Assembly: GCA_025890175.1 (NCBI GenBank)
Contig: JANPYM010000003.1
Location: forward strand, 1,974,823-2,038,822
Direction of reading: 5' to 3'
Origin: Ciborinia camelliae
Taxonomy: Eukaryota; Ascomycota; Leotiomycetes; Helotiales; Sclerotiniaceae
DNA: 64,000 bases
Each line of letters begins with the position of its first letter. Within the stretch, counting starts at the first letter, position 1. This document shows, one piece after another, positions 1 through 64,000 of the stretch. Under the pieces are notes generated by a model, which saw only the letters and a list, made by a program, of their open reading frames with translations, had not been told where the DNA came from and ran no database searches. Position numbers and translations under genes: made by a program.

Positions 1-2500
1 CGGTACATAACCATGAATCATAACCATGGGTTCATAGGAAGACTGTATCAAACTAGATCATTCGGTTCATTAGTTGAGGATATAATTCTTCGAATGTAAT
101 GAAGCGATTCAGACTAAGCCCCTTGATGGAAAGTTTGGAGATCCGAAGTAACATGAAGCTGTTATGATTGAATTGACCGACTCACGAGTCAAGCCTCCTT
201 ACCTACCGAAACGTTGTACTTGTCACCCATGCACGTATGGACGTTGTAAACAGAAGGAAGGATCATGTAGAATATTACGAACGTGCGACTGACATGATGC
301 AAGGAAGTAACGTAACAAGCACCGCAAGCTAAAAGCTGCAGTACCTGCGTTCCCGATATGAATACAAGAATAGAATATGTAAATCCAAATTGGGTTCTCC
401 GCACAAATGTATGTATGGAGTATGTATGCACGGAAGAAGTAAATGTCAGGTGAATAGATGATAGGTATACCGAGAATTTCAGGTACCATATTGGATATTG
501 TGAATTTGTGGGCGAGGAAAAGGAAAGGGAAAGGGGAAGGGGAAGGGGAAAGAGACTCGAGAGAAACAAACACAGCGGGTATGGGTTGATTACAACCAGA
601 TCCACAAGACATATCAATGATTCAATATCAATAATCAATTGATGCAGCCCCGACCTGATGCACCCATCAGATGCATATCCAAGGTGGTTTCTACCTAGGT
701 ACCTTTGGGTGAGAAAAAAGCCAGTAATATTCCCTCAAACAAGGCAATTTGCCCAGATTCTTTGTGAGATTAAATGAGCTGCATTAGGATCTATTTATGG
801 ACATTTCCTTTGAGGTTGGGTGGTACCGTCCTCGTCCCCCTCGTTCCCTTGTCTCTTGGCAACATTTATATGGAAAGCTGATTACATATGATTGATCTTA
901 TGTTTCCAATGTGTCAGCATTTGAATCCTTGAAGAATCTCAAGGATTAAAAGACGTCGTTTAGGGCTTGTTGAACCAGTCGGGAATTTAAAGATGATAGA
1001 AGCTGTGCTTGCTCGGCCACTCAGGACTAGCCTTGAATTTGGGACAGCCGTCGTATTTCACCATTTCACCAATTCACCAATTCACCAATTCACACATGCT
1101 TTCGGGCGCTTAGAAAGGACTCGATGGGGAGATGTCAGATGTACCTATGGATGGATGGATGGTATGGATGGAAAAGCGACCGAGAGCGACAGGGTAAAAG
1201 GAGGCTTGACCTTCCAAGGTACATACATATGCTTTAAAAGGATAAGCGAGCTTCGAGAATGAGTAGTACTACACTAGGTAGGCAGAGTTAACATTGTACC
1301 TTATGTAGTATGGAAGTAGGTTGGTACCTTAGGGGTAAGTCATTGGTATTTATGGTTGCACACGAAGCAAAGCATAAGGTAGGTATCTTGGATCTAATGA
1401 GTTGAATGAGGCTTATAACAAGATAATAATACCTAGGAATACCTAGGTACCTATTATGTATTAATCTAAACAACAATTGCAAGTATCAAGTATCGAGTAT
1501 CAACAACCTCCAGCCCCTCAAAATCAAAATTAATACTAAGAAATCCAACCCCTCATTACATTGACAACTACCGTAGTACACTGCCTACCTACCTACCTAG
1601 ATATGGGTAGGCTAGGTAGGTACCTCCTCTAGGTAAGCCTGGCCTAAAGCAACGATCAAAATCATCTATATCAAATCACAGTTTTGTAATTTGTACCCAT
1701 ACCTATGTATTATGGACATTATTGGATAACCCACAATAATACACACTTAAACACTTTTACCTCTTTTCTTTTCAATAACCTGGAATGACAAGATCCACCA
1801 GACTCACCCAAAATCGGCTTCCGCTATGGGGTACGTACCGGTAGGTATTGTAGGTAAATCTCACGCTCTATGCGACAAGAAAGAATACCGATGGACTACT
1901 GTAAAACACTGTAAAACACTGTCAAACACCCGGACTATCATGATAATTCATCGTATAGCATCAAAAAAGGCATTACAGTAAATAGTACCTACCTGATTTT
2001 ACCTGATTTTTTTCTAATTTTCTTAGAGCCATTATTACCTACCTCTTCGCAGACGAATGACATTACAGTATCTATCTTCTTTCATCAAGTAGGTAACCTG
2101 GACGGAACCCTTAAAATCTAATTGATGAACTAAACGGGTTTAACTTTTTGCTCCCAAGTCAAATAAAGTAAGAAATTTTAATGCTTCCAAGGTTAGGTTA
2201 GGTTGGTCAGGTATTAAAAAGAAAAAAGGACAAGAAAAAGAGAGAAATCAAAGACTTTTTCCCTTTCAATACCACCTTCCCCCTTGTATACACAAAAAAT
2301 GCACCTTCTATCCTTCCTCTTTAAGCTTAGATGCAAATGCAAATCTCATTAGAAAGAAAAATCCAGAACCTAAAAAGAAACAACAACAAAAAACCCATTT
2401 TCAAATCTACCACACCAAAACCATACAAGATTTCCCCTTCCCTCCGTCACGATCCAAAAATAGCTATAATTAGCATCCCATCGCGATATACTACTTTATC
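1..2500. other. intergenic region, no gene supported
   Basis: No open frame here resembles a conserved protein; the ORFs present are low-complexity or cross obvious repeats. The stretch holds a purine-rich tract near 510-550, a short tandem of CACCAATT units near 1061-1092, and many TACC/GGTA repeats and TACCTAGGTA-type palindromes (about 1420-1640). The last several hundred bases are probably promoter of the MADS gene downstream. Confidence 0.6.
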
Positions 2501-3210
2501 AGTTCCTATCAGTTGTCAACGTACACCTGCATCAAGACTCAAGAGGAATCGACAGAGAGAGAGAGAAAGAGAAAAAGAAGTTTGCCTTGTTCGTACAGTA
2601 CTTTGGAAATTCTTTTGAAAAGCTTATATCATTGCTCCGACTCCTCACTCCCCTCAAGAAATACACTTTTCACCCAAGTCGGTTTTCTATTGCAAAGGTG
2701 TTTTTTTCTTTCCCGCGTTGTATCATTATTTGAGTACGGACGGGTGTTTCGAGTTTCCTCTTCCTCGAGCTTTTCGATTGCCTGGAGCAAAGCAAAATTA
2801 CAATCTCAACCTTTTTTCTTCTTGCAATCTCATCCATCACGAACAAACCTCGGTCGCAACCATATCGACGACCCCTTCGTCAGGTCATTTAAGTTTTATA
2901 TAACGCCTTCTACCACGAAATTCATCCAAACTATCATCCCACGTCAGGTCAGACATATTGCTCCGCCGCTGTTCCAACCATCAACCACTGTATTTGCGTG
3001 TGTCTCTCATATCGCCATCATTGTATTATAAATTTCATACTAAAATTTTGATTCCTTTGTCAAAAAGTTTATTCATTGATGACCACGATTCTACGCGACT
3101 TTTACAATCAACGAGTCCAACATCAATAGCTCATTTTAATCACACGCCTGAAACTGGACCAATTCACGCAACCAGAATTTAAACCACAAGAACGGCGCAC
3201 CACTGCCGCA
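2501..3210 (+). promoter_or_regulatory. probable promoter and long 5' leader of the MADS-box gene
   Basis: The 700 bases before the MADS start codon are rich in pyrimidine runs (CT and T tracts), the usual look of a fungal core promoter and leader. Several overlapping open frames exist but none looks conserved. No transcription start can be fixed from sequence alone. Confidence 0.4.
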
Positions 3211-5331
3211 ATGGGGAGAAGAAAGATTGAGATCAAGGCTATCAAGGATGATAGGAACCGTTCGGTGTATGTTCTCTTTGTGCGAATGCAATCTGCGGCG
3301 CAAAATGCTAATTATCTGTTTACAGCACCTTCTTGAAGCGCAAAGGAGGATTATTCAAGAAGGCGCATGAGCTTTCAGTTCTGTGTTCCGTCGATGTCGC
3401 GGTTATAATATTTGGCAGCAATAAGAAATTATACGAATATTCGAGTAGTGATATTGGAGAGATTATGACAAGATATCAATACGTACGTGTTTCACCGCGT
3501 CCGGCGCAAGAGTACACACTGACATCAAATACAGTATGGAGGTGCCAATGAACACAAAGGACCTGCCGATTATTCGGGCAAAGGAAAAGGAATGGACGAC
3601 GATGACGATGATGATGATGGATCGCCTTCTCACCACGGATCAGTTGAACCACCACAAATGATGCCTCCTCAATTTCAACCTCAATTTCAACATCAGCACA
3701 TCCGTCATCATACTCCATCTGCCTCTCCTCCAATTCCAAATGGCGTCTTTCAACATCATCCACAACAACGCCAGCATACACCACAGCCTGGAATGGGGTC
3801 TCGACCATCGTCTAGAAATGCTCCTCGAAGACAGAGCTCCCTTGTACCGCAACATCCCCATGGCCCTCCAACGAATGGCCAATTTGCTTATGCGCCGAAT
3901 CCACCACCTTACAATCCTCAAATGACACCTGGCCTGCCACCACATCCACACGGTATTCCGCAGCATATACAAGGTCCGCCTCAAGGAATTCCTCATCCAC
4001 ATCAAAGTCCTGGACCACAATACGCACATTTTGCACCCCCGCAGCATCCACAGCATCACCCCCAACAACATATGCAGCAGCATCCGCAACATCCTCAGCA
4101 GCATCCCCAGCACCATCCCCAGCACCATCCCCAACAGCATCCCCAACAGCATCCCCAACACCAACACCCACAACAGCACCCACAGCATCCACAGCACCCA
4201 CAGCACCCACAACAACTCCCCCCACAACACCCTCAGCACCCTCAGCAACACCCTCATCCGCAACAAGTACAGCAGCTATATGTGGAAGAACAAAGAAGAT
4301 CTTCAGTACCACCGCCATTTCCACCACAAGAAAGACCTGTATCCTCGCGCGCGTCTCCTCCCCCTCCACAGCCGCAACAACAGCAGATGCCACAACCTCC
4401 ACCTCAGCCACAGCAGCCTCAAACATCGCCGGAACAGCAACAATCTCAACCTTCACAACAACTATTAGAGCCAGTCAAACGCATTCCAAGATCCAAAAGT
4501 ATATTCACACCAATTGACGAGAGTCGATCGATTCTATCCCAACACTGGGCAAGCTCAACTTCCAATACTGATGTGGTGAAAGAAGAACCCGGTGATCGTT
4601 CTCAGTCTGTTGATGTTACAGTACATCGTGTCAAACCACCTTCACCACCTCAAAGATCACAAACGCATAACAAAAATCGTAACATATCCATGTCATCCTT
4701 ACCAGACGGATTCACGCCACCATCTCGTACAAACAGTGCACAACTAAGTGTAGGTGGTGGTAAGAGACCTGTGCTGAAGGTGCAGATTCCGGAAGAGGCA
4801 TCAGATAACGGCGGATCCGCCACTGCGGAAGATCTCTCATCCCCACGATCTGCGAGTGCGGTCAACCCTCAAGCACGTCGTAACGGCGGTGACCATGGCG
4901 GAATGGTACTCCCACCACCTTCGCCTTCCGCCTCGGCTTTATTGTCAGCCGGTGCATCGGGGCCACCGAATCCTTTCGCACGACCACATCCCGTTACACA
5001 GCCCTCTCAAGGATCTAATGCAAGTGGAAATAACAATAACTCGAATAACAATATAATAGAGACCGTGACGCCAGTCTCGGCTCTTCCGTCGCGTTTTATG
5101 ACTAATGAATTTCTCCCGAGCCCGTCGTCATTCTATCCTGAATGGAATTATGGTCGAGGCGGTGATTCAAATACATTACCTAGTCCATTGAATTTTGCAA
5201 CTCCTGTTGTGGGCACAGGTCCGAGTTTTCTAAGAGACGATAATGGTGAAAGGGGTGGCAAAAGAAAGACACCCGAACAAGATGAAAATCGAGATGGTGG
5301 AGATCAAAAAAGAGTGAAGCATGAAGGATAA
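3211..5331 (+). CDS. rlmA: MADS-box transcription factor, MEF2 type (Rlm1/RlmA-like)
   Basis: Three exons (3211-3266, 3326-3482, 3535-5331) separated by 59- and 52-nt GT-AG introns give a 669-residue protein. Residues 1 to about 60 are a MEF2-type MADS domain beginning MGRRKIEIK, with the [17 protein letters not shown] core for DNA binding and dimerisation. It is followed by the NEHKGPAD motif seen in fungal Rlm1 proteins and an eight-Asp run. Residues about 240-317 are a degenerate His-Pro-Gln repeat; the rest is Pro/Gln/Ser-rich and probably disordered, with a basic-acidic C-terminus. The family acts in the nucleus below the cell-wall-integrity MAP kinase Slt2/Mpk1 and controls wall biosynthesis genes. 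Family assignment is firm; the Rlm1 orthology rests on the MEF2-type domain and NEHKGPAD. Confidence 0.9.
4025..4275 (+). repeat. His-Pro-Gln coding repeat inside the MADS gene
   Basis: A run of CAT-CC(C/A)-CAG-like triplets encodes alternating His, Pro and Gln (QHPQ units, often QQHPQ). The array is imperfect at DNA level, so it is an old, drifting trinucleotide expansion kept in frame. It also makes long false ORFs on the other strand. Confidence 0.85.
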
Positions 5332-7238
5332 CTTGTGCCTCATGTTCCTCGACATTAAGCCAAGGGGTTTTAGCATGGATTGGTATGGATATGAAATTCA
5401 CGAACACGGGCATTTGGTTGCGGGAAAGCTCAAAAGATTATGTTCTTTTTGTGGGTGGAACAGAACTCATTTTACACTTCTTCTTGGAAAGTTTCTACTC
5501 TACTGCATTACATTTTGGGAAAGGCGTTGCAGTTTTTTTTCTCTGGGGATGAATTGGAGGTACACTATGTTCTTTTTTGCCTTTTACTTATTCCCCAATC
5601 CGAAGGTTTTATCGTTCTCTGTCCACGCTTCATTCTTCCTTCCGTGCAACCCCCTTCATTGTTCTCCTTGGGAGGCTGGGAGGCTTACAGAAATCACTTG
5701 TGAACACAATCTGAAGTTTGATTTTTGACTTTGATTATGTGAGATGGGATTGGATGGCGGGTTTGCATTCTACTCCTTTGTAAATACCCTGGGGATTTGT
5801 GGAGGGGCGTTATTTGTGTGATATTTTTCTTTTTTGCTGTGTTCATTTGATTCGAGTCTTGTGATTTTAAGGTGTGATATGTGCTGGAGGGGGATCATTT
5901 TATGCGTGGGAAGAGGGCGGGTGAGTGGGATGTATGGAGGTGGAGGAAGTGGTTGATATGTAGGGAGCACAAATAAGCGGTGAGATTTAAAGCTGGGGAT
6001 AGGGGATTGTATGAGTTGTTGGTAGATGGATACTGTTAAAATGGTGGAGAATACGGTATCGGCGGAAGAGATAAAAATAATTAGTTGATCAAATATAGGC
6101 ACTTTTTGACAAGGGCCTTGCTCTTTCTCAATTACTCTACTATGATGTTCTTGTCGGTGTTAATAAAAAATGTAGTATCTGATCAGACCAACCGAAGTAG
6201 TAAAGTAAATCTTTCCATTAGTGATGAAACCTTTGAGCATAGGTATATATATATATATCAGTTTCAATACTTGTCTTGTATTATTTCTGTAGTATTTACT
6301 TCCCGTCTCACCGGGGTTAACCGTCAAGGAAATCCAAGTTTATCAACCTGGAGATGGGGAGATGGACAGATGTCTTTCATTTATTCCTCAATTATTTTAA
6401 TGTTCTCTTTGGCTAACTAAATTAGTTCAATCATAACTAACGTTTCTGGGTTTGAGGGTAGGGGCCGTACTTCTCATGACATTCTGTGTATCTCAAGTAT
6501 ACCATCCACTTGTCGCCGAGAGATCGAACATACATCCATACCCCATTTGGTTCATCAGGAGACACTTCATTCCATTTTTCAAATTCACGGTTGCGTATTT
6601 GTCTGCCTCTTTGTCAGTTAGAAGCTCACTTCAGTCTTGGACTTTGAAAATACTGATTCTGACAAGTACCCACGTATTACTTTTCCAATGTGTTTTCAAT
6701 TTTCAAGAGGAGATAACACGTCAACTCCTCTCTTATGGTTAATCGCTAACTCTCAATAGAGCGATCCACCATTGGAGGCTAGAGTTAGACTGCTACCCTT
6801 TTATTGTTATATGCCCTGGTACTTTTTACAAGTACTCTCAAGGAATGGTTGATATACTCCTCGGCATAAACGATATACAACGCTAACATTTCGATTTATC
6901 CAGAGACAGAACTCTGGATATCGTTGGTTCTGCTTTGATATGTTAGTCCCACGAATGATATGAAGATCCTCTGTAGACCCATGGCCAACAATATTTGTTG
7001 TATCTCAAAGATAATGAACGCATCACTTACCACATCGGTCGCAGTAATTTGCGGATACACCATTATCTTATTGGAGTTGACTGTTGATGCATTTGTGCGG
7101 GAACATTTTGTCGTATCGAAAGAGAGACGTGGTGGAATCCAAAGTTTCGGCAGGTCAGGTAGAGCTTCTACCCCGCCAGAAAGACTTCCATGATGCCAAC
7201 TAAACAAATATAAAACATTCCACAGTTATCATCTCATC
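5332..7238. other. intergenic region, no gene supported
   Basis: The first few hundred bases are the probable 3' UTR of the MADS gene. The rest is AT-rich with a (TA)n run near 6245-6260. Open frames of about 100 codons on both strands show no recognisable domain. Confidence 0.55.
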
Positions 7239-7432
7239 TCTTGCAGTTGACGGGGAGATCTTCCCAAATGAAGCGATCAAGAAACTCTTTAAACTTCTAC
7301 CTAATGTGAGTTGAGCCACAGTTCGAGGTATGGTTGCTGGTACTGTCAGTGCTTACTTTCAGTCACTAGATGTTGAAACGAGAGAGAAAGTAGCTCCAGC
7401 TATTGTTATTGTCGATGCTATTAGTTAAGCAT
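7239..7432 (+). pseudogene. short coding-like remnant, family unclear
   Basis: Two short stretches read like protein in one direction: DGEIFPNEAIKKLFKLLPN up to about 7300, then after a possible splice a stretch around TVSAYFQSLDVETREKVAP ending in a stop near 7427. The second resembles the cytoplasmic C-terminal tail of fungal MFS transporters, but no membrane helices precede it. It could be a gene fragment or chance. Confidence 0.15.
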
Positions 7433-7811
7433 ACCTATGTAATCATGATTGCTGCTGGGGTTTGGACTTGAATTCTCTCTCTTCCTCCCGTCCCCGCAAG
7501 GAATACTTCAAGTTGACGCTTTCGCTAAACGTAAACCGGGAGTTGAAACAGAAACCCAAACTTTTTGTAAAGGGAAGCTACAGGATATACCTAGATATAA
7601 TTTGAGTGCGTAATGATTTAAAAGGGAGACAATGCTGCATTCATGAGGCTGTGACGAAGTAATCGATAGCTTTACTATTAGGCCAACCGTCCAAAAGGGA
7701 CAATACTAGATTCGCGAACCTAGCGTGCTAACATGCTATATATGATACTAATGCCACTCGTAACAGAGGCTAATTTGATGGATTTGGACTTCGATGTTTG
7801 ACTGTGGGTGA

Positions 7812-8452
7812 GTTATTATACGTTTGGATATATATTTTTGTAAACTCTATATAATAGTTTGTATATAATGGAGTTTCCGAGTAAAGCTTTAATGAATCTC
7901 TACAAACCCGTATTAAAAAATTCGCATTTTTCTTTGATTTTATATACTACTGTAGATGAAAAAGAGCGGATAGCTTTCATTGCTTAAGCATTTTCCGCTA
8001 AAAGAATTCGTTCTTTTTATAGGCTATTATAGCCTTATAGCCTTACAGCTTTATTAGTGGGTAAAGCTTTAAAGTTATAGAAGTGGTTGAAAATAAGATT
8101 AAAAATAAGGTTCAACATAAGGTTTCGAAAAGATTGACTTTTAATGCTCAAAATGAAGCCATTCCTATTTTCGCTTAAATCAATTACTCAGATGATACGC
8201 ATGAGATACTAAGATCTAACTTATAAGACGGGAATCTTATATGTGACATGTCCCACTTGTGGTTTCACACCCCCTTCTAGAATTCAAAATTCCTTGTGGA
8301 ATTCCTAGTGGGTTGTACATCCCAGTAAGAAAGCGCGGATTCAGAAACCACAATTTTTGAGGGCGGATTTATGCCACAACGGATTCCGCTATGATATTCA
8401 AAAGCGGATTATGTAGCTGAAAAGGGCGGATCTTGACATCCAAACGGGCCCT
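7812..8452. repeat. possible small transposon relic (MITE-like)
   Basis: A CGTTTGGAT motif at about 7820 is mirrored by ATCCAAACG at about 8440, where the reverse strand reads GGGCCCGTTTGGAT, a common start of inverted repeats in small DNA transposons. Between them GCGGAT recurs several times in both orientations. No clear target-site duplication and no transposase frame were found, so this is only a candidate. Confidence 0.25.
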
Positions 8453-8663
8453 AAGGGGAATCGTACGAAAAGAGTAGCCCTATGCGCTAGTGCCTCGGCC
8501 CTCTATATAAGATATGAACTTTAGTATAGGTGGTTTAGGATTAAGCATGTAGACTTTCAACACTTTAAATTAATATTAAGAATTAAGAATTTCAATGCCA
8601 ATTGATAAAATTTCTGTTTACTCAAAACGAGTTCCAAGATAACTTTAATTGTAGTAATTGAAG

Positions 8664-8670
8664 TATAAAA
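8664..8670 (+). promoter_or_regulatory. TATA box of the small secreted protein gene
   Basis: TATAAAA lies 141 nt before the start codon at 8811 and is followed by a CA/CT-rich stretch typical of fungal transcription starts. Confidence 0.5.
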
Positions 8671-8810
8671 GAAGAGAATAAAGTAACATTTTGGATCATC
8701 AATTTCACATTCACTTCACTTCACTTTCCTTTATACAAACCATTCATTAAGCATACCTGCCTACCTACACAGTCTTTACTTTATAAAAAACCATACAGTC
8801 TCTCGTCAAA

Positions 8811-9204
8811 ATGGTCAAATTCTCCGCCATCGCTTTGCTTCTCATCAGCGCTATCACTGTGCAAGCTTGTACTTATTGTCAATGTCTATTCAACAATGGC
8901 CAGCATTGTTGTATATTTGAGGTAAATTAAACAATTCTAGCGTTTTCTTACCTCAGGCTCCAGCCTCCATGGTTACCTGCTTCCCTTCCCTTTCCTTCCC
9001 GGGCTAATTTCATATCTTATAATATTATAGGACCAGGAGATCGGCAACCTCGATTGTAATAAGATTTGCTCCAGTGCTCATCGTAGGGATGGCACTACGT
9101 CGACTGTAAATGGCAAAATCGAATATGGTACTGCCTGTGCAGCTTCAGGAAGTTACAGATGCGCTAGTGGTCTCGAATCTGCTCATCGTACCAAGTGTTA
9201 CTAG
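8811..9204 (+). CDS. small cysteine-rich secreted protein (effector-like)
   Basis: Two exons (8811-8921 and 9031-9204) joined across a 109-nt GTAAAT...TAG intron encode 94 residues. Residues 1-19 are a classical signal peptide (MVKFSAIALLLISAITVQA). The mature part of about 75 residues has ten cysteines at 20, 23, 25, 33, 34, 46, 50, 73, 81 and 93, including a CxxCxC start and a CC pair, so up to five disulphides are possible. Nothing else in it is recognisable. A TATA box lies upstream. Size, secretion signal and Cys density match fungal apoplastic effector candidates or small antimicrobial proteins; the function itself is unknown. The exons are too short for a simple ORF scan. Confidence 0.75.
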
Positions 9205-10177
9205 ATAGACATACAGACTCTAGAGTCAAGAGTCTGGAGTGCTCGGGTGGTTGCAACTTGGGTGGATGTGGATGTGGATGTGGATGTGGATGCGGATTAT
9301 GTACCCCGGATCACGAGGATAAATACCTAGGTAGTTGAATACAAACAAAACACCTTGGAATCCATACTTGCAATTATCTTTCCCTATATGGGAATTCCAT
9401 CCTAATGAACCATCGACCACTCCCACCTGATATAAGCGAAAAAACCGCAAAGCCAGGGGGTTTTTAGTGCCAAGTCGGATCTCCCCAAGTAAACTTCCTG
9501 AGTTCCGCTTCCCGCTTATACTGTAGCCATATCCAATCTCCCCGCATTCCAACTTGATCAATTGGGATGATTTTCTTCGGCCTCACAGGCCCCCTTTTGA
9601 CTCGGTGTTCGGTGTTCGGTATACGGATGGGCCATAGGTGTACACTGTAGTGGAAGTGTACCTAAAGAATTACATTAAATTTTAAATATGGGGCGGGAAA
9701 ATGATTGGGTGAATTAGTGTAACATTCGTGGAAGTCACCCACCCCAGTTTGAATACCGTATGCTGAGGCTGATTCTTGTGACCGGTGGTGGCTGGAAGAG
9801 ATAGTGTACTCGTACATACCTAAGAAGAGTGCGACGGGAATGGGAAAGATGGCTGTGACGGGAATGATGCGGGCGGAAAAATGAAGGTTCCTGAGCCCCT
9901 TTGGTGGCGTGTAACTAGTTAGCTAAATCATCGCTCAATTGGGCTGGGAAATTGGGCTGGGAAATTGTAACGGTAGTACATAGTAATTTCTTATTGTCTG
10001 AGCCACACAACCTCCTGGATTCGATCTTGATATTTGGGGAAGTCCCAGGAAATTATAAGTTCAGCGATTTTATTTCTTTATTATTTTATTCCTCATCTTT
10101 TTGAACTTGTCAATCTTGATCCTGTTTTACTGGATTGCCATTTTCTTGAATTTCAACTGACATCACTCACTACCGCA
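9205..10177. other. intergenic region with a hexanucleotide microsatellite
   Basis: Contains a (GGATGT)n tract at about 9262-9296 and a duplicated TTGGGCTGGGAAA near 9938-9967. No gene was recognised. Confidence 0.6.
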
Positions 10178-11080
10178 ATGTACGTCACAGGATTCACAGC
10201 ACCCCTCTTCCTTCTCCTCTCTTTCTCTCTCCTTCCAGGAGCCCTCTCTTGGTCCCCCTTCTCCTTCAACCTAAAACCCCTCTCTACGGTATCATACATT
10301 TATCCACCTCTCGAACAAATCCGCTATACACTCTCTCTGGAGACTTTTTTGCTCGATACGAAGAATTGGACTGCGTTGGATTTGATATATGCGGTTGATG
10401 CGGTTGCGAACTTTACTAGTTTGGGCGCTGGTGTTTGTATGTTTTTTTCCCCTTCTCGTTCAGAGCTTCTGATTTCCCTTTGGAATTAGGACTTGCATTT
10501 GATTTGTCCTCGTCATTTTCTTGTTCAGAATGGACATGGAAAGAGATGTCCTTGATATAGAGGAATTAAAAACACAAGATGAGATGAGAAAGAAATAGCT
10601 GACGGTAAATCGAAGGGACGGGAAGAGACGAAATAATCGCACATGAATCAAACTCTCTAGGGGCGGTGGCACATGGTGTTCATCAGATATCTAGTACTAC
10701 TATTCTGATCAATCCCCAAAACATTAGTGAGGCACGTGTTATGAGCTAGTATGTATTGTATCTCCTTCTCATCCCCTCCCCTCGCTCCCCCCTTCCCTGC
10801 TTTATCAAACTTACTCTCCCCATCTCTTATGACGTTTCCTTCCGATTGTGTTTTTTTGAAAATAAGACTAATGAGATTAAAAAGCTATTCCTTCAACCAT
10901 TTTGACACAAATGCAAACAAGGCATCACAGCATGTACTATATGCATGGTTCAAATTTGAAGATCAATGGGTTGATACCGGATCCTACGATGGCGGTCCGA
11001 GCTCATGGAGGGTGAAGGATAGACAGGCGGCATTGGTGGGTGGGCCGGTTGGGGTAGATCTTGGGATGGAGAAACCTTAG
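10178..11080 (+). CDS. secreted SnoaL-like (NTF2-fold) protein
   Basis: The best model has exons 10178-10436, 10661-10748 and 10885-11080, giving 180 residues in frame. Residues 1 to about 23 form a signal peptide. The conserved parts are the N-terminal helix region (RYTLSLETFLLDTKNW, then DAVANFTSLGAG), a middle exon with VHQISSTTILIN, and a C-terminal strand pair (WFKFEDQWVDT, SSWRVKDRQ), which together match fungal SnoaL-like NTF2-fold proteins. Such proteins range from cyclases and isomerases to uncharacterised secreted forms. The first intron is 224 nt and may hide one more small exon, because the usual segment between GVW and the conserved His is short here. The family call is moderate; the catalytic role is unknown. 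Confidence 0.6.
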
Positions 11081-12844
11081 GTGGTGAAGATGGAGAGGAA
11101 AGAAGGAGAGTGGCGAGGGTGTGAAAATGGGAGCGAAAGAGGCAAGGCTACTTGCTTACTTACTTTGGAGGAATTTCAATGCAATATTTTTGGGGTATAT
11201 CGAATACTCCATCCTTTCTCTCACCTTGTCAAATCAAACAAATGCACAATAAAAAGCTCAAAAGCCAGTGAACATCATAACCACTCTCATCTGATAGCGA
11301 GCATATTGCTTGAGATACAGCCAAGTTTCAAAAGACCACAGCATCTGCCACCTTCATTATCACCCAAAAAAACACAATATACAACCGGCTTCGCTGCAAC
11401 CCATATATAAGAATTCCAAACTCAAGTTCCAAATGCCCCCTGGTCTTCCCCCGTGCTTGATATGTCAAGACTCCGTTGTAGAAAATAAGTCCATAAATGC
11501 TTCAGAATTAAAGTCCTGTTGGTGATAGCATACTCCCAGGCCACTCACCTTCAAATCGGACGTACTAGTAAACATAAATCGATGTAAAATTTCGACAGCG
11601 AAATCTGGGCAGTACTATTACGAGCTAGAACTCTGACGATCTCAATCATTAGATCAGGATGATAAGAAAGGGAGAAAACAGAAAGATTTGGTCATCATAT
11701 TCAAAAGCTTCTGTATGTGTAAGAACTTAGAAGAGACTTCGGGACTTTGCCATGCGAGTGGAAATTCTGGTAAATAGTATCTCTTTAGTAGGTAGGTAGC
11801 TGCCGTGGAAGTGGCGTCGTATCGTTTAACCCCTTTGATAGTGAGATGTTTTGCCACTGCGCATGTGCTATGAACTGAGAGGACCTATAGGAGCGCAAGA
11901 ATATCAGGATAAATATTCTAGCCTCTCAGCCCTACTCGAACTCACATGTATTGATGCGACACTCCGAGGCAAAAGACGAATCCCCTTTGAAAGGATTATT
12001 AAAACGAACCCCTCATCTTTGCTCCCCCTGCGATAGGTAATCCGAGTATGCACCTTCAAGCTCGTAGGCGAAAAAAAGTGAGTGACGCAATCTCATTATC
12101 ATCAGATACAATAGCATGAAAAATAGCCGAAAGTAATCCCGTAGAAACTAATGATGTATGAGAATAACAATGATATATTTGAGATATCTATACTGAACAA
12201 AAATGGCATGGGAAACTTCCCAAGAAAGGTATGCCTATCCAATCGCTGGGAAAAGTTTTGTTTTTGGATATTGAACAGGTAAGAGAATATCTCAAGTTTT
12301 CTCAGACTAAAATTTGCTCTCAACTCCATAAGATGAGACTTCAAATCCACCACTTCCCCCCTTCTCTCCTCCAGATGATCCAAAAAATTGAGAAAATGGA
12401 GTACCCCTTTACAGCCAAAAGTTTGAGAGCTAAAGATTGTAAATCATTTGATATTCCGATTTTGATAGCAAATTTTCTCTGTTTTCTACTGTATTATTCC
12501 GCATCTAACCGCACCCCTTATATTTCTTTCCGTTCCTTGTGGACTCCGATGTACTTCTCATTCATGCTTGACACCACATGTTCCCCTTCACAAGAATAAT
12601 TCAATATCATTGGCATTCCATAGAACAAACGCCCGTGACACATGTCGCCGCACTACTTTCTCGGATATTAGCAAAGTTCCTTTACGAGCCTTGGCTGGTG
12701 CTCTACCAGTGTTCTCTCACAATAGCAAAATGTGACTTACTCTTCATCACTCAACCCAACACAATCACAATAAGCTATCATGAAAATAATCGGTTCACAG
12801 GTAGCCGGCATTCCTGTCGCACCCCAAAGTAGGGAGGTATACTA
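11081..12844. other. intergenic region, no gene supported
   Basis: Only short frames without recognisable domains occur here. A short GTAGGTAGGTAG stretch lies near 11790. Confidence 0.55.
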
Positions 12845-13426
12845 CTAGTGGTCGTCGAGATCTGCTTCTTTTCCAAACGGTCTCGGAATCATTTTTCTGG
12901 GTGCAAGTCCCTTGACCGGCAGTTCATCCCTTTTAGCTTTCTTTCCCTCCCCCCGAACTACGGGAGTAACCTTCTTTGGCGTGAGTTCTATAGCCGGTAC
13001 CGGAATTGGTTCTTCCCTCTTCACAACCTTCTCCCTATTATGATTAAACTTTGGGCCCGTGTTGTGCGTTGCGTAATGTAATCGTTTATATGGGGATTGA
13101 TCTCCCTTCAAGATATCCAGGTGTAATCCGCCTACCACCCCGATCAGTGATACCAAAAAAAGAAGGCAGAGGAGAGCGAGTAGTAGCTTGGATCTGGTAG
13201 ATAACTTTTTGATTTTCTTCAGAAGATTTTGGGCCGAGGTGCTAGTCTTGATGTACGAAGCTTGGATGGAATTGATGAAGGAGTCCTTCCAGTCCAAAGT
13301 CTTGAAGTATATAGGCTTGTGTGGATCTTCTGAGTCGGAGATGATGATTTGAGGTGGACCTTGGGGTTGGTTGTGTGTGGGGAGAGTACCGTCAAGCTGA
13401 CGGGAAAATTTGCGTGCATGTACCAT
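12845..13426 (-). CDS. hypothetical single-pass membrane protein
   Basis: An intronless 193-residue frame starting MVHARKFSRQ. Residues about 79-101 are one hydrophobic helix (LLLALLCLLFLVSLIGVVGG), preceded by a Lys/Arg-rich stretch, as expected of a type II membrane protein. The C-terminal part is charged and rich in Lys, Arg and Pro. No family is recognised. Its length, the well-placed helix and the lack of an intron argue for a real gene; conservation is untested. Confidence 0.5.
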   Translation of the reverse strand: MVHARKFSRQLDGTLPTHNQPQGPPQIIISDSEDPHKPIYFKTLDWKDSFINSIQASYIKTSTSAQNLLKKIKKLSTRSKLLLALLCLLFLVSLIGVVGGLHLDILKGDQSPYKRLHYATHNTGPKFNHNREKVVKREEPIPVPAIELTPKKVTPVVRGEGKKAKRDELPVKGLAPRKMIPRPFGKEADLDDH

Positions 13427-15515
13427 TGGAAAGGTAGTGGATGGTTCAGATATGATCTATTTGTAGTGAAGAAGTTGAGAGGAGGAGAGCGAAGAATCGG
13501 AGAAGACCTTCAGGCACATGGAATAGGATAAAAATGAAGATAAAGTTCGAATTAAGGTTGACAAAGGGGTATATAACTAGTATAATCTTAAATGTGTAGA
13601 TACAAATAAAGTAGAAGTGCAAAAAGGAGGAAGAGGAAGAGGAAGAGGAAAGAAGATGATGAAGATGAAGATGGAGATGGAGATGGAGATAGAATGAACA
13701 ACCCACAGACAACCAAAACCAGTTAAACAAAACAAAGCAAAACAAGCTTCAATTGAATTCAAGAAAAGAAAGGGGATGGAAGGGGTCTTTTTTTCATTAG
13801 ATCTTCAGTCCCAGACATTTTCAAAATCCAGAACCAATTGAACCAATTCATGATGATGGATCCTGAATACTAAGAACCAATAATTTCAATCAAGATCAGA
13901 TCAAATTCATCATCTGTTGATCATATGGAGATCAAATCAAAGCTTACGTGGGCAAGCTTCTTCCAAATCTGCAAATAATAATTAGTGCATCTCCCTCTTT
14001 AACAACAATAATAATGTTCCCCTGATGTTTCCCATCTAACAAACTCCACTTCATCTAACCACTCTGATATTAATCTGGTATGTGCTATCCCGGCTATCAG
14101 TTTATTATTAGGTACGGAGTAGACTCCAGAGAGAGCCAGGAACATAAATACCTAATATAGGAATATACTCTGTAGTAATATCCACTTTGATCGATTTGAT
14201 TGTCAAATTGTCAATGTCAACTTTCAAGATACCAGAGTCCAGACCCCAAATGGGAATGGAGATGGAGATGGCATGGATCCTACGTAATTTGAGGCCAGTG
14301 TTTCATGATTCATTTACTCCATACCGCTTAGGGAACAGGGTGAAGTACCGAAAGGATTGGGATTTATTTATAAACATCTCGGAAGTTGATTAAGGCTCAG
14401 GAAGGTAAGGTTGGAATATAGGTAGGTAGGTACCTAGTATCTAGAAATAAAGATAAAGATGTTAAAGATATGTATATAAATGGTAATGTATAAGAAATTT
14501 GTTTGGAGAGGTCTAGATTCCCTTGACCCCTTCATCTCTTTACCCCTTCACCAGCTCTGTCTACAACAACCCAATTTAAAGAAATCTCCACAGGTTTCCG
14601 ACCTTCTCATTCATCATTCATTCATCAATGGGTCAATACCTACTCACTGCCTATCTTGTTAGGAAAACACAGATTCCCTCCACTTTGACCTCTTCAAGAC
14701 ATCCTCGGCTCGGAAGAACTCCGGATATCTATCTGAAGAACAATTACCCTCCTCCGATCAGCCAACCAACACCCCTGTGACCTGTAACTTCTGGTTTTGT
14801 TGCATATCTGAATTGGGTCGGAGTATCTAGTTGAGTTTAGTTGAGTTTAGTTCAGTTTTGGTTTGGTTTGGTTTAAAAGAGAGGTCAATTTTGAAATTTT
14901 GAAAGTTGGGGGGGAGAGACATTAACATTGATGAAAATGATAAATGTAAGTATTGCTCTAACATTGAAATGCATTTTCAACGTATTAGGACCCAGTATTA
15001 CTGGTACATTGTCACTTCAATACAAAAGTCCAACAGTTGGTAGAAAGAAGTACTTGGACATATAGAGCCTTTAGCACACTTGCAAATCCTCATTTGCTAC
15101 TGCAAGTCTGAAAAATTCTGGAGGCTAATATGGATAACACGCTTATATTGATTGATAAACCGAAAACTACATAAAATGAAAAGAGAACTAGGAGTCCCTC
15201 TTTCCCATACACCCAATATAGGGTTCAAACAATCAGCTCTAGAATCTAGCTCTCCCCACGCATATGCTCTCCCTGTGCGCTCACATGGCCATCTTCGTTT
15301 TCTTTTCCCTGACAACTACCTTCGTGTACTGTAGACTGCCCATATTTTCATCATCACAACACAACACACAATGCAAAATCCTGAGAAGGACGACAAACAT
15401 TCGCATCCAAGCTAATCATATCATATCTATCCATAAGCACACCAAGCCGAACCCATTGCTACATATCCTACCTAGAGCCGAAATCAAAAAGGTTGAGCAG
15501 ACACATACATCACTT
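13427..15515. other. intergenic region with purine microsatellites
   Basis: Tandem GAAGAG, GAAGAT and GGAGAT units occupy about 13627-13692. A (GTTTA/GTTTG)n-like stretch lies near 14830-14875. No gene was recognised. Confidence 0.6.
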
Positions 15516-17572
15516 TTAGACCGTCTTCGTCATCGTAATGGTAATATACACAGTGGTCGGTCCACAACCTAAGCCGCAGGATACGGATGAAGATGAAGAC
15601 GAAGACGTAACGAGTAAGGGAGAGAGCGTAGAAGAGCTCGTCGAAGTAGTTTTTGGCAAAGAAGAGGAGGCTGAAGAGGAGGTTGAAGAGAGGGTTGAAG
15701 AGGTAGAAGGTTTAGTTGTTGATGTGGCGAGAGAGGAGCTTGTCGTGGTCAATTTCAATGCAGAGGAGGAGGAGGAGGAGGAGGAGGAGGATGTTGTCGA
15801 ACCTGGATGATCCGAATTAGCATTATCCCCCAAAAGGGTTATGGGATGAAATGAAGTCTTGTAGATCATTTGCCATTCTGGTCGAGAGCGCTTAGTTGGA
15901 GAAACTACTTACTTCCAGAAGAAGACGAGGATTTCGTCGATGTTGTTGTGAAGGTCTTTTGCATGTTAGCCATTTCAAGTCTAGACAATAGGACATAGAT
16001 ATCAATGTATCACTGTAGAAATATTTAAATGAAGACTAACCGATGACGTTGAATATGAGTATGCTGGACTCGGACAGGCACCTGTAACTGAAGGAACCCC
16101 ATCGGTGCCTGAAGTAATAGGTATAATATTTGAACCGCAGCTTGCAGCTTGCGCAATATGAACATTTGCGTTATCCTGATCAAACACCACATAAGCACCT
16201 CTCATGAAGGTATCTCCTAAAATCACATCGGTCTTTTCAGCAGCATTGGCGATAGGTCCATAGCATGTAGCGCCATTGAACCATATGAACTGAGCCAACT
16301 GAATTCTGATGATTTGCCCTGCAAATCCGAAGTCCATCGTCCCTGCGATATTTCGGAAGCTACAAGGTATGGTGTAAAGGCCACCTCCTTTATTGACCCA
16401 TCCAGGAAAATAGGTGAGCATGGCGGTAACAAGTGAAGGTGGAAGATAACTCAATGTGCTTCCAGAGTCAATAATAACTGGTTTCGCATAGCTAACACCT
16501 GTAAAGTTCATAGGTAGCTGATCTGGAAATGTAACCCCAAAGTATGTCATGTTAACCCAATATCTGGATTCATCACTTATCAGTAAGACCATCCACTATA
16601 TAGGGCACAAAGCCTCAAAATTGATTACCTTGGATATCCATCAGGGCTAGCATAAAATGGTATTATGGGATTTTTGATCAAAGGGCCGTAATATTTTTTG
16701 GTGTCGAGACCACCAAATATGATGGAACCTGAAGGATAAGTCAACTGATTGAAACCGTTGACCAAACTGACAATCATACCAGAAGCAGTGTCTACATTAC
16801 CCAAGTCTATGGCAAACGCGCGGGTTTTTGTCAGACCTTGTAGGGCAAGTTGATCAATAATGTTGTAATAACCAGTTCCAAGACCAAGTCCCCAAGAAAC
16901 ACCCATTATACCCGCGAACATTCGATTACTGCCTGTTGCAACACCGAATTGAAGCTTTTTGATAGTCGGGCCTGCTCCCATACTAATTATGTTGTTAATA
17001 AAAACACCTCGAAAAAACTGGAATATTCCCTAACATGAAATTGTCCGTTGCATAAGCTCCCGTAACTGCACCGATACCATATGCTAAGTTCAAAGCCTGA
17101 CTCAATGGAACAAATGAGGTAGACTTCGTAGGGTCATACTGAGGATAACTGCCGCAAAATGATGTCCATCCTGAGGTAGAGCATTGTGGATTTACCCAAA
17201 CATCACTGCTCCCTGTATCTATACTCAGGGTTATTGATTGCGGAGGATTACCAATTTGTACTGCTTATGATCAGCTAACATGAGAGATAATGTTCTTGAG
17301 GGGGACGTACTGGTGATCATGTAAATATCGCCAATGTAAGGATTGGCCAAATTTGACTTGGATTGTCTCTTTTGGATATTTGGAACTCCAGCGACTTTTG
17401 ACACCCCCAGCTGAAAAATTCCATCACCAACCATTCGATTGGCTAGCGCTATAGCAGTTTCATTGCTCTCGAGGTCATTGTCAACATCGACCAACGCTGT
17501 TGCCACCGCTGCCAGAAGAAGCAACCATATAACTGCCAACATCGTTGAACCGGGCAACTCAAAGAGAGTCAT
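15516..17572 (-). CDS. secreted aspartic protease (pepsin family) with Ser/Thr-rich tail
   Basis: Six exons (17572-17311, 17260-17035, 16982-16629, 16563-16041, 15955-15913, 15802-15516) with introns of 50, 52, 65, 85 and 110 nt give 564 residues. Residues 1 to about 26 are a signal peptide. A KRQ site near residue 69 suggests Kex2-type removal of the propeptide. The two catalytic motifs are DTGSSD (Asp102) and DSGSTL (Asp313), so both halves of the pepsin fold are intact. After about residue 455 the chain is a Ser/Thr-rich stalk ending CGPTTVYITITMTKTV. It lacks the hydrophobic tail of a GPI anchor, so secretion or wall retention through glycans is more likely. The family is A1 endopeptidases acting outside the cell at acid pH; the substrate is unknown. 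Confidence 0.88.
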
Positions 17573-19723
17573 TTCATCAACCCAAAGGGGCGATGAGCTC
17601 GGCTATATGTATATCGTTCGAACATGTTTCATTATTCTGACATTCTCCGCCATTAAAAAGCCTCATACCTGAGTTCAAAGCTGGGACGTAAAAGCCAACT
17701 CGAGATATTGATCTTCGGAATTAAGATACTGCAGTAATGAAAAAAACCCTTGGAACCACGTGCACAGCAATTTAATGATATAGTTGTGATTGGTTATTGT
17801 AATTTAAGATGCATTAAAATGCTAGCACACGTACACAAATATTCCTGAACTAGTCCGGAAGAGACGCCAGGGAATGCAGCAGACTAAACTACCCCTTTCA
17901 GTAGAAAAGAACGCCGACCTTCGAATGTGGCGTAGAAAGAAAGAAGGATCTAACGGCTCACAGAGTATCTGCATCCACGGGTGGCTCCATCTAAGTCAGA
18001 ACTCTATATATACCCTCCCATCTGCAATACTCCGTACTGAAGGGCTCAACCCCCGAAGACAGAAATATAGGAATAGAAACCTTACTACAGCTTCATGCGT
18101 GAATTTCCTGGTATCCTTTTGAGTGCAACCATCGTAGCGGAGAGGACGCCGAGCCAAACGGTCACCAAGCTGTCGGGATACATAATTGCTCGACACTGGT
18201 TGAGAGCTGAGAGTAAGTAAGGTACAGGAACTCGTACTTCATCCACTCGATTTCGAGATGGGGATTAGTGATCTCAAGGTTGATTCCTGCTCATGGCGCT
18301 CATTAACACATAGATCGGAATGCAGAATCCGAGAAAATCTCAAGATGTTATGCAGCCGCTTACTGTGGAATGAAGTCAGGGAAGGGCAACCATCTCAATT
18401 TCAATGATGTGGGGATTGAATCACGTGCTAATACTTGAAGCTATCTCAAATTGAGTTTAGCTCGAATGAGCAAACTCTGCTTTTCGCTTATTCACTAGCG
18501 CAGATCATGAATGTGGCTACAAATATTCGAATTTTGCGCAACAATTTTCCTTTCTTCTTCATCAAAAAGTATCAGAGCCAGCCACGACCTCCACCTCGAC
18601 TTCGAAACAGTGGTGTGTTGCCAGCACTCTTAACTGAGTGTGAGGCTCTGTAGAGGAAGCATATCCTTAATAGGAAGTTCGTTTTCCGTGTGTCTTCTTA
18701 ATTGAGGGCGAGGGGATCCGAATGTCGAAAGAGAGGAGACAAACCAACAAGACATTACCATACTTATGAAGAGGGAATGCAACTATACGCGGATTTGACG
18801 TATGTCAAGAGATTTCTTCGCCGCGCCTACATACTTCCGAAACAATAATTACGTGCATTGGCGTACATTCCATACTGTAGACAAATTCCTTGACTGGCGA
18901 TCTAGCCATGGTTTATTCATGATTGTCCCACCATATATGACCTGATCACCATTCTTGAAGTCTTTTTTTACCTATGCTGGTGCATACTTTGACGATGTTC
19001 TGGTAACCAATCCGTACTTGTATTGCTTCGTCGCACGCGAAACTCATATAGCCCTTGCATTTGTGACCCATGCAAAGACCATTCATTGTAGCAAAATCTG
19101 TATTGACAGCTATGAGATGAGTTCAAATCATCTGGATGAGCTGTTCTCCTCCAACTTCCTCATTTACGAGTCGCCATTATTGGTCTTCGATGCTTCGTGA
19201 AGCGCACTCTGGGAAATTAGGTAAGAAAGAAAACTCGAAGGCACTATGTTGCATCGATGCCATGGCTAGCAGCAATCGTTTGGAAAGTCGCATGTGTGTG
19301 TGTCTCTTTACCCAACGCGCTTCTGACCCATGTTGGCGAGGGGGGATGGCGTAAAGCATGTCGAATTGCTGTAAACTCCACTAAACATCAAATCTTCATG
19401 TTATGCTCCGCGACCTACCGTTCCGCTTCCTTTTCGTGCACAAACAAAGCAAACAACTGTTACTAGGGCGCGCATATAAGTGTAGCTCTTACACCATCCA
19501 ATTGAAGGGGAATATATCTGTTGCAATTGCTGAAATACCTAAATCTCAATGCTAATTGATAGACATTCCTACATGAATTAAAAATCAACTCGGCTGATTG
19601 CTCCATGTAACCAACCCAGATCATGATGGATGCTTAAAACCCCGTACCGTTTTTGCGCCATATCCCCCCTTCCTCTTCCTAAAACGCCCCAATCCTTAAT
19701 TGTTTATATTTATATATAGTGCC
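17573..19723. other. intergenic region, no gene supported
   Basis: Includes the probable promoter of the aspartic protease on the minus strand; a TATATATA run near 18004-18011 is rather far for its TATA box. The open frames at 17874-19466 have no recognisable domain. Confidence 0.55.
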
Positions 19724-20340
19724 TTATTTGTCGGCAGCTGCGACATCTCCGCTGACCATCTTGCGAAGCTCAAACTCCTTTGTGAATTCGCGGCTGAAGA
19801 CCTCCAGTTCGGATACCAAATTACGGCAACAGGCGACGAGAGCTTCCTTAGGAGTGATCTCACCATCGGTTTGGATGCGGAGTTCGAACTTGGAGAAGAG
19901 AGGGTGGGGAACTATGCGCCTCCTGTCAGTATATAGTTCCGAGGAAGTGTTGGTAGGTATTGATATTATGGAACTCTGTGCTTGGAATAGGCGTACTCTT
20001 GTAACCAGAGAAGATAACATGCGGATCCTTCAATAAATGTGCACGTAGCAAATTGCCGAGGGTGTGGTCTTCCTTGTTGAAAGTAAAGATTGAGGAGTTG
20101 GGAGTACCTGCATAACCATTTATTAGCATAGTACTATGGTTGAAAATCTATATGTGCAATGGATCTATAACTTACGGGTATCAGCCTCTTCGGTGCACTT
20201 CTTCTCGCCATCCCCGAGAATGAATAACTCGAATCTGTTGTGAGAAATCAGATTCCATCCTTCATTGAAGCGCGGGGCGCATAATGATATAGAAGCTCTG
20301 GAAGGCAGGGAATTACGTACCTCTCGGGTGCGTTAGACAT
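19724..20340 (-). CDS. rpb11: DNA-directed RNA polymerase II subunit Rpb11
   Basis: Four exons (20340-20321, 20234-20176, 20107-19997, 19911-19724) give a 125-residue protein, the normal size for this subunit. It begins [19 protein letters not shown] and contains the diagnostic [15 protein letters not shown] and YKIPHPL...FELRIQTDG motifs of the alpha-like dimerisation fold. Rpb11 pairs with Rpb3 in the nuclear polymerase II core, as the alpha dimer does in bacteria. The first exon is only 20 nt. The third splice was placed at the CATAG acceptor because it restores the YKIPHP motif; the nearer CAG breaks the frame. This is a housekeeping gene and shows the locus is core genome. Confidence 0.92.
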
Positions 20341-21267
20341 GCTTGTCAAGTCTGCTCTGTTTTCTGTAAAAACCATGATTGCTTTAGTAATTGTTCTTTT
20401 TGATAATTTTCTCTTTGTGTCTGCTTCCACAGTTTTGATCGAGTTGCGACAAACTGGAAAGAACTTACACAGTATAATCTAAGGTGTTCTTGCCGTCTGA
20501 AGACTTGAAGCAGTCAGTTTGATTGGACTACAGCCTGTTATCCAAGAAAGACGGCGAAAGTGATGGACCAGTAGCAAGCCCGGAGGTCAATATTTTAGCG
20601 ACGATGATGGTGATGGTGATGGTAAAGATATATAGCATTGAAACTTGGGATGCTCATTGATTCATGATTTTTGGTGTGAAAGATGATGCCAAGCGTAAAG
20701 TGGCGCTATAGCTAATATGGTATAGCCGTAAATCAAGACCCGCAGAAGCGGCCGACAGACCTCGGAAGGTCTCGTATAATATAAGAGTACCCCGACAGAG
20801 TAGTAACGAGTACCACATGGCCAGCCAAGAGCCAAGCCTCTCTCAGCCTCATTTTCGGGTTGATGTTATAAATTATTCTGAAGTCGTATATTGATACCTC
20901 GAGCCATCAATACCTACCTACCTACCTACCTACCTACCTACATACCTACGTAGGTACCTACTCCATAACCATACATATAATATCGTATTATCGTATTATT
21001 ACGGTAACTTATTTTCAACACTTCATATAATTCTTGTGAAGCATACACATCTATCCATCATATCTGGGAATATATTTCCAGCATAGTCCTTGTTTTGTTG
21101 TTCTGTTGTTGTGTTGTACATGAGCTTCATATAGATATCCCGTTTTCCATCCTCAAATCCCTCCAGCTTCTTTATATCACTTCCTACCTAGGTAGTATCA
21201 AGAGTTACAGTAAACACCAATCACTTCGTCGTTTTCCAGCTTCGGGAAGCCTTGATTGCGTCGAATA
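20341..21267. other. intergenic region between rpb11 and the nitronate monooxygenase
   Basis: A divergent promoter region. It holds a (TACC)n microsatellite at about 20908-20940 running into the palindrome CTACGTAGGTACC, and a GATGAT/GATGGT run near 20600-20625. Confidence 0.6.
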
Positions 21268-22668
21268 ATGTCACACTCCAACCATAAGCAAACGCTCCGT
21301 AAGGACTACCCATGGACAACTTATCCGCTTATATCTTCTGCTCCTATGCGCTTAATATCAAAACCTGCCTTGGCCCTAGCTGTTTCTAGGGCTGGTGGTC
21401 TAGGTTTCCTTGCTGCTGGTACCGAGTGAGCTAATCCCTATCTCTTCATCTCCCTTTTTTTCATCGCGAAATACTGCTTTCCTCGAAGGGCATTTCATAA
21501 GTATGGAGATTGTCCATAAAGTTGAGCTCAGTGAGCGGAGATTCATATGATGTATCACACACTCAAATATTATGGCAATCATAAATATTGATATTTGCGG
21601 TCAACTAGCGTTGAGGCTCTATACTTTCCAGTGATTTTGACATTGCAAATACTTGTTATTGCTTACAAATTGTAACACACTCTTAAACTGCGCTTGATTC
21701 GATGGCCATCTCATAATGTTGTAATATGACCAAACTAACAATAGAAATCTTTCAGCCTTTCAACCCTCTCGGACGAAATTAGGGAGATTCAGGATACTCT
21801 CTCTGACGAGCCTATTCCCGGCAGCTATCGCGATACTCTTCCCATAGGAATAGGCTTCATAGTCTGGGGCTGTGATCTCGAGCATGTCCTTTCAATTCTC
21901 GCCCCCCTTCCCTTACCACCTTCAGCAATATGGCTCTTTGCCCCACATACCAGCTCGGACTTGCAAGAGTGGACAGACTCGATTCGGAAGCTCACAGGCA
22001 ATCTCACCAAGATATGGATTCAAGTCGGCACCGTTGCTTCTGCAATATCAGCTGCTCACTCCTGTGATCCTGATGTCCTCGTCATTCAAGGTTCTGATGC
22101 TGGTGGTCATGGACTCGCTCATTCCTCTTCTATTGTTTCCCTTCTTCCAGAATGTGCATCTGCATTACGCTCAAACGAATACTCTCACATCCCTCTCATT
22201 GCTGCTGGTGGCATAGTCGAGTCACGTGGAGCAGCTGCTTCGTTTATGTTAGGTGCGAGTGGGATATGCATGGGTACACGATTCTTAGCTTCGTCTGAGG
22301 CAGTGATTTCTACAGGCTACAGAAACGCAATCTTAGCAGCAGAAGATGGTGGCGTGTCAACCACAAGAACAACACTCTATGACAAATTGAGAGGAACAGC
22401 AGGCTGGCCGGAAGAATACAATGGCAGAGGAGTGGTTAATATGAGTTGGTGGGATGAAACGAATGGTATGAGTATGGAGCAGAATAAAGAGCTTTATGAA
22501 AACGAAGCGAAGAAAGGAGATGAGGGGTGGGGAAACAAAGGGAGAATGTGTACATATGCCGGCAGTGGAGTTGGATTAGTGAGAGAAACGATGGATGCCG
22601 GCAGTATTGTGATGGAGGTGAGGGAAGGTATGAGGAAATTGATCAGAGAGGGAGGAAGTCGCTTGTAA
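21268..22668 (+). CDS. nitronate monooxygenase (2-nitropropane dioxygenase family)
   Basis: Two exons (21268-21425 and 21756-22668) encode 356 residues. The N-terminus has the family's substrate and flavin signature: YPLISSAPMRL followed by LAVSRAGGLGFLAAGT. The phosphate-binding part of the FMN site is seen as IQGSDAGGHG (about residues 164-173), then AAGGI and GTRFLAS further on. These enzymes use FMN to oxidise alkyl nitronates such as propionate-3-nitronate, a plant defence toxin, to carbonyl compounds. The protein has no targeting signal, so it is probably cytosolic. The intron is 330 nt, long for this window, but the junction restores a continuous family sequence (AGT-DLSTL). Confidence 0.88.
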
Positions 22669-23220
22669 AGCACACTGGATATCATGAGTTTGAAATACCC
22701 CATAATTTGATGCTTTAGGGGTCGTGATGGAAATCAGACAATGGGCATGCATATCATGCAGTTTAATGAATCTCTGGTCGATATATAGTTTGCAATGGGT
22801 GGCCATTTGTATTTATCAATTTTTTGACATTCCAAAATCTAATGTATTCCTTTACTAATTTTATGGATGTACCGATGCTTAAGTTTGTAATAATTTGCTA
22901 TGTTAAATCTCCAATTTAAAACTACAAGAAGAACGTCACCATTTAGAGGAGGCTCGATTCCCAGCTTTGGCTGTTACAGGGTGAGCAACAACAAATCTTG
23001 ATTGAGATACACAATAAAGCCATTTTGTAGAACGAGGGGTCGAGGGGAGTCAAAGTATGAGATAAATATCAGATGGAAGGGTAGCAAGATAAATGGGAGA
23101 GTATGGGATGAAACTAAAGATTATTAGATCAAATGATCTGTTTTCTAATTATTCATTTCATGTGCTAACTCCGGCTGATCCTTTCTCCATAATTTCAATG
23201 CCTCTAACTCATTTCCCCCC
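22669..23220. other. convergent intergenic region
   Basis: This lies between the 3' ends of two convergent genes and holds their presumed 3' UTRs. No further feature was seen. Confidence 0.6.
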
Positions 23221-24394
23221 TTACTTTGATCGCCTTTTCTTTTCCTTTTTCGCCCTTTTCGCCCTTTTGGCTGGGGGCTCATGGGCATCTTCTTCCGCTT
23301 CGTCTTCATCATTCTCTTTATCCTCAATCTCATCTTCACGTGCATTCCTAGCAGCCTCTCTCTGCTCTTGCTCGTTCTCAACTGCGTCCAACTCAGCCCT
23401 AATCCAAACCAAATCAAATTTCAGTCTGTTTCTCTGCTCTTTCAACGCCTCATCATCCAAACTATTAGCAAACGCTTCTCTCGAGCGTCTCGTCCGACCA
23501 AAGCCACCCAGTACATAAGGAGCAACTAGAACAGCCGCACCAGGAGCGACGGCAGAACTGGCTCCACCCAATCCGCTACCAGGAGGTCCAACCAGCAAAG
23601 GCGCAATACGTCTCGCACCCATCGTACCGCCACCCCGCGGAACATTCTCAGCAGGAGGAACTCCCCAGGGTGGTACAACAATAGCCCCCACACCCGCCCG
23701 TGCAATACCCACAGCTACCTCGGCCAGATCACCAATCCAACCCCCGAAATTATTCGCGGGTGCCATGCCCGGAATATCAGGAGCCGCGTTATCTTCTGCT
23801 TGAAGGTGCGCTATTGCTTTTTCATAATCTTATTCTCTCAGTTAGATCAATCTTTCAAGCATTCATCCATTTACATAAAAACAACATACCGAGTCTAAAC
23901 GAACATCGGTATCCGGTACCCCCATAATAACAATTTGTACACGCCTCCTTGAAATGGCCCCCCGCCACCACACAATCTGTAAAAGGGCCGTTTCCTTTTT
24001 TGCAATTCAGACATGCGGGGTTTTGGAGAGTGCCAACTTGGGTTGCTTGCCAAGCTTCTTCGTTGTTAGTGCGGCGGGGTCCGACCAGTAGCTTACGGTT
24101 TTTACGTATGGTTGTGTGGCGGAGAATGGGGAGGAGGGCGAGGGCTTTCATGGAATCTGTACGTTTGGTTGCAGTGGTGCCATTGATGACTGGGATGCTG
24201 GGGATTAGTTTTTACTTTTTAGAGAAGCATTTTGGGGGGAATGGAGAATCAAAACTGAATGGAGAGGAGATGGAAGATGAAGTATAAATTTGGAGTTTGG
24301 GTGTGAAATTGGAGAACGTGAAATCAAAATCCTGGTCATACTCACGAGTTCCGGCAGGAGTACCCAATGGCGGTAGAGGAGGTGCACCGGCCAT
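23221..24394 (-). CDS. DUF3716-domain protein, probably nuclear
   Basis: Three exons (24394-24346, 24189-23890, 23828-23221) give about 318 residues. Residues about 65-112 carry the DUF3716 pattern: TQVGTLQNPACLNC, KKGNGPFTDCVV, then ACTNCYYGGTGYRCSFR, a cysteine-rich motif found only in fungi and likely to bind metal. A Gly/Ala/Pro-rich linker follows, then a charged coiled-coil-like segment (about residues 235-275), and a C-terminal cluster of basic residues (PPAKRAKRAKKEKKRRSK) that looks like a nuclear localisation signal. The first intron has two usable acceptors (24190 and about 24159); both keep frame. The function is unknown; binding to nucleic acid is plausible from the composition. 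Confidence 0.75.
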
Positions 24395-25390
24395 CGTTAT
24401 TTACTTATGTGAAATATAGAACGTTTGAATGTGTTTGATTGTGCTTGGAGATATGTATGATTTTCTCTATAGAGAGCAATGGGCGAGTACAGGAAGGCGG
24501 AAGATGTTTCTTGAATATATGAGAGACACATATATATCACCTGAAGACAATAGAACTATTCCTTTGTCTGAAGCTGAAAGCTGTACCGTATGTTCTTTAG
24601 TACTCTTTGTGAGAAAAGGGGTTCGAGAACTAGAGCATTGTAAGATTGTTTCTTTGTGCCAGACCCCAAAATGGACGGTAGGTAGCAGGAGGGCGGTTTG
24701 AAAATCTGCTGGTTGTGATGAATATTGACTATCTGCATAATTTATAGAGATATAAAACCTAGCGTGTGGGAACTACAGCAGTTGATATGCGAGATAAATA
24801 TCGTTCGTCGCTAAGGTAGACATTAGAAGTGAGGAGCAATAGCAGACAGTATTGAATGACTCGTGGTAATAAATCTATGTAGAATAAACGAGGAACTCTT
24901 GTACATCAACACATAGTGTGAGAATATGCTTCCACAATCAAATATAAATCTCGTATCTTAAAAACTTTATGTCTAACTTTAGCTTCTACTTTGAGGCCCA
25001 AAACAAACCAGTACACTTATCAAATGAATTAGATCATCAACAGCACACTTCCATAATTTGGAATCATAATACACAATCAAATGATTTGAAACTCATCAAG
25101 GCCAATCCGAATGTATCAACCTTAGCTCAATATTTATGAAAGTTAAACAAAGACTAGAAAAAATGAAAGAAAACAAAGATATACTAAATTCCAGCGCACC
25201 GCTACGCTATGCACCAAATCCAGCCATACTATCCATCAAGAAGACCAAGAGATCTAATATCATTAGAAGAGGAAGAAAAGAAACCCCATACGTATGTATG
25301 TATCTGTATTCAACTTATAAATGCATACACGTGCATACATGTTCAGCCATTTCCCTTCCCACCACTTGTGGGATAATTTCGTATATGCGA
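24395..25390. other. intergenic region, no gene supported
   Basis: Mostly AT-rich sequence with no conserved frame. It includes the promoter of the DUF3716 gene and the 3' flank of the amino-acid transporter. Confidence 0.55.
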
Positions 25391-27838
25391 CTAAAACATT
25401 GGAAACACTCCTCCTGCCCTGTCTTTCCTATCACAGTATCCAATATTCGGGACTTTATCACCCCCACTCGTCCAACTAATGACGGTTAATGCTGTAGTGT
25501 ATACCATGACCACAAAGCCAAATACACAAAGTAAGATGTCTGCTCCTTTGCGGAAACGCGTTTTGGCTACACCTCTGTAATGTAGCATTGGCTTTTAAAA
25601 CGTTAGTCCTTTGACCGTGGGAATAAACGCATGTGATTGGAAGGGAGGACATACCGGATATATAAACACTAATGGGATACAAGCAAAGCTTCCTACAATC
25701 GAAACAAATTTATCCAGGTCATTAGAACCAACATATGCAATGACTGCGCAAAGAGCAACGACGAAGAAGCGGAAAGCGTTCTTCTGCCATTTGATATAAG
25801 GATTGTATTTCCCGCTTTTGGTAAAAAGTTCGTTTTCTGTGATTTTGATTGCCGGGAAAATTTGTAGAGGGGTTGACAGAAGAATGGCGCACGAATATAG
25901 GAATTGGACACCGTTGACCATCTTATCGTTCTGAGGAAGGTTGAGAAGGACAACTGTTTCTGTATGGGATCCAAATGCAGCGTAGCAGAGAGCACCCATG
26001 GAGATGAACACTACGGTGATGATGATCATGACCATGCCAAGAACGGGAGGAAACTTCTTAGGATTCTTCATAGATTCCTGAATAGGGATAATTAAGCCGA
26101 TTCCTTCAAAAGTAAAAATGGCGGTGCCAATGAACAAGGTCCAGTCTTGCTTATTGAAGTTGATGATGTCAGAGATACCACCTTGTTTCACAATTGTGAA
26201 AATGTCGTAGTAGTAGAGATAAATCAGGCCGATAAGAATGAATGCATCTGCTATGAGTGCTGTAAACCCAAGCTTGCTGATGTCGCGCAAAAGTGAGAAT
26301 GGCAGGAAAATGGCCATCTGTAATAAGATCAACCATGAGACGTCCCAATGAACTCTGCAATTAGTTACAGCTGCTATGAAAGCTTGCAGATTCTCGGATG
26401 TGAATACAATATATGCAGCCACGAACCCAATCTGACTGACGACAATCGATGAGAGAATGACAGTTCGCATCCACCTTCCGTATAGCACACCTCCCATATC
26501 TCCAAATGATGCTTCAACCTTTAGTCGCGTATTGACAAGCAACACGAAGCAATAATAACTCAGCGCTGCAACGAAGAGAAGTATAATATTACTAAAGAGC
26601 ATTCCGCCATTGAGGTATGCCTTCGGTAGGAATAGGACACCAGTACCAACGAAGGATTTAAGCAGCAACAACGAAGCTTGGAAAGGAGTGGTTGTTCCTT
26701 GTGGTGCACGCTCCTTGCGCTTTCTTTTCCGGCGACTAGGTGCGAGCAGAGCACTATTTTCCATAGGCTCTCTATCCTCATCACTACCACTACCATCACC
26801 ATATTCGTCAGAGACCGTATCCGATCCGAAGTATTCATCAGGTCCAAGCACCTCATCGTCTTCTTCCAATTCCTCACCAGCAAAGTGACCGTAGATAGTC
26901 AAAAACTCGAGGAAGTTGTTGGTAAATATCTTTGGCTTCCGTTGCGTGAGCCCTCCGCCTTCTTCCATGTCCAAACCCTCGGGAGTTGGACTGCCTGCTG
27001 CTCGGCGTAGATAATTTCGTCTGAATCCACCAGGAACTTTGATTGTGCCTATATCAAGAACTTCGTTCTCTGCTTCTGGTCGCGAAAGATGGAAGCTCTT
27101 ACTTCTTTGAGATCGGCTTGCTCTGTGGGCATCTTCGGACCATCGGTAAATAGGCCTCGTAACATCACCACCTTGTAATCGCAGACTCGAGAACTCATCA
27201 TCAGCTAACCCAGGTGCCACGTTCTCAACTGCTTGCTTTGATGTACTAGCTGGAGAGCCCACACGGAATGACGATGACTGCCCGCTTAGTCCAAATATAC
27301 CATCAGCAGCACCATCACCACCTAGCTGCGAAGGTCCCGGTTGTACTAAATGTCTCTTTATAATTTCTGGGTCCTCGTAGGCTGTCGGACCAGCCCATCC
27401 TTGCCCCCCTTGTACGGAACGCGGCACAGAGCCATAATTGCTATGCACTCCTGTGCCTTGTATTTGTTTACCGGCAGCGGCTGGTGACAATGGACGGGTG
27501 GGAGGTGTTCCAAAGGTAGGAGGAGTCTGCCCGATAGAGTTGGATAGAGCAGCAGCTAAGGCGCTAATACCTGGACCAGGCGCATAGGATGCTGGGCCAC
27601 CTGCGCCAGCCAGAGGTAGAGGGTCAAGATTCTCGGACGAGTCTGTCGCAGCGGCCTGATACGGAGTAGGTGTTTGTCGAACTTGCGGAGTGCCTTGGTG
27701 AGAAGGTACTGGTGAAGCCAATCGAGCTGTTGACTTATCTCTTGAAGATGGGCTTCCCGATCGCCCTCTAAATGAGCCCGGTGATGGTGAAGAACTCATT
27801 GGAACTGGTAGAGGTCGAGAAGAGGAAGGGACCGACAT
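25391..27838 (-). CDS. vacuolar amino-acid transporter, AVT3/AVT4 type (AAAP family)
   Basis: Two exons (27838-25655 and 25591-25391) around a 63-nt intron give 794 residues. The first ~380 residues are a Ser/Pro/Gly-rich, probably disordered cytosolic tail with an acidic stretch (LEEDDEVLGPDEYF). The transporter fold starts at about residue 383 with the conserved LLLKSFVGTGVLFLPKAY of amino acid/auxin permeases and continues through about 11 membrane helices to the C-terminus. In yeast Avt3 and Avt4 export neutral amino acids from the vacuole; the long N-terminal tail is typical of the fungal subgroup. It is transcribed divergently from the cation-chloride cotransporter gene, also a likely vacuolar membrane protein. 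Confidence 0.88.
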
Positions 27839-28899
27839 GATGATAAGAGGTGAGGTCGGTGAAGGAGGGTGGCAGGTATGTTTGATTTGAAGGGTAATAA
27901 TTCGTTATGTCTTATCTCATGATAATTGCTGTGTTGTAATCCTAGTAACACAACCTATTGGGGATTGGGGAAGATGTGAATCTTCTTCCGTTTCGTTAGC
28001 CACAATATACCTATAGATAGATGACTTGATGAATGAAACAAAGCTTCATATGCAATAATGCAAGATTGATTTGAACTCACAGGATTTATTTGAAAAAATG
28101 AAGAACAAATACTGTAATGTTTCAAAAAGAGATACTGTCACCTGTCTATCTTATTCTCATTCTCAGCTCACAAGCAAGGCGGGTGGGTACGGTAGTATCT
28201 TTGTTTATAGAATGTCCCTTATCAATTTGATAATCTCAACATTTGAAACATCCAAACACCTCCGGCCCCGAAAAGTATATAACCTTAAAACTCAACCAAT
28301 TAGAATTCAATGTTGGATTCTCTTTACAGTATATCCGATAATCCGATTAGCCTGCACTGCATGTTGTATCCCCAGAAAAGCAATAGATGATCTCTTATAC
28401 CAAGATACCAACTAGGGATTAGTAATTGTAAACAAGTGTGAGAAGAGTGGTTGGTAGGTTGGTTGGTAGGTAGGTAGGTATGGATTCTACTATGAGCCAT
28501 TTTTTATGTATGTACCTATCTAAGGTATATATATGAAGGTAACTACCCCATTACAAATATAAATAACCTATATATATAGTGCCCTCTATCTATATCTACC
28601 TATTAACTACTTCCTTTCCTTTCCCTTCCTTCCTCCTTCAAATCCTCTTTATCCAAAGCTCTTATGCTGAGCAACCTCGCTGTTGTTTGTACCTTGCCCT
28701 GTCGACCCTGCCACATGACGTCGAATGGTGATATCCTTGTTCTTAGGTACTTATAGTTTCACCAACTCTTCTTATGTCTTGCACTTGGTTATCAACTAGA
28801 TGAGCTACAAGGCATTATTTTGATACTTACGCTACGTATTCATTTGGAGGTAGGTATTGCTATTGCCATTGATATTGATATTACCATCAATAATTGAGA
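27839..28899. promoter_or_regulatory. shared divergent promoter region
   Basis: About 1.06 kb separates the start codons of two divergent membrane-transporter genes. It holds GGTA/GGTT repeats at about 28450-28485 and TA-rich runs (28525-28580). No individual site can be assigned. Confidence 0.45.
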
Positions 28900-31800
28900 A
28901 TGCCCAATGCTGGGCAAGAGATTGACAACATCCGCGAATCTAGCACCCGCGAGCATGGAACTCGGCAAATACAGCGCAGCGGTAAAGCTCCTGCTAGTGA
29001 ATCAATCACTGGCCACGAACATTCCAAGACCAATCGATTACTATACCCATTTTCTCGCGATGGAACTGACAATGATCAACCACCAAACCCGCAAGAAGAA
29101 CAGCCTCCAGATCCCTACTCTGCCGGTACCATGGGAGGTAACTCGTTGACTGTGCAAATGCATAATGAGGCGGGGCGGAAGAGAAATAGCCCAGTGGTTC
29201 CTAGATCAGGACTAGTACCTCGACCGATTGGTGGACAAGAGAAGTTGGGGATGTTCTCCGGGGTGTATGTGCCAACATGTCTCAATGTTTTGAGCATTTT
29301 GATGTTCCTCCGATTTGGATTTATCCTAGGGCAAAGTGGAATACTGGGTATGATGGGTTAGTCTTTCAATCCCTATGCGCCAATAAGTATTCACAGCACA
29401 TCTAGGCATGCTTGTCGCTTCTTATGTTATCAATTTCATCACTACTTTTTCCTTGTCTGCGATTGCCTCGAACGGAACAGTGCGCGGGGGTGGGGCATAT
29501 TATTTGATCTCCCGTTCTTTGGGTCCAGAATTTGGGGGATCGATTGGGCTCGTCTTCTATATGGGCTTCGTATTTAATACCGGAATGAACGCCGTGGGTC
29601 TTATCGATTGCATAACTTTGAATTTTGGTGCAGACTATGGCAATTGGGCTCAAATCCTGCCTGAAACAAAATGGTATTGCTACCTTTGGTCTACCATAAT
29701 ACTCGTCCTGTGTACGTTAGTATGTTTGGCTGGATCTGGAATATTTGCAAGGGCTAGTAATGGACTACTGGTTGTACTCTTCTTCGCCACATTGAGCATC
29801 CCATTATCTGCACTGGTCGTCGGTCCCTTTGAAAGTCGGAAGCTAGGCATTGAATATACGGGCATTAGCTTACAGACACTCTCCGGAAATCTACTGCCTC
29901 GGCTTACTAGAGGTGCCGCAGGCAGTCAAATGAAGGGAAGAGAAACTTTTCAGGATCTGTTCGGGATCTTGTTTCCTGCCACGGGGGGGATATTTGCCGG
30001 TGCAAGTATGAGTGGTGACCTAAAGTCTCCGAGCAAAGCAATTCCCAAAGGCACTTTATACGGTCTTGTTACAACCTTTTTCTTGTATACTTTAGTCATA
30101 CTAGCTATGGCCGCCACCGTAACCCGCTCATCTTTTCTCAGAAACACGAATGTACTTCAAGAAACCAACGTATCAGGCTTATTGATCTTAGCAGGAGAAG
30201 TATCCACTAGTCTTTTCTCTGTTCTCATGGGAATTATTGGCAGTGCAAAGCTTCTACAGGCAATATCAAGAGATAGCCTACTACCGGGATTCTCGATATT
30301 TGGTCAGGGAACCAAGAAAGCTGATGAACCTACTTTCGCAATAATTTTTACATTTATTGTCACCCAATTGACAATGCTCGGCGACCTCAATCAAATCGCC
30401 AGTTTTGTAACAATGACCTATCTTGTAAGTAAAGTTTGGTCACCAAAGTCTGCTATTCTTACCAAATCTCGTTTTGCGTATCACATCGGCTCTTCCCTCC
30501 GCTTGGTATTTAGTACTGTGTTTTGATATGCACATTTGTCACCCGCACCCACTTTCATATTTGTACCTTCAATGCAGTAGTACTCAATATTATATTTTCA
30601 TGCGAAAGAATTGTTATAGTTGAAATTGGCTAATTTTGTTAGATGACATTTCTAGTCATGAATCTAGCTTGCTTCCTTCTTTCCATCGGATCTGCACCCA
30701 ATTGGCGCCCTAGCTTTCATTTCTTCAACTGGCAGACTGCTTTTGCTGGTGCAATAGTGTCAGGGGCTGCAATGTTCTTTGTTGATGGATTCTATGCAAC
30801 GGGATGTGTAGGGATTCTTCTTCTTCTATTCCTTCTTATCCATTATTCCGTAGAGCCAAAGAGCTGGGGGGACGTATCCCAAAGCTTGATATATCATCAA
30901 ATTCGAAAATACCTCCTGAAGCTAAAACAAGAGCATGTCAAATTTTGGCGTCCTCAAGTTATTTTACTTGTGAACGATCCACGTCGACAATACAAACTTA
31001 TACAGTTTTGTAATTCCATGAAGAAAGGTGGTTTGTATATCCTTGGTCATATTATCGTGACAGATGATTTTAGCCAATCAGTACCAGAAGCTGTAAGTGG
31101 AATGTCTATACTTTGGGTGACAAACGAAAATGGTCTACTCGTACAATTTATCGTTCGCATGCACTAATTAACGAGCAGCGTCGTCAGCAAGCAGCATGGA
31201 ACAAATATATTGATTTTTCAAAGATCAAAGCATTCGTCAACATTGCCATATCTCCGGCTTTAGAATGGGGAGCTCGCAATATTATTCTCAACGCCGGGCT
31301 GGGAGGGATGAGACCTAATATCGCAGTTCTGGGATTTTACAATCTAGATGACCTTAGAAACTCTCAGCCATTGGTAGACATTTCAGAGCCATCCAAGTCA
31401 TCATCAAGCAACGCCGAGATACCACAGAATCCGCCTCGATGCAGGCGTCAGAACAGTAAAGAAAAGAAGATGCAAGGAGTGCTCCCCACTGATTTGTGCC
31501 GGACCGAAGACATGATGAGTGTGACAAGCTATGTGACCATTTTAGAAGACTTACTCTTCAAGCTACAGATCAATGTTGCCGTGGCAAAAGGATTTCGAAA
31601 TCTAGAATTGCCTGGTACGGAGAACACCAAGAAGTATATCGACCTTTGGCCTATCCAAATGTCTGCCGAAATTGCTGCCGAAGGGAACGTAAAACAGAAT
31701 GTTTTAACCACGAATTTTGATACATGTAAGATATTCCATATATCCTTCGATGGGTTTGTACATATAGTTCTGCCTATATTTTAAGAAGCAATTAGCAATT

Positions 31801-33519
31801 TTGATTACTGAATTCGTTAAATTTGAACTATTTGGAGTAGCTGACGATGTCGATAGATACTCTAATTCTTCAGCTCGGGGTCATTTTGAACACCGTGCCT
31901 GCTTGGAAGAAGGCATATAAACTTCGCGTAGCTGTGTTTGTTGAATATGAAAACGACGTGGAAGAAGAAAGAGGTAGGGTGAAATCATTACTCGAGAATT
32001 TGCGTATAGAAGCCGAGATTCTTGTATTCTGGCTAGCATCAGGCGACCTTCCCTCCTATGAGATAATCATCAACGGTGCAGACCCCAGTTCTTGCCAGGT
32101 TGATGAAGTAGAGGAATGCCTCAAGGAGCAAGATTGGTGGGATGAAATACAAAAGCTTCGCGGGAATCGTGGGGCTACCACATCCGCTTCGGTAGATTTG
32201 GCACAAATTGCCAACATATTTCAAGCAGGTCCGAGTTGGCCAGATGCATCATTTCAACAAGGTCCACGATCTGAACGTGTGAGTACTTGACCCGCCCTTT
32301 AATCTTTCAAATATACATGGTTTTTCTGCCCCTTTATATTTATTGTTCCCAACAATTCCAAAGTTAACCTAAGAATTACTTCTAGGCTGAAAGATTTCTT
32401 GGACTTCGACGATTGCTAAGGAGATCTAAAAAAAGACACAATATGAGTCATCTAAAAAGATTAGGTGTCAGTATGGGTATGCAATCTCAGAGATTAGAGC
32501 CCGATGTTATGAGCCGACACCCTAGTCATGGCAGCGCTAGCGAAGATACAGATAGCGATTCCGAACTCGAGACCGAGGAGCCAGTGTCTGATGATGAAAG
32601 TGCTGCAAGCGAAGGAGACCTTGATGATTTCGAATCAGACACAGACTCCCACGCCGGTGAGGTTAAGCCACTTGCGCGAAGAAGAAGCCATGGCGATAGC
32701 TTACGTGGTCCTCCTATGTCTAAGCGTGCAGCGGGAGCAAAGGAGCCGGTTCCTCCTACGATTTCAAGATCCACAAGGCAGTCTATAATCCACACTTTCA
32801 ATAAGCCGCCAGATGCATCGATGCCAAGCGTTTCAGCGCCTGTCTCACCACCACGTTCACCCCAACCACCTAGTACTCAGCTATCAACGGTCCCAAACCT
32901 TACCGACTCTCTACAAGACTCGCAAAAGCCTCTCGCCGCCCCCTCAACAAGAGCCGCCAATTCATCAGCATCATCAACTCTCCTACGACCCCGTTCTAAT
33001 TTATCAAAACCGCCAATCTCCAGACACGCATCCACCCCAAAATTCTCATCCAAACCCGTTCCCATAACCCGTGTAGCCACCGAAGACGGTCCTGGCCCCA
33101 GCATAATGTTCACCGAAACCCCCTCTCCCCCAACCATCCGCAAATCCGCTTCTCGTATGCCATCCGCCTACCGTTCTTCCCCCTCCTTTGACCGCATCTC
33201 GGAAGCATCTGATTCCTCCAACCCTCCTCCACCTAATCCTCCCTCTCCAACTCGCTCCTCATATTCTCTGCAGTCTCTTCCACTCAGTTTCAATGACCTA
33301 CCCTGTAGAGCACAACATTTGATTCTTAATCAGTTGATTAAGAGTCAGAGTGAAGATACGGCGGTTATTTTTACAACTTTGCCGAGTCCGGTTGAGGGAA
33401 CTGGAAGGAGTAAGGAGGGGAGTGAGGGGTATCTTGGGGACTTGGAGGTGCTGTGTGGGGGATTACCGCCGGTGCTTTTAGTTCATAGCAACAGTATAAC
33501 GGTTACGGTTAGTTTGTAG
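28900..33519 (+). CDS. cation-chloride cotransporter, Vhc1 type (SLC12 family)
   Basis: Six exons (28900-29356, 29406-30424, 30643-31092, 31179-31725, 31857-32278, 32386-33519) give 1342 residues. After a polar N-terminus, residues about 115-600 form the 12-helix APC-fold core: GVYVPTCLNVLSILMFLRFG, ASNGTVRGGGAYYLISRSLG, GIFAGASMSGDLKSP and FVTMTYLMTFLVMNLACFLL are all characteristic of SLC12 proteins. The cytosolic C-terminal domain has the family's WRPQVILLVNDPR motif and is split by a long Ser/Pro-rich acidic insert (about residues 985-1270) before a short conserved end (LPPVLLVHSNSI). Yeast Vhc1 moves K+ with Cl- across the vacuolar membrane. The 218-nt second intron is longer than the others but the protein is continuous across it. 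Confidence 0.9.
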
Positions 33520-34300
33520 GATGTAAGAGTGAGTTGGGTGGGAGATGGTACAAAAGTCATCGGGAGACGGAGGAAAAGAATTAAAATACATAGGGAAGCG
33601 GAGTTGGAGTTTGATGGGTATTTTCGGTAGGCTGGATAGGTATGCGTACAACAAGGAATACAATCAGGACAAAACTTTTATCTGAATTTTCCTTTGCTAC
33701 GGGATAGTGGATAAATATCAATCCCTTTGAATTAGAGTTATAAACTGACGGTCAATAATTGCATACAATAGGCCAAAAAGTCCTCACTGCAGTACATATA
33801 CTCAACAAAAACCGTGCAAATGGTCATGCATTATTCGTAAGATTATCTCTTCGTGTCATCCATCCCATTGTTGAATTTAAAATCAGACAATTGAGAGTTT
33901 CATGAGTTATTGAAGGCTGTTCGATTGTCGAACCCTGACTCAGATAAAAGAGTGTAATGACGTATCCAAGTTCGTTCATCCGTCAGATGCAGTTCTGAGG
34001 GGATATTTGATTGGAGAGAGAAGCCTCGGAGGCTAAAATGTAGTTGGGGATGCTGAAACAGCAGTGCTGACTGTGCTTTGAGTTTGTGATCGAAACCTTT
34101 GTTGGGAAGAGAGAGAGAGTGTGTGTGTGATGATTATGTGATGGAGGATTGGTACTATTTGAAGTCATTTGAATAGGCGAAACTGAATCTTCTCTCTCGA
34201 CTTACGTGAGTGAGGGCGTTGTCACTGATATTTTCTCTGAGGTGAAGAGGAGCTCCAAGGAAAAAATCTCGTCTACCCAGAAATCTGGCAAGTCATCTTC
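33520..34300. other. intergenic region, no gene supported
   Basis: This is the 3' flank of the cotransporter gene. A GA and GT dinucleotide tract lies near 34108-34130. No conserved frame was found. Confidence 0.55.
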
Positions 34301-34313
34301 ATTCGATGACTAA

Positions 34314-34770
34314 TTTTCTTCAAAATTGTCATCGTCATAGAATGTTTTGTTTATGGACTCTAGATTGGAGTTAGAATTCTCCTCGAAAACTTCATTTTGG
34401 TCTTCGGGGATGCTTCTAGTACTCAAGCAACCATCAAGGACTACTCCTTGGCTCCTAGCTAGATCTTCCAGATAAGACTGCTCGTCAAAATTCCAAAAAA
34501 TTCTGCAAACCTTTGTTCCCTCATATAAGTTTCGACAAAATCTTCATCAAACTCTTCATCAATACCGAAATCCACAAAAGCTTCACGCATTATTTTAATA
34601 GGGACATGATCTTTATAATAATCGAAGCGATTTGGTAAAATAGAAGCGAAAAATAATGAATTCTTGAAATCTAGTCCAGAGTTCTCGCTTGCTGGTTCCG
34701 CTCGAATATCAGCACCGTGGTATCTCTGAAAGTATACCAAGATAATACAGGGTTCCGGTTTATTCTTCAT
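34314..34770 (-). pseudogene. acidic hypothetical protein with a frame break
   Basis: A 103-codon frame starting MKNKPEPCIILVYFQ runs to 34459 and is acidic near its end (DEEFDEDFVETYMREQ). It stops soon after a six-T run near 34501. In another frame of the same strand, the coding look resumes at once (FDEQSYLEDLARSQG) and continues acidic to a stop near 34314 (YDDDNFEEN). One missing base in the T run would explain the pair, so this is a broken gene, a sequencing error, or two chance frames. The family is not recognised. Confidence 0.3.
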
Positions 34771-35888
34771 AATGTAGGGTCGGGCTTCTTGTCAATGCAA
34801 GCCATTTCAAGACTTCAGAAGTCATGGTTCGGTTCATGACGGCCAATACATGAATTATGCATGCCAGTCGCTGCGACTTGGGGGCCATGCATTGCCAACC
34901 AGTCTCACCGTCGCGTGGCATATCGACAAATGACACGAATCAAGTAAATCGCAAAGGTCTAGTACCATGACCACTTCCAGTTTGAAGTCTTCCAAGATAT
35001 ATCACCGTAATTCTGAATGGGGACTTCAACAATGACTCTCAAAGCCATCGATAATTCCGACGCAGACTGAAGATCTGGTAAGCCGCCCAACAAATCAAAT
35101 GTACAGTATATTTGCCGCATTCTAAATCAAGGATATAATTCTCAAACGCGCTCCAAATTACACAAAGCCTCGCCATCCCAACGGCTATTTATGGAGTCCG
35201 AAGACTCTGAACAGCCCACCGTGGCCTCCGAGGGGTCGAAGAAGGCGAATTATATTATATGTAATTCTTGGTTCGATATCTATGCCACTTCTGATGCTAT
35301 ATCTTGTCGCAATATACAGCAGCACACGTCCTGATCATAAAGTCTTCATGCCGCTGGGATTGTGTGCCTATGATTCAGATGATATGGTTTTGGGAGCGTT
35401 TACCGTCTTCTCATATGTAAACGCATGAGCTGGACAAACCTGCAAAATGATTAAAAATGAGACTGTACTTCTGGTGGCATCAAGACGATGCTTTGGGGTG
35501 GATGTTTAGCTGGCTAAGGCTACATTCCAGCACTTGTTGTCCTGGGAACTTGAAAGTTTTCGAACACTGATTCGAGAACTTCGAAAGAAAAATCATCACC
35601 AATTTCTGTGTACGAGAGGCTTAACCATGCCATCAATGGGTTAAAAAGTATTGCATATTAATCTGTCAAAAGCAAGATAAAAATCCATGTCCCTTCCTAT
35701 TCTGCCGGTTCCAATTACCCACGACCCGATGATCCTCCACATTAAGTTTTCGCTTTCCTCTACATCGCCCATCAAGTAAATTCACTCCATCCATTCCCTC
35801 CCCTCCCCATCCCATCCTTTTACTTTCAATTCTTTCACTTCCTCCAAGAACTTTCAACCCACCAAACTCGTTCCTTCTCTCTCTCCCC
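34771..35888. other. intergenic region, no gene supported
   Basis: No conserved frame was found on either strand. The right end is the 3' flank of the GPI-like gene. Confidence 0.5.
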
Positions 35889-36261
35889 TCAAAAAGTCAA
35901 AAGCCATCCCAAAAACACAGCGAGTCCCCCAATCGCAGTATGGGGCGACATATTCTCACCCGCATTAATGATACTTGTTCCAGTTGCAAATCCACCCGAG
36001 TCCGTGATAGTGGGACTTGTAATACTAACAGTGCCATTTCTGGTACTTGTTGGACCTTGACGTGTGCTGATGTTATTTTGTTAGGTTGAACTTTTTAAAG
36101 AGAAATAGGGAGAATGGAGGAGGAAAGAAGATGGGCATTTACAAAGTTCCGTTGGTATGAATGCTTGAATTTGAGGGAGCCTGTGCTTGGACTTGCAGGG
36201 AGAGCATGAGGAGGATGGCGAGGGTAGCAAGGAAGAGGACGGGTTGGTAGGTGCGAGGCAT
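35889..36261 (-). CDS. small secreted GPI-anchored-like protein
   Basis: Two exons (36261-36143 and 36066-35889) across a 76-nt intron encode 98 residues. Residues 1 to about 26 are a signal peptide (VLFLATLAILLMLSLQVQA). The mature part is short and rich in Thr, Ser, Asn and Gly with N-glycosylation sequons (NSS, NGT). The C-terminus has small residues (INAGENMS) followed by a hydrophobic tail (IGGLAVFLGWLLTF), the signal for GPI attachment. It is therefore expected on the plasma membrane or in the wall. No family is recognised. The 5' splice (TTGTAAAT) and 3' splice (ATCAG) keep frame and no simple ORF scan finds it. Confidence 0.6.
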
Positions 36262-36740
36262 GATTAATTGAGGGAAGTATGTTTGCTTTTATTGGGATTT
36301 GTTTCGTTGAAATTTCTCAAGGGAATTATATTAGCTTTTATTGGGATTTGTTTTGTTTGAAATTTTGAGAAGACTTCTCTTTAAGTAGAAATCTGGGTTA
36401 TAAGTTTTGGAGAAGATTCACTTGTAAATTTCATTCATATGCTACCAGCCTCAGATCAGACTCCCCGCCACAATTCCAGTCCAAGAGATGAAAAATATTT
36501 CCGGTTTTAGTAATGTATAGGATTCAAATATGCGCGGCGAGCTATCTAGTGAATGTTTATTCTGGGATTTTACATTCCAATCACCAGCCCTACGCGCCCA
36601 ACCCCAGCACGCATCGTTTGAATAAGCTTTGACCTCTATCTCTAAGTAGACACCAAAAACAAAAGAATAGAGCAAGACCTCAAGCAGTATGAGTTAACGT
36701 CATGCTGGTATGCATACAACCTTCCAACCATTCACATTGC
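36262..36740. other. intergenic region, no gene supported
   Basis: Holds a near-duplicate of about 30 nt (GCTTTTATTGGGATTTGTTT at about 36285 and 36333) in the leader or promoter of the GPI-like gene. No other feature was seen. Confidence 0.5.
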
Positions 36741-37110
36741 TTACCGTCAACTTCCGCTGACCAGCCCAATCTTTTGCATCTCGACTCTCTTTTAAAGCTG
36801 TGCGAACTTTGCTAGAGTGTATGATGCCAATGCCTTATGCTGACCCACGCAAGCACGTGGTCATCCTCCGAATAGCATATACTGGAAAGGGCCAGGTTTG
36901 ATAGAGTGCCATCTGTCCGGGTTGAAGGATTCGACATCATTCCAAAATACCGATTCAATACGGTGTAAGCCATAAAAATTTGCCCATAGCTTTGTGCCTT
37001 TAGGTATGTAGATGGCCGATTCGCCATCTCTTTTGGTAGAGTGGTATCTGTCAATGATAGGATGCCCATAGTCACGTCGATGGTTTGATGACTTGGCTTT
37101 AGTGGCTCGA
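36740..37110 (-). pseudogene. cytochrome P450 remnant (C-terminal third only)
   Basis: The minus strand encodes the C-terminal P450 region: GESAIYIPKGTKLW, FWNDVESFNPDRW, then FQYMLFGG directly followed by a TGA at 36863-36861 and then PRACVGQHKALA in the same frame. The stop falls where the third glycine of the FGGGPRxCxG haem-binding loop belongs. Upstream, the expected segment (SLTDTTLPK) is in a different frame from GESAIYIP, so at least one frameshift also exists. More stops follow the haem loop. The N-terminal two thirds (oxygen-binding helix I, ExxR) are not found nearby. The pattern matches CYP52-like fungal P450s, but subfamily cannot be fixed. Confidence 0.75.
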
Positions 37111-37953
37111 CTAGTCACAATAACATATAACAAAAAGGATAACAGAATGATCCAACTGATATCGAACATTATGAGCATACGTCAAATGAAGTATCTCGAC
37201 AGCAGCAGTAGGACAGTGGTCCACAGGCAAATAGAACATTCACATCCATCTTATCTCGTGGAGAAGAAATTAACAGTGACCAACAACAATCCGACAGAGC
37301 TAACGCATATTATTATATCCCAACATCGGTGGCATGATGAGGCCTGCTATGCACTTGCAATGTAAACAGCTCCCATAAATATTGCCGTGCTGTGCCGTTC
37401 TACCTAAGGTAGGTCGCGTAGCATTGTATGCAGTGAAACCTCAGAGAGGTAGGCAATGTTTACAACTTTAAGATAATTTATTGTAAATTGTAATCCAGAA
37501 ATTACGCGTCTTGCTAAAGTGTTAAATAGAAATCGAGTAACATCCGTTATATTGATGTATAGAGAAAGCCAGGATTACCTAGTCTTAAAAAACTCTTAAA
37601 AACACGTATTTTTATGTTCAGTCACCCTATCCAAGTGGCTCGAGCGTTACGTAGCAAGACGACTGAGACTCGGAAAAGAAATATCGCCCCTGGAACCGCA
37701 AAACAGTCAATCAACCAACAATCAACGTTCTGATCTCCAGCTACCCCCGCAAACTTTATAAGGATACGTCAGCGTTTTAATATTTAATTGCTTCAACACA
37801 ACGAGCCCAGATATTGGACAGCAAACATCAAATAAAAAGGAGTTGTTCACTCAATCCATATCCCGATATTGTGTTCGAACCAGCATCAATCCCTTGTCAC
37901 ACGGCCTAAGGTTCCTCCTGCTGTGCTGTGCTGCATTTCTTCATACATCAAGC
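37111..37953. other. intergenic region and rer2 promoter
   Basis: No conserved frame. The last 200 nt are the probable promoter and leader of the cis-prenyltransferase gene; an in-frame open stretch upstream of 37954 lacks an ATG. Confidence 0.5.
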
Positions 37954-39120
37954 ATGTCCTCGAGGCACGTCTCCCAGCTCCGGAAATGGATGCTAGCCTC
38001 GCCTCCTATCGAATGGGGCATCGATAAGCTGAGAGAGTTACTTATTGGCGCATTGCGACAAGGTCCTATTCCTCAACATGTAGCATTTGTGATGGATGGA
38101 AACAGGCGATTTGCGCGAAGTCATAAAATAGAGACAGTAGAGGGACATAATCTGGGATTTGAGGCTTTAGCAAGGGTTTGGCTTCCTGCAAGACGGTTGG
38201 TGTTCCTTGCTAACATGATTTGCAGATACTGGAGGTCTGTTATAAGTCCGGAGTGAAAGTCGTTACGGTTTACGCATTCAGTATAGAGAATTTTAAACGA
38301 TCGAAATACGAGGTGGATGCTCTCATGGAAATGGCAAAGGTTAAGCTAGTACAATTGGCGCAACACGGGGATCTACTGGACAGATACGGAGCTAGTGTTC
38401 GAGTTCTTGGTCAGAGGAATTTGGTCAAAGATGATGTTTTGGAAGCTATTGATAGGGCTGTCGAGATGACCAAGAACAATGGAGAGTAAGTTGGGTGATA
38501 TCAATGCTCCCGAGTCTGGAATTCACTAACACTACTTTAGTTGCGCACTCAACATATGCTTCCCATACACATCTCGAGATGAAATCACAACCGCAATCAA
38601 GACTACTGTAGAAAACTACTCAAAACCAACACACACACAACAGCGACCTTTCTCGCAGACCCGAATTACACAAAAGCTTAAATCAAGGAATGTCCACTCG
38701 GTACCAGATCCAGCTTTAAGAGCAAGCTCTCCTACCCCCTCGAACATATCCGAGCCGGACGAATCCGTATCATCCTCCACAACCTTAAATCCCGAGTCGC
38801 CGCCAACAAGCAGCCCGGAATCTGGAGTGTTCCCCGACCCCGAAATGATATCGATAGACACGCTTGAAGAAAACCTATTCACAGCTGGAGATCCTCCTTT
38901 AGACCTCTTGATCCGAACGAGTGGGGTCAACAGATTGAGCGACTTCATGCTATGGCAATGCCATGAAGATACAGAGATAGTTTTTTTGGACTGTTTATGG
39001 CCCGAGTTTGATTTGTGGCAGTTTCTACCTGTCCTGGTGGAGTGGCAGTGGAAACAGAAGCACGTGGAAGATAAGGCGCCAGGTAATGGAACAAAAGCAT
39101 CAACTGTTAGAACTCGTTAG
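37954..39120 (+). CDS. rer2: dehydrodolichyl diphosphate synthase (cis-prenyltransferase, Rer2/Srt1 type)
   Basis: Three exons (37954-38175, 38226-38485, 38541-39120) with 50- and 55-nt introns give 353 residues. The catalytic loop is [13 protein letters not shown] (Asp48 binds Mg-diphosphate), followed by [41 protein letters not shown] and [18 protein letters not shown], the five cis-prenyltransferase regions in order. The enzyme adds isopentenyl units in cis to farnesyl diphosphate to make the polyprenyl precursor of dolichol at the endoplasmic reticulum, working with an Nus1-type partner. Residues about 190-265 are a Ser/Pro-rich insert between two conserved regions, common in filamentous fungi. 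The first ATG in frame with conserved sequence is at 37954. Confidence 0.92.
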
Positions 39121-39726
39121 ATATCCAGGGAAATTTTGGGGGGCAAAAGGGCATTATAGAAGGGATTCGGGAGTTCGAGATGATTTTTGCTATGGGAATA
39201 GTATTTTGGAGACTGATAATGTAGGGTAGGGTTGCCGAGCATATCTCTGCAAAATCTGTAGAGATTTACCAAATTGAATCTACTTGTCGTATAAGAACAA
39301 TGGAATGTTGGGGGGAGGGGTGATGATTTAGGTAAAAAGGAAAGAATATTTATTTACGTAGCAATGACAATGAATATCAAAAATAATTCAATTAAGCTCG
39401 GCAGTTTATTAAGCTTGAAAGCCATGCAGACTACCGTAATTAGCCCAATCTGGGCGGTGAGAATTCTGCCCCCGCGCATTTTACCCTAGAAGGCCGGAGT
39501 GATCACCCACCCAGATCTTCTGCAACTCTACAAAGCTGGCAAACGTCTTAACAATTTTGATAGCTAAGACGACTTTCTCGAATCTAATGCCAACTTCCAA
39601 TGGACTTCAAAAGTTAAAAAATACACACAGAAACTCTTTGAATCCGATTTGCGCGTGTCGCACAGCTTCCTCCTCGAATTCCTCTCCTGGTTGTCGAAAT
39701 TGTGGAAAAGTACGTCGACACTCACA
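39121..39726. other. intergenic region
   Basis: 3' flank of rer2 and promoter of the ING-family gene. No further feature was seen; the frame open upstream of 39727 has no ATG. Confidence 0.5.
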
Positions 39727-41968
39727 ATGAAAACTACAAAAGCACCTCCTTCGGACCCCTCTTCGAGCCGCAGAGCTCAACCTCTACGGCAAACACGAAA
39801 TAATCCCCCTAGATCCTCAATCTCTGGCTCTCGATCGTTTGGACCAAGATGTTTGATTGGCGGCGGTGATGGAGTATCGAATGCGGATCAGACCGTCGAA
39901 ATATTTCCTGCGATAACCCAGTTCGCAGATGCTATATCTGCGTTGCCAAAGGAACTCGTGCGACACTTTACATTACTCAAGGAAGTCGATGCGAAAGTCT
40001 TTGGGCCAGAAGAGGAGCTCGCAAGACTCGTCGACATTGCGCTCAACACCCCACCACCGACAACAGCCAATTATTCTTCCAACACAAGATCTGCCTCTAA
40101 GAATGGGCATCATCATTTGTCCAGCATAAATGGTTCATTAGCAAATGCTCAAGGTGGGCCTGCGGGCATGTTGATGGAGATGCAGGGGGAGTCGTTCGTT
40201 CCCGCCAATCCAGCGTATGCTATTTATCATGCTCCTAACATGCCTAGAAGACGACAATTCCAAGCATGTGCTAGTTATATGCAAAATATGCTGGTATCTC
40301 TCGATGAGAAAAACCATGTTATCTCGACCGCTGCCGAAGCACTAAACAAACAACTTGCACGTCTCGATCAATGTTTCCCCCACATCGAAAAAGAAGTGAG
40401 CGAGGAGGCACGATACGGTAGTACTACTCATTGGGCATATCCTGAGAATCGAACATCTAAGGCCAATCCTGGTAGTAGCTCTAGAAGGGACGCCCCTCCA
40501 GTAAACAACCTTAGTGCCGCGGCACAGCATGTAGCAGACGAACACGCTGCGAGGAGTGATGCGAGGAAGCAAGCATTGCTTGCAAGGAAAGGAGCCAAGA
40601 CCCAGCATGCAGATTCGGATTTTGACGATAATCAAGAAGGGAAACGGGCAGAGTCAAGTAAGAGGCCGCACGGAAACAGCAAAGCTAGGAAAGCTGCTAC
40701 TGCAGAGACGCCAACGGGCGTTGGCCTTGGAATAACAAACGGAAATGGCACAAATGGAAACCCTCCTAAAAGGCGTAAGGTCGAGAAAAGTGCAAATGCT
40801 GGCCCATCAGTGGAGCGTGCTATGAATGGAAGTTTTGGCAGTAATGGGACTGCGTCAAAGGGCAAAGCAGTAGCGAGTCCTAGGTCAACTCCAGCACCAG
40901 ATGGAACCAAAAAGCCTGCAAGAGCTAGAGCCGCACCAAACGGACAAGCAAGAAAAAGGTAGGTGATTTGCGCTGTTCGAGAGAAAAAGTATTTTTGCTA
41001 ATTGACGATCAATTAGGAATAACACCGTAAACTCTGCAATGTCGCCATCATTAGCATCCTCTCCGATTCGAACTACATTTCCCGATATTAGACCGCCTGG
41101 GCGGGCATCCCCTGCTCCTGCAAATGGTGGGAGACCGGCTTCAGCAAGGGCTAGACAGAATTCAGTACAATCACTTGCGGATACAGCACGGCGACCTCCA
41201 TCTTCAGCTTCGAACAAGCCAAACGGAAATGCACCTGGCACACCTGATCTGGCAGCTGCTGCAAGTGTGACCGGGAAAACTGTCCCGGAGATCAAGCCAA
41301 CAGCGAAAGACGCTGGCACAAATGACAAGGGAGAAGATCTTCTTGAGGATGCTCAACCACAAAATCCCGAAGTACTAGGCGGCATCGTGGTAGGTAACAG
41401 CAGAGAGAGTATGAAACGAGAAGAGCCTGTAGAATCCAATGGGGATGTCATGCAGGGCATTCAATCAATAGCGATTACCACTACAAAGAGTGGCAGAGCA
41501 AGCAAACCATCAACACCAGCAATGCCTTCTTTCATCGAGCCAGTTCGCTCAAGGTCATCGCGCAGTATTCCAGATCCCGTATCTGCAGCCAAAAGAAGCC
41601 ACAAGAAAGGCGCAGGTGCAGCCGCTCAACTTATTGCCCAGCAAAACTTGGAACTCGATGATACAACAAGTAGTGCGCAAGGCGACGATGAGGAAGCCGA
41701 GATTGATGCAGATGAGCCTACCTACTGTTACTGTAATGGTGTTAGTTATGGTGAGATGGTTGCTTGTGATAATCTCAGTTGTGAGAAGGAATGGTTCCAT
41801 CTCGAATGCGTGGGCTTAAAAATCGCGCCCAAGGGTCATAGTAAGTTCGCCCACTCTTTTGGTACCTCGTGTGAACAAACAAACTAATATGGTATAGCAA
41901 AATGGTACTGCGATGATTGTAAAGAGAAGATGAAGGCCGGGAATAAACGAATCAGTAACGGTCGATAA
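39727..41968 (+). CDS. ING-family chromatin protein with C-terminal PHD finger
   Basis: Three exons (39727-40958, 41017-41840, 41898-41968) give 708 residues. Residues about 50-250 contain the N-terminal ING helices ([31 protein letters not shown], then the [33 protein letters not shown] coiled part). A long Ser/Pro/Gly-rich, basic linker follows, and a PHD finger closes the protein at about 646-700 ([36 protein letters not shown]). The finger has all Cys4-His-Cys3 zinc ligands and the pattern of H3K4me3 readers. Such proteins are subunits of NuA4 or Rpd3-type complexes in the nucleus (yeast Yng2, Pho23, Yng1); which one this corresponds to is not settled here. Confidence 0.87.
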
Positions 41969-43985
41969 GGATAGTCGGGAAAACTACAACAGGACAACGG
42001 AGTTTTTCGGTCTTGTTTTGATACCTAGGTGGCTCAAACTTGTAGCTTTATGGTGCGTACAGGCCCATTGGAGTATGGATATTGGGCGTTAAACTTTTCT
42101 GGGGGCTGCTTACATAGAAACTGCGTTTGTTTTTAATGTATATAATGAAAGTAGATTCGATGAAAATGAATCTTCTCAAAGCAAGTCAGGTCGAAGTGTG
42201 ATGCATATGCATGTGATACCAGGTCTTCTGTAATGCGATGAATTGTGCAAGTGCTATCATCATTAGGTACCTAGGTAGGTATATAATATAAGCTTACCAT
42301 TATTTTGTACTTTTACGTACGCGAAAAGAAACTTGATTAATTGGTTCACGTGATAGAGAATATATTGAACATGTTCGGACTTATCTCATCACCGTTCCGC
42401 TTCGTATCATCCCCAGGAAAGAAACATGCCCTCTGCATCAAACCTATGGAGGGATGCAGTTTATACTCATTTCATACGTATGTCGCTGATGAGCATATTT
42501 TCTTCCATTCATTGACTCCCCTATTATATGATAGCTGTTTGCGACTTTGTTATTTTCGCCATTGCCACATTCATATACATGTATATCTAAGCTGATAACA
42601 TGTACCACTATGCATTTGGGGAGTAGGATACCACCTGCATATTACATTTTTCGAGGCAACAATTCCTGGTTCAGTGACAAGGATTCAGAAAGCGTTACCT
42701 CAACTGGCCGAGATCTCTTATCCTTTGAGTATCTTCTCTTTGATTTGCTTCTATTGGCGTATATTTTGGCGCTCCAACGCGGTCCAACACGCTCCAACAT
42801 GCGAAAGATACTTTTTGTCCTCGCATTCTCCATTAGTGCTTGGGTTAAAAACTAACGTGATTTTACGTTCCCACATGCGTCGCGTTCTAAATCCTTCGTA
42901 CATATAACAATTTTTTATTCGCGGCCCTGAATTATAACGAGTTTAAGATCAATTTTTCCGTGGAGCTAGGAGGCTATTCTTCTTCTGTTCCTCGTTATGG
43001 ATTTATCCATCTTCTTCATCTTCTTAGTCAAGTGATTAGATAAAAGCCGTAATCAGCATCTCCAGAGTTCGTAATGTCTGATGTGCCTGCTTTTCGGTAG
43101 TTCTTTATGGATGCTATCCGTGGTAATGAGAGGAGCTGGAGGTTTGAGGTATGGAAATTCAATCTCGGACCCGGTGCATGTGAAGAAGGTGCTCTCATTG
43201 GCCTTTATTCTCACTATCCATGCCAATTACAATGAATCAGTGAGCAAACCAGATTGCATAATGATACTTGATAACAGAATATTTGAGGTGCATCCACGGC
43301 GTTTTGGACAAAGGCCCAACACAACACAGCCCTGGAATTAAAACAGAGTGACACTTTCACATGACAGTTCCAAGTTGAAGGAAATGAAAACGAGCAAAAA
43401 GACTGAGTTGATCGATAGGTTCCTCGAAAATTAGTCCACATATAACGGAACCTCAAATTTTCCTATGCATTAGGGTCTGATATCCGTGGTGAGATGACGC
43501 GACATCGTATCTAGCTGCAGGTTGGAGGCGTGAAGAGGTTACGTAGCCCCACTCGGGGCGGGCAGGGTTGCAGTCGGCGGACCCTAACAGTTATTCACTG
43601 AACGAGCAAGAGTGCTATAACGAGAACAGCATGCATTATGCATAACGATAATCTCTGGCGCCGTTTTACTACAGCGCTCAAGTAGATACTCCTCACTTTG
43701 CACTCTCCATTGACTTGCTTGCATTTTATCCCGCCATTTTCTTGTATCGATTTTCAGTATCAACTATCAGTTCTCGCCTTCCCTCTTACTCCGAGTCTTT
43801 ATTTCTTAGATCTTGTTTAAACAATCCTCATCTCCATCTTCCTCTGTGTAAATCTACACACAGTTGAGAGCATAGCTTCAACAGTTAAAAGCCTCTTATT
43901 GTTGGACTGCAGTCCGGACTATTTGACACACTAAGCCCTCTTACATCTGTTCCAATATCGGCCATTTAAATTTAGCTCCGCACTG
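41969..43985. other. intergenic region, no gene supported
   Basis: About 2 kb with only unrecognised short frames. A TACCTAGGTAGGTATATAATATA stretch lies near 42267-42290. The last few hundred bases resemble a CT-rich promoter (43680-43870) and may have belonged to the broken gene that follows. Confidence 0.5.
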
Positions 43986-45510
43986 ATAATCATTATAATA
44001 GGTGGGTGGGATGTTAATGAAGCCCTTAATGCAGTGTTCAACAGACACCACTCATATATCCTTTGGCTGGTGTACCCCTTAGGGGTGTTGAAAATGCCAA
44101 GGCAGACGGCGTTCTCCTTGCACCACCATTCATTGAGGAAGAAGGTAAAAACTCCGAAATGCTTGATTTCTTGGTCAAGAATATCGGTATACTTCTGTAC
44201 GGTGGTGGGGATATGTCACAGGGCATAGGTGACAAGATCTCGAAGCAGATCAAGCTATCCATGATCTTATGTTCCACGGAAAGTGTTGCTTACCCGGCAG
44301 TTTTTTCTAGCGACAAATGACCAGTTGATGACTGGAAATAATTTTATTTCAATCCAAACACTGGTATCTAACTTGTACCACACTCAGACAACTGCTATAA
44401 AGCAGTCTAAGTTTGTAATCCTGACCCTGGAAAGGAACAACTAGTTTTCTCAGTGTCCCAAGTTTGAAGAAGGGGAAACTCATAATCTCTACGCTCCACA
44501 TATTTCCATCCCCGGTCTTTGGGTTTATTCAGGACGAAGTGATGATATTCTGGTCCTCTTGATGAACGAAAAAGCCAAGCCTGTAAGATAGAGTAACATA
44601 TCTCACACAATCCCAAAGTTTGAGCAGCCCTCGTCGTCGGTGCTCACAGATTTCAGACAGCGTTACTTGTTGAGTGAACATCTCCCCAAACGCTTTCCAC
44701 GGTTGAACGGACAGAAACAATCGACCGCGTCTGGCCAATAATTTAGGAGGCAAACCAGGAATGCCCACGCCACGCCCAAGTCGCCAAATCTCACATATTT
44801 TTCACCCATCCAGATGACCCCATGGTGAGATCAGGGAAGGGGGGCATTCAGGGGCGACCAACACCGGATCTCTACGCAAAGGAGATCAACGATCTCTATG
44901 CAGGCGCGGATAAAATGTTAGCTTCGGCTCCATTGGATATCGTACCCGAAACTCTCACTGATGATGCCACAGAGTCTCTTCTTATGGGCTACTCGGAGTC
45001 GAAGTTTATCGCTGAAAACGTCCTTTCCTACAGTGAGGAAAGTTTTTCCCATATGCCAATCAGCATTGCTCGCATTGGGCAATTGCAGGACCCGTCTCCA
45101 CCAAAGGAATCTGTAACAAACGAGTGGTTTCCAAGTCTTGTGCTTAGTTCCACCCACCTGGTGTTATTCCCGAATCACTGAATCCGACAGATCATAGCGA
45201 ACTTGATTGGATGCCCATTGACCTCATCGCTGACATCCTTGTAGAGCTCATATTCGGTGAGAGAGAGTATCAAATCGAGAGAGCCAAGGTTTGTCATCTT
45301 GTCAACCCAGTTCTCGTTTCGTGGAAACCCCTTCTGCCCACGATCATCGAGGCCACTACACCAGAGCAAAAGAATAAGCCGGTTCCTGTACCTTTTCCGA
45401 AATGGATTGATCGTGTTCGAAAAGAAGCTGATAATCTACATTCTATGGTCATGTTGGAGAAGAATTCGACGATCAAACTCTTGTCTTTCTATGATGGATT
45501 AGCGAAATGA
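43986..45510 (+). pseudogene. NRPS-like (adenylation-reductase) gene remnant with internal deletion
   Basis: Pieces of one gene type lie in order on the plus strand but in changing frames. At about 44063-44320: GVLLAPPFIEEEGKNSEMLDFLVKNIGILLYGGGD, an adenylation-domain core. At about 44370-44590: an A-domain tail ending in ISIPGLWVYSGRSDDILVLL. At about 44770-44935: AKSHIFFTHPDDPMVRSGKGGIQ...DLYAGADKML, the end of the A domain. The next residues jump straight into the reductase domain (LMGYSESKFIAENVLSY, then ISIARIGQ...SEWFPSLVLSS...LDWMPIDLIADILVE). The carrier domain and the first half of the NAD-binding reductase are missing, and there are stops and frame changes. The family resembles aminoadipate-reductase-like NRPS-like enzymes. 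It is not functional. Confidence 0.72.
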
Positions 45511-48500
45511 AGAGGCACGAGAATCTTAGAGATTAGGAAAAAGGTACAGACGAGTGAGAAATTGCGCGGATTGAAGGGTATCGAAGGAGCATGGGTTGAG
45601 AAATCGGCGCAGGGTTGGATTAAATGAAGAAATGTATGTTTTAATCCTTTTGAGAGAATGGCGAATTTTTCGGGGGAAGTGATTGGATATTGAGATATTT
45701 TGAGCTACAGTACTAGACCACTTCTATTTGTTCGACAGGGGTTTTGCACCAAAAGTCAACCACTTTAATAATTTATATAATTTCTAATATCAATAGAATT
45801 ATTTTTATTATTTATAATATAGATTATTTCGAAAGAAAATTCGATTAAAAAATATATAATTTATTTTTAGAAATTTTCTAATTTATATAATTAAGATACA
45901 AAGTTATTTAATAGTTTTTGAATCAATTTTTGCGGGGAAAATCAATAAAAAATTTAATTTCAACTTTAAGGATTAAATATTTCACGAATATAATTTTTTA
46001 GCTTTTCAAAATTTAATTATATAATCTTTTTGTAAAAATCTTTAATATATTAATAGGAATTAATGATTGAACTTTTAATCGTATTAAAATATTAAAGTGA
46101 AATGTATGTATTTTGATTGATTTGGGTATAAATTTAAGGTTCAACTAATATAAGTGGAGGGGTACTGTAGGTTAACTCGAAATGTGATATCAAACCAAAC
46201 CTTGGAATTGTAAGACTCCAAGTGTCGGGTCTTTGTCTGATGGTGACTTGATCCCAATACGATATCTGTATTTATTGGCCCACGTGATGGACGATACATT
46301 TGAAAAGGAAAGTCTCGTTCCAGTCGAGTTTTGAGTGAATGTGGAGTGCATTAGGGGGTAAAGCGGTAAGGCTTTCGGCACATGGTGCTGTGCAAGTGAT
46401 TTACCCCGTACTTTTCCCCTGTGCTTGTACCACCCGACTTGAAATTTTCTTGATGTGCGCCAATGGGAATCTTCATCGAACGTTGGTATAGTTTTAGGTC
46501 TAACTTAGTCCCCCTTTTTAGCCTAGGTAGACCAGTGGAGGTAGACATAACGTGGTAATAATGCATTCAAGAAGTTGGGATAGCTTTCCCCATATGATTT
46601 CTAGACACCTGCAACCTTATTTGTACCATAACTAGGTCCTAGTAGCAGCAGTGGCTGTAGCTGGTAGCTAATTAATGGAAATCAACCAATGATGATCTCT
46701 TGGATATTTGACACATTCCTGGGGTTTCGACCCAAAAGACTAGGGTTAGGTATTTCTCTTTCCCCAGATTATGGATTGATTTGGGCATTGTCGGATTATC
46801 CTAATGTAACCGAGTCTGGGCGTCTCTAAGCGACCCAATGATTACCCGATCCGATCTCGGCGTTTTTAATACCTTGTATGGTAATTTGATTCTTCTGCAC
46901 TTCGCACACAAAACCTTATAGAAAATACGTTAAGATGTACGTGATACGAATAAGGAACATCTTTCAATAATACATCAAGGTGTCTTCCTAGTTCATATTT
47001 CATACCTCCATCTATAATCTCGTACCCTCTCACCGAATCCCATCATTCCATTACTTTATAAGAATCCTTTTATAATATATCCTCATAGAAGATTTAATTC
47101 CGAAGACGTAATAGCTGCATTCCTGCCAAGCCTTATGATTTCTGCTTCTCCGCTGCCAAACCTACCCAGGTACCTACCTCCAGCTATAGGTATTTCATGT
47201 TTACTGCAGCATTGGGAGAAATTAGTAGACATCACGCGTCTCGTTTGGTCTTCACTTGAAACAGACCACCAGGCAGGCAGGCGTCCATGCTAGGTACATA
47301 TTCTTTGAACAAAGAAATATCAATCTGGAATCTTGGGCGCCATTGTGTTGGGATTTCATGGATGGATTTTATTATATTATGCCATCAACCATGCAACTTG
47401 CGAACAATGAATGCCCAGGCCCCAGGTGAATGGAATGACTGTGATGATATCAGCCTCTAATGATTCTTTTGTTTTGCATTACTCAAATGATTCATGGATT
47501 TTGAATCACCTGAGCAATTATTATTCACTTATTACCTAATACCTAATATTCACGTATGATCTAGTATTCACTTCCGGTCCCTACCGATATATCTACCTAG
47601 TAGGTACCTATCTGATGGATATTCTATCAACCTAATCATTAGATTCCATTCCATTCATACCCAGCATCCAAGCAATTTGCAAACCACGAATCCACACTAT
47701 TGGGGCGTGGGAACGATTCATTTGAGGTGATTCGTGAAGATGAGATAAGATGCGACGAGATGAGAAGAGATGAGAAGAGAAAGCAAAAGATAGAGAAAGA
47801 GAAAGACGTAACTCGGAACCTTAAGGTTATCATATCATTATTATCAGCACCTGGGCCTACCGGCATTGTCTCCTTATCAGATGGACGGCTCTACCAAGGC
47901 ATCTTAAAGTTTGATTAGAGTTTTTTTTTATTTGATATTTCATTCCACGGGTGCCACTCTTCTACGGCAAATCTACGCCTTCCTTCTCGTAGTCAATGGT
48001 CATGCCTTACAAACTAAGTTAACCAACCCGTACGGATGATCCCTCCACCTTTGCTTTTTTTGCTAAAAGCATGAACTTGATCTTGAACTTTAACTTTAAC
48101 TCTTTAACTCCTGCTCAATCACAACGTGAGGACGCATCTACAACACATTCACATACGCATTCACACTCTCAAAGCCAAGGCAATACTTGAACACTTTCTT
48201 AATTCTATTATCATCAGACAATCCCTTTCATCTAACAATCAATCATTCGACGTGTGTCATAAAGAACCCCTCCGTTTCCCCGCATATTAAATTTGTGGTT
48301 TGGGATCTTTTTACGAAATTGAGAATTCGTGACTAAGAGATTTTCTTCACCTCGATTTTTTTTCTTCTTTGATCAACCTTTATACAGTGCGAGTGCAACC
48401 ACATTTTACATTCACCTTCTATTCGTCTCTTTCGTTGGGTTGTCCGAATCACCTGGAATCACAATTACTTATTCCTGCCAAAATTCCCCTCATCCAAGGT

Positions 48501-48526
48501 CGCGTGCAACATAAATTCCATCCAAT
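45511..48526. other. intergenic region, about 3 kb, no gene supported
   Basis: Apart from an AT-rich block (45740-46140), nothing conserved was found. There are (GAGAT/GAAGA)n-like purine runs near 47735-47805 and TACCTAGGTA palindromes near 47165 and 47595. The last 300 bases are the CT-rich promoter and leader of the F-box gene. Confidence 0.55.
45740..46140. repeat. short AT-rich block, possibly a RIP-mutated repeat relic
   Basis: About 400 nt almost free of G and C and rich in TA steps (ATTTATATAATTTC, TTTATAATATAG), sharply different from both flanks. The look matches the large AT-rich block at the right end of the window. It sits just after the NRPS-like pseudogene. Its origin as a mutated repeat is inferred. 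Confidence 0.45.
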
Positions 48527-50739
48527 ATGGCTTTGGCAAACTCAAACATACCGCTGCCATCGAGGCCTTTGAAATCGGCGCCTAACTTAATAGCCCGCAA
48601 ACATTCTATTACACCACCAACCTCGGATCGTGGAGACAGGACGAGCTTTTCAAGTGTAAAAGAAAATACTTCTGGAATTCCTCAATCATTCACGGACTCC
48701 AAGGTTAGCTCTTACCTGAAATACGAAGTTGACGGAAACGAGATCGCCATCGACGACGCGAGCAGCGGAGGTGCTCTAACTCCCCCAGAAAACGTGGAGA
48801 TTGACATGCCAACATTGTGGTCTACAAACCCTCATAGCACCCCCCATGGACTGGTTTGCCCCTGTGATGGCTTCCGGGGCTGGAAGCAGATCGCAGTACG
48901 TGGTAAGGTTGCAAGTAAAAGCTACAGTGATTTGAGGAATATGAAAATGGGCTGGGGATGGGACGGCGACGACTATGAGCCAAAACTTAACCCCGAGCCG
49001 GAATCGAAGAAAGAGGCAGATCCGGTCATGGAAGGAGCCGGAGTCAGTATTTCTGGAAAGTCTCCGATCGAGATGCTACCTGCAGAACTACTTGGTAAGC
49101 CATTTCCCTTTGTGATAAATTCCACCAACCGGATTACTGGATATATATTTACAATACGAACGCGTCTGCTCGCCCAAATCGACTCCAAGGAATCAACCCT
49201 CAGGATACGGGTGATGATGTAGTCACATGACTCTAGTTCCTCTGGGACATCTGGGAACAGCTTTATCCACAAGTCCACAATAATCCTGTGGATTGCCAGG
49301 AGCTTGAGGTTCAACGTATGCCTATTATGACTTTTGGTATAGTGCTAACATCAACAGGCGCCATTATTGATCAGCTTGTCACGGATATTCCCCCAGGCGG
49401 AATCACACCACGCAATGTTGACTTGATGTCTCTCCTCCTTACGTCGCACACGATGCATTCGGCAACCCTGGCTTCTTTGTATACAAAGATCACTATTCCG
49501 CACTCCCGGGTCTTCCGTAAGTTTCTGGCCCACATCAGAGAATACCCAGCTCTAGGCACGATTGTCCGACGATTGGACTTCTCTCATTTCAACCCAACTG
49601 GTATCGGCCTCACCGCTAGACAGCGTGCCGAGACATTGAACTTGATTCCTGCAACCCTTCTCGAATGCCTGTCCCTAACCCCAAATTTACGAGAATTTTT
49701 GAGCCAGGAGCACATCGATGACGATATGGATGCAAAGGTTATCCAAAAACTTCTCTGCGACTCACCAAATTTGCAAGCGCTGGATTTTTGTGCCTGTTCA
49801 TCGGCCTCTTTCCGCGACGCCTTCACCGCGGTCATGAATACCTGCCCACTTCCTGAAGTTCTTCCCATCACCAGGTTGAGTTTCCACGAATGCACAAATT
49901 TGCCATCCTCAGTTTTCGAGACCCTGATTCCACGACTTCCGCACTTGACCCATCTTGACGTCGCGCATACTCGCATCACCGACGAAATTCTTTTCTCGAT
50001 TCCCCAATCAGCTAGACTTACACATTTGAATATTAGCAAATGTTCTTACCTCTCAGGAGAGCGGGTTGTCGAATTTCTCAGCATACACCCTGCTGCCAAA
50101 TCGCTAGTCTATCTCAACCTCGGTTCCGATATCAAATCTCACGAAATGTTCAATCGTTGCGAGGTTACAGCTCTACTTCCGATCCTCCCGAATACTCTTC
50201 GATCCTTGAGTCTCAAAGGTAGCGAGATGCACAGCTCGCACATTTCGCTCTTTCTGCCACTTACAAAACATCTTGAGGAACTTGGTCTTGGCCATGGCTT
50301 GGTATTGTCTGATATCCGTCGCCTGTTTGTACCAGACCAAGATGCTAGTATCGAAGAACAGATTGGCTGGGTTCCGCACACGCTACACTATATCGATGTT
50401 TCCGATCTTTCAAAGGTCCAACTCGATCTAGGTACTTTGTTCGGATCCAGCTGTCCAATACTCAGGAACGATACCTTGCCTCTCGAGGTCCTCGAGATTA
50501 GTCTAGAATGTTTCAACATCATGAATACCAGTTCCCTCGTGAAGCGCGCAGGTTGGTGCTTGAAGGAGGCCGGTCGAAGATATTGGCTGGTTCGCGACGA
50601 TAGTCATATCGAGGAAAGCAAAAGAGACTGCGGAGGAAGACAATGGAAATGGGGAGCTAATTACTGGGGTATGAGAAAGGTGCCTGTTGCTAGAGCGGAG
50701 GTGGGAGGCATGTATGGTCATTACATGTTTAAGCGATAG
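48527..50739 (+). CDS. F-box and leucine-rich-repeat protein
   Basis: Two exons (48527-49094 and 49358-50739) across a 263-nt intron encode 649 residues. The first ~175 residues are polar with no recognised domain. An F-box-like motif spans about 177-230 (PIEMLPAELLGAIIDQL...LMSLLLTSHTMHSATLASLYTKI). From about 270 to 520 there are irregular leucine-rich repeats (LQALDFCACSSAS, LTHLDVAHTRITDEIL, LTHLNISKCSYL, LVYLNLGSD, LRSLSLKGSEM). The end is a conserved-looking tail (GGRQWKWGANYWGMRKVPVARAEVGGMYGHYMFKR). F-box LRR proteins recruit substrates to SCF ubiquitin ligases; the substrate here is unknown. It is the nearest gene to the PKS but does not look like a pathway gene. Confidence 0.82.
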
Positions 50740-52582
50740 AAGGCGCGAAGGAAAAGTGGTTTCTTTAAGATCTTATCTGATTGGTCTCATGGGTTCATGC
50801 GATTTTTGGAGCGGTTCAAGATACCATGCATATTTGGAGCGATTTGGGTTATGGGAGTTGAGTTTTTGGGTGTTGGGGGTTGGTGGTTGGCTGGATGGAT
50901 GGGAATTTGATTCTACTCTACTCTTTGTTTTTCTTTGGTTTGGACTGCCTGCTTTTAGGGATACGTATTAGGAGCATTGCAGGAGGGACTTGATATATCA
51001 ATACCGTACGTTAGCAGAAAAGAGCCAAAAAGTAGCATAGCATAGAATAGCATAGCGTCTTTTTGGGGCGGAAAAAAATAAGATAAATGCAATTTTTAGT
51101 AAAGTCACTCCTAGTGAGGAATCAGGTCGATATTTGTATGTGGCCTCTATGTAATACCTCCCCCTAAATTAAGCGCTCTGGTCTTTTAGGGCCTCGGTGG
51201 TGCCAATGTGTTGCGAAGAGTGACCATCTTATACGTCTGGGGCCAGTGGCTATTGTTTCTTCTATGTCGATTGGTTTGTTGTAAGTAGTTGCGATTGAAT
51301 CTTATTTCAGTCAAGTCATAGATTAGATATATACGAGGACAATTGGCAGGAATTAGATAACAAGGACCTTCATGATTCCTTCTTTAGATCTCCCCCTATT
51401 TCAGATAGATATCTTTCTAAACGGATTGATACAATAGTCATTCTCTTCGAAAGACTATGCAACTCATCAGAGATATTAAAACCTTTATTACAATCATTCT
51501 TGGAGAATATAGAAAGTGGTGATATGAGGTTAGAATCGATATCCGTGCAAATAAAAGTTTATCAGACGGGATTGGGACCCCTAAATCGCTAATCTAGTAA
51601 ATTCATAGGCCAGCCGCAAAACTATTACCTAGGTACCTACCTAGGTAGGTGCAGAATGGTTCAGCCATGGATACAAGTAGGTCTAATCTTACTTTATCTT
51701 TTTGTATTACATACCTATCGTAGACATAGTGCATTGTATAGGCTGGGTCACTCGATCAAGGTCTTGGTTTTTGTTCTCACTTATTAGGCTAGGCAGTCAG
51801 TCAGTCAGTCTTCAATGCTCGAACTTGAGGCTGGGATTTTTCAATGACTCTTCTTCAATATTAATTATCATCATCAGTATTTCGTACTCTACCTACTACT
51901 AGATTATGATATTCCATTTACGTCCGGGTGCATCCGTGCAAACTCTACCCCACCACAATTGATGGTTTTTTCCCATCATCATTTCCCGGGCGTTTCCTAT
52001 TTTCAATATTACCATTCTACCTAATTAAGAGAGAGTCAAAAATGGCTATATCGAAATTATTTAAACCATGGCCTTCTCATTTTTCCTTTCCTCAATACTT
52101 TTTTATTCTTATTTTTACCTCAACTAATAATTGTTGCGATATTGATGATCACCGCATCCCGAGGTCCCCATCAAGCACTTTTTGCCTGGAGGTCTCAAGG
52201 CTTATCAGGCAAGAGTCATACGCTATTCTACTTACTCGGGAATTGCTTATTCCCCTCTAATAAAGCGAACAAGCTCATAAATCCCCTTACTGGCCTTGTT
52301 TTTTATTACAATAATTACAAGGTATAATCAAACCCCGATATTATAATACGGATGTTGTACTTATCTACAAATATACACACTATTCAGCTAAGTTTTTAAA
52401 GCTTCGATAAAAAAATGAGGTTAATTGTCAAGAGTATGACTCCGATCAGGTATATGGCATGGAAGCATAGAGTTGGATTGATGGAGGTAAGAATAGTAGA
52501 ATGCAGCCGTTCCTTGAACACCAATTACCTAACATTTTTTAAAACAAGCATATTATAATCTGAATATCCAAATCTTCCTCAT
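50740..52582. other. intergenic region, no gene supported
   Basis: Tail-to-tail spacer of about 1.8 kb between the F-box gene and the PKS. It has a GCATA-repeat (about 51035-51055), a GTCA/GTCAGTCA run near 51795 and a palindrome CCTAGGTACCTACCTAGGTAGG near 51630. No tailoring enzyme is encoded here. Confidence 0.6.
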
Positions 52583-55500
52583 TTAAGCAGACAGTAACTT
52601 AGCAAGCCCTGAACCCCATGAAGCAATCTGTTTTCGCATGTTAGTGATATAATCGTTTATAGAGATGGAGGAAATAATTGTCTTACCATAGGAGGCGTCA
52701 TCATGGAGAAGTGATTGCCGCCAGCACGAACCACACTCACGCTGCCTAGAAGCTCATTCCATCCGAGGGATCCATCGTCTGTCCGATCGTCCAGGAACCA
52801 TTCCACGATCTTTTCCTCCTCCGGAAGAGCCTTTGGTCGGGGCACCTTATCCTGCTTGTCCACTCCTTCTCTCGCTGAAAAAAGTGTAGCCTGCGGTATT
52901 TTCCTGCCTGGAAGCGGACTCACTTGGTATCTCAACAACTGCTGCCTCGCGAGCGTGAAGTGGTCATTCTTGATAGACTGACCTTTGGTCTTCTCTTGAA
53001 TTCTGTCCTCCTTCACCACGCTGGTCTCAATAATCAAATCCAAAAAGTCAGCTAGAGAGCTCGGCAGAGAGGTTGCAAAGGTGGGGCATGCCGTATCGAT
53101 AAGGAACAGCCTTTCGACCTCGTTTCCATCTTCAAGCAGTTGTCGCGCCGCCTCATAGGCGATCACACCACCAACCGAGTACCCACCAACTAGATACGGG
53201 CCCTTGGGCTGCCGATGCTTGATCTCGGCCACGTATATGGCGGCGAACTCCTCGATGGTGGGCGGGTCCTCCAAATCGGGTTTGTTCTTGAGGAAAGGAC
53301 TGTTGAGCGCGTAGACAGAAACATCATTGATACGATCGAGCAATGGTGCAAGAGAGCCAAACACAGCGCCAGAGCCAAACCCATCTGGGCATAGGAACAA
53401 GTTGCGGTCACTGGACCCTGAAGTCGCGCGGTGCAAAAGCATTGAGGTGGCCTTCGTGGGACACGGCTGGTCAAGTTCCGCTGCCATGCCACAAATCACC
53501 CGAATGCCACGGGACTCACGACTTGAACTCTCAGACCAGTCGACGTGCGCGAATCCGGAATCCCGCATGACCCGCTCCCAGGCCCATGGGTTCTGCAGCG
53601 CGTATTTGCGGCCGTCATCAAACAGCCACCATCCATCTAGCAATCCCCAGACCAGGTCGTACCAAGCCAGCTTTTGAGTCAATTCGACCAGCGCTACGCA
53701 ACCATCAGACCGCACCATTTTGCGAATGTTGCCCAGGCAGCATCGTAGGTCGCGCGTTGCGTGCACGCAGTTGCTCGACACGACCATATGGTAGCGCCCC
53801 AGCAACTCTGCAGGAGGCTCCTCTTCGATGTTGAGTTTCCGGAACTCCATACCGACGATGCCCTTAAAGACCGTTTTCTTAGCCCGCGCGAGCAGTGATA
53901 CTGAGAGCTCGGTAAAGGTGTATATGAATGGGAGCCCGGTAGCTTGGAGGAGCGGCACGAGATGCTTGGTGGTACCACCAGTCCCGGCGCCGATCTCGAG
54001 AATCCGGAAGGGCTCGCCGTCCGAGGCCTGAGCGTGGATGGCGGCGGATAAGAAGTCGCAAAGCACTTTCGTGGTGGCCAGCAGGTCAGGCCCGTTGGCG
54101 TAGAAATGTTCGAGGAGGCTGCGGCCCTTTTCGCTACCGAACAAGAGGGAGACAGGATCGGATTTGCCGGTGAGACACTCCGCCAAGTGTGGTCCGAGGA
54201 GGTCGGGTAAGCCGTGTGTGGATGCGAACTGAGGGAAGTCTGAGATGAGGTCGCTGCTCAGCTGCTGAGCAGACTTGCCACTAAGGTCACCGTTGAGGGG
54301 TGTTGAGCCGCGTACATAGTCGTCTCCTTTTTTCTCGGCGACGCCGGCCTCTTCCAATATTTCCCAGAGCCGCGGGACTTCTCTGTGGTACTTTGGCAAC
54401 GTCTCTTGTAGAGCGGGAAGCTTCTCCCCTTGTTTGAAATTCTTTATGGGACAGCCGAGCTTCTCGAAGGCTTCGGTGATAAAGGCCGTGACAGTGATCA
54501 GCTGCGGCGGGTATACCTCCTTCCAATAGCCTGTGTGCTGAGTCTCCTTGGCATGCACATCGAAGTTGCGACGGACCTCCTGGAAAGCTGTGTGCATCCA
54601 GTTCTGGTTGGCTTTTTTCGGCGTGGTTGTGCCAGTGTCTAGAGTCAATGGGCTATCGGTTTTTGAAGTTGACTGTGTGGGGGAAGTGTCGGATAGACTG
54701 CTCAAAGGTGTCTGCACTGAATCAAAACCCGCAGCATCTGCAATGTGATTACAGAGGGATATCATATCGATGATTGAAGCGAAATCCGTCGATGATATAT
54801 TGACATTGAACGCATCACTGAGGTTGCTGATAATCTCCGCCGCAACAAGAGAGTCGGCGCCGAGATCCTCGAGGTTCGAGTCCATCTGAATCTCTTCAGC
54901 CGGTACGTCAAGAGATTTGCTAAGGATCTCCACAACCGTCTTTTGCCATTCTGAACTCACCTCGTCGCCTGTGCCCGAGAAAGCATCTGGCGCTTGCTCT
55001 TCCTCATCGTTCTCGCTGGTTTCAGAAACTTCGCCACCAACCTTCGTAGAGATTAAGCTACACAAAGATGCGACGTCGGTAAATGTTGCGAAGAGATCGG
55101 TGGAAATATCGATTTTGAACTTGTCGGAGATATTCGCCAGGATTTCCGCGCTAACCAGCGAGTCTGTACCAAGATCTTCGAGCGTAGCCTGTTTTGTCAC
55201 TTCCTCGATGGGAATGTCCAGGGACCTGCTAAGGACTTCTTGGACGCCACTCAATACGTTAACTGCGTTTGTATCGCCTCTGGTGGATTTCTTTGGAGGA
55301 GCTGCACCATTCGCTTGATATGTGCTCTTTGGTATTGGAGAATCTAAAGTTGGCTTTGACGGGCCAGTGGAATGCTCCTTGAGGACCAGGCCCGGATTAG
55401 CTCCCGCTAGCATCTTTACCAGCGAGTTCCGGGGAACCCTCGAGAACTTGAGTCCCTTAGCAGACCAAATAATCTTCTTGCTCTGCTGGTCAAGCGCGAA

Positions 55501-58500
55501 CACATCTAGCACTGCCTCCTTGTTACTCTCCCGGACAATCTGCGTGTACGCTCTGTATTTCCCACTACCCTGGAGTCCATTCAGGGGCCCGACAGCACCC
55601 ATGCCCGTGCAGATGTAAGACATGCCACCGTTCTCTTCTTCCTCGTTGTTGCCACGTAACGAGTGCACGAACGCACCGGGAACTTGCAAGAAGTTATCAA
55701 TAACCAGCGGGTCGGCAATGTTAGCGTTCGGCGTCCTGGCCATAACGTCTAGATTGTCTGGCATCGTTATTTCGCCTGCACCCTCGGTTCCCTTACCAAC
55801 CAAGTACCGCAAGCCCCGGTAAGGTGGCGAGTACTTGGCCATTTTCTCAAACACCTTGTATACCATTGTACCCCGCAAGGCCTCTACGTCGGTGTCTTTT
55901 TCTAGCAGGCTGGATATTCGAGCCCACTTGTCTTTATCGTCCTGTTGGTTGTTGATATTACGGCTGCACAGAGAGATGATGCCTGTTGCGTGCGAGGTTG
56001 GCCTATCGTTATTTTTAGCAGAGGACAGCTCGAAACCCCACGTGTCCTCGGTCTTTTTCGTTAGTATCACCTTGATGGAACGCTGCGAGTCCAGGCCTAG
56101 GGGTGCCTTGATTTCCAAAGCTTCGGCCGCGAGTTCTGTGGCAGCACTCATCACCTTTGCGTTGTGCAGCAAGGCAATGGCGTGCGAGGGCAGCTCCAGA
56201 TACATTGCCGCCGGAGATATTGGGGACCCCACCACAGCGTGGCCCTTGACGAGCTCCTGGAACCGTCTACTGCGCGTGTCGACCTTAAAAACGAACTTGC
56301 CCGCGCCTTGGCTCTGGGACTTGTCTTGCTCGATGTATGGGTAGTCACAGATATCCTTCAAGCAATGAGGACATCTTCCAGATAGTGCTGGTACGTGCTC
56401 ATCAGTCTTCTTGCTTCCATCGTTAGACCGAGGAATGTACTCCAGCCAGTGTCTATGATTCTCGAACTGATACTGCGGTAGAGTCACGGGTACGTAGTTT
56501 TCTCGCTGGCTCCGGTGGAATGGCCAGAATTGCCCATCCGACTGACCGCTCTTCCACAGCGTAACTGTGGCGTCTGCAAGGGACCGTGCTGGGTCTTTGC
56601 CACTGATGGCCACAAAGGTGTGCTGGGCCTGTGCCTGGGCTTGTGGCAGCGCGTTCCGCGCCATGGCGATGATGGGGCCACCAAAGCCGGCTTCCAGAAA
56701 CGTACACGGGCCTAGACGGTTCACGATGCGTGAGATAGCTTGTCCAAAGTACACAGCCCCGCGTGTGTTGCGGGCAATCACGTTGACGCCGGGGCCAGTC
56801 CAGGGTTCTTCGTGGCAGGATTCGAAGGGGAAGGTTGGGTCCTGTTTGAGTGAGCATGTTAATGGTCGGTTAAACGGCAGCGGAGAAAGGGAAAGTGTAT
56901 CAGCAAACTGAAGCTCATGAAGCTTCATTAGGGATTTTTCAGCACTGACCTTGAAGGGAATCGAAGCCGACAACTCATTACTCGCGTCGACGATCGAGTC
57001 AGCCATGCTAGAGTGGTACGCACGCATGCCCTTCAGGACCTTGAAGCGTAGCTTCTCGCCGCTGGACTTTCTGTCGTTGAGGTACGATTCGAGAACTTCG
57101 ATGTCCTTTGTGCTCCCCGCGACAACGTAGTTGTTTGGCCCGTTGTAACACGCGATATCGAGCTTGGTCTCTGGGTGCTTCTTACGAAATGGCTCTAAAT
57201 TCTCCTCTGGGGTTGTACCTGTCCCGGTCAGATCGGCTTCTATGGCTACCATCGACCCAGTATCGTCTCCCCAGAGCTTCTGTATAATAGATGCACGACC
57301 TGCTCGCACGTTAGTATCGTATAATTATTTTACCGAGAGGATTATTCTAGAATTTAGAATTTACGTACTATAAACCAGTTAGTATTTATAATAAAAGCTA
57401 AACAAGCATTCTAATCAAATACAGCTTAACAAAAAGAATGCATACCCAGTAACAAGTCTAATACCAGACTCGAGTGTCAAGGCACCTGACAATGTCAATG
57501 CCGCCCACTCACCGAACGAGTGACCACTGACCGCCTGGGGCTTCACGCCAGAGTCTATCCATGACATGCCGCACGAGTACTGAATGGCGAACATAGCTGC
57601 GTGGCGGAGGACGAGGTCGGTGTCACCTTGTAGTCCCTGGAGAACAGCCGGAAACAGGCTGGGGAGGCCGAGCGATTGCATCACTTCATCGCATTGGTGC
57701 ATGTGCGTCCGGAATAGCAGAGAGCTATTGTATAGAGGACTGGCTGACTGTACGGTGTTACCGTTCTGCCCGCTGAAAAGAAGCACGATAGGCTTGGGTT
57801 TGGTGGATGCAGTAATGTGCTTTTCTGGGTCGGCGAGCTGGCCTTGCAAATCGTTCACTAAGTTGATGAAGGGATTTAGCCATTGCTCTCTGGAATTCAA
57901 AACAAGTTGGGGATTACTTACAAGATGTGGTCGTTGTGGCGAATACGTGCTGCAGCTGACGATTCTGTTTCGTCGCCAAAGCGAAAGCTAGATGAGCTAG
58001 TTCTGGTGCTGACGAGGTCTTTTCGATCTGGTCTTTCAGCTTGTTGCAGTAAGCCAAAAGGCTGACGCTAGAGGCGGCGGCAATAAATATAGGCCAAGTA
58101 GAGACGGGAGGGGTAGACACTGCTGATTCTATCACCGTTGGCGAAGACGATGGTCGTGTAGGCGGAGGCGCAATGACAGCAGCGGCATTGTTGCCTGAAG
58201 CACCGTAACTGTTAACCACTGCGAAACGCAAATCGTCACGCCACTCCTTCAGCGATGTTGAGATCGCCATCTTATCAGGCTCGAGGGCCGAAATATTCGG
58301 ATTCAATGACTTGAATTGAGCCTGCGGAGTGATCTTGCCGTGCTTCATCATGAGCAGGACCTTGATCAGCGAGATCACTCCTGAGGACCCCTCTGAATGC
58401 CCAATGTTGGGCTTCACCGCACCAATGTGCAAGGTAGTAGACCTATCCTTCCCACCGAGAACCTGACGGATGCCTGCGACCTCTGTCGGGTCACCGGCGC

Positions 58501-60877
58501 GTGTGCCCGTGCCGTGGGCCTCAACGTACGACACATCTTTAGGGTTGACTCCAGCACGGGCGAGCACATCTCTGTATAGCGCTGCCTGGCTCTCCAAAAC
58601 AGGGTTCGTGATACTTGTAGTATTCATATTCTGGTTGTTGCCTGTCGACATCAGCACACCTTGGATGTCATTCCCATCCTTCAGCGCCCTCTCAAGCGGT
58701 TTGAGTATCAAGACACCCACAGACTCGCCACGGCAGTACCCATCAGCTAGGGCGTCGAAAGTCTTACAGGGGCCTGTCTCGCTCAGAAATCCACCTGTGC
58801 ACAGGGCGTTGAACAATGCTGTATTAGTGATTAAGTTGACGCCACCTGCAACGGCTTGTGTACACTCGCCCACTTGAATGGCGCGGCAAGCTTGGTGGAT
58901 AGCGACCATGGCCGACGAGCAGGCCGTATCGATGGTCTGGGAGGGACCTGTCCAGCCGAAGTGATGGCTCAGTCGTCCGGCAACAAATGAGCGGAGCATA
59001 CCGAAGCCGGTATATGGTGAGGTGGGGTGGCTGGCTAGGTTCAGGGGGTAGTCGGGCGCGTTCATACCGATAAAGCAGCCTGTCGTATCGATGGTTTTTG
59101 TTTTGTCATTGGTTTCTGCTTCCTGATGCTGGTCATCGCCCAACCAGCCTGCGGTTTCGAGTGCGTGGTACGTGGTTTCGAGCAGCACGCGCTGGTGCGG
59201 ATCAAGTGCGGCTGCTTCGCGCTTGGATTTTTTGAAAAATTGATGATCGAACGACTCGGCATCTGACAAGAAGTTCCCCCACATCTTACCCTTTTTGGCT
59301 GCGTCGGGGAACCGCTTCACGTCGATCTCACGCAGCATACTCTTGCCGGTCTGAATCACTTGCCAGAGGTCGTCAGGAGTATCTCCGGCTGCTGTCCGAC
59401 AAGCCATGCCCACTACTGCCACTGCATGCTTCGGATAATTGCTGTAAGTCGTCTGCTTTCTTTTCATACGCGGCGTGATGTTCTTGAGCACCGGGTGTCG
59501 GACTGGCTCATCGGCGTCTAGCTCTAACACGCGAACCACCGCCACGTGATCACTCCCGAGGCTCGCGAAACGATCCCAGGCCTCAAAGGCTTCATTTTTG
59601 CTTATTTCCCCAATGCCTCTGGCCTGCATACCTTTGGTGATCATCCGCGTCGCCGATTTGCTCTCCGCCATCAAGCCCACGCCATGCCAGGAGGTCCATA
59701 ATATTGACATGCTGTTATCGCCCTGACAACTTCTCTGCGCCGCCAATCCGTCTAAGAACGCGTTCGCGGGTGCGTAGACCAATTGGCCGGAGAACCCAAC
59801 GAGCTGTCCGATGGAAGATGTGAGGATGAAGAAGTCCAGTGTGCCAGGGGGAAATAGGGTGTCTAGATTCAAGGAGCCGATTACCTTAGGCGCCAATATT
59901 TCGGCGACATCGGAAGGCGTGCAACGCTCGATTGTATTGTAACCTGCGATCCCAGCCGCGTGAACTACTCCCTTGATCGGCGGGATGTGCAGATTGTCGA
60001 TAGCCTTTTTCAGCGTGGAGTCTCCACCGGGCTTGCTAATATCAATGGCTAGCACATGGACCGTGGCTCCCAGAGCCTCGAGCTCCTTAATCCGCGAGAT
60101 GAGCTTTTCATTACCGGCATCTTTCGTGTTGCTGTCAAGACTCGGCGACAGGCCACGTCGTGACACCAGTACGATACTACGAGCACCGCGCTGACCTATC
60201 CAGGTCGCAATTTCTAGGCCCATCCCTCGGGTTCCACCTGTGATGAGGTAAGAAGAACCCTCCGGCTTGAACTGTAGCTGTTTCTTGTCATTGGACTGGT
60301 CTGGAAAGGGCTGCAATAAAGCTCTCTGTGCTATTCCTTTGCTGACCCTGACAACGTCGAAGCCACGTGCGTACTTTATGGCGGATAACGGAAAGGATCC
60401 TTGGTCCTCCTCAAATAGTCCGCCAAATATCTCCGGTATTTCTATCTTCATCACCCGCGCCAGGCCAGAAAGCGGGGTATAACCTAGGTCGCCGATTCCG
60501 CCATTCAAACTGATAAGCGAAAACAGCTTAGAAGTCTTGTTCTGGCCGGATTTGCTATTCTGGTACAGCAGCTGCGCAGCTGCAATCAAACTGGTGCACG
60601 ACTTGGTCGCAGCTTCGTAAATGCCAGTTTTAGTACTCGCTGTATATGGGATGTGGACAATAATTGTATCCGGTGCCAACAAATGGCCGAGCTCTGTGGC
60701 ATCATTGACAACCGCAATTGCATAGCCAGCATCAGTGAGCTGTTTTTGGTATGCGGAGAGTATCTCGTTATGTTCCTCGTTATCGACTAGGAAAGCCACC
60801 TTTTGGAAGCTCAACGCCTCCTCGGAGAGTGCAGCAGGTTCCCAAGCGAGCTGGTGAATCAGCCCGTTGGTGCTCAT
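52583..60877 (-). CDS. polyketide synthase, KR-KS-AT-PT-ACP-ACP-CMeT-TE
   Basis: Five exons: 60877-57922, 57857-57446, 57299-56950, 56841-52687, 52627-52583; about 2638 residues if the frame problem at the second intron is bridged. Domains (approximate residues): KR 1-470 with structural half, TGGTRGMG 213-220, Ser355, Tyr368 and Asn372; KS 485-905 with DTACSS Cys653, His788, His827; AT 985-1370 with GHSFGE Ser1099; PT 1420-1720 with His1440 and Asp1621; two ACPs near 1780 and 1880, each with DSL; C-methyltransferase about 2000-2370 with LEIGAGTGG; thioesterase to the end with GYSVGG and GNHFSMM. The KS-to-TE body is that of methylating non-reducing PKSs (mycophenolic-acid MpaC type), which make methylated aromatic polyketides. 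The usual SAT domain is missing and KR occupies its place. The second intron (57445-57300) has a good donor and a TACTAAC branch but is out of phase by one base. Product unknown. Confidence 0.9.
57300..57445 (-). other. PKS intron 2 with phase conflict (possible one-base insertion)
   Basis: On the minus strand the donor reads ACTGG|GTATGC and the acceptor GAGCAG|GTCGT, with TACTAAC 9-15 nt before the acceptor. These leave two plus two bases at the junction, so the frame is lost right where the AT domain should continue LVTGRASII. No other AG near the acceptor fits. The three-G run at the donor (CCC at 57445-57447 on the plus strand) with one G fewer would restore phase. A weaker in-phase donor (GTATTA, inside SGIRL) exists but removes five conserved residues. 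Confidence 0.65.
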
Positions 60878-60985
60878 AATTGCTTGCTTCTATTCAATAC
60901 AGTGATATTAGAAGCTCAAAAGAGGTGAGAACGTTGAGGTTGATTGATAGATTCTGTTCAAACTTGTAGACTTTGACTATGTAAC

Positions 60986-60991
60986 TATATA
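60986..60991 (-). promoter_or_regulatory. TATA box of the PKS gene
   Basis: TATATA within CATATATAGTTAC on the minus strand, 109 nt before the PKS start codon. Its spacing supports the N-terminal KR as the genuine start of the protein. Confidence 0.5.
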
Positions 60992-61182
60992 TGCCCCTCT
61001 CTCTTCACAACCTTCCGCTTTCCGGGATATTGACCTTTTGGGAATATGTTCTCTAAATCTACTGGCGGGGAGGCATTGTTGGCCATCGTAGTATTTGCCT
61101 ACAATAGGTAAGTTTGGGTTGTATTGCCTAGTCTAGCGTATGCTTGAGACCCACCTGGCTTTCACGTGGTTAAAAATCAAAT

Positions 61183-61196
61183 CCTCCGCCAGGAGG
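61183..61196. promoter_or_regulatory. inverted repeat upstream of the PKS
   Basis: CCTCC-GCCA-GGAGG, an inverted repeat about 306 nt before the PKS start codon. Spaced GC-rich inverted repeats are the kind of site bound by zinc-cluster regulators, but no such gene is in the window. It may be chance. Confidence 0.2.
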
Positions 61197-61499
61197 GTCT
61201 AGACGGCCGTTTATTTAATTGCGATTCTGTGCCGGGAATTTAGTGGTATTAAAGTCACATTTTAGCATTTTAACGCTTTATATCATAACAACAATTGAAC
61301 TTTACAAAATAAAAATTAGTACATTTAATTGCCCTGTTAATTATTTACATTTGACGGAATCACCTCGGTGGTACTATAGTATGTGGATACTATAGGTATA
61401 GTATAAAGTTATATGAATTATATATCGATTGAAGATCGATCTGCGTAGGGCTTATATGCTCACTACGCGGGCGGGTAGTCCGCATATACGATTCACTAG

Positions 61500-64000
61500 G
61501 TAGTATCGCAACAACATTATAAACTTAGTATTTTTATTTATAAGAAGCTAATAGTTGTAGTTTTATCTTTAGTAATTGAATTAATTAATTTTATATTAAA
61601 TCTAGGAATTACTAGCAACTAGTATTAAGATAGAAAATGCAAGAAATCAATTAGGTCAATAATAGCTTCAAGACTTTTTATTGTTTTCTAAATAAAATTC
61701 TTATTATTTTTTAAATAATTAGCGATATATTATTAATCACTATTTAAACAATAATATTTCGTTTAATATAAAATTTTATAAACTTTTAAAGTTTTTTTAT
61801 TTAATTATATAAATTTATTTTGTATATATTAATATTTTATAAATTAAATATTATATTAAAAATTTATTATTAATTAATATTAAATGTTAATAATTATTAA
61901 TATATTAATTTTAAGTTTAAATTTTATATTTAAATATTTTTTTTGTTTTTATTGTTTTTAAATTTATAATAAAGTTTTTCTTTTTAAGATATTTTGTCTA
62001 AAAAATTTTATTTGTTAGAATTTATTGTTTATATATATTAAGATATTTTTTTAGTTTATATTTTTATGATTATTTTTTTATACAAATAATAATTTTTAAG
62101 CGATAATTTATTTTTATTAATTTAAGATTTGTATTATTAATAAAATATTAATTTTAAATAAAATATATTTTGATATTATATATTTATATTACCCTATTTT
62201 TTTTAATTTATTAAAGGTTTTACAAATATTTAACAAATATTAATTAAATATCAAAAATTATTTTAACAATTTTATTTTTGAAGTTTTTATACCTAAAATT
62301 TTTTTTTTAATATAAAAAAACAAAAACTTTATTGATTTTTTTATTAAATAATTAGATTTTATATTTTTTATTATTTAAAGTATTTATATTTTTTTTATTT
62401 TTGTAATTTAAAATTTAAACTTTTAATTTTTATTAATATTATTTTTTATATTTTTTTATATTTTTTTTTTTAATTAATTTTTTTATCAATATTATAATTT
62501 TTTTTATTTTCTTTATAATAATTATTTAATATTTTATAAATATCTTTATAATTTTTATTAAATCTATTTATTTTTATTATACAAAATTAATTAATTTTTA
62601 TAAAATTAAAAAAATATTAAAAAAAAATAATATTATAAATTAAAAATATTTGTTTTTTAATAATCTTTTATTATTATATAATAAATATATTTATAAAAAA
62701 AAACCTTATAATTTATTATTTAAACAATTTTATTTTAATATTAATTAATTGTTTTGTTATTAATAAAAATATAACAATATAAAGTTAAATTTTATTAAAA
62801 AATAAAAAATATAAGATTATTTTATTTTTTATTAAAAAAAATATATTTTAATTATTTTTATTATAATTTATAAAACGAAATGTATTAATTTAATATATAA
62901 ACTTTATAATATTAAAAAAACTGTTATAATTATAATATTTATTTTTTTTAATATAAATATAATTTTAACAAATTTATTAGATATTTATTAATATTCTATA
63001 AACTACTTTTCATTTATTTATTAATTATTAATTAATATATATAAATACATTTTTTGTTTTTAATTAAAAAAACTAAAAATATAAAAATTAAAAATATATT
63101 AAGCTTTAATTCGAATAATAAAGATTTATTAAAGAAAAAAACAAAAACCTTTGCCTCGATTATTTTTTCTACTTTTTTATTTTTGCAAAGAGAAGAAAAA
63201 AAAAGATTACCGCAAAAAATAAAAAAAAGGCTACTCCAAAAAATAATGTTTTCGCTTAAAATATTTTTCTTTATTTTTCAAAAAGAATTTAAATTTTTAA
63301 AAAACTAAATTTTAAATTGTTTTATAATAAAAATTAATAGAAAAATAATTTTTTTAAATTAAAATTTTTAAAAATCAAATTTTTTAAATCCTTTTAATCA
63401 TTTTTAAAACTTTTTAGCTTTCGAATTATTTACTTTATTTTAGCTTTTTACAGTTTTTTAAATATTAAATAATTAATACATATCTTTCTTTTTTCGAAAT
63501 ACAAAATCTATAAATCTTTTTAAAATATTATTTCTAATTTTTTTTTGTTTTTTAATCTTAACTTTTTTAACAATATAAACATAAATACAAATAAAAATAT
63601 TATTATTTAATAAATAACCGATTTTTAATATATATCAAAAATTAATTATTTTTTTTTAAAACCTTAATTTTTTAATTTTGTTTTATTTTTTAATAAAAAT
63701 TTATTATCGAACATTTATTTCTTATTATTAATCAACAATAATTTTTTATTTAAACCTTACATTTTTTATAGATTTTAATAATATATTACCAAAAAAAATT
63801 AATATATATATAATTTGTTTTATTAATCTTTAAAATCTTTTTTTAATAATAATTTAAATATTATTAATAAAAATAATTTTTTTTTATTTAAAATTGTTAA
63901 ACAATAATAAAAAAAATACAAAATTTTTTAATAATTTAACAATAAAAATAAATAAATTTTTTTTTTACACTTTTTTTTTTATAAATATAACTTTATTATT
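61500..64000. repeat. extremely AT-rich block (RIP-like isochore), runs off the window
   Basis: From about 61.5 kb the sequence is almost only A and T, with very high TpA content and long A and T runs to the window end. There is a transition from about 61.2 kb. The one open frame (63054-63308) is Lys/Phe/Ile-rich as expected by chance. In filamentous ascomycetes such blocks are transposons mutated by RIP, often at centromeres, subtelomeres or between gene islands. No transposon family can be read. A mitochondrial origin is unlikely because it is contiguous with nuclear genes. Confidence 0.8.

Follow-up and report, generated by a model that had tools for sequence, protein, structure and literature searches.

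A gene on the reverse strand of the window (the 64,000-nucleotide stretch of Ciborinia camelliae DNA analysed here) encodes a PKS in which a ketoreductase (KR) precedes the ketosynthase (KS), with the motifs of both present, and in which the starter-loading domain (SAT) that normally fills the N-terminal slot of an aromatic-type PKS is lacking. We propose, with a probability of roughly 0.6, that the enzyme is a member of a reported Aspergillus-type family, that is, a non-reducing-type PKS whose N-terminal SAT has been replaced by a working KR.

Gene layout and domain order

The results in Table 1 place KR and KS in one exon with no stop between them, as the preliminary description had claimed for a complete-looking KR followed by KS. 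The ends given there for exon 1 (60877-57922) hold, with an ATG at 60877 and a GTAAGT donor at 57921. The gene, in contrast, ends at a stop codon at 52659-52657 and not at 52583, and the TATA box, although present as TATATA before the ATG, lies 114 nt and not 109 nt upstream. A Pfam/NCBIfam domain search recovered the AT, PT, two ACPs, C-methyltransferase (CMeT) and thioesterase (TE) that had been described after the KS.

Table 1. Features of the PKS gene, with positions numbered along the window
Feature	Position	Strand	Remarks
TATATA	60986..60991	-	starts 114 nt before ATG; pattern match only
Exon 1	57922..60877	-	start codon, KR and its N-terminal region, KS, KS-AT linker; 985-codon open frame
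N-terminal region, residues 1-208	60254..60877	-	taken as structural (pseudo-KR) half
KR, PF08659, residues 209-398	59684..60253	-	TGGTRGMG cofactor motif, K in PKVIG, S in TSSI, YAPAN
KS, PF00109+PF02801, residues 485-855	58313..59425	-	DTACSS, EAHGTGT, NIGHSE
Intron 1 (model)	57858..57921	-	64 nt, GTAAGT...TTAG, frame kept
Exon 2	57446..57857	-	N-terminal part of AT (PF00698, GHSFG); 3' end uncertain
Intron 2 region	57300..57445 (about)	-	best-looking donor out of frame with acceptor
Exon 3	52657..57299	-	C-terminal AT, PT, ACP, ACP, HTH_51, CMeT, TE, stop codon
PT, TIGR04532	55405..56319	-	2.2e-34, with GHAV and VIDNF
ACP 1	55051..55269	-	GTDSL
ACP 2	54775..54939	-	GADSL
HTH_51, PF18558	54316..54582	-	methyltransferase helix-turn-helix domain
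CMeT core	53548..54042	-	LEIGAGTGG
TE, PF00975	52912..53403	-	GYSVGG; GNHFS further on

By a simple per-codon estimate, a stop-free run of 985 codons, the length found in exon 1, has a chance of about 1.6e-18 at 54% GC. The GC fractions of KR, KS and exon 3 are 0.528, 0.547 and 0.539, and codon usage correlates at 0.84 between KR and KS and at 0.86 between KR and exon 3, with 0.57 for the KR one base out of frame. Because GC and codon usage continue across KR, linker and KS, the KR and the downstream PKS domains, exon 3 included, look like one gene. The single KR-KS frame and the similar codon use support the proposed family membership.

Ketoreductase, missing SAT and kinship of the ketosynthase

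The KR matches PF08659 at 1.5e-52 (178 bits, cut-off 22.6; Pfam scan) and retains the catalytic K, S, Y and N and the cofactor motif, as judged with motif patterns that, for KR, KS, AT, PT, ACP, CMeT and TE alike, were drawn up with the sequence in view. The retention of these residues supports a working KR. Residues 133 onward align with EryAI KR1 (chain residues 146 onward), and residues 1-132 presumably belong to the structural (pseudo-KR) half. No other KR occurs in the three scanned frames, and the N-terminal position is not that of the KR in 6-MSA-type or highly or partially reducing PKSs, which is C-terminal, past AT/DH and ahead of the ACP.

The Pfam scan of the same three frames found no SAT in the window protein, and none of the 14 genome-wide SAT matches falls inside the window, which bears out the earlier observation that no SAT-like sequence lies upstream and leads us to reject a SAT hidden upstream of the KR. 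Two traits of the classical non-reducing PKS, an N-terminal SAT and freedom from reductive domains, are thus missing. The non-reducing set of PT, ACP and TE is present, with a PT score (119 bits; NCBIfam TIGR04532) below the curated cut-off of 168, which we count against the proposed reading. By sequence, the closest PDB chain to the CMeT region is the citrinin PKS 5mpt (2.1e-81) and the closest to the TE is norsolorinic acid synthase; both neighbours support the proposed reading.

The window KS is nearest to two SAT-bearing methylating PKSs of the same genome (51% and 49% identity; 39-45% for eight other own-genome KSs), and a KS tree without outside fungal references groups it with these two at a support of 0.89; a tree lacking one own-genome KS gave no resolution (0.25 and 0.47). 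This grouping counts in favour of the proposed reading. In the PDB comparison of the KS, bacterial CurL (292 bits) scored above two fungal non-reducing PKSs, norsolorinic acid synthase (252) and CTB1 (247), which counts against the proposed reading. PDB chain 7zma was rejected as KS kin because its high score sums two matched stretches of one chain. The two paralogues, methylating non-reducing PKSs of the citrinin PKS type (C2 and C23), share KS, AT, ACP, and HTH_51 with CMeT with the window PKS, and have DH-fold matches where a PT is expected; unlike the window PKS, they carry weak SAT matches (5.5e-10 and 1.3e-9) and no KR in the scanned frames. They could serve as controls within the same genome.

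A KR tree keeps the window KR apart from the KRs of the three own-genome reducing PKSs included; we therefore reject a recent copy from these PKSs, and count the separation in favour of the proposed reading. In this tree the window KR sits on a long branch (1.49 substitutions per site), and its neighbours, at a support of 0.91, are 12 of the 25 KRs from bacteria. The identities, 29-39% for the 25 bacterial loci compared, do not establish a recent bacterial acquisition; the position in the tree is compatible with an old bacterial origin. Of 200 genomes from a single bacterial order, 56 held a match; among the 581 plasmid records with matches, identity at the best place stayed below 60% throughout; and in a bacterial-genome scan the sole match was weak, at 25% identity. 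EryAI KR1, from a modular bacterial PKS, aligns over query residues 133-413 (2.7e-27) with motifs in common. The KR of a modular bacterial PKS sits after the KS-AT of its own module, whereas the window KR stands ahead of the KS.

Intron 2 and alternative readings

The AT is interrupted by an intron that leaves its structure uncertain. The best-looking donor (57445) does not keep the frame when spliced to the acceptor at 57300; among single GT-AG introns that stay open at this place, none joins both conserved AT flanks directly; and of 16 two-intron models with donor 57445 and acceptor 57300 or 57303, none stays open. Because no canonical splice joins the conserved AT flanks in frame, a sequence error or a damaged gene has to be considered, in which case the protein as read would be cut short in the AT. 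Canonical in-frame introns are nevertheless available, at the cost of an altered AT (for example, by an insertion of 8 residues or the loss of 6), and two of the canonical gene models give proteins of 2663 or 2677 aa. Moreover, the open frames flanking the intron, 985 and 1555 codons long, carry motifs and coding bias. On balance, we regard a gene that has lost its function, or an assembly error at intron 2, as unlikely.

A different objection holds that the KR is structural or vestigial, filling the place of the SAT in an otherwise ordinary methylating non-reducing PKS and reducing nothing. The long branch of the KR is consistent with this, as is the tolerance of ArmB to deletion of its SAT (PMC10401856), which suggests that catalysis by the N-terminal domain is not obligatory; the retained catalytic and cofactor motifs that were sought, and a score of 178 bits where 22.6 would suffice, argue for a working KR and make a vestigial one distinctly improbable. 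We consider it very improbable that separate KR and PKS genes have been misread as one, or that a SAT exon lies upstream. The 3,972 bases just past the window edge are masked and could be cited for such an arrangement, but the KR-KS stretch is stop-free with similar codon use, the window holds no SAT match, and the KR-KS order is in print for Aspergillus (PMC8582187, PMC4073137). The open frame upstream of the ATG runs for only four codons before a stop, and the DNA upstream of the gene is very AT-rich (8% GC in 62001-64000; 7-16% in unmasked 500-base bins of C21:2043000-2047999).

Proposed programme and comparison with known systems

According to the proposed reading, acetyl (or malonyl) would be loaded without a SAT, via the AT or straight onto the KS, and a first condensation would build a diketide attached to one ACP of the tandem pair. 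The N-terminal KR adjoining the KS would then reduce the early beta-ketone with NADPH; the KS would extend the reduced starter with no more reduction; and CMeT would methylate, PT would fold the chain and TE would release the product. The sequence shows the domain order, the presence of the motifs and the lack of a SAT; KR catalysis, its timing and the product are inferred. The product, presumably partly reduced, would be a methylated aromatic or pyrone-type compound, with a side-chain hydroxyl or a lactone closed through that hydroxyl. We put forward only tentatively that the KR acts on an early beta-keto group, so that the enzyme makes its own reduced starter; restriction to the early step is a guess, and another cycle is also possible. 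Equally tentative is the suggestion that one enzyme here replaces the known pair of a reducing PKS and a SAT-bearing non-reducing PKS, with a KR-made starter followed by non-reducing extension. If true, fungal PKSs would have a third programme in addition to the reducing and the non-reducing one.

Chain start without a SAT has parallels in basidiomycete PKSs (CoPKS1/4, and ArmB without its SAT; PMC10401856). The products of ArmB minus its SAT are reported to mirror those of the full enzyme, which shows that a SAT can be dispensable and by analogy supports SAT-less loading here. The word ketoreductase is absent from the main text of that paper, whereas the window PKS bears a KR.

The preliminary description had taken the domain order to be novel unless a published family shared it. 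Such a family is in print for Aspergillus (PMC8582187, with the same architecture in PMC4073137), and the claim of novelty falls; its further statement, that no characterised enzyme is known to have the KR-KS order, agrees with our finding no characterised member of the N-terminal-KR non-reducing PKS family in the open-access literature searched. The family does not fit the customary division of fungal iterative PKSs, which rests on reductive domains and on how the starter is loaded.

Gilchrist et al. (2021; PMC8582187) report Aspergillus non-reducing PKSs with a KR in the place of the SAT and close to the KS, the rest being textbook non-reducing, and hypothesise that the KR performs reductive processing as in reducing PKSs. 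The window PKS likewise has an N-terminal KR for SAT, adjoining the KS, on a non-reducing template with a PT, here below the curated cut-off. Table 4 of a 2014 paper (PMC4073137) lists a KR-KS-AT-PP-TE protein of A. flavus AF70 / A. parasiticus BN9 with 2648 aa, close to the lengths of the two window models; by architecture and length, the window PKS may be kin to the Aspergillus proteins. No methyltransferase and no PT are listed in that entry, whereas the window PKS has both. The window PKS adds to the reported KR-for-SAT family a variant with a methyltransferase, a TE and two ACPs.

Gene model and domain order

The PKS gene lies on the minus strand of C21, the contig carrying the window, in an assembly of 46.2 Mb and 27 contigs that its gene content marks as fungal, and its layout with an N-terminal KR is real. 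The preliminary description had placed KR and KS in one exon, and this is borne out: exon 1 is a single stop-free frame in which the domain search matches both (Table). The PT match in exon 3 (TIGR04532, 2.2e-34) scores 119 bits, below the cut-off of 168. The PKS (window:52657-60877) has a GC content of 53-55% vs. 43.5% in window positions 30000-50000, which could reflect coding bias or a different history.

Table. Features of the PKS gene and its surroundings
Feature	Position	Strand	Description
Exon 1	60877-57922	minus	985 codons, stop-free; codes for KR and KS
KR (PF08659)	residues 209-398		1.5e-52 (Pfam domain search)
KS (PF00109; PF02801)	in exon 1		5.4e-70; 4.7e-35
Intron 1	57921-57858	minus	64 nt, frame kept
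Exon 3	57299-52657	minus	C-terminal AT, PT, two ACPs, HTH_51, methyltransferase, thioesterase
Matches left of PKS			amino acid permease, SLC12, Aa_trans, ING, prenyltransferase, nitronate monooxygenase, aspartyl protease, LRR
Tailoring-type run	C21:2049505-2071625 (loci L026:1506-9891, L027:584-9859, L066:2095-3825)		outside window, past AT-rich block; P450, O-methyltransferase, aldo/keto reductase, metallo-beta-lactamase-fold protein, GMC oxidoreductase, second P450

Intron 2 falls in the AT, which is uninterrupted at this site in the paralogues on contigs C2 and C23. Because exons 2 and 3 share one frame, intron 2 needs a length divisible by three. The best-looking donor (57445) and acceptor (57300) give 146 nt and an early stop, and all 16 two-intron models built on donor 57445 with acceptor 57300 or 57303 run into a stop. 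In-frame GT-AG options include 57422-57300 (123 nt, 8 residues added) and 57464-57300 (165 nt, 6 residues lost). One of the in-frame splice choices may be used, or there may be damage to the gene or an error in its sequence at this site.

Ketoreductase: completeness and origin

Judged by its sequence, the KR appears to be a complete domain. An alignment to EryAI KR1 spans residues 133-413 and takes in the last part of the structural half (YTPLSGLARVMKIEIPEIFGG), and the cofactor motif TGGTRGMG and the catalytic residues K, S, Y, and N are positioned as in EryAI KR1. The LDD motif, which marks B-type bacterial KRs, was not seen in the window KR. We predict that the KR is active (probability roughly 0.75); given activity, action mainly on the first condensation product is a tentative reading, at somewhat less than even odds.

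In the PDB the KR matches KRs of bacterial modular PKSs best (EryAI, 99 bits); the fungal LovB reaches 51 bits, and psoA 44 and 43 bits. A tree was made from the window KR (230 residues) and 28 of 32 loci, comprising 25 bacterial loci from one order and three from the same genome (L005-L008 were dropped, their aligned pieces being shorter than 150 residues). The window KR is placed next to 12 of the 25 bacterial KRs (support 0.91), a position that is weak because its branch is long (1.49 substitutions per site), one bacterial order is represented, and there are three fungal KRs. Identities are 27-34% to bacterial and ~32% to own-genome KRs on the tree alignment, and 29-39% to the 25 bacterial and 34-40% to the three fungal loci in genome searches; the KR is thus a divergent one. 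We rejected a recent copy of the three own-genome reducing-PKS KRs, which cluster together (support 0.94), since identities are low and the tree sets them apart. An old bacterial origin is conceivable.

Kinship of the ketosynthase and C-terminal domains

Ten of the 12 own-genome loci offered had a match to the window KS; SAT loci on C25 and C12 had none within the stretch compared. Identity is highest to two SAT-bearing methylating PKSs, that on C2 (51%) and that on C23 (49%); it is 45% (77% covered) to the SAT-bearing PKS on C22 (51% over 163 residues for a single exon piece), and 39-42% to the seven remaining KSs, including two SAT-bearing and three reducing PKSs. Among own-genome KSs, the window KS clusters with those of C2 and C23 (support 0.89). 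The tree with the full C22 KS favours kinship with methylating PKSs; supports were 0.25 and 0.47 in a tree lacking that KS, then only a partial sequence. The three HTH_51 matches genome-wide are those of the C2, C23, and window PKSs.

In the PDB (best 60 of 157 matches), bacterial CurL scores higher (292 bits) than norsolorinic acid synthase (252) and CTB1 (247), which counts against a close tie of the KS to the latter two. The nearest PDB chain to the CMeT is citrinin PKS (2.1e-81), and to the TE, norsolorinic acid synthase (1.6e-37).

Genomic surroundings and published relatives

The 20 frames scanned left of the PKS gave matches to transporters and other genes outside secondary metabolism (Table), together with an AMP-binding enzyme fragment. 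At window:44747-45510, short frames resemble an adenylation-domain end (PF23562) and, by eye, a reductase domain, as if an NRPS-like gene had decayed there. To the right, on the 5' side, GC is 8% at 62001-64000; past the window end, 3,972 masked bases are followed by bins of 7-16% GC as far as C21:2047999. DNA that has undergone repeat-induced point mutation typically shows such very low GC. Beyond lies the tailoring-type run, with an additional frame that by eye resembles a P450. As a suggestion only, since ~14 kb separate the PKS from the first P450, the genes of this run are candidate partners in a cluster for which the PKS may provide the backbone enzyme. On C21, no further KS match was found up to 1.6 Mb from the PKS (47 of 69 candidates scored), and a search of the contig for AMP-binding domains likewise gave no match (14 of 80 scored), both counts being lower bounds. 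Elsewhere, the genome has two 5.8S rRNA matches (39 of 1350 candidates scored), of which the stronger (L034:1501-1652, C12:671681-671832; 85 bits) seems degenerate on visual inspection.

The preliminary description named no characterised enzyme of this order. We likewise found none in the open-access literature, and one may exist, for example in subscription papers or preprints; but the N-terminal-KR layout itself is already published (Gilchrist et al., 2021, PMC8582187; PMC4073137). Gilchrist et al. report non-reducing PKSs of Aspergillus in which a KR takes the place of the SAT, and hypothesise that this KR carries out reductive processing of the kind seen in reducing PKSs. According to other papers, DH and KR are possible only in Bik1 among 17 non-reducing PKSs (PMC12470490), and ArmB functions without its SAT (PMC10401856). 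PMC4073137 (2014) lists a 2648-aa KR-KS-AT-PP-TE protein for A. flavus AF70 as well as A. parasiticus BN9, with an RPKM of 0.0 in both; in A. flavus NRRL3357 and in A. oryzae RIB40 it was not found.
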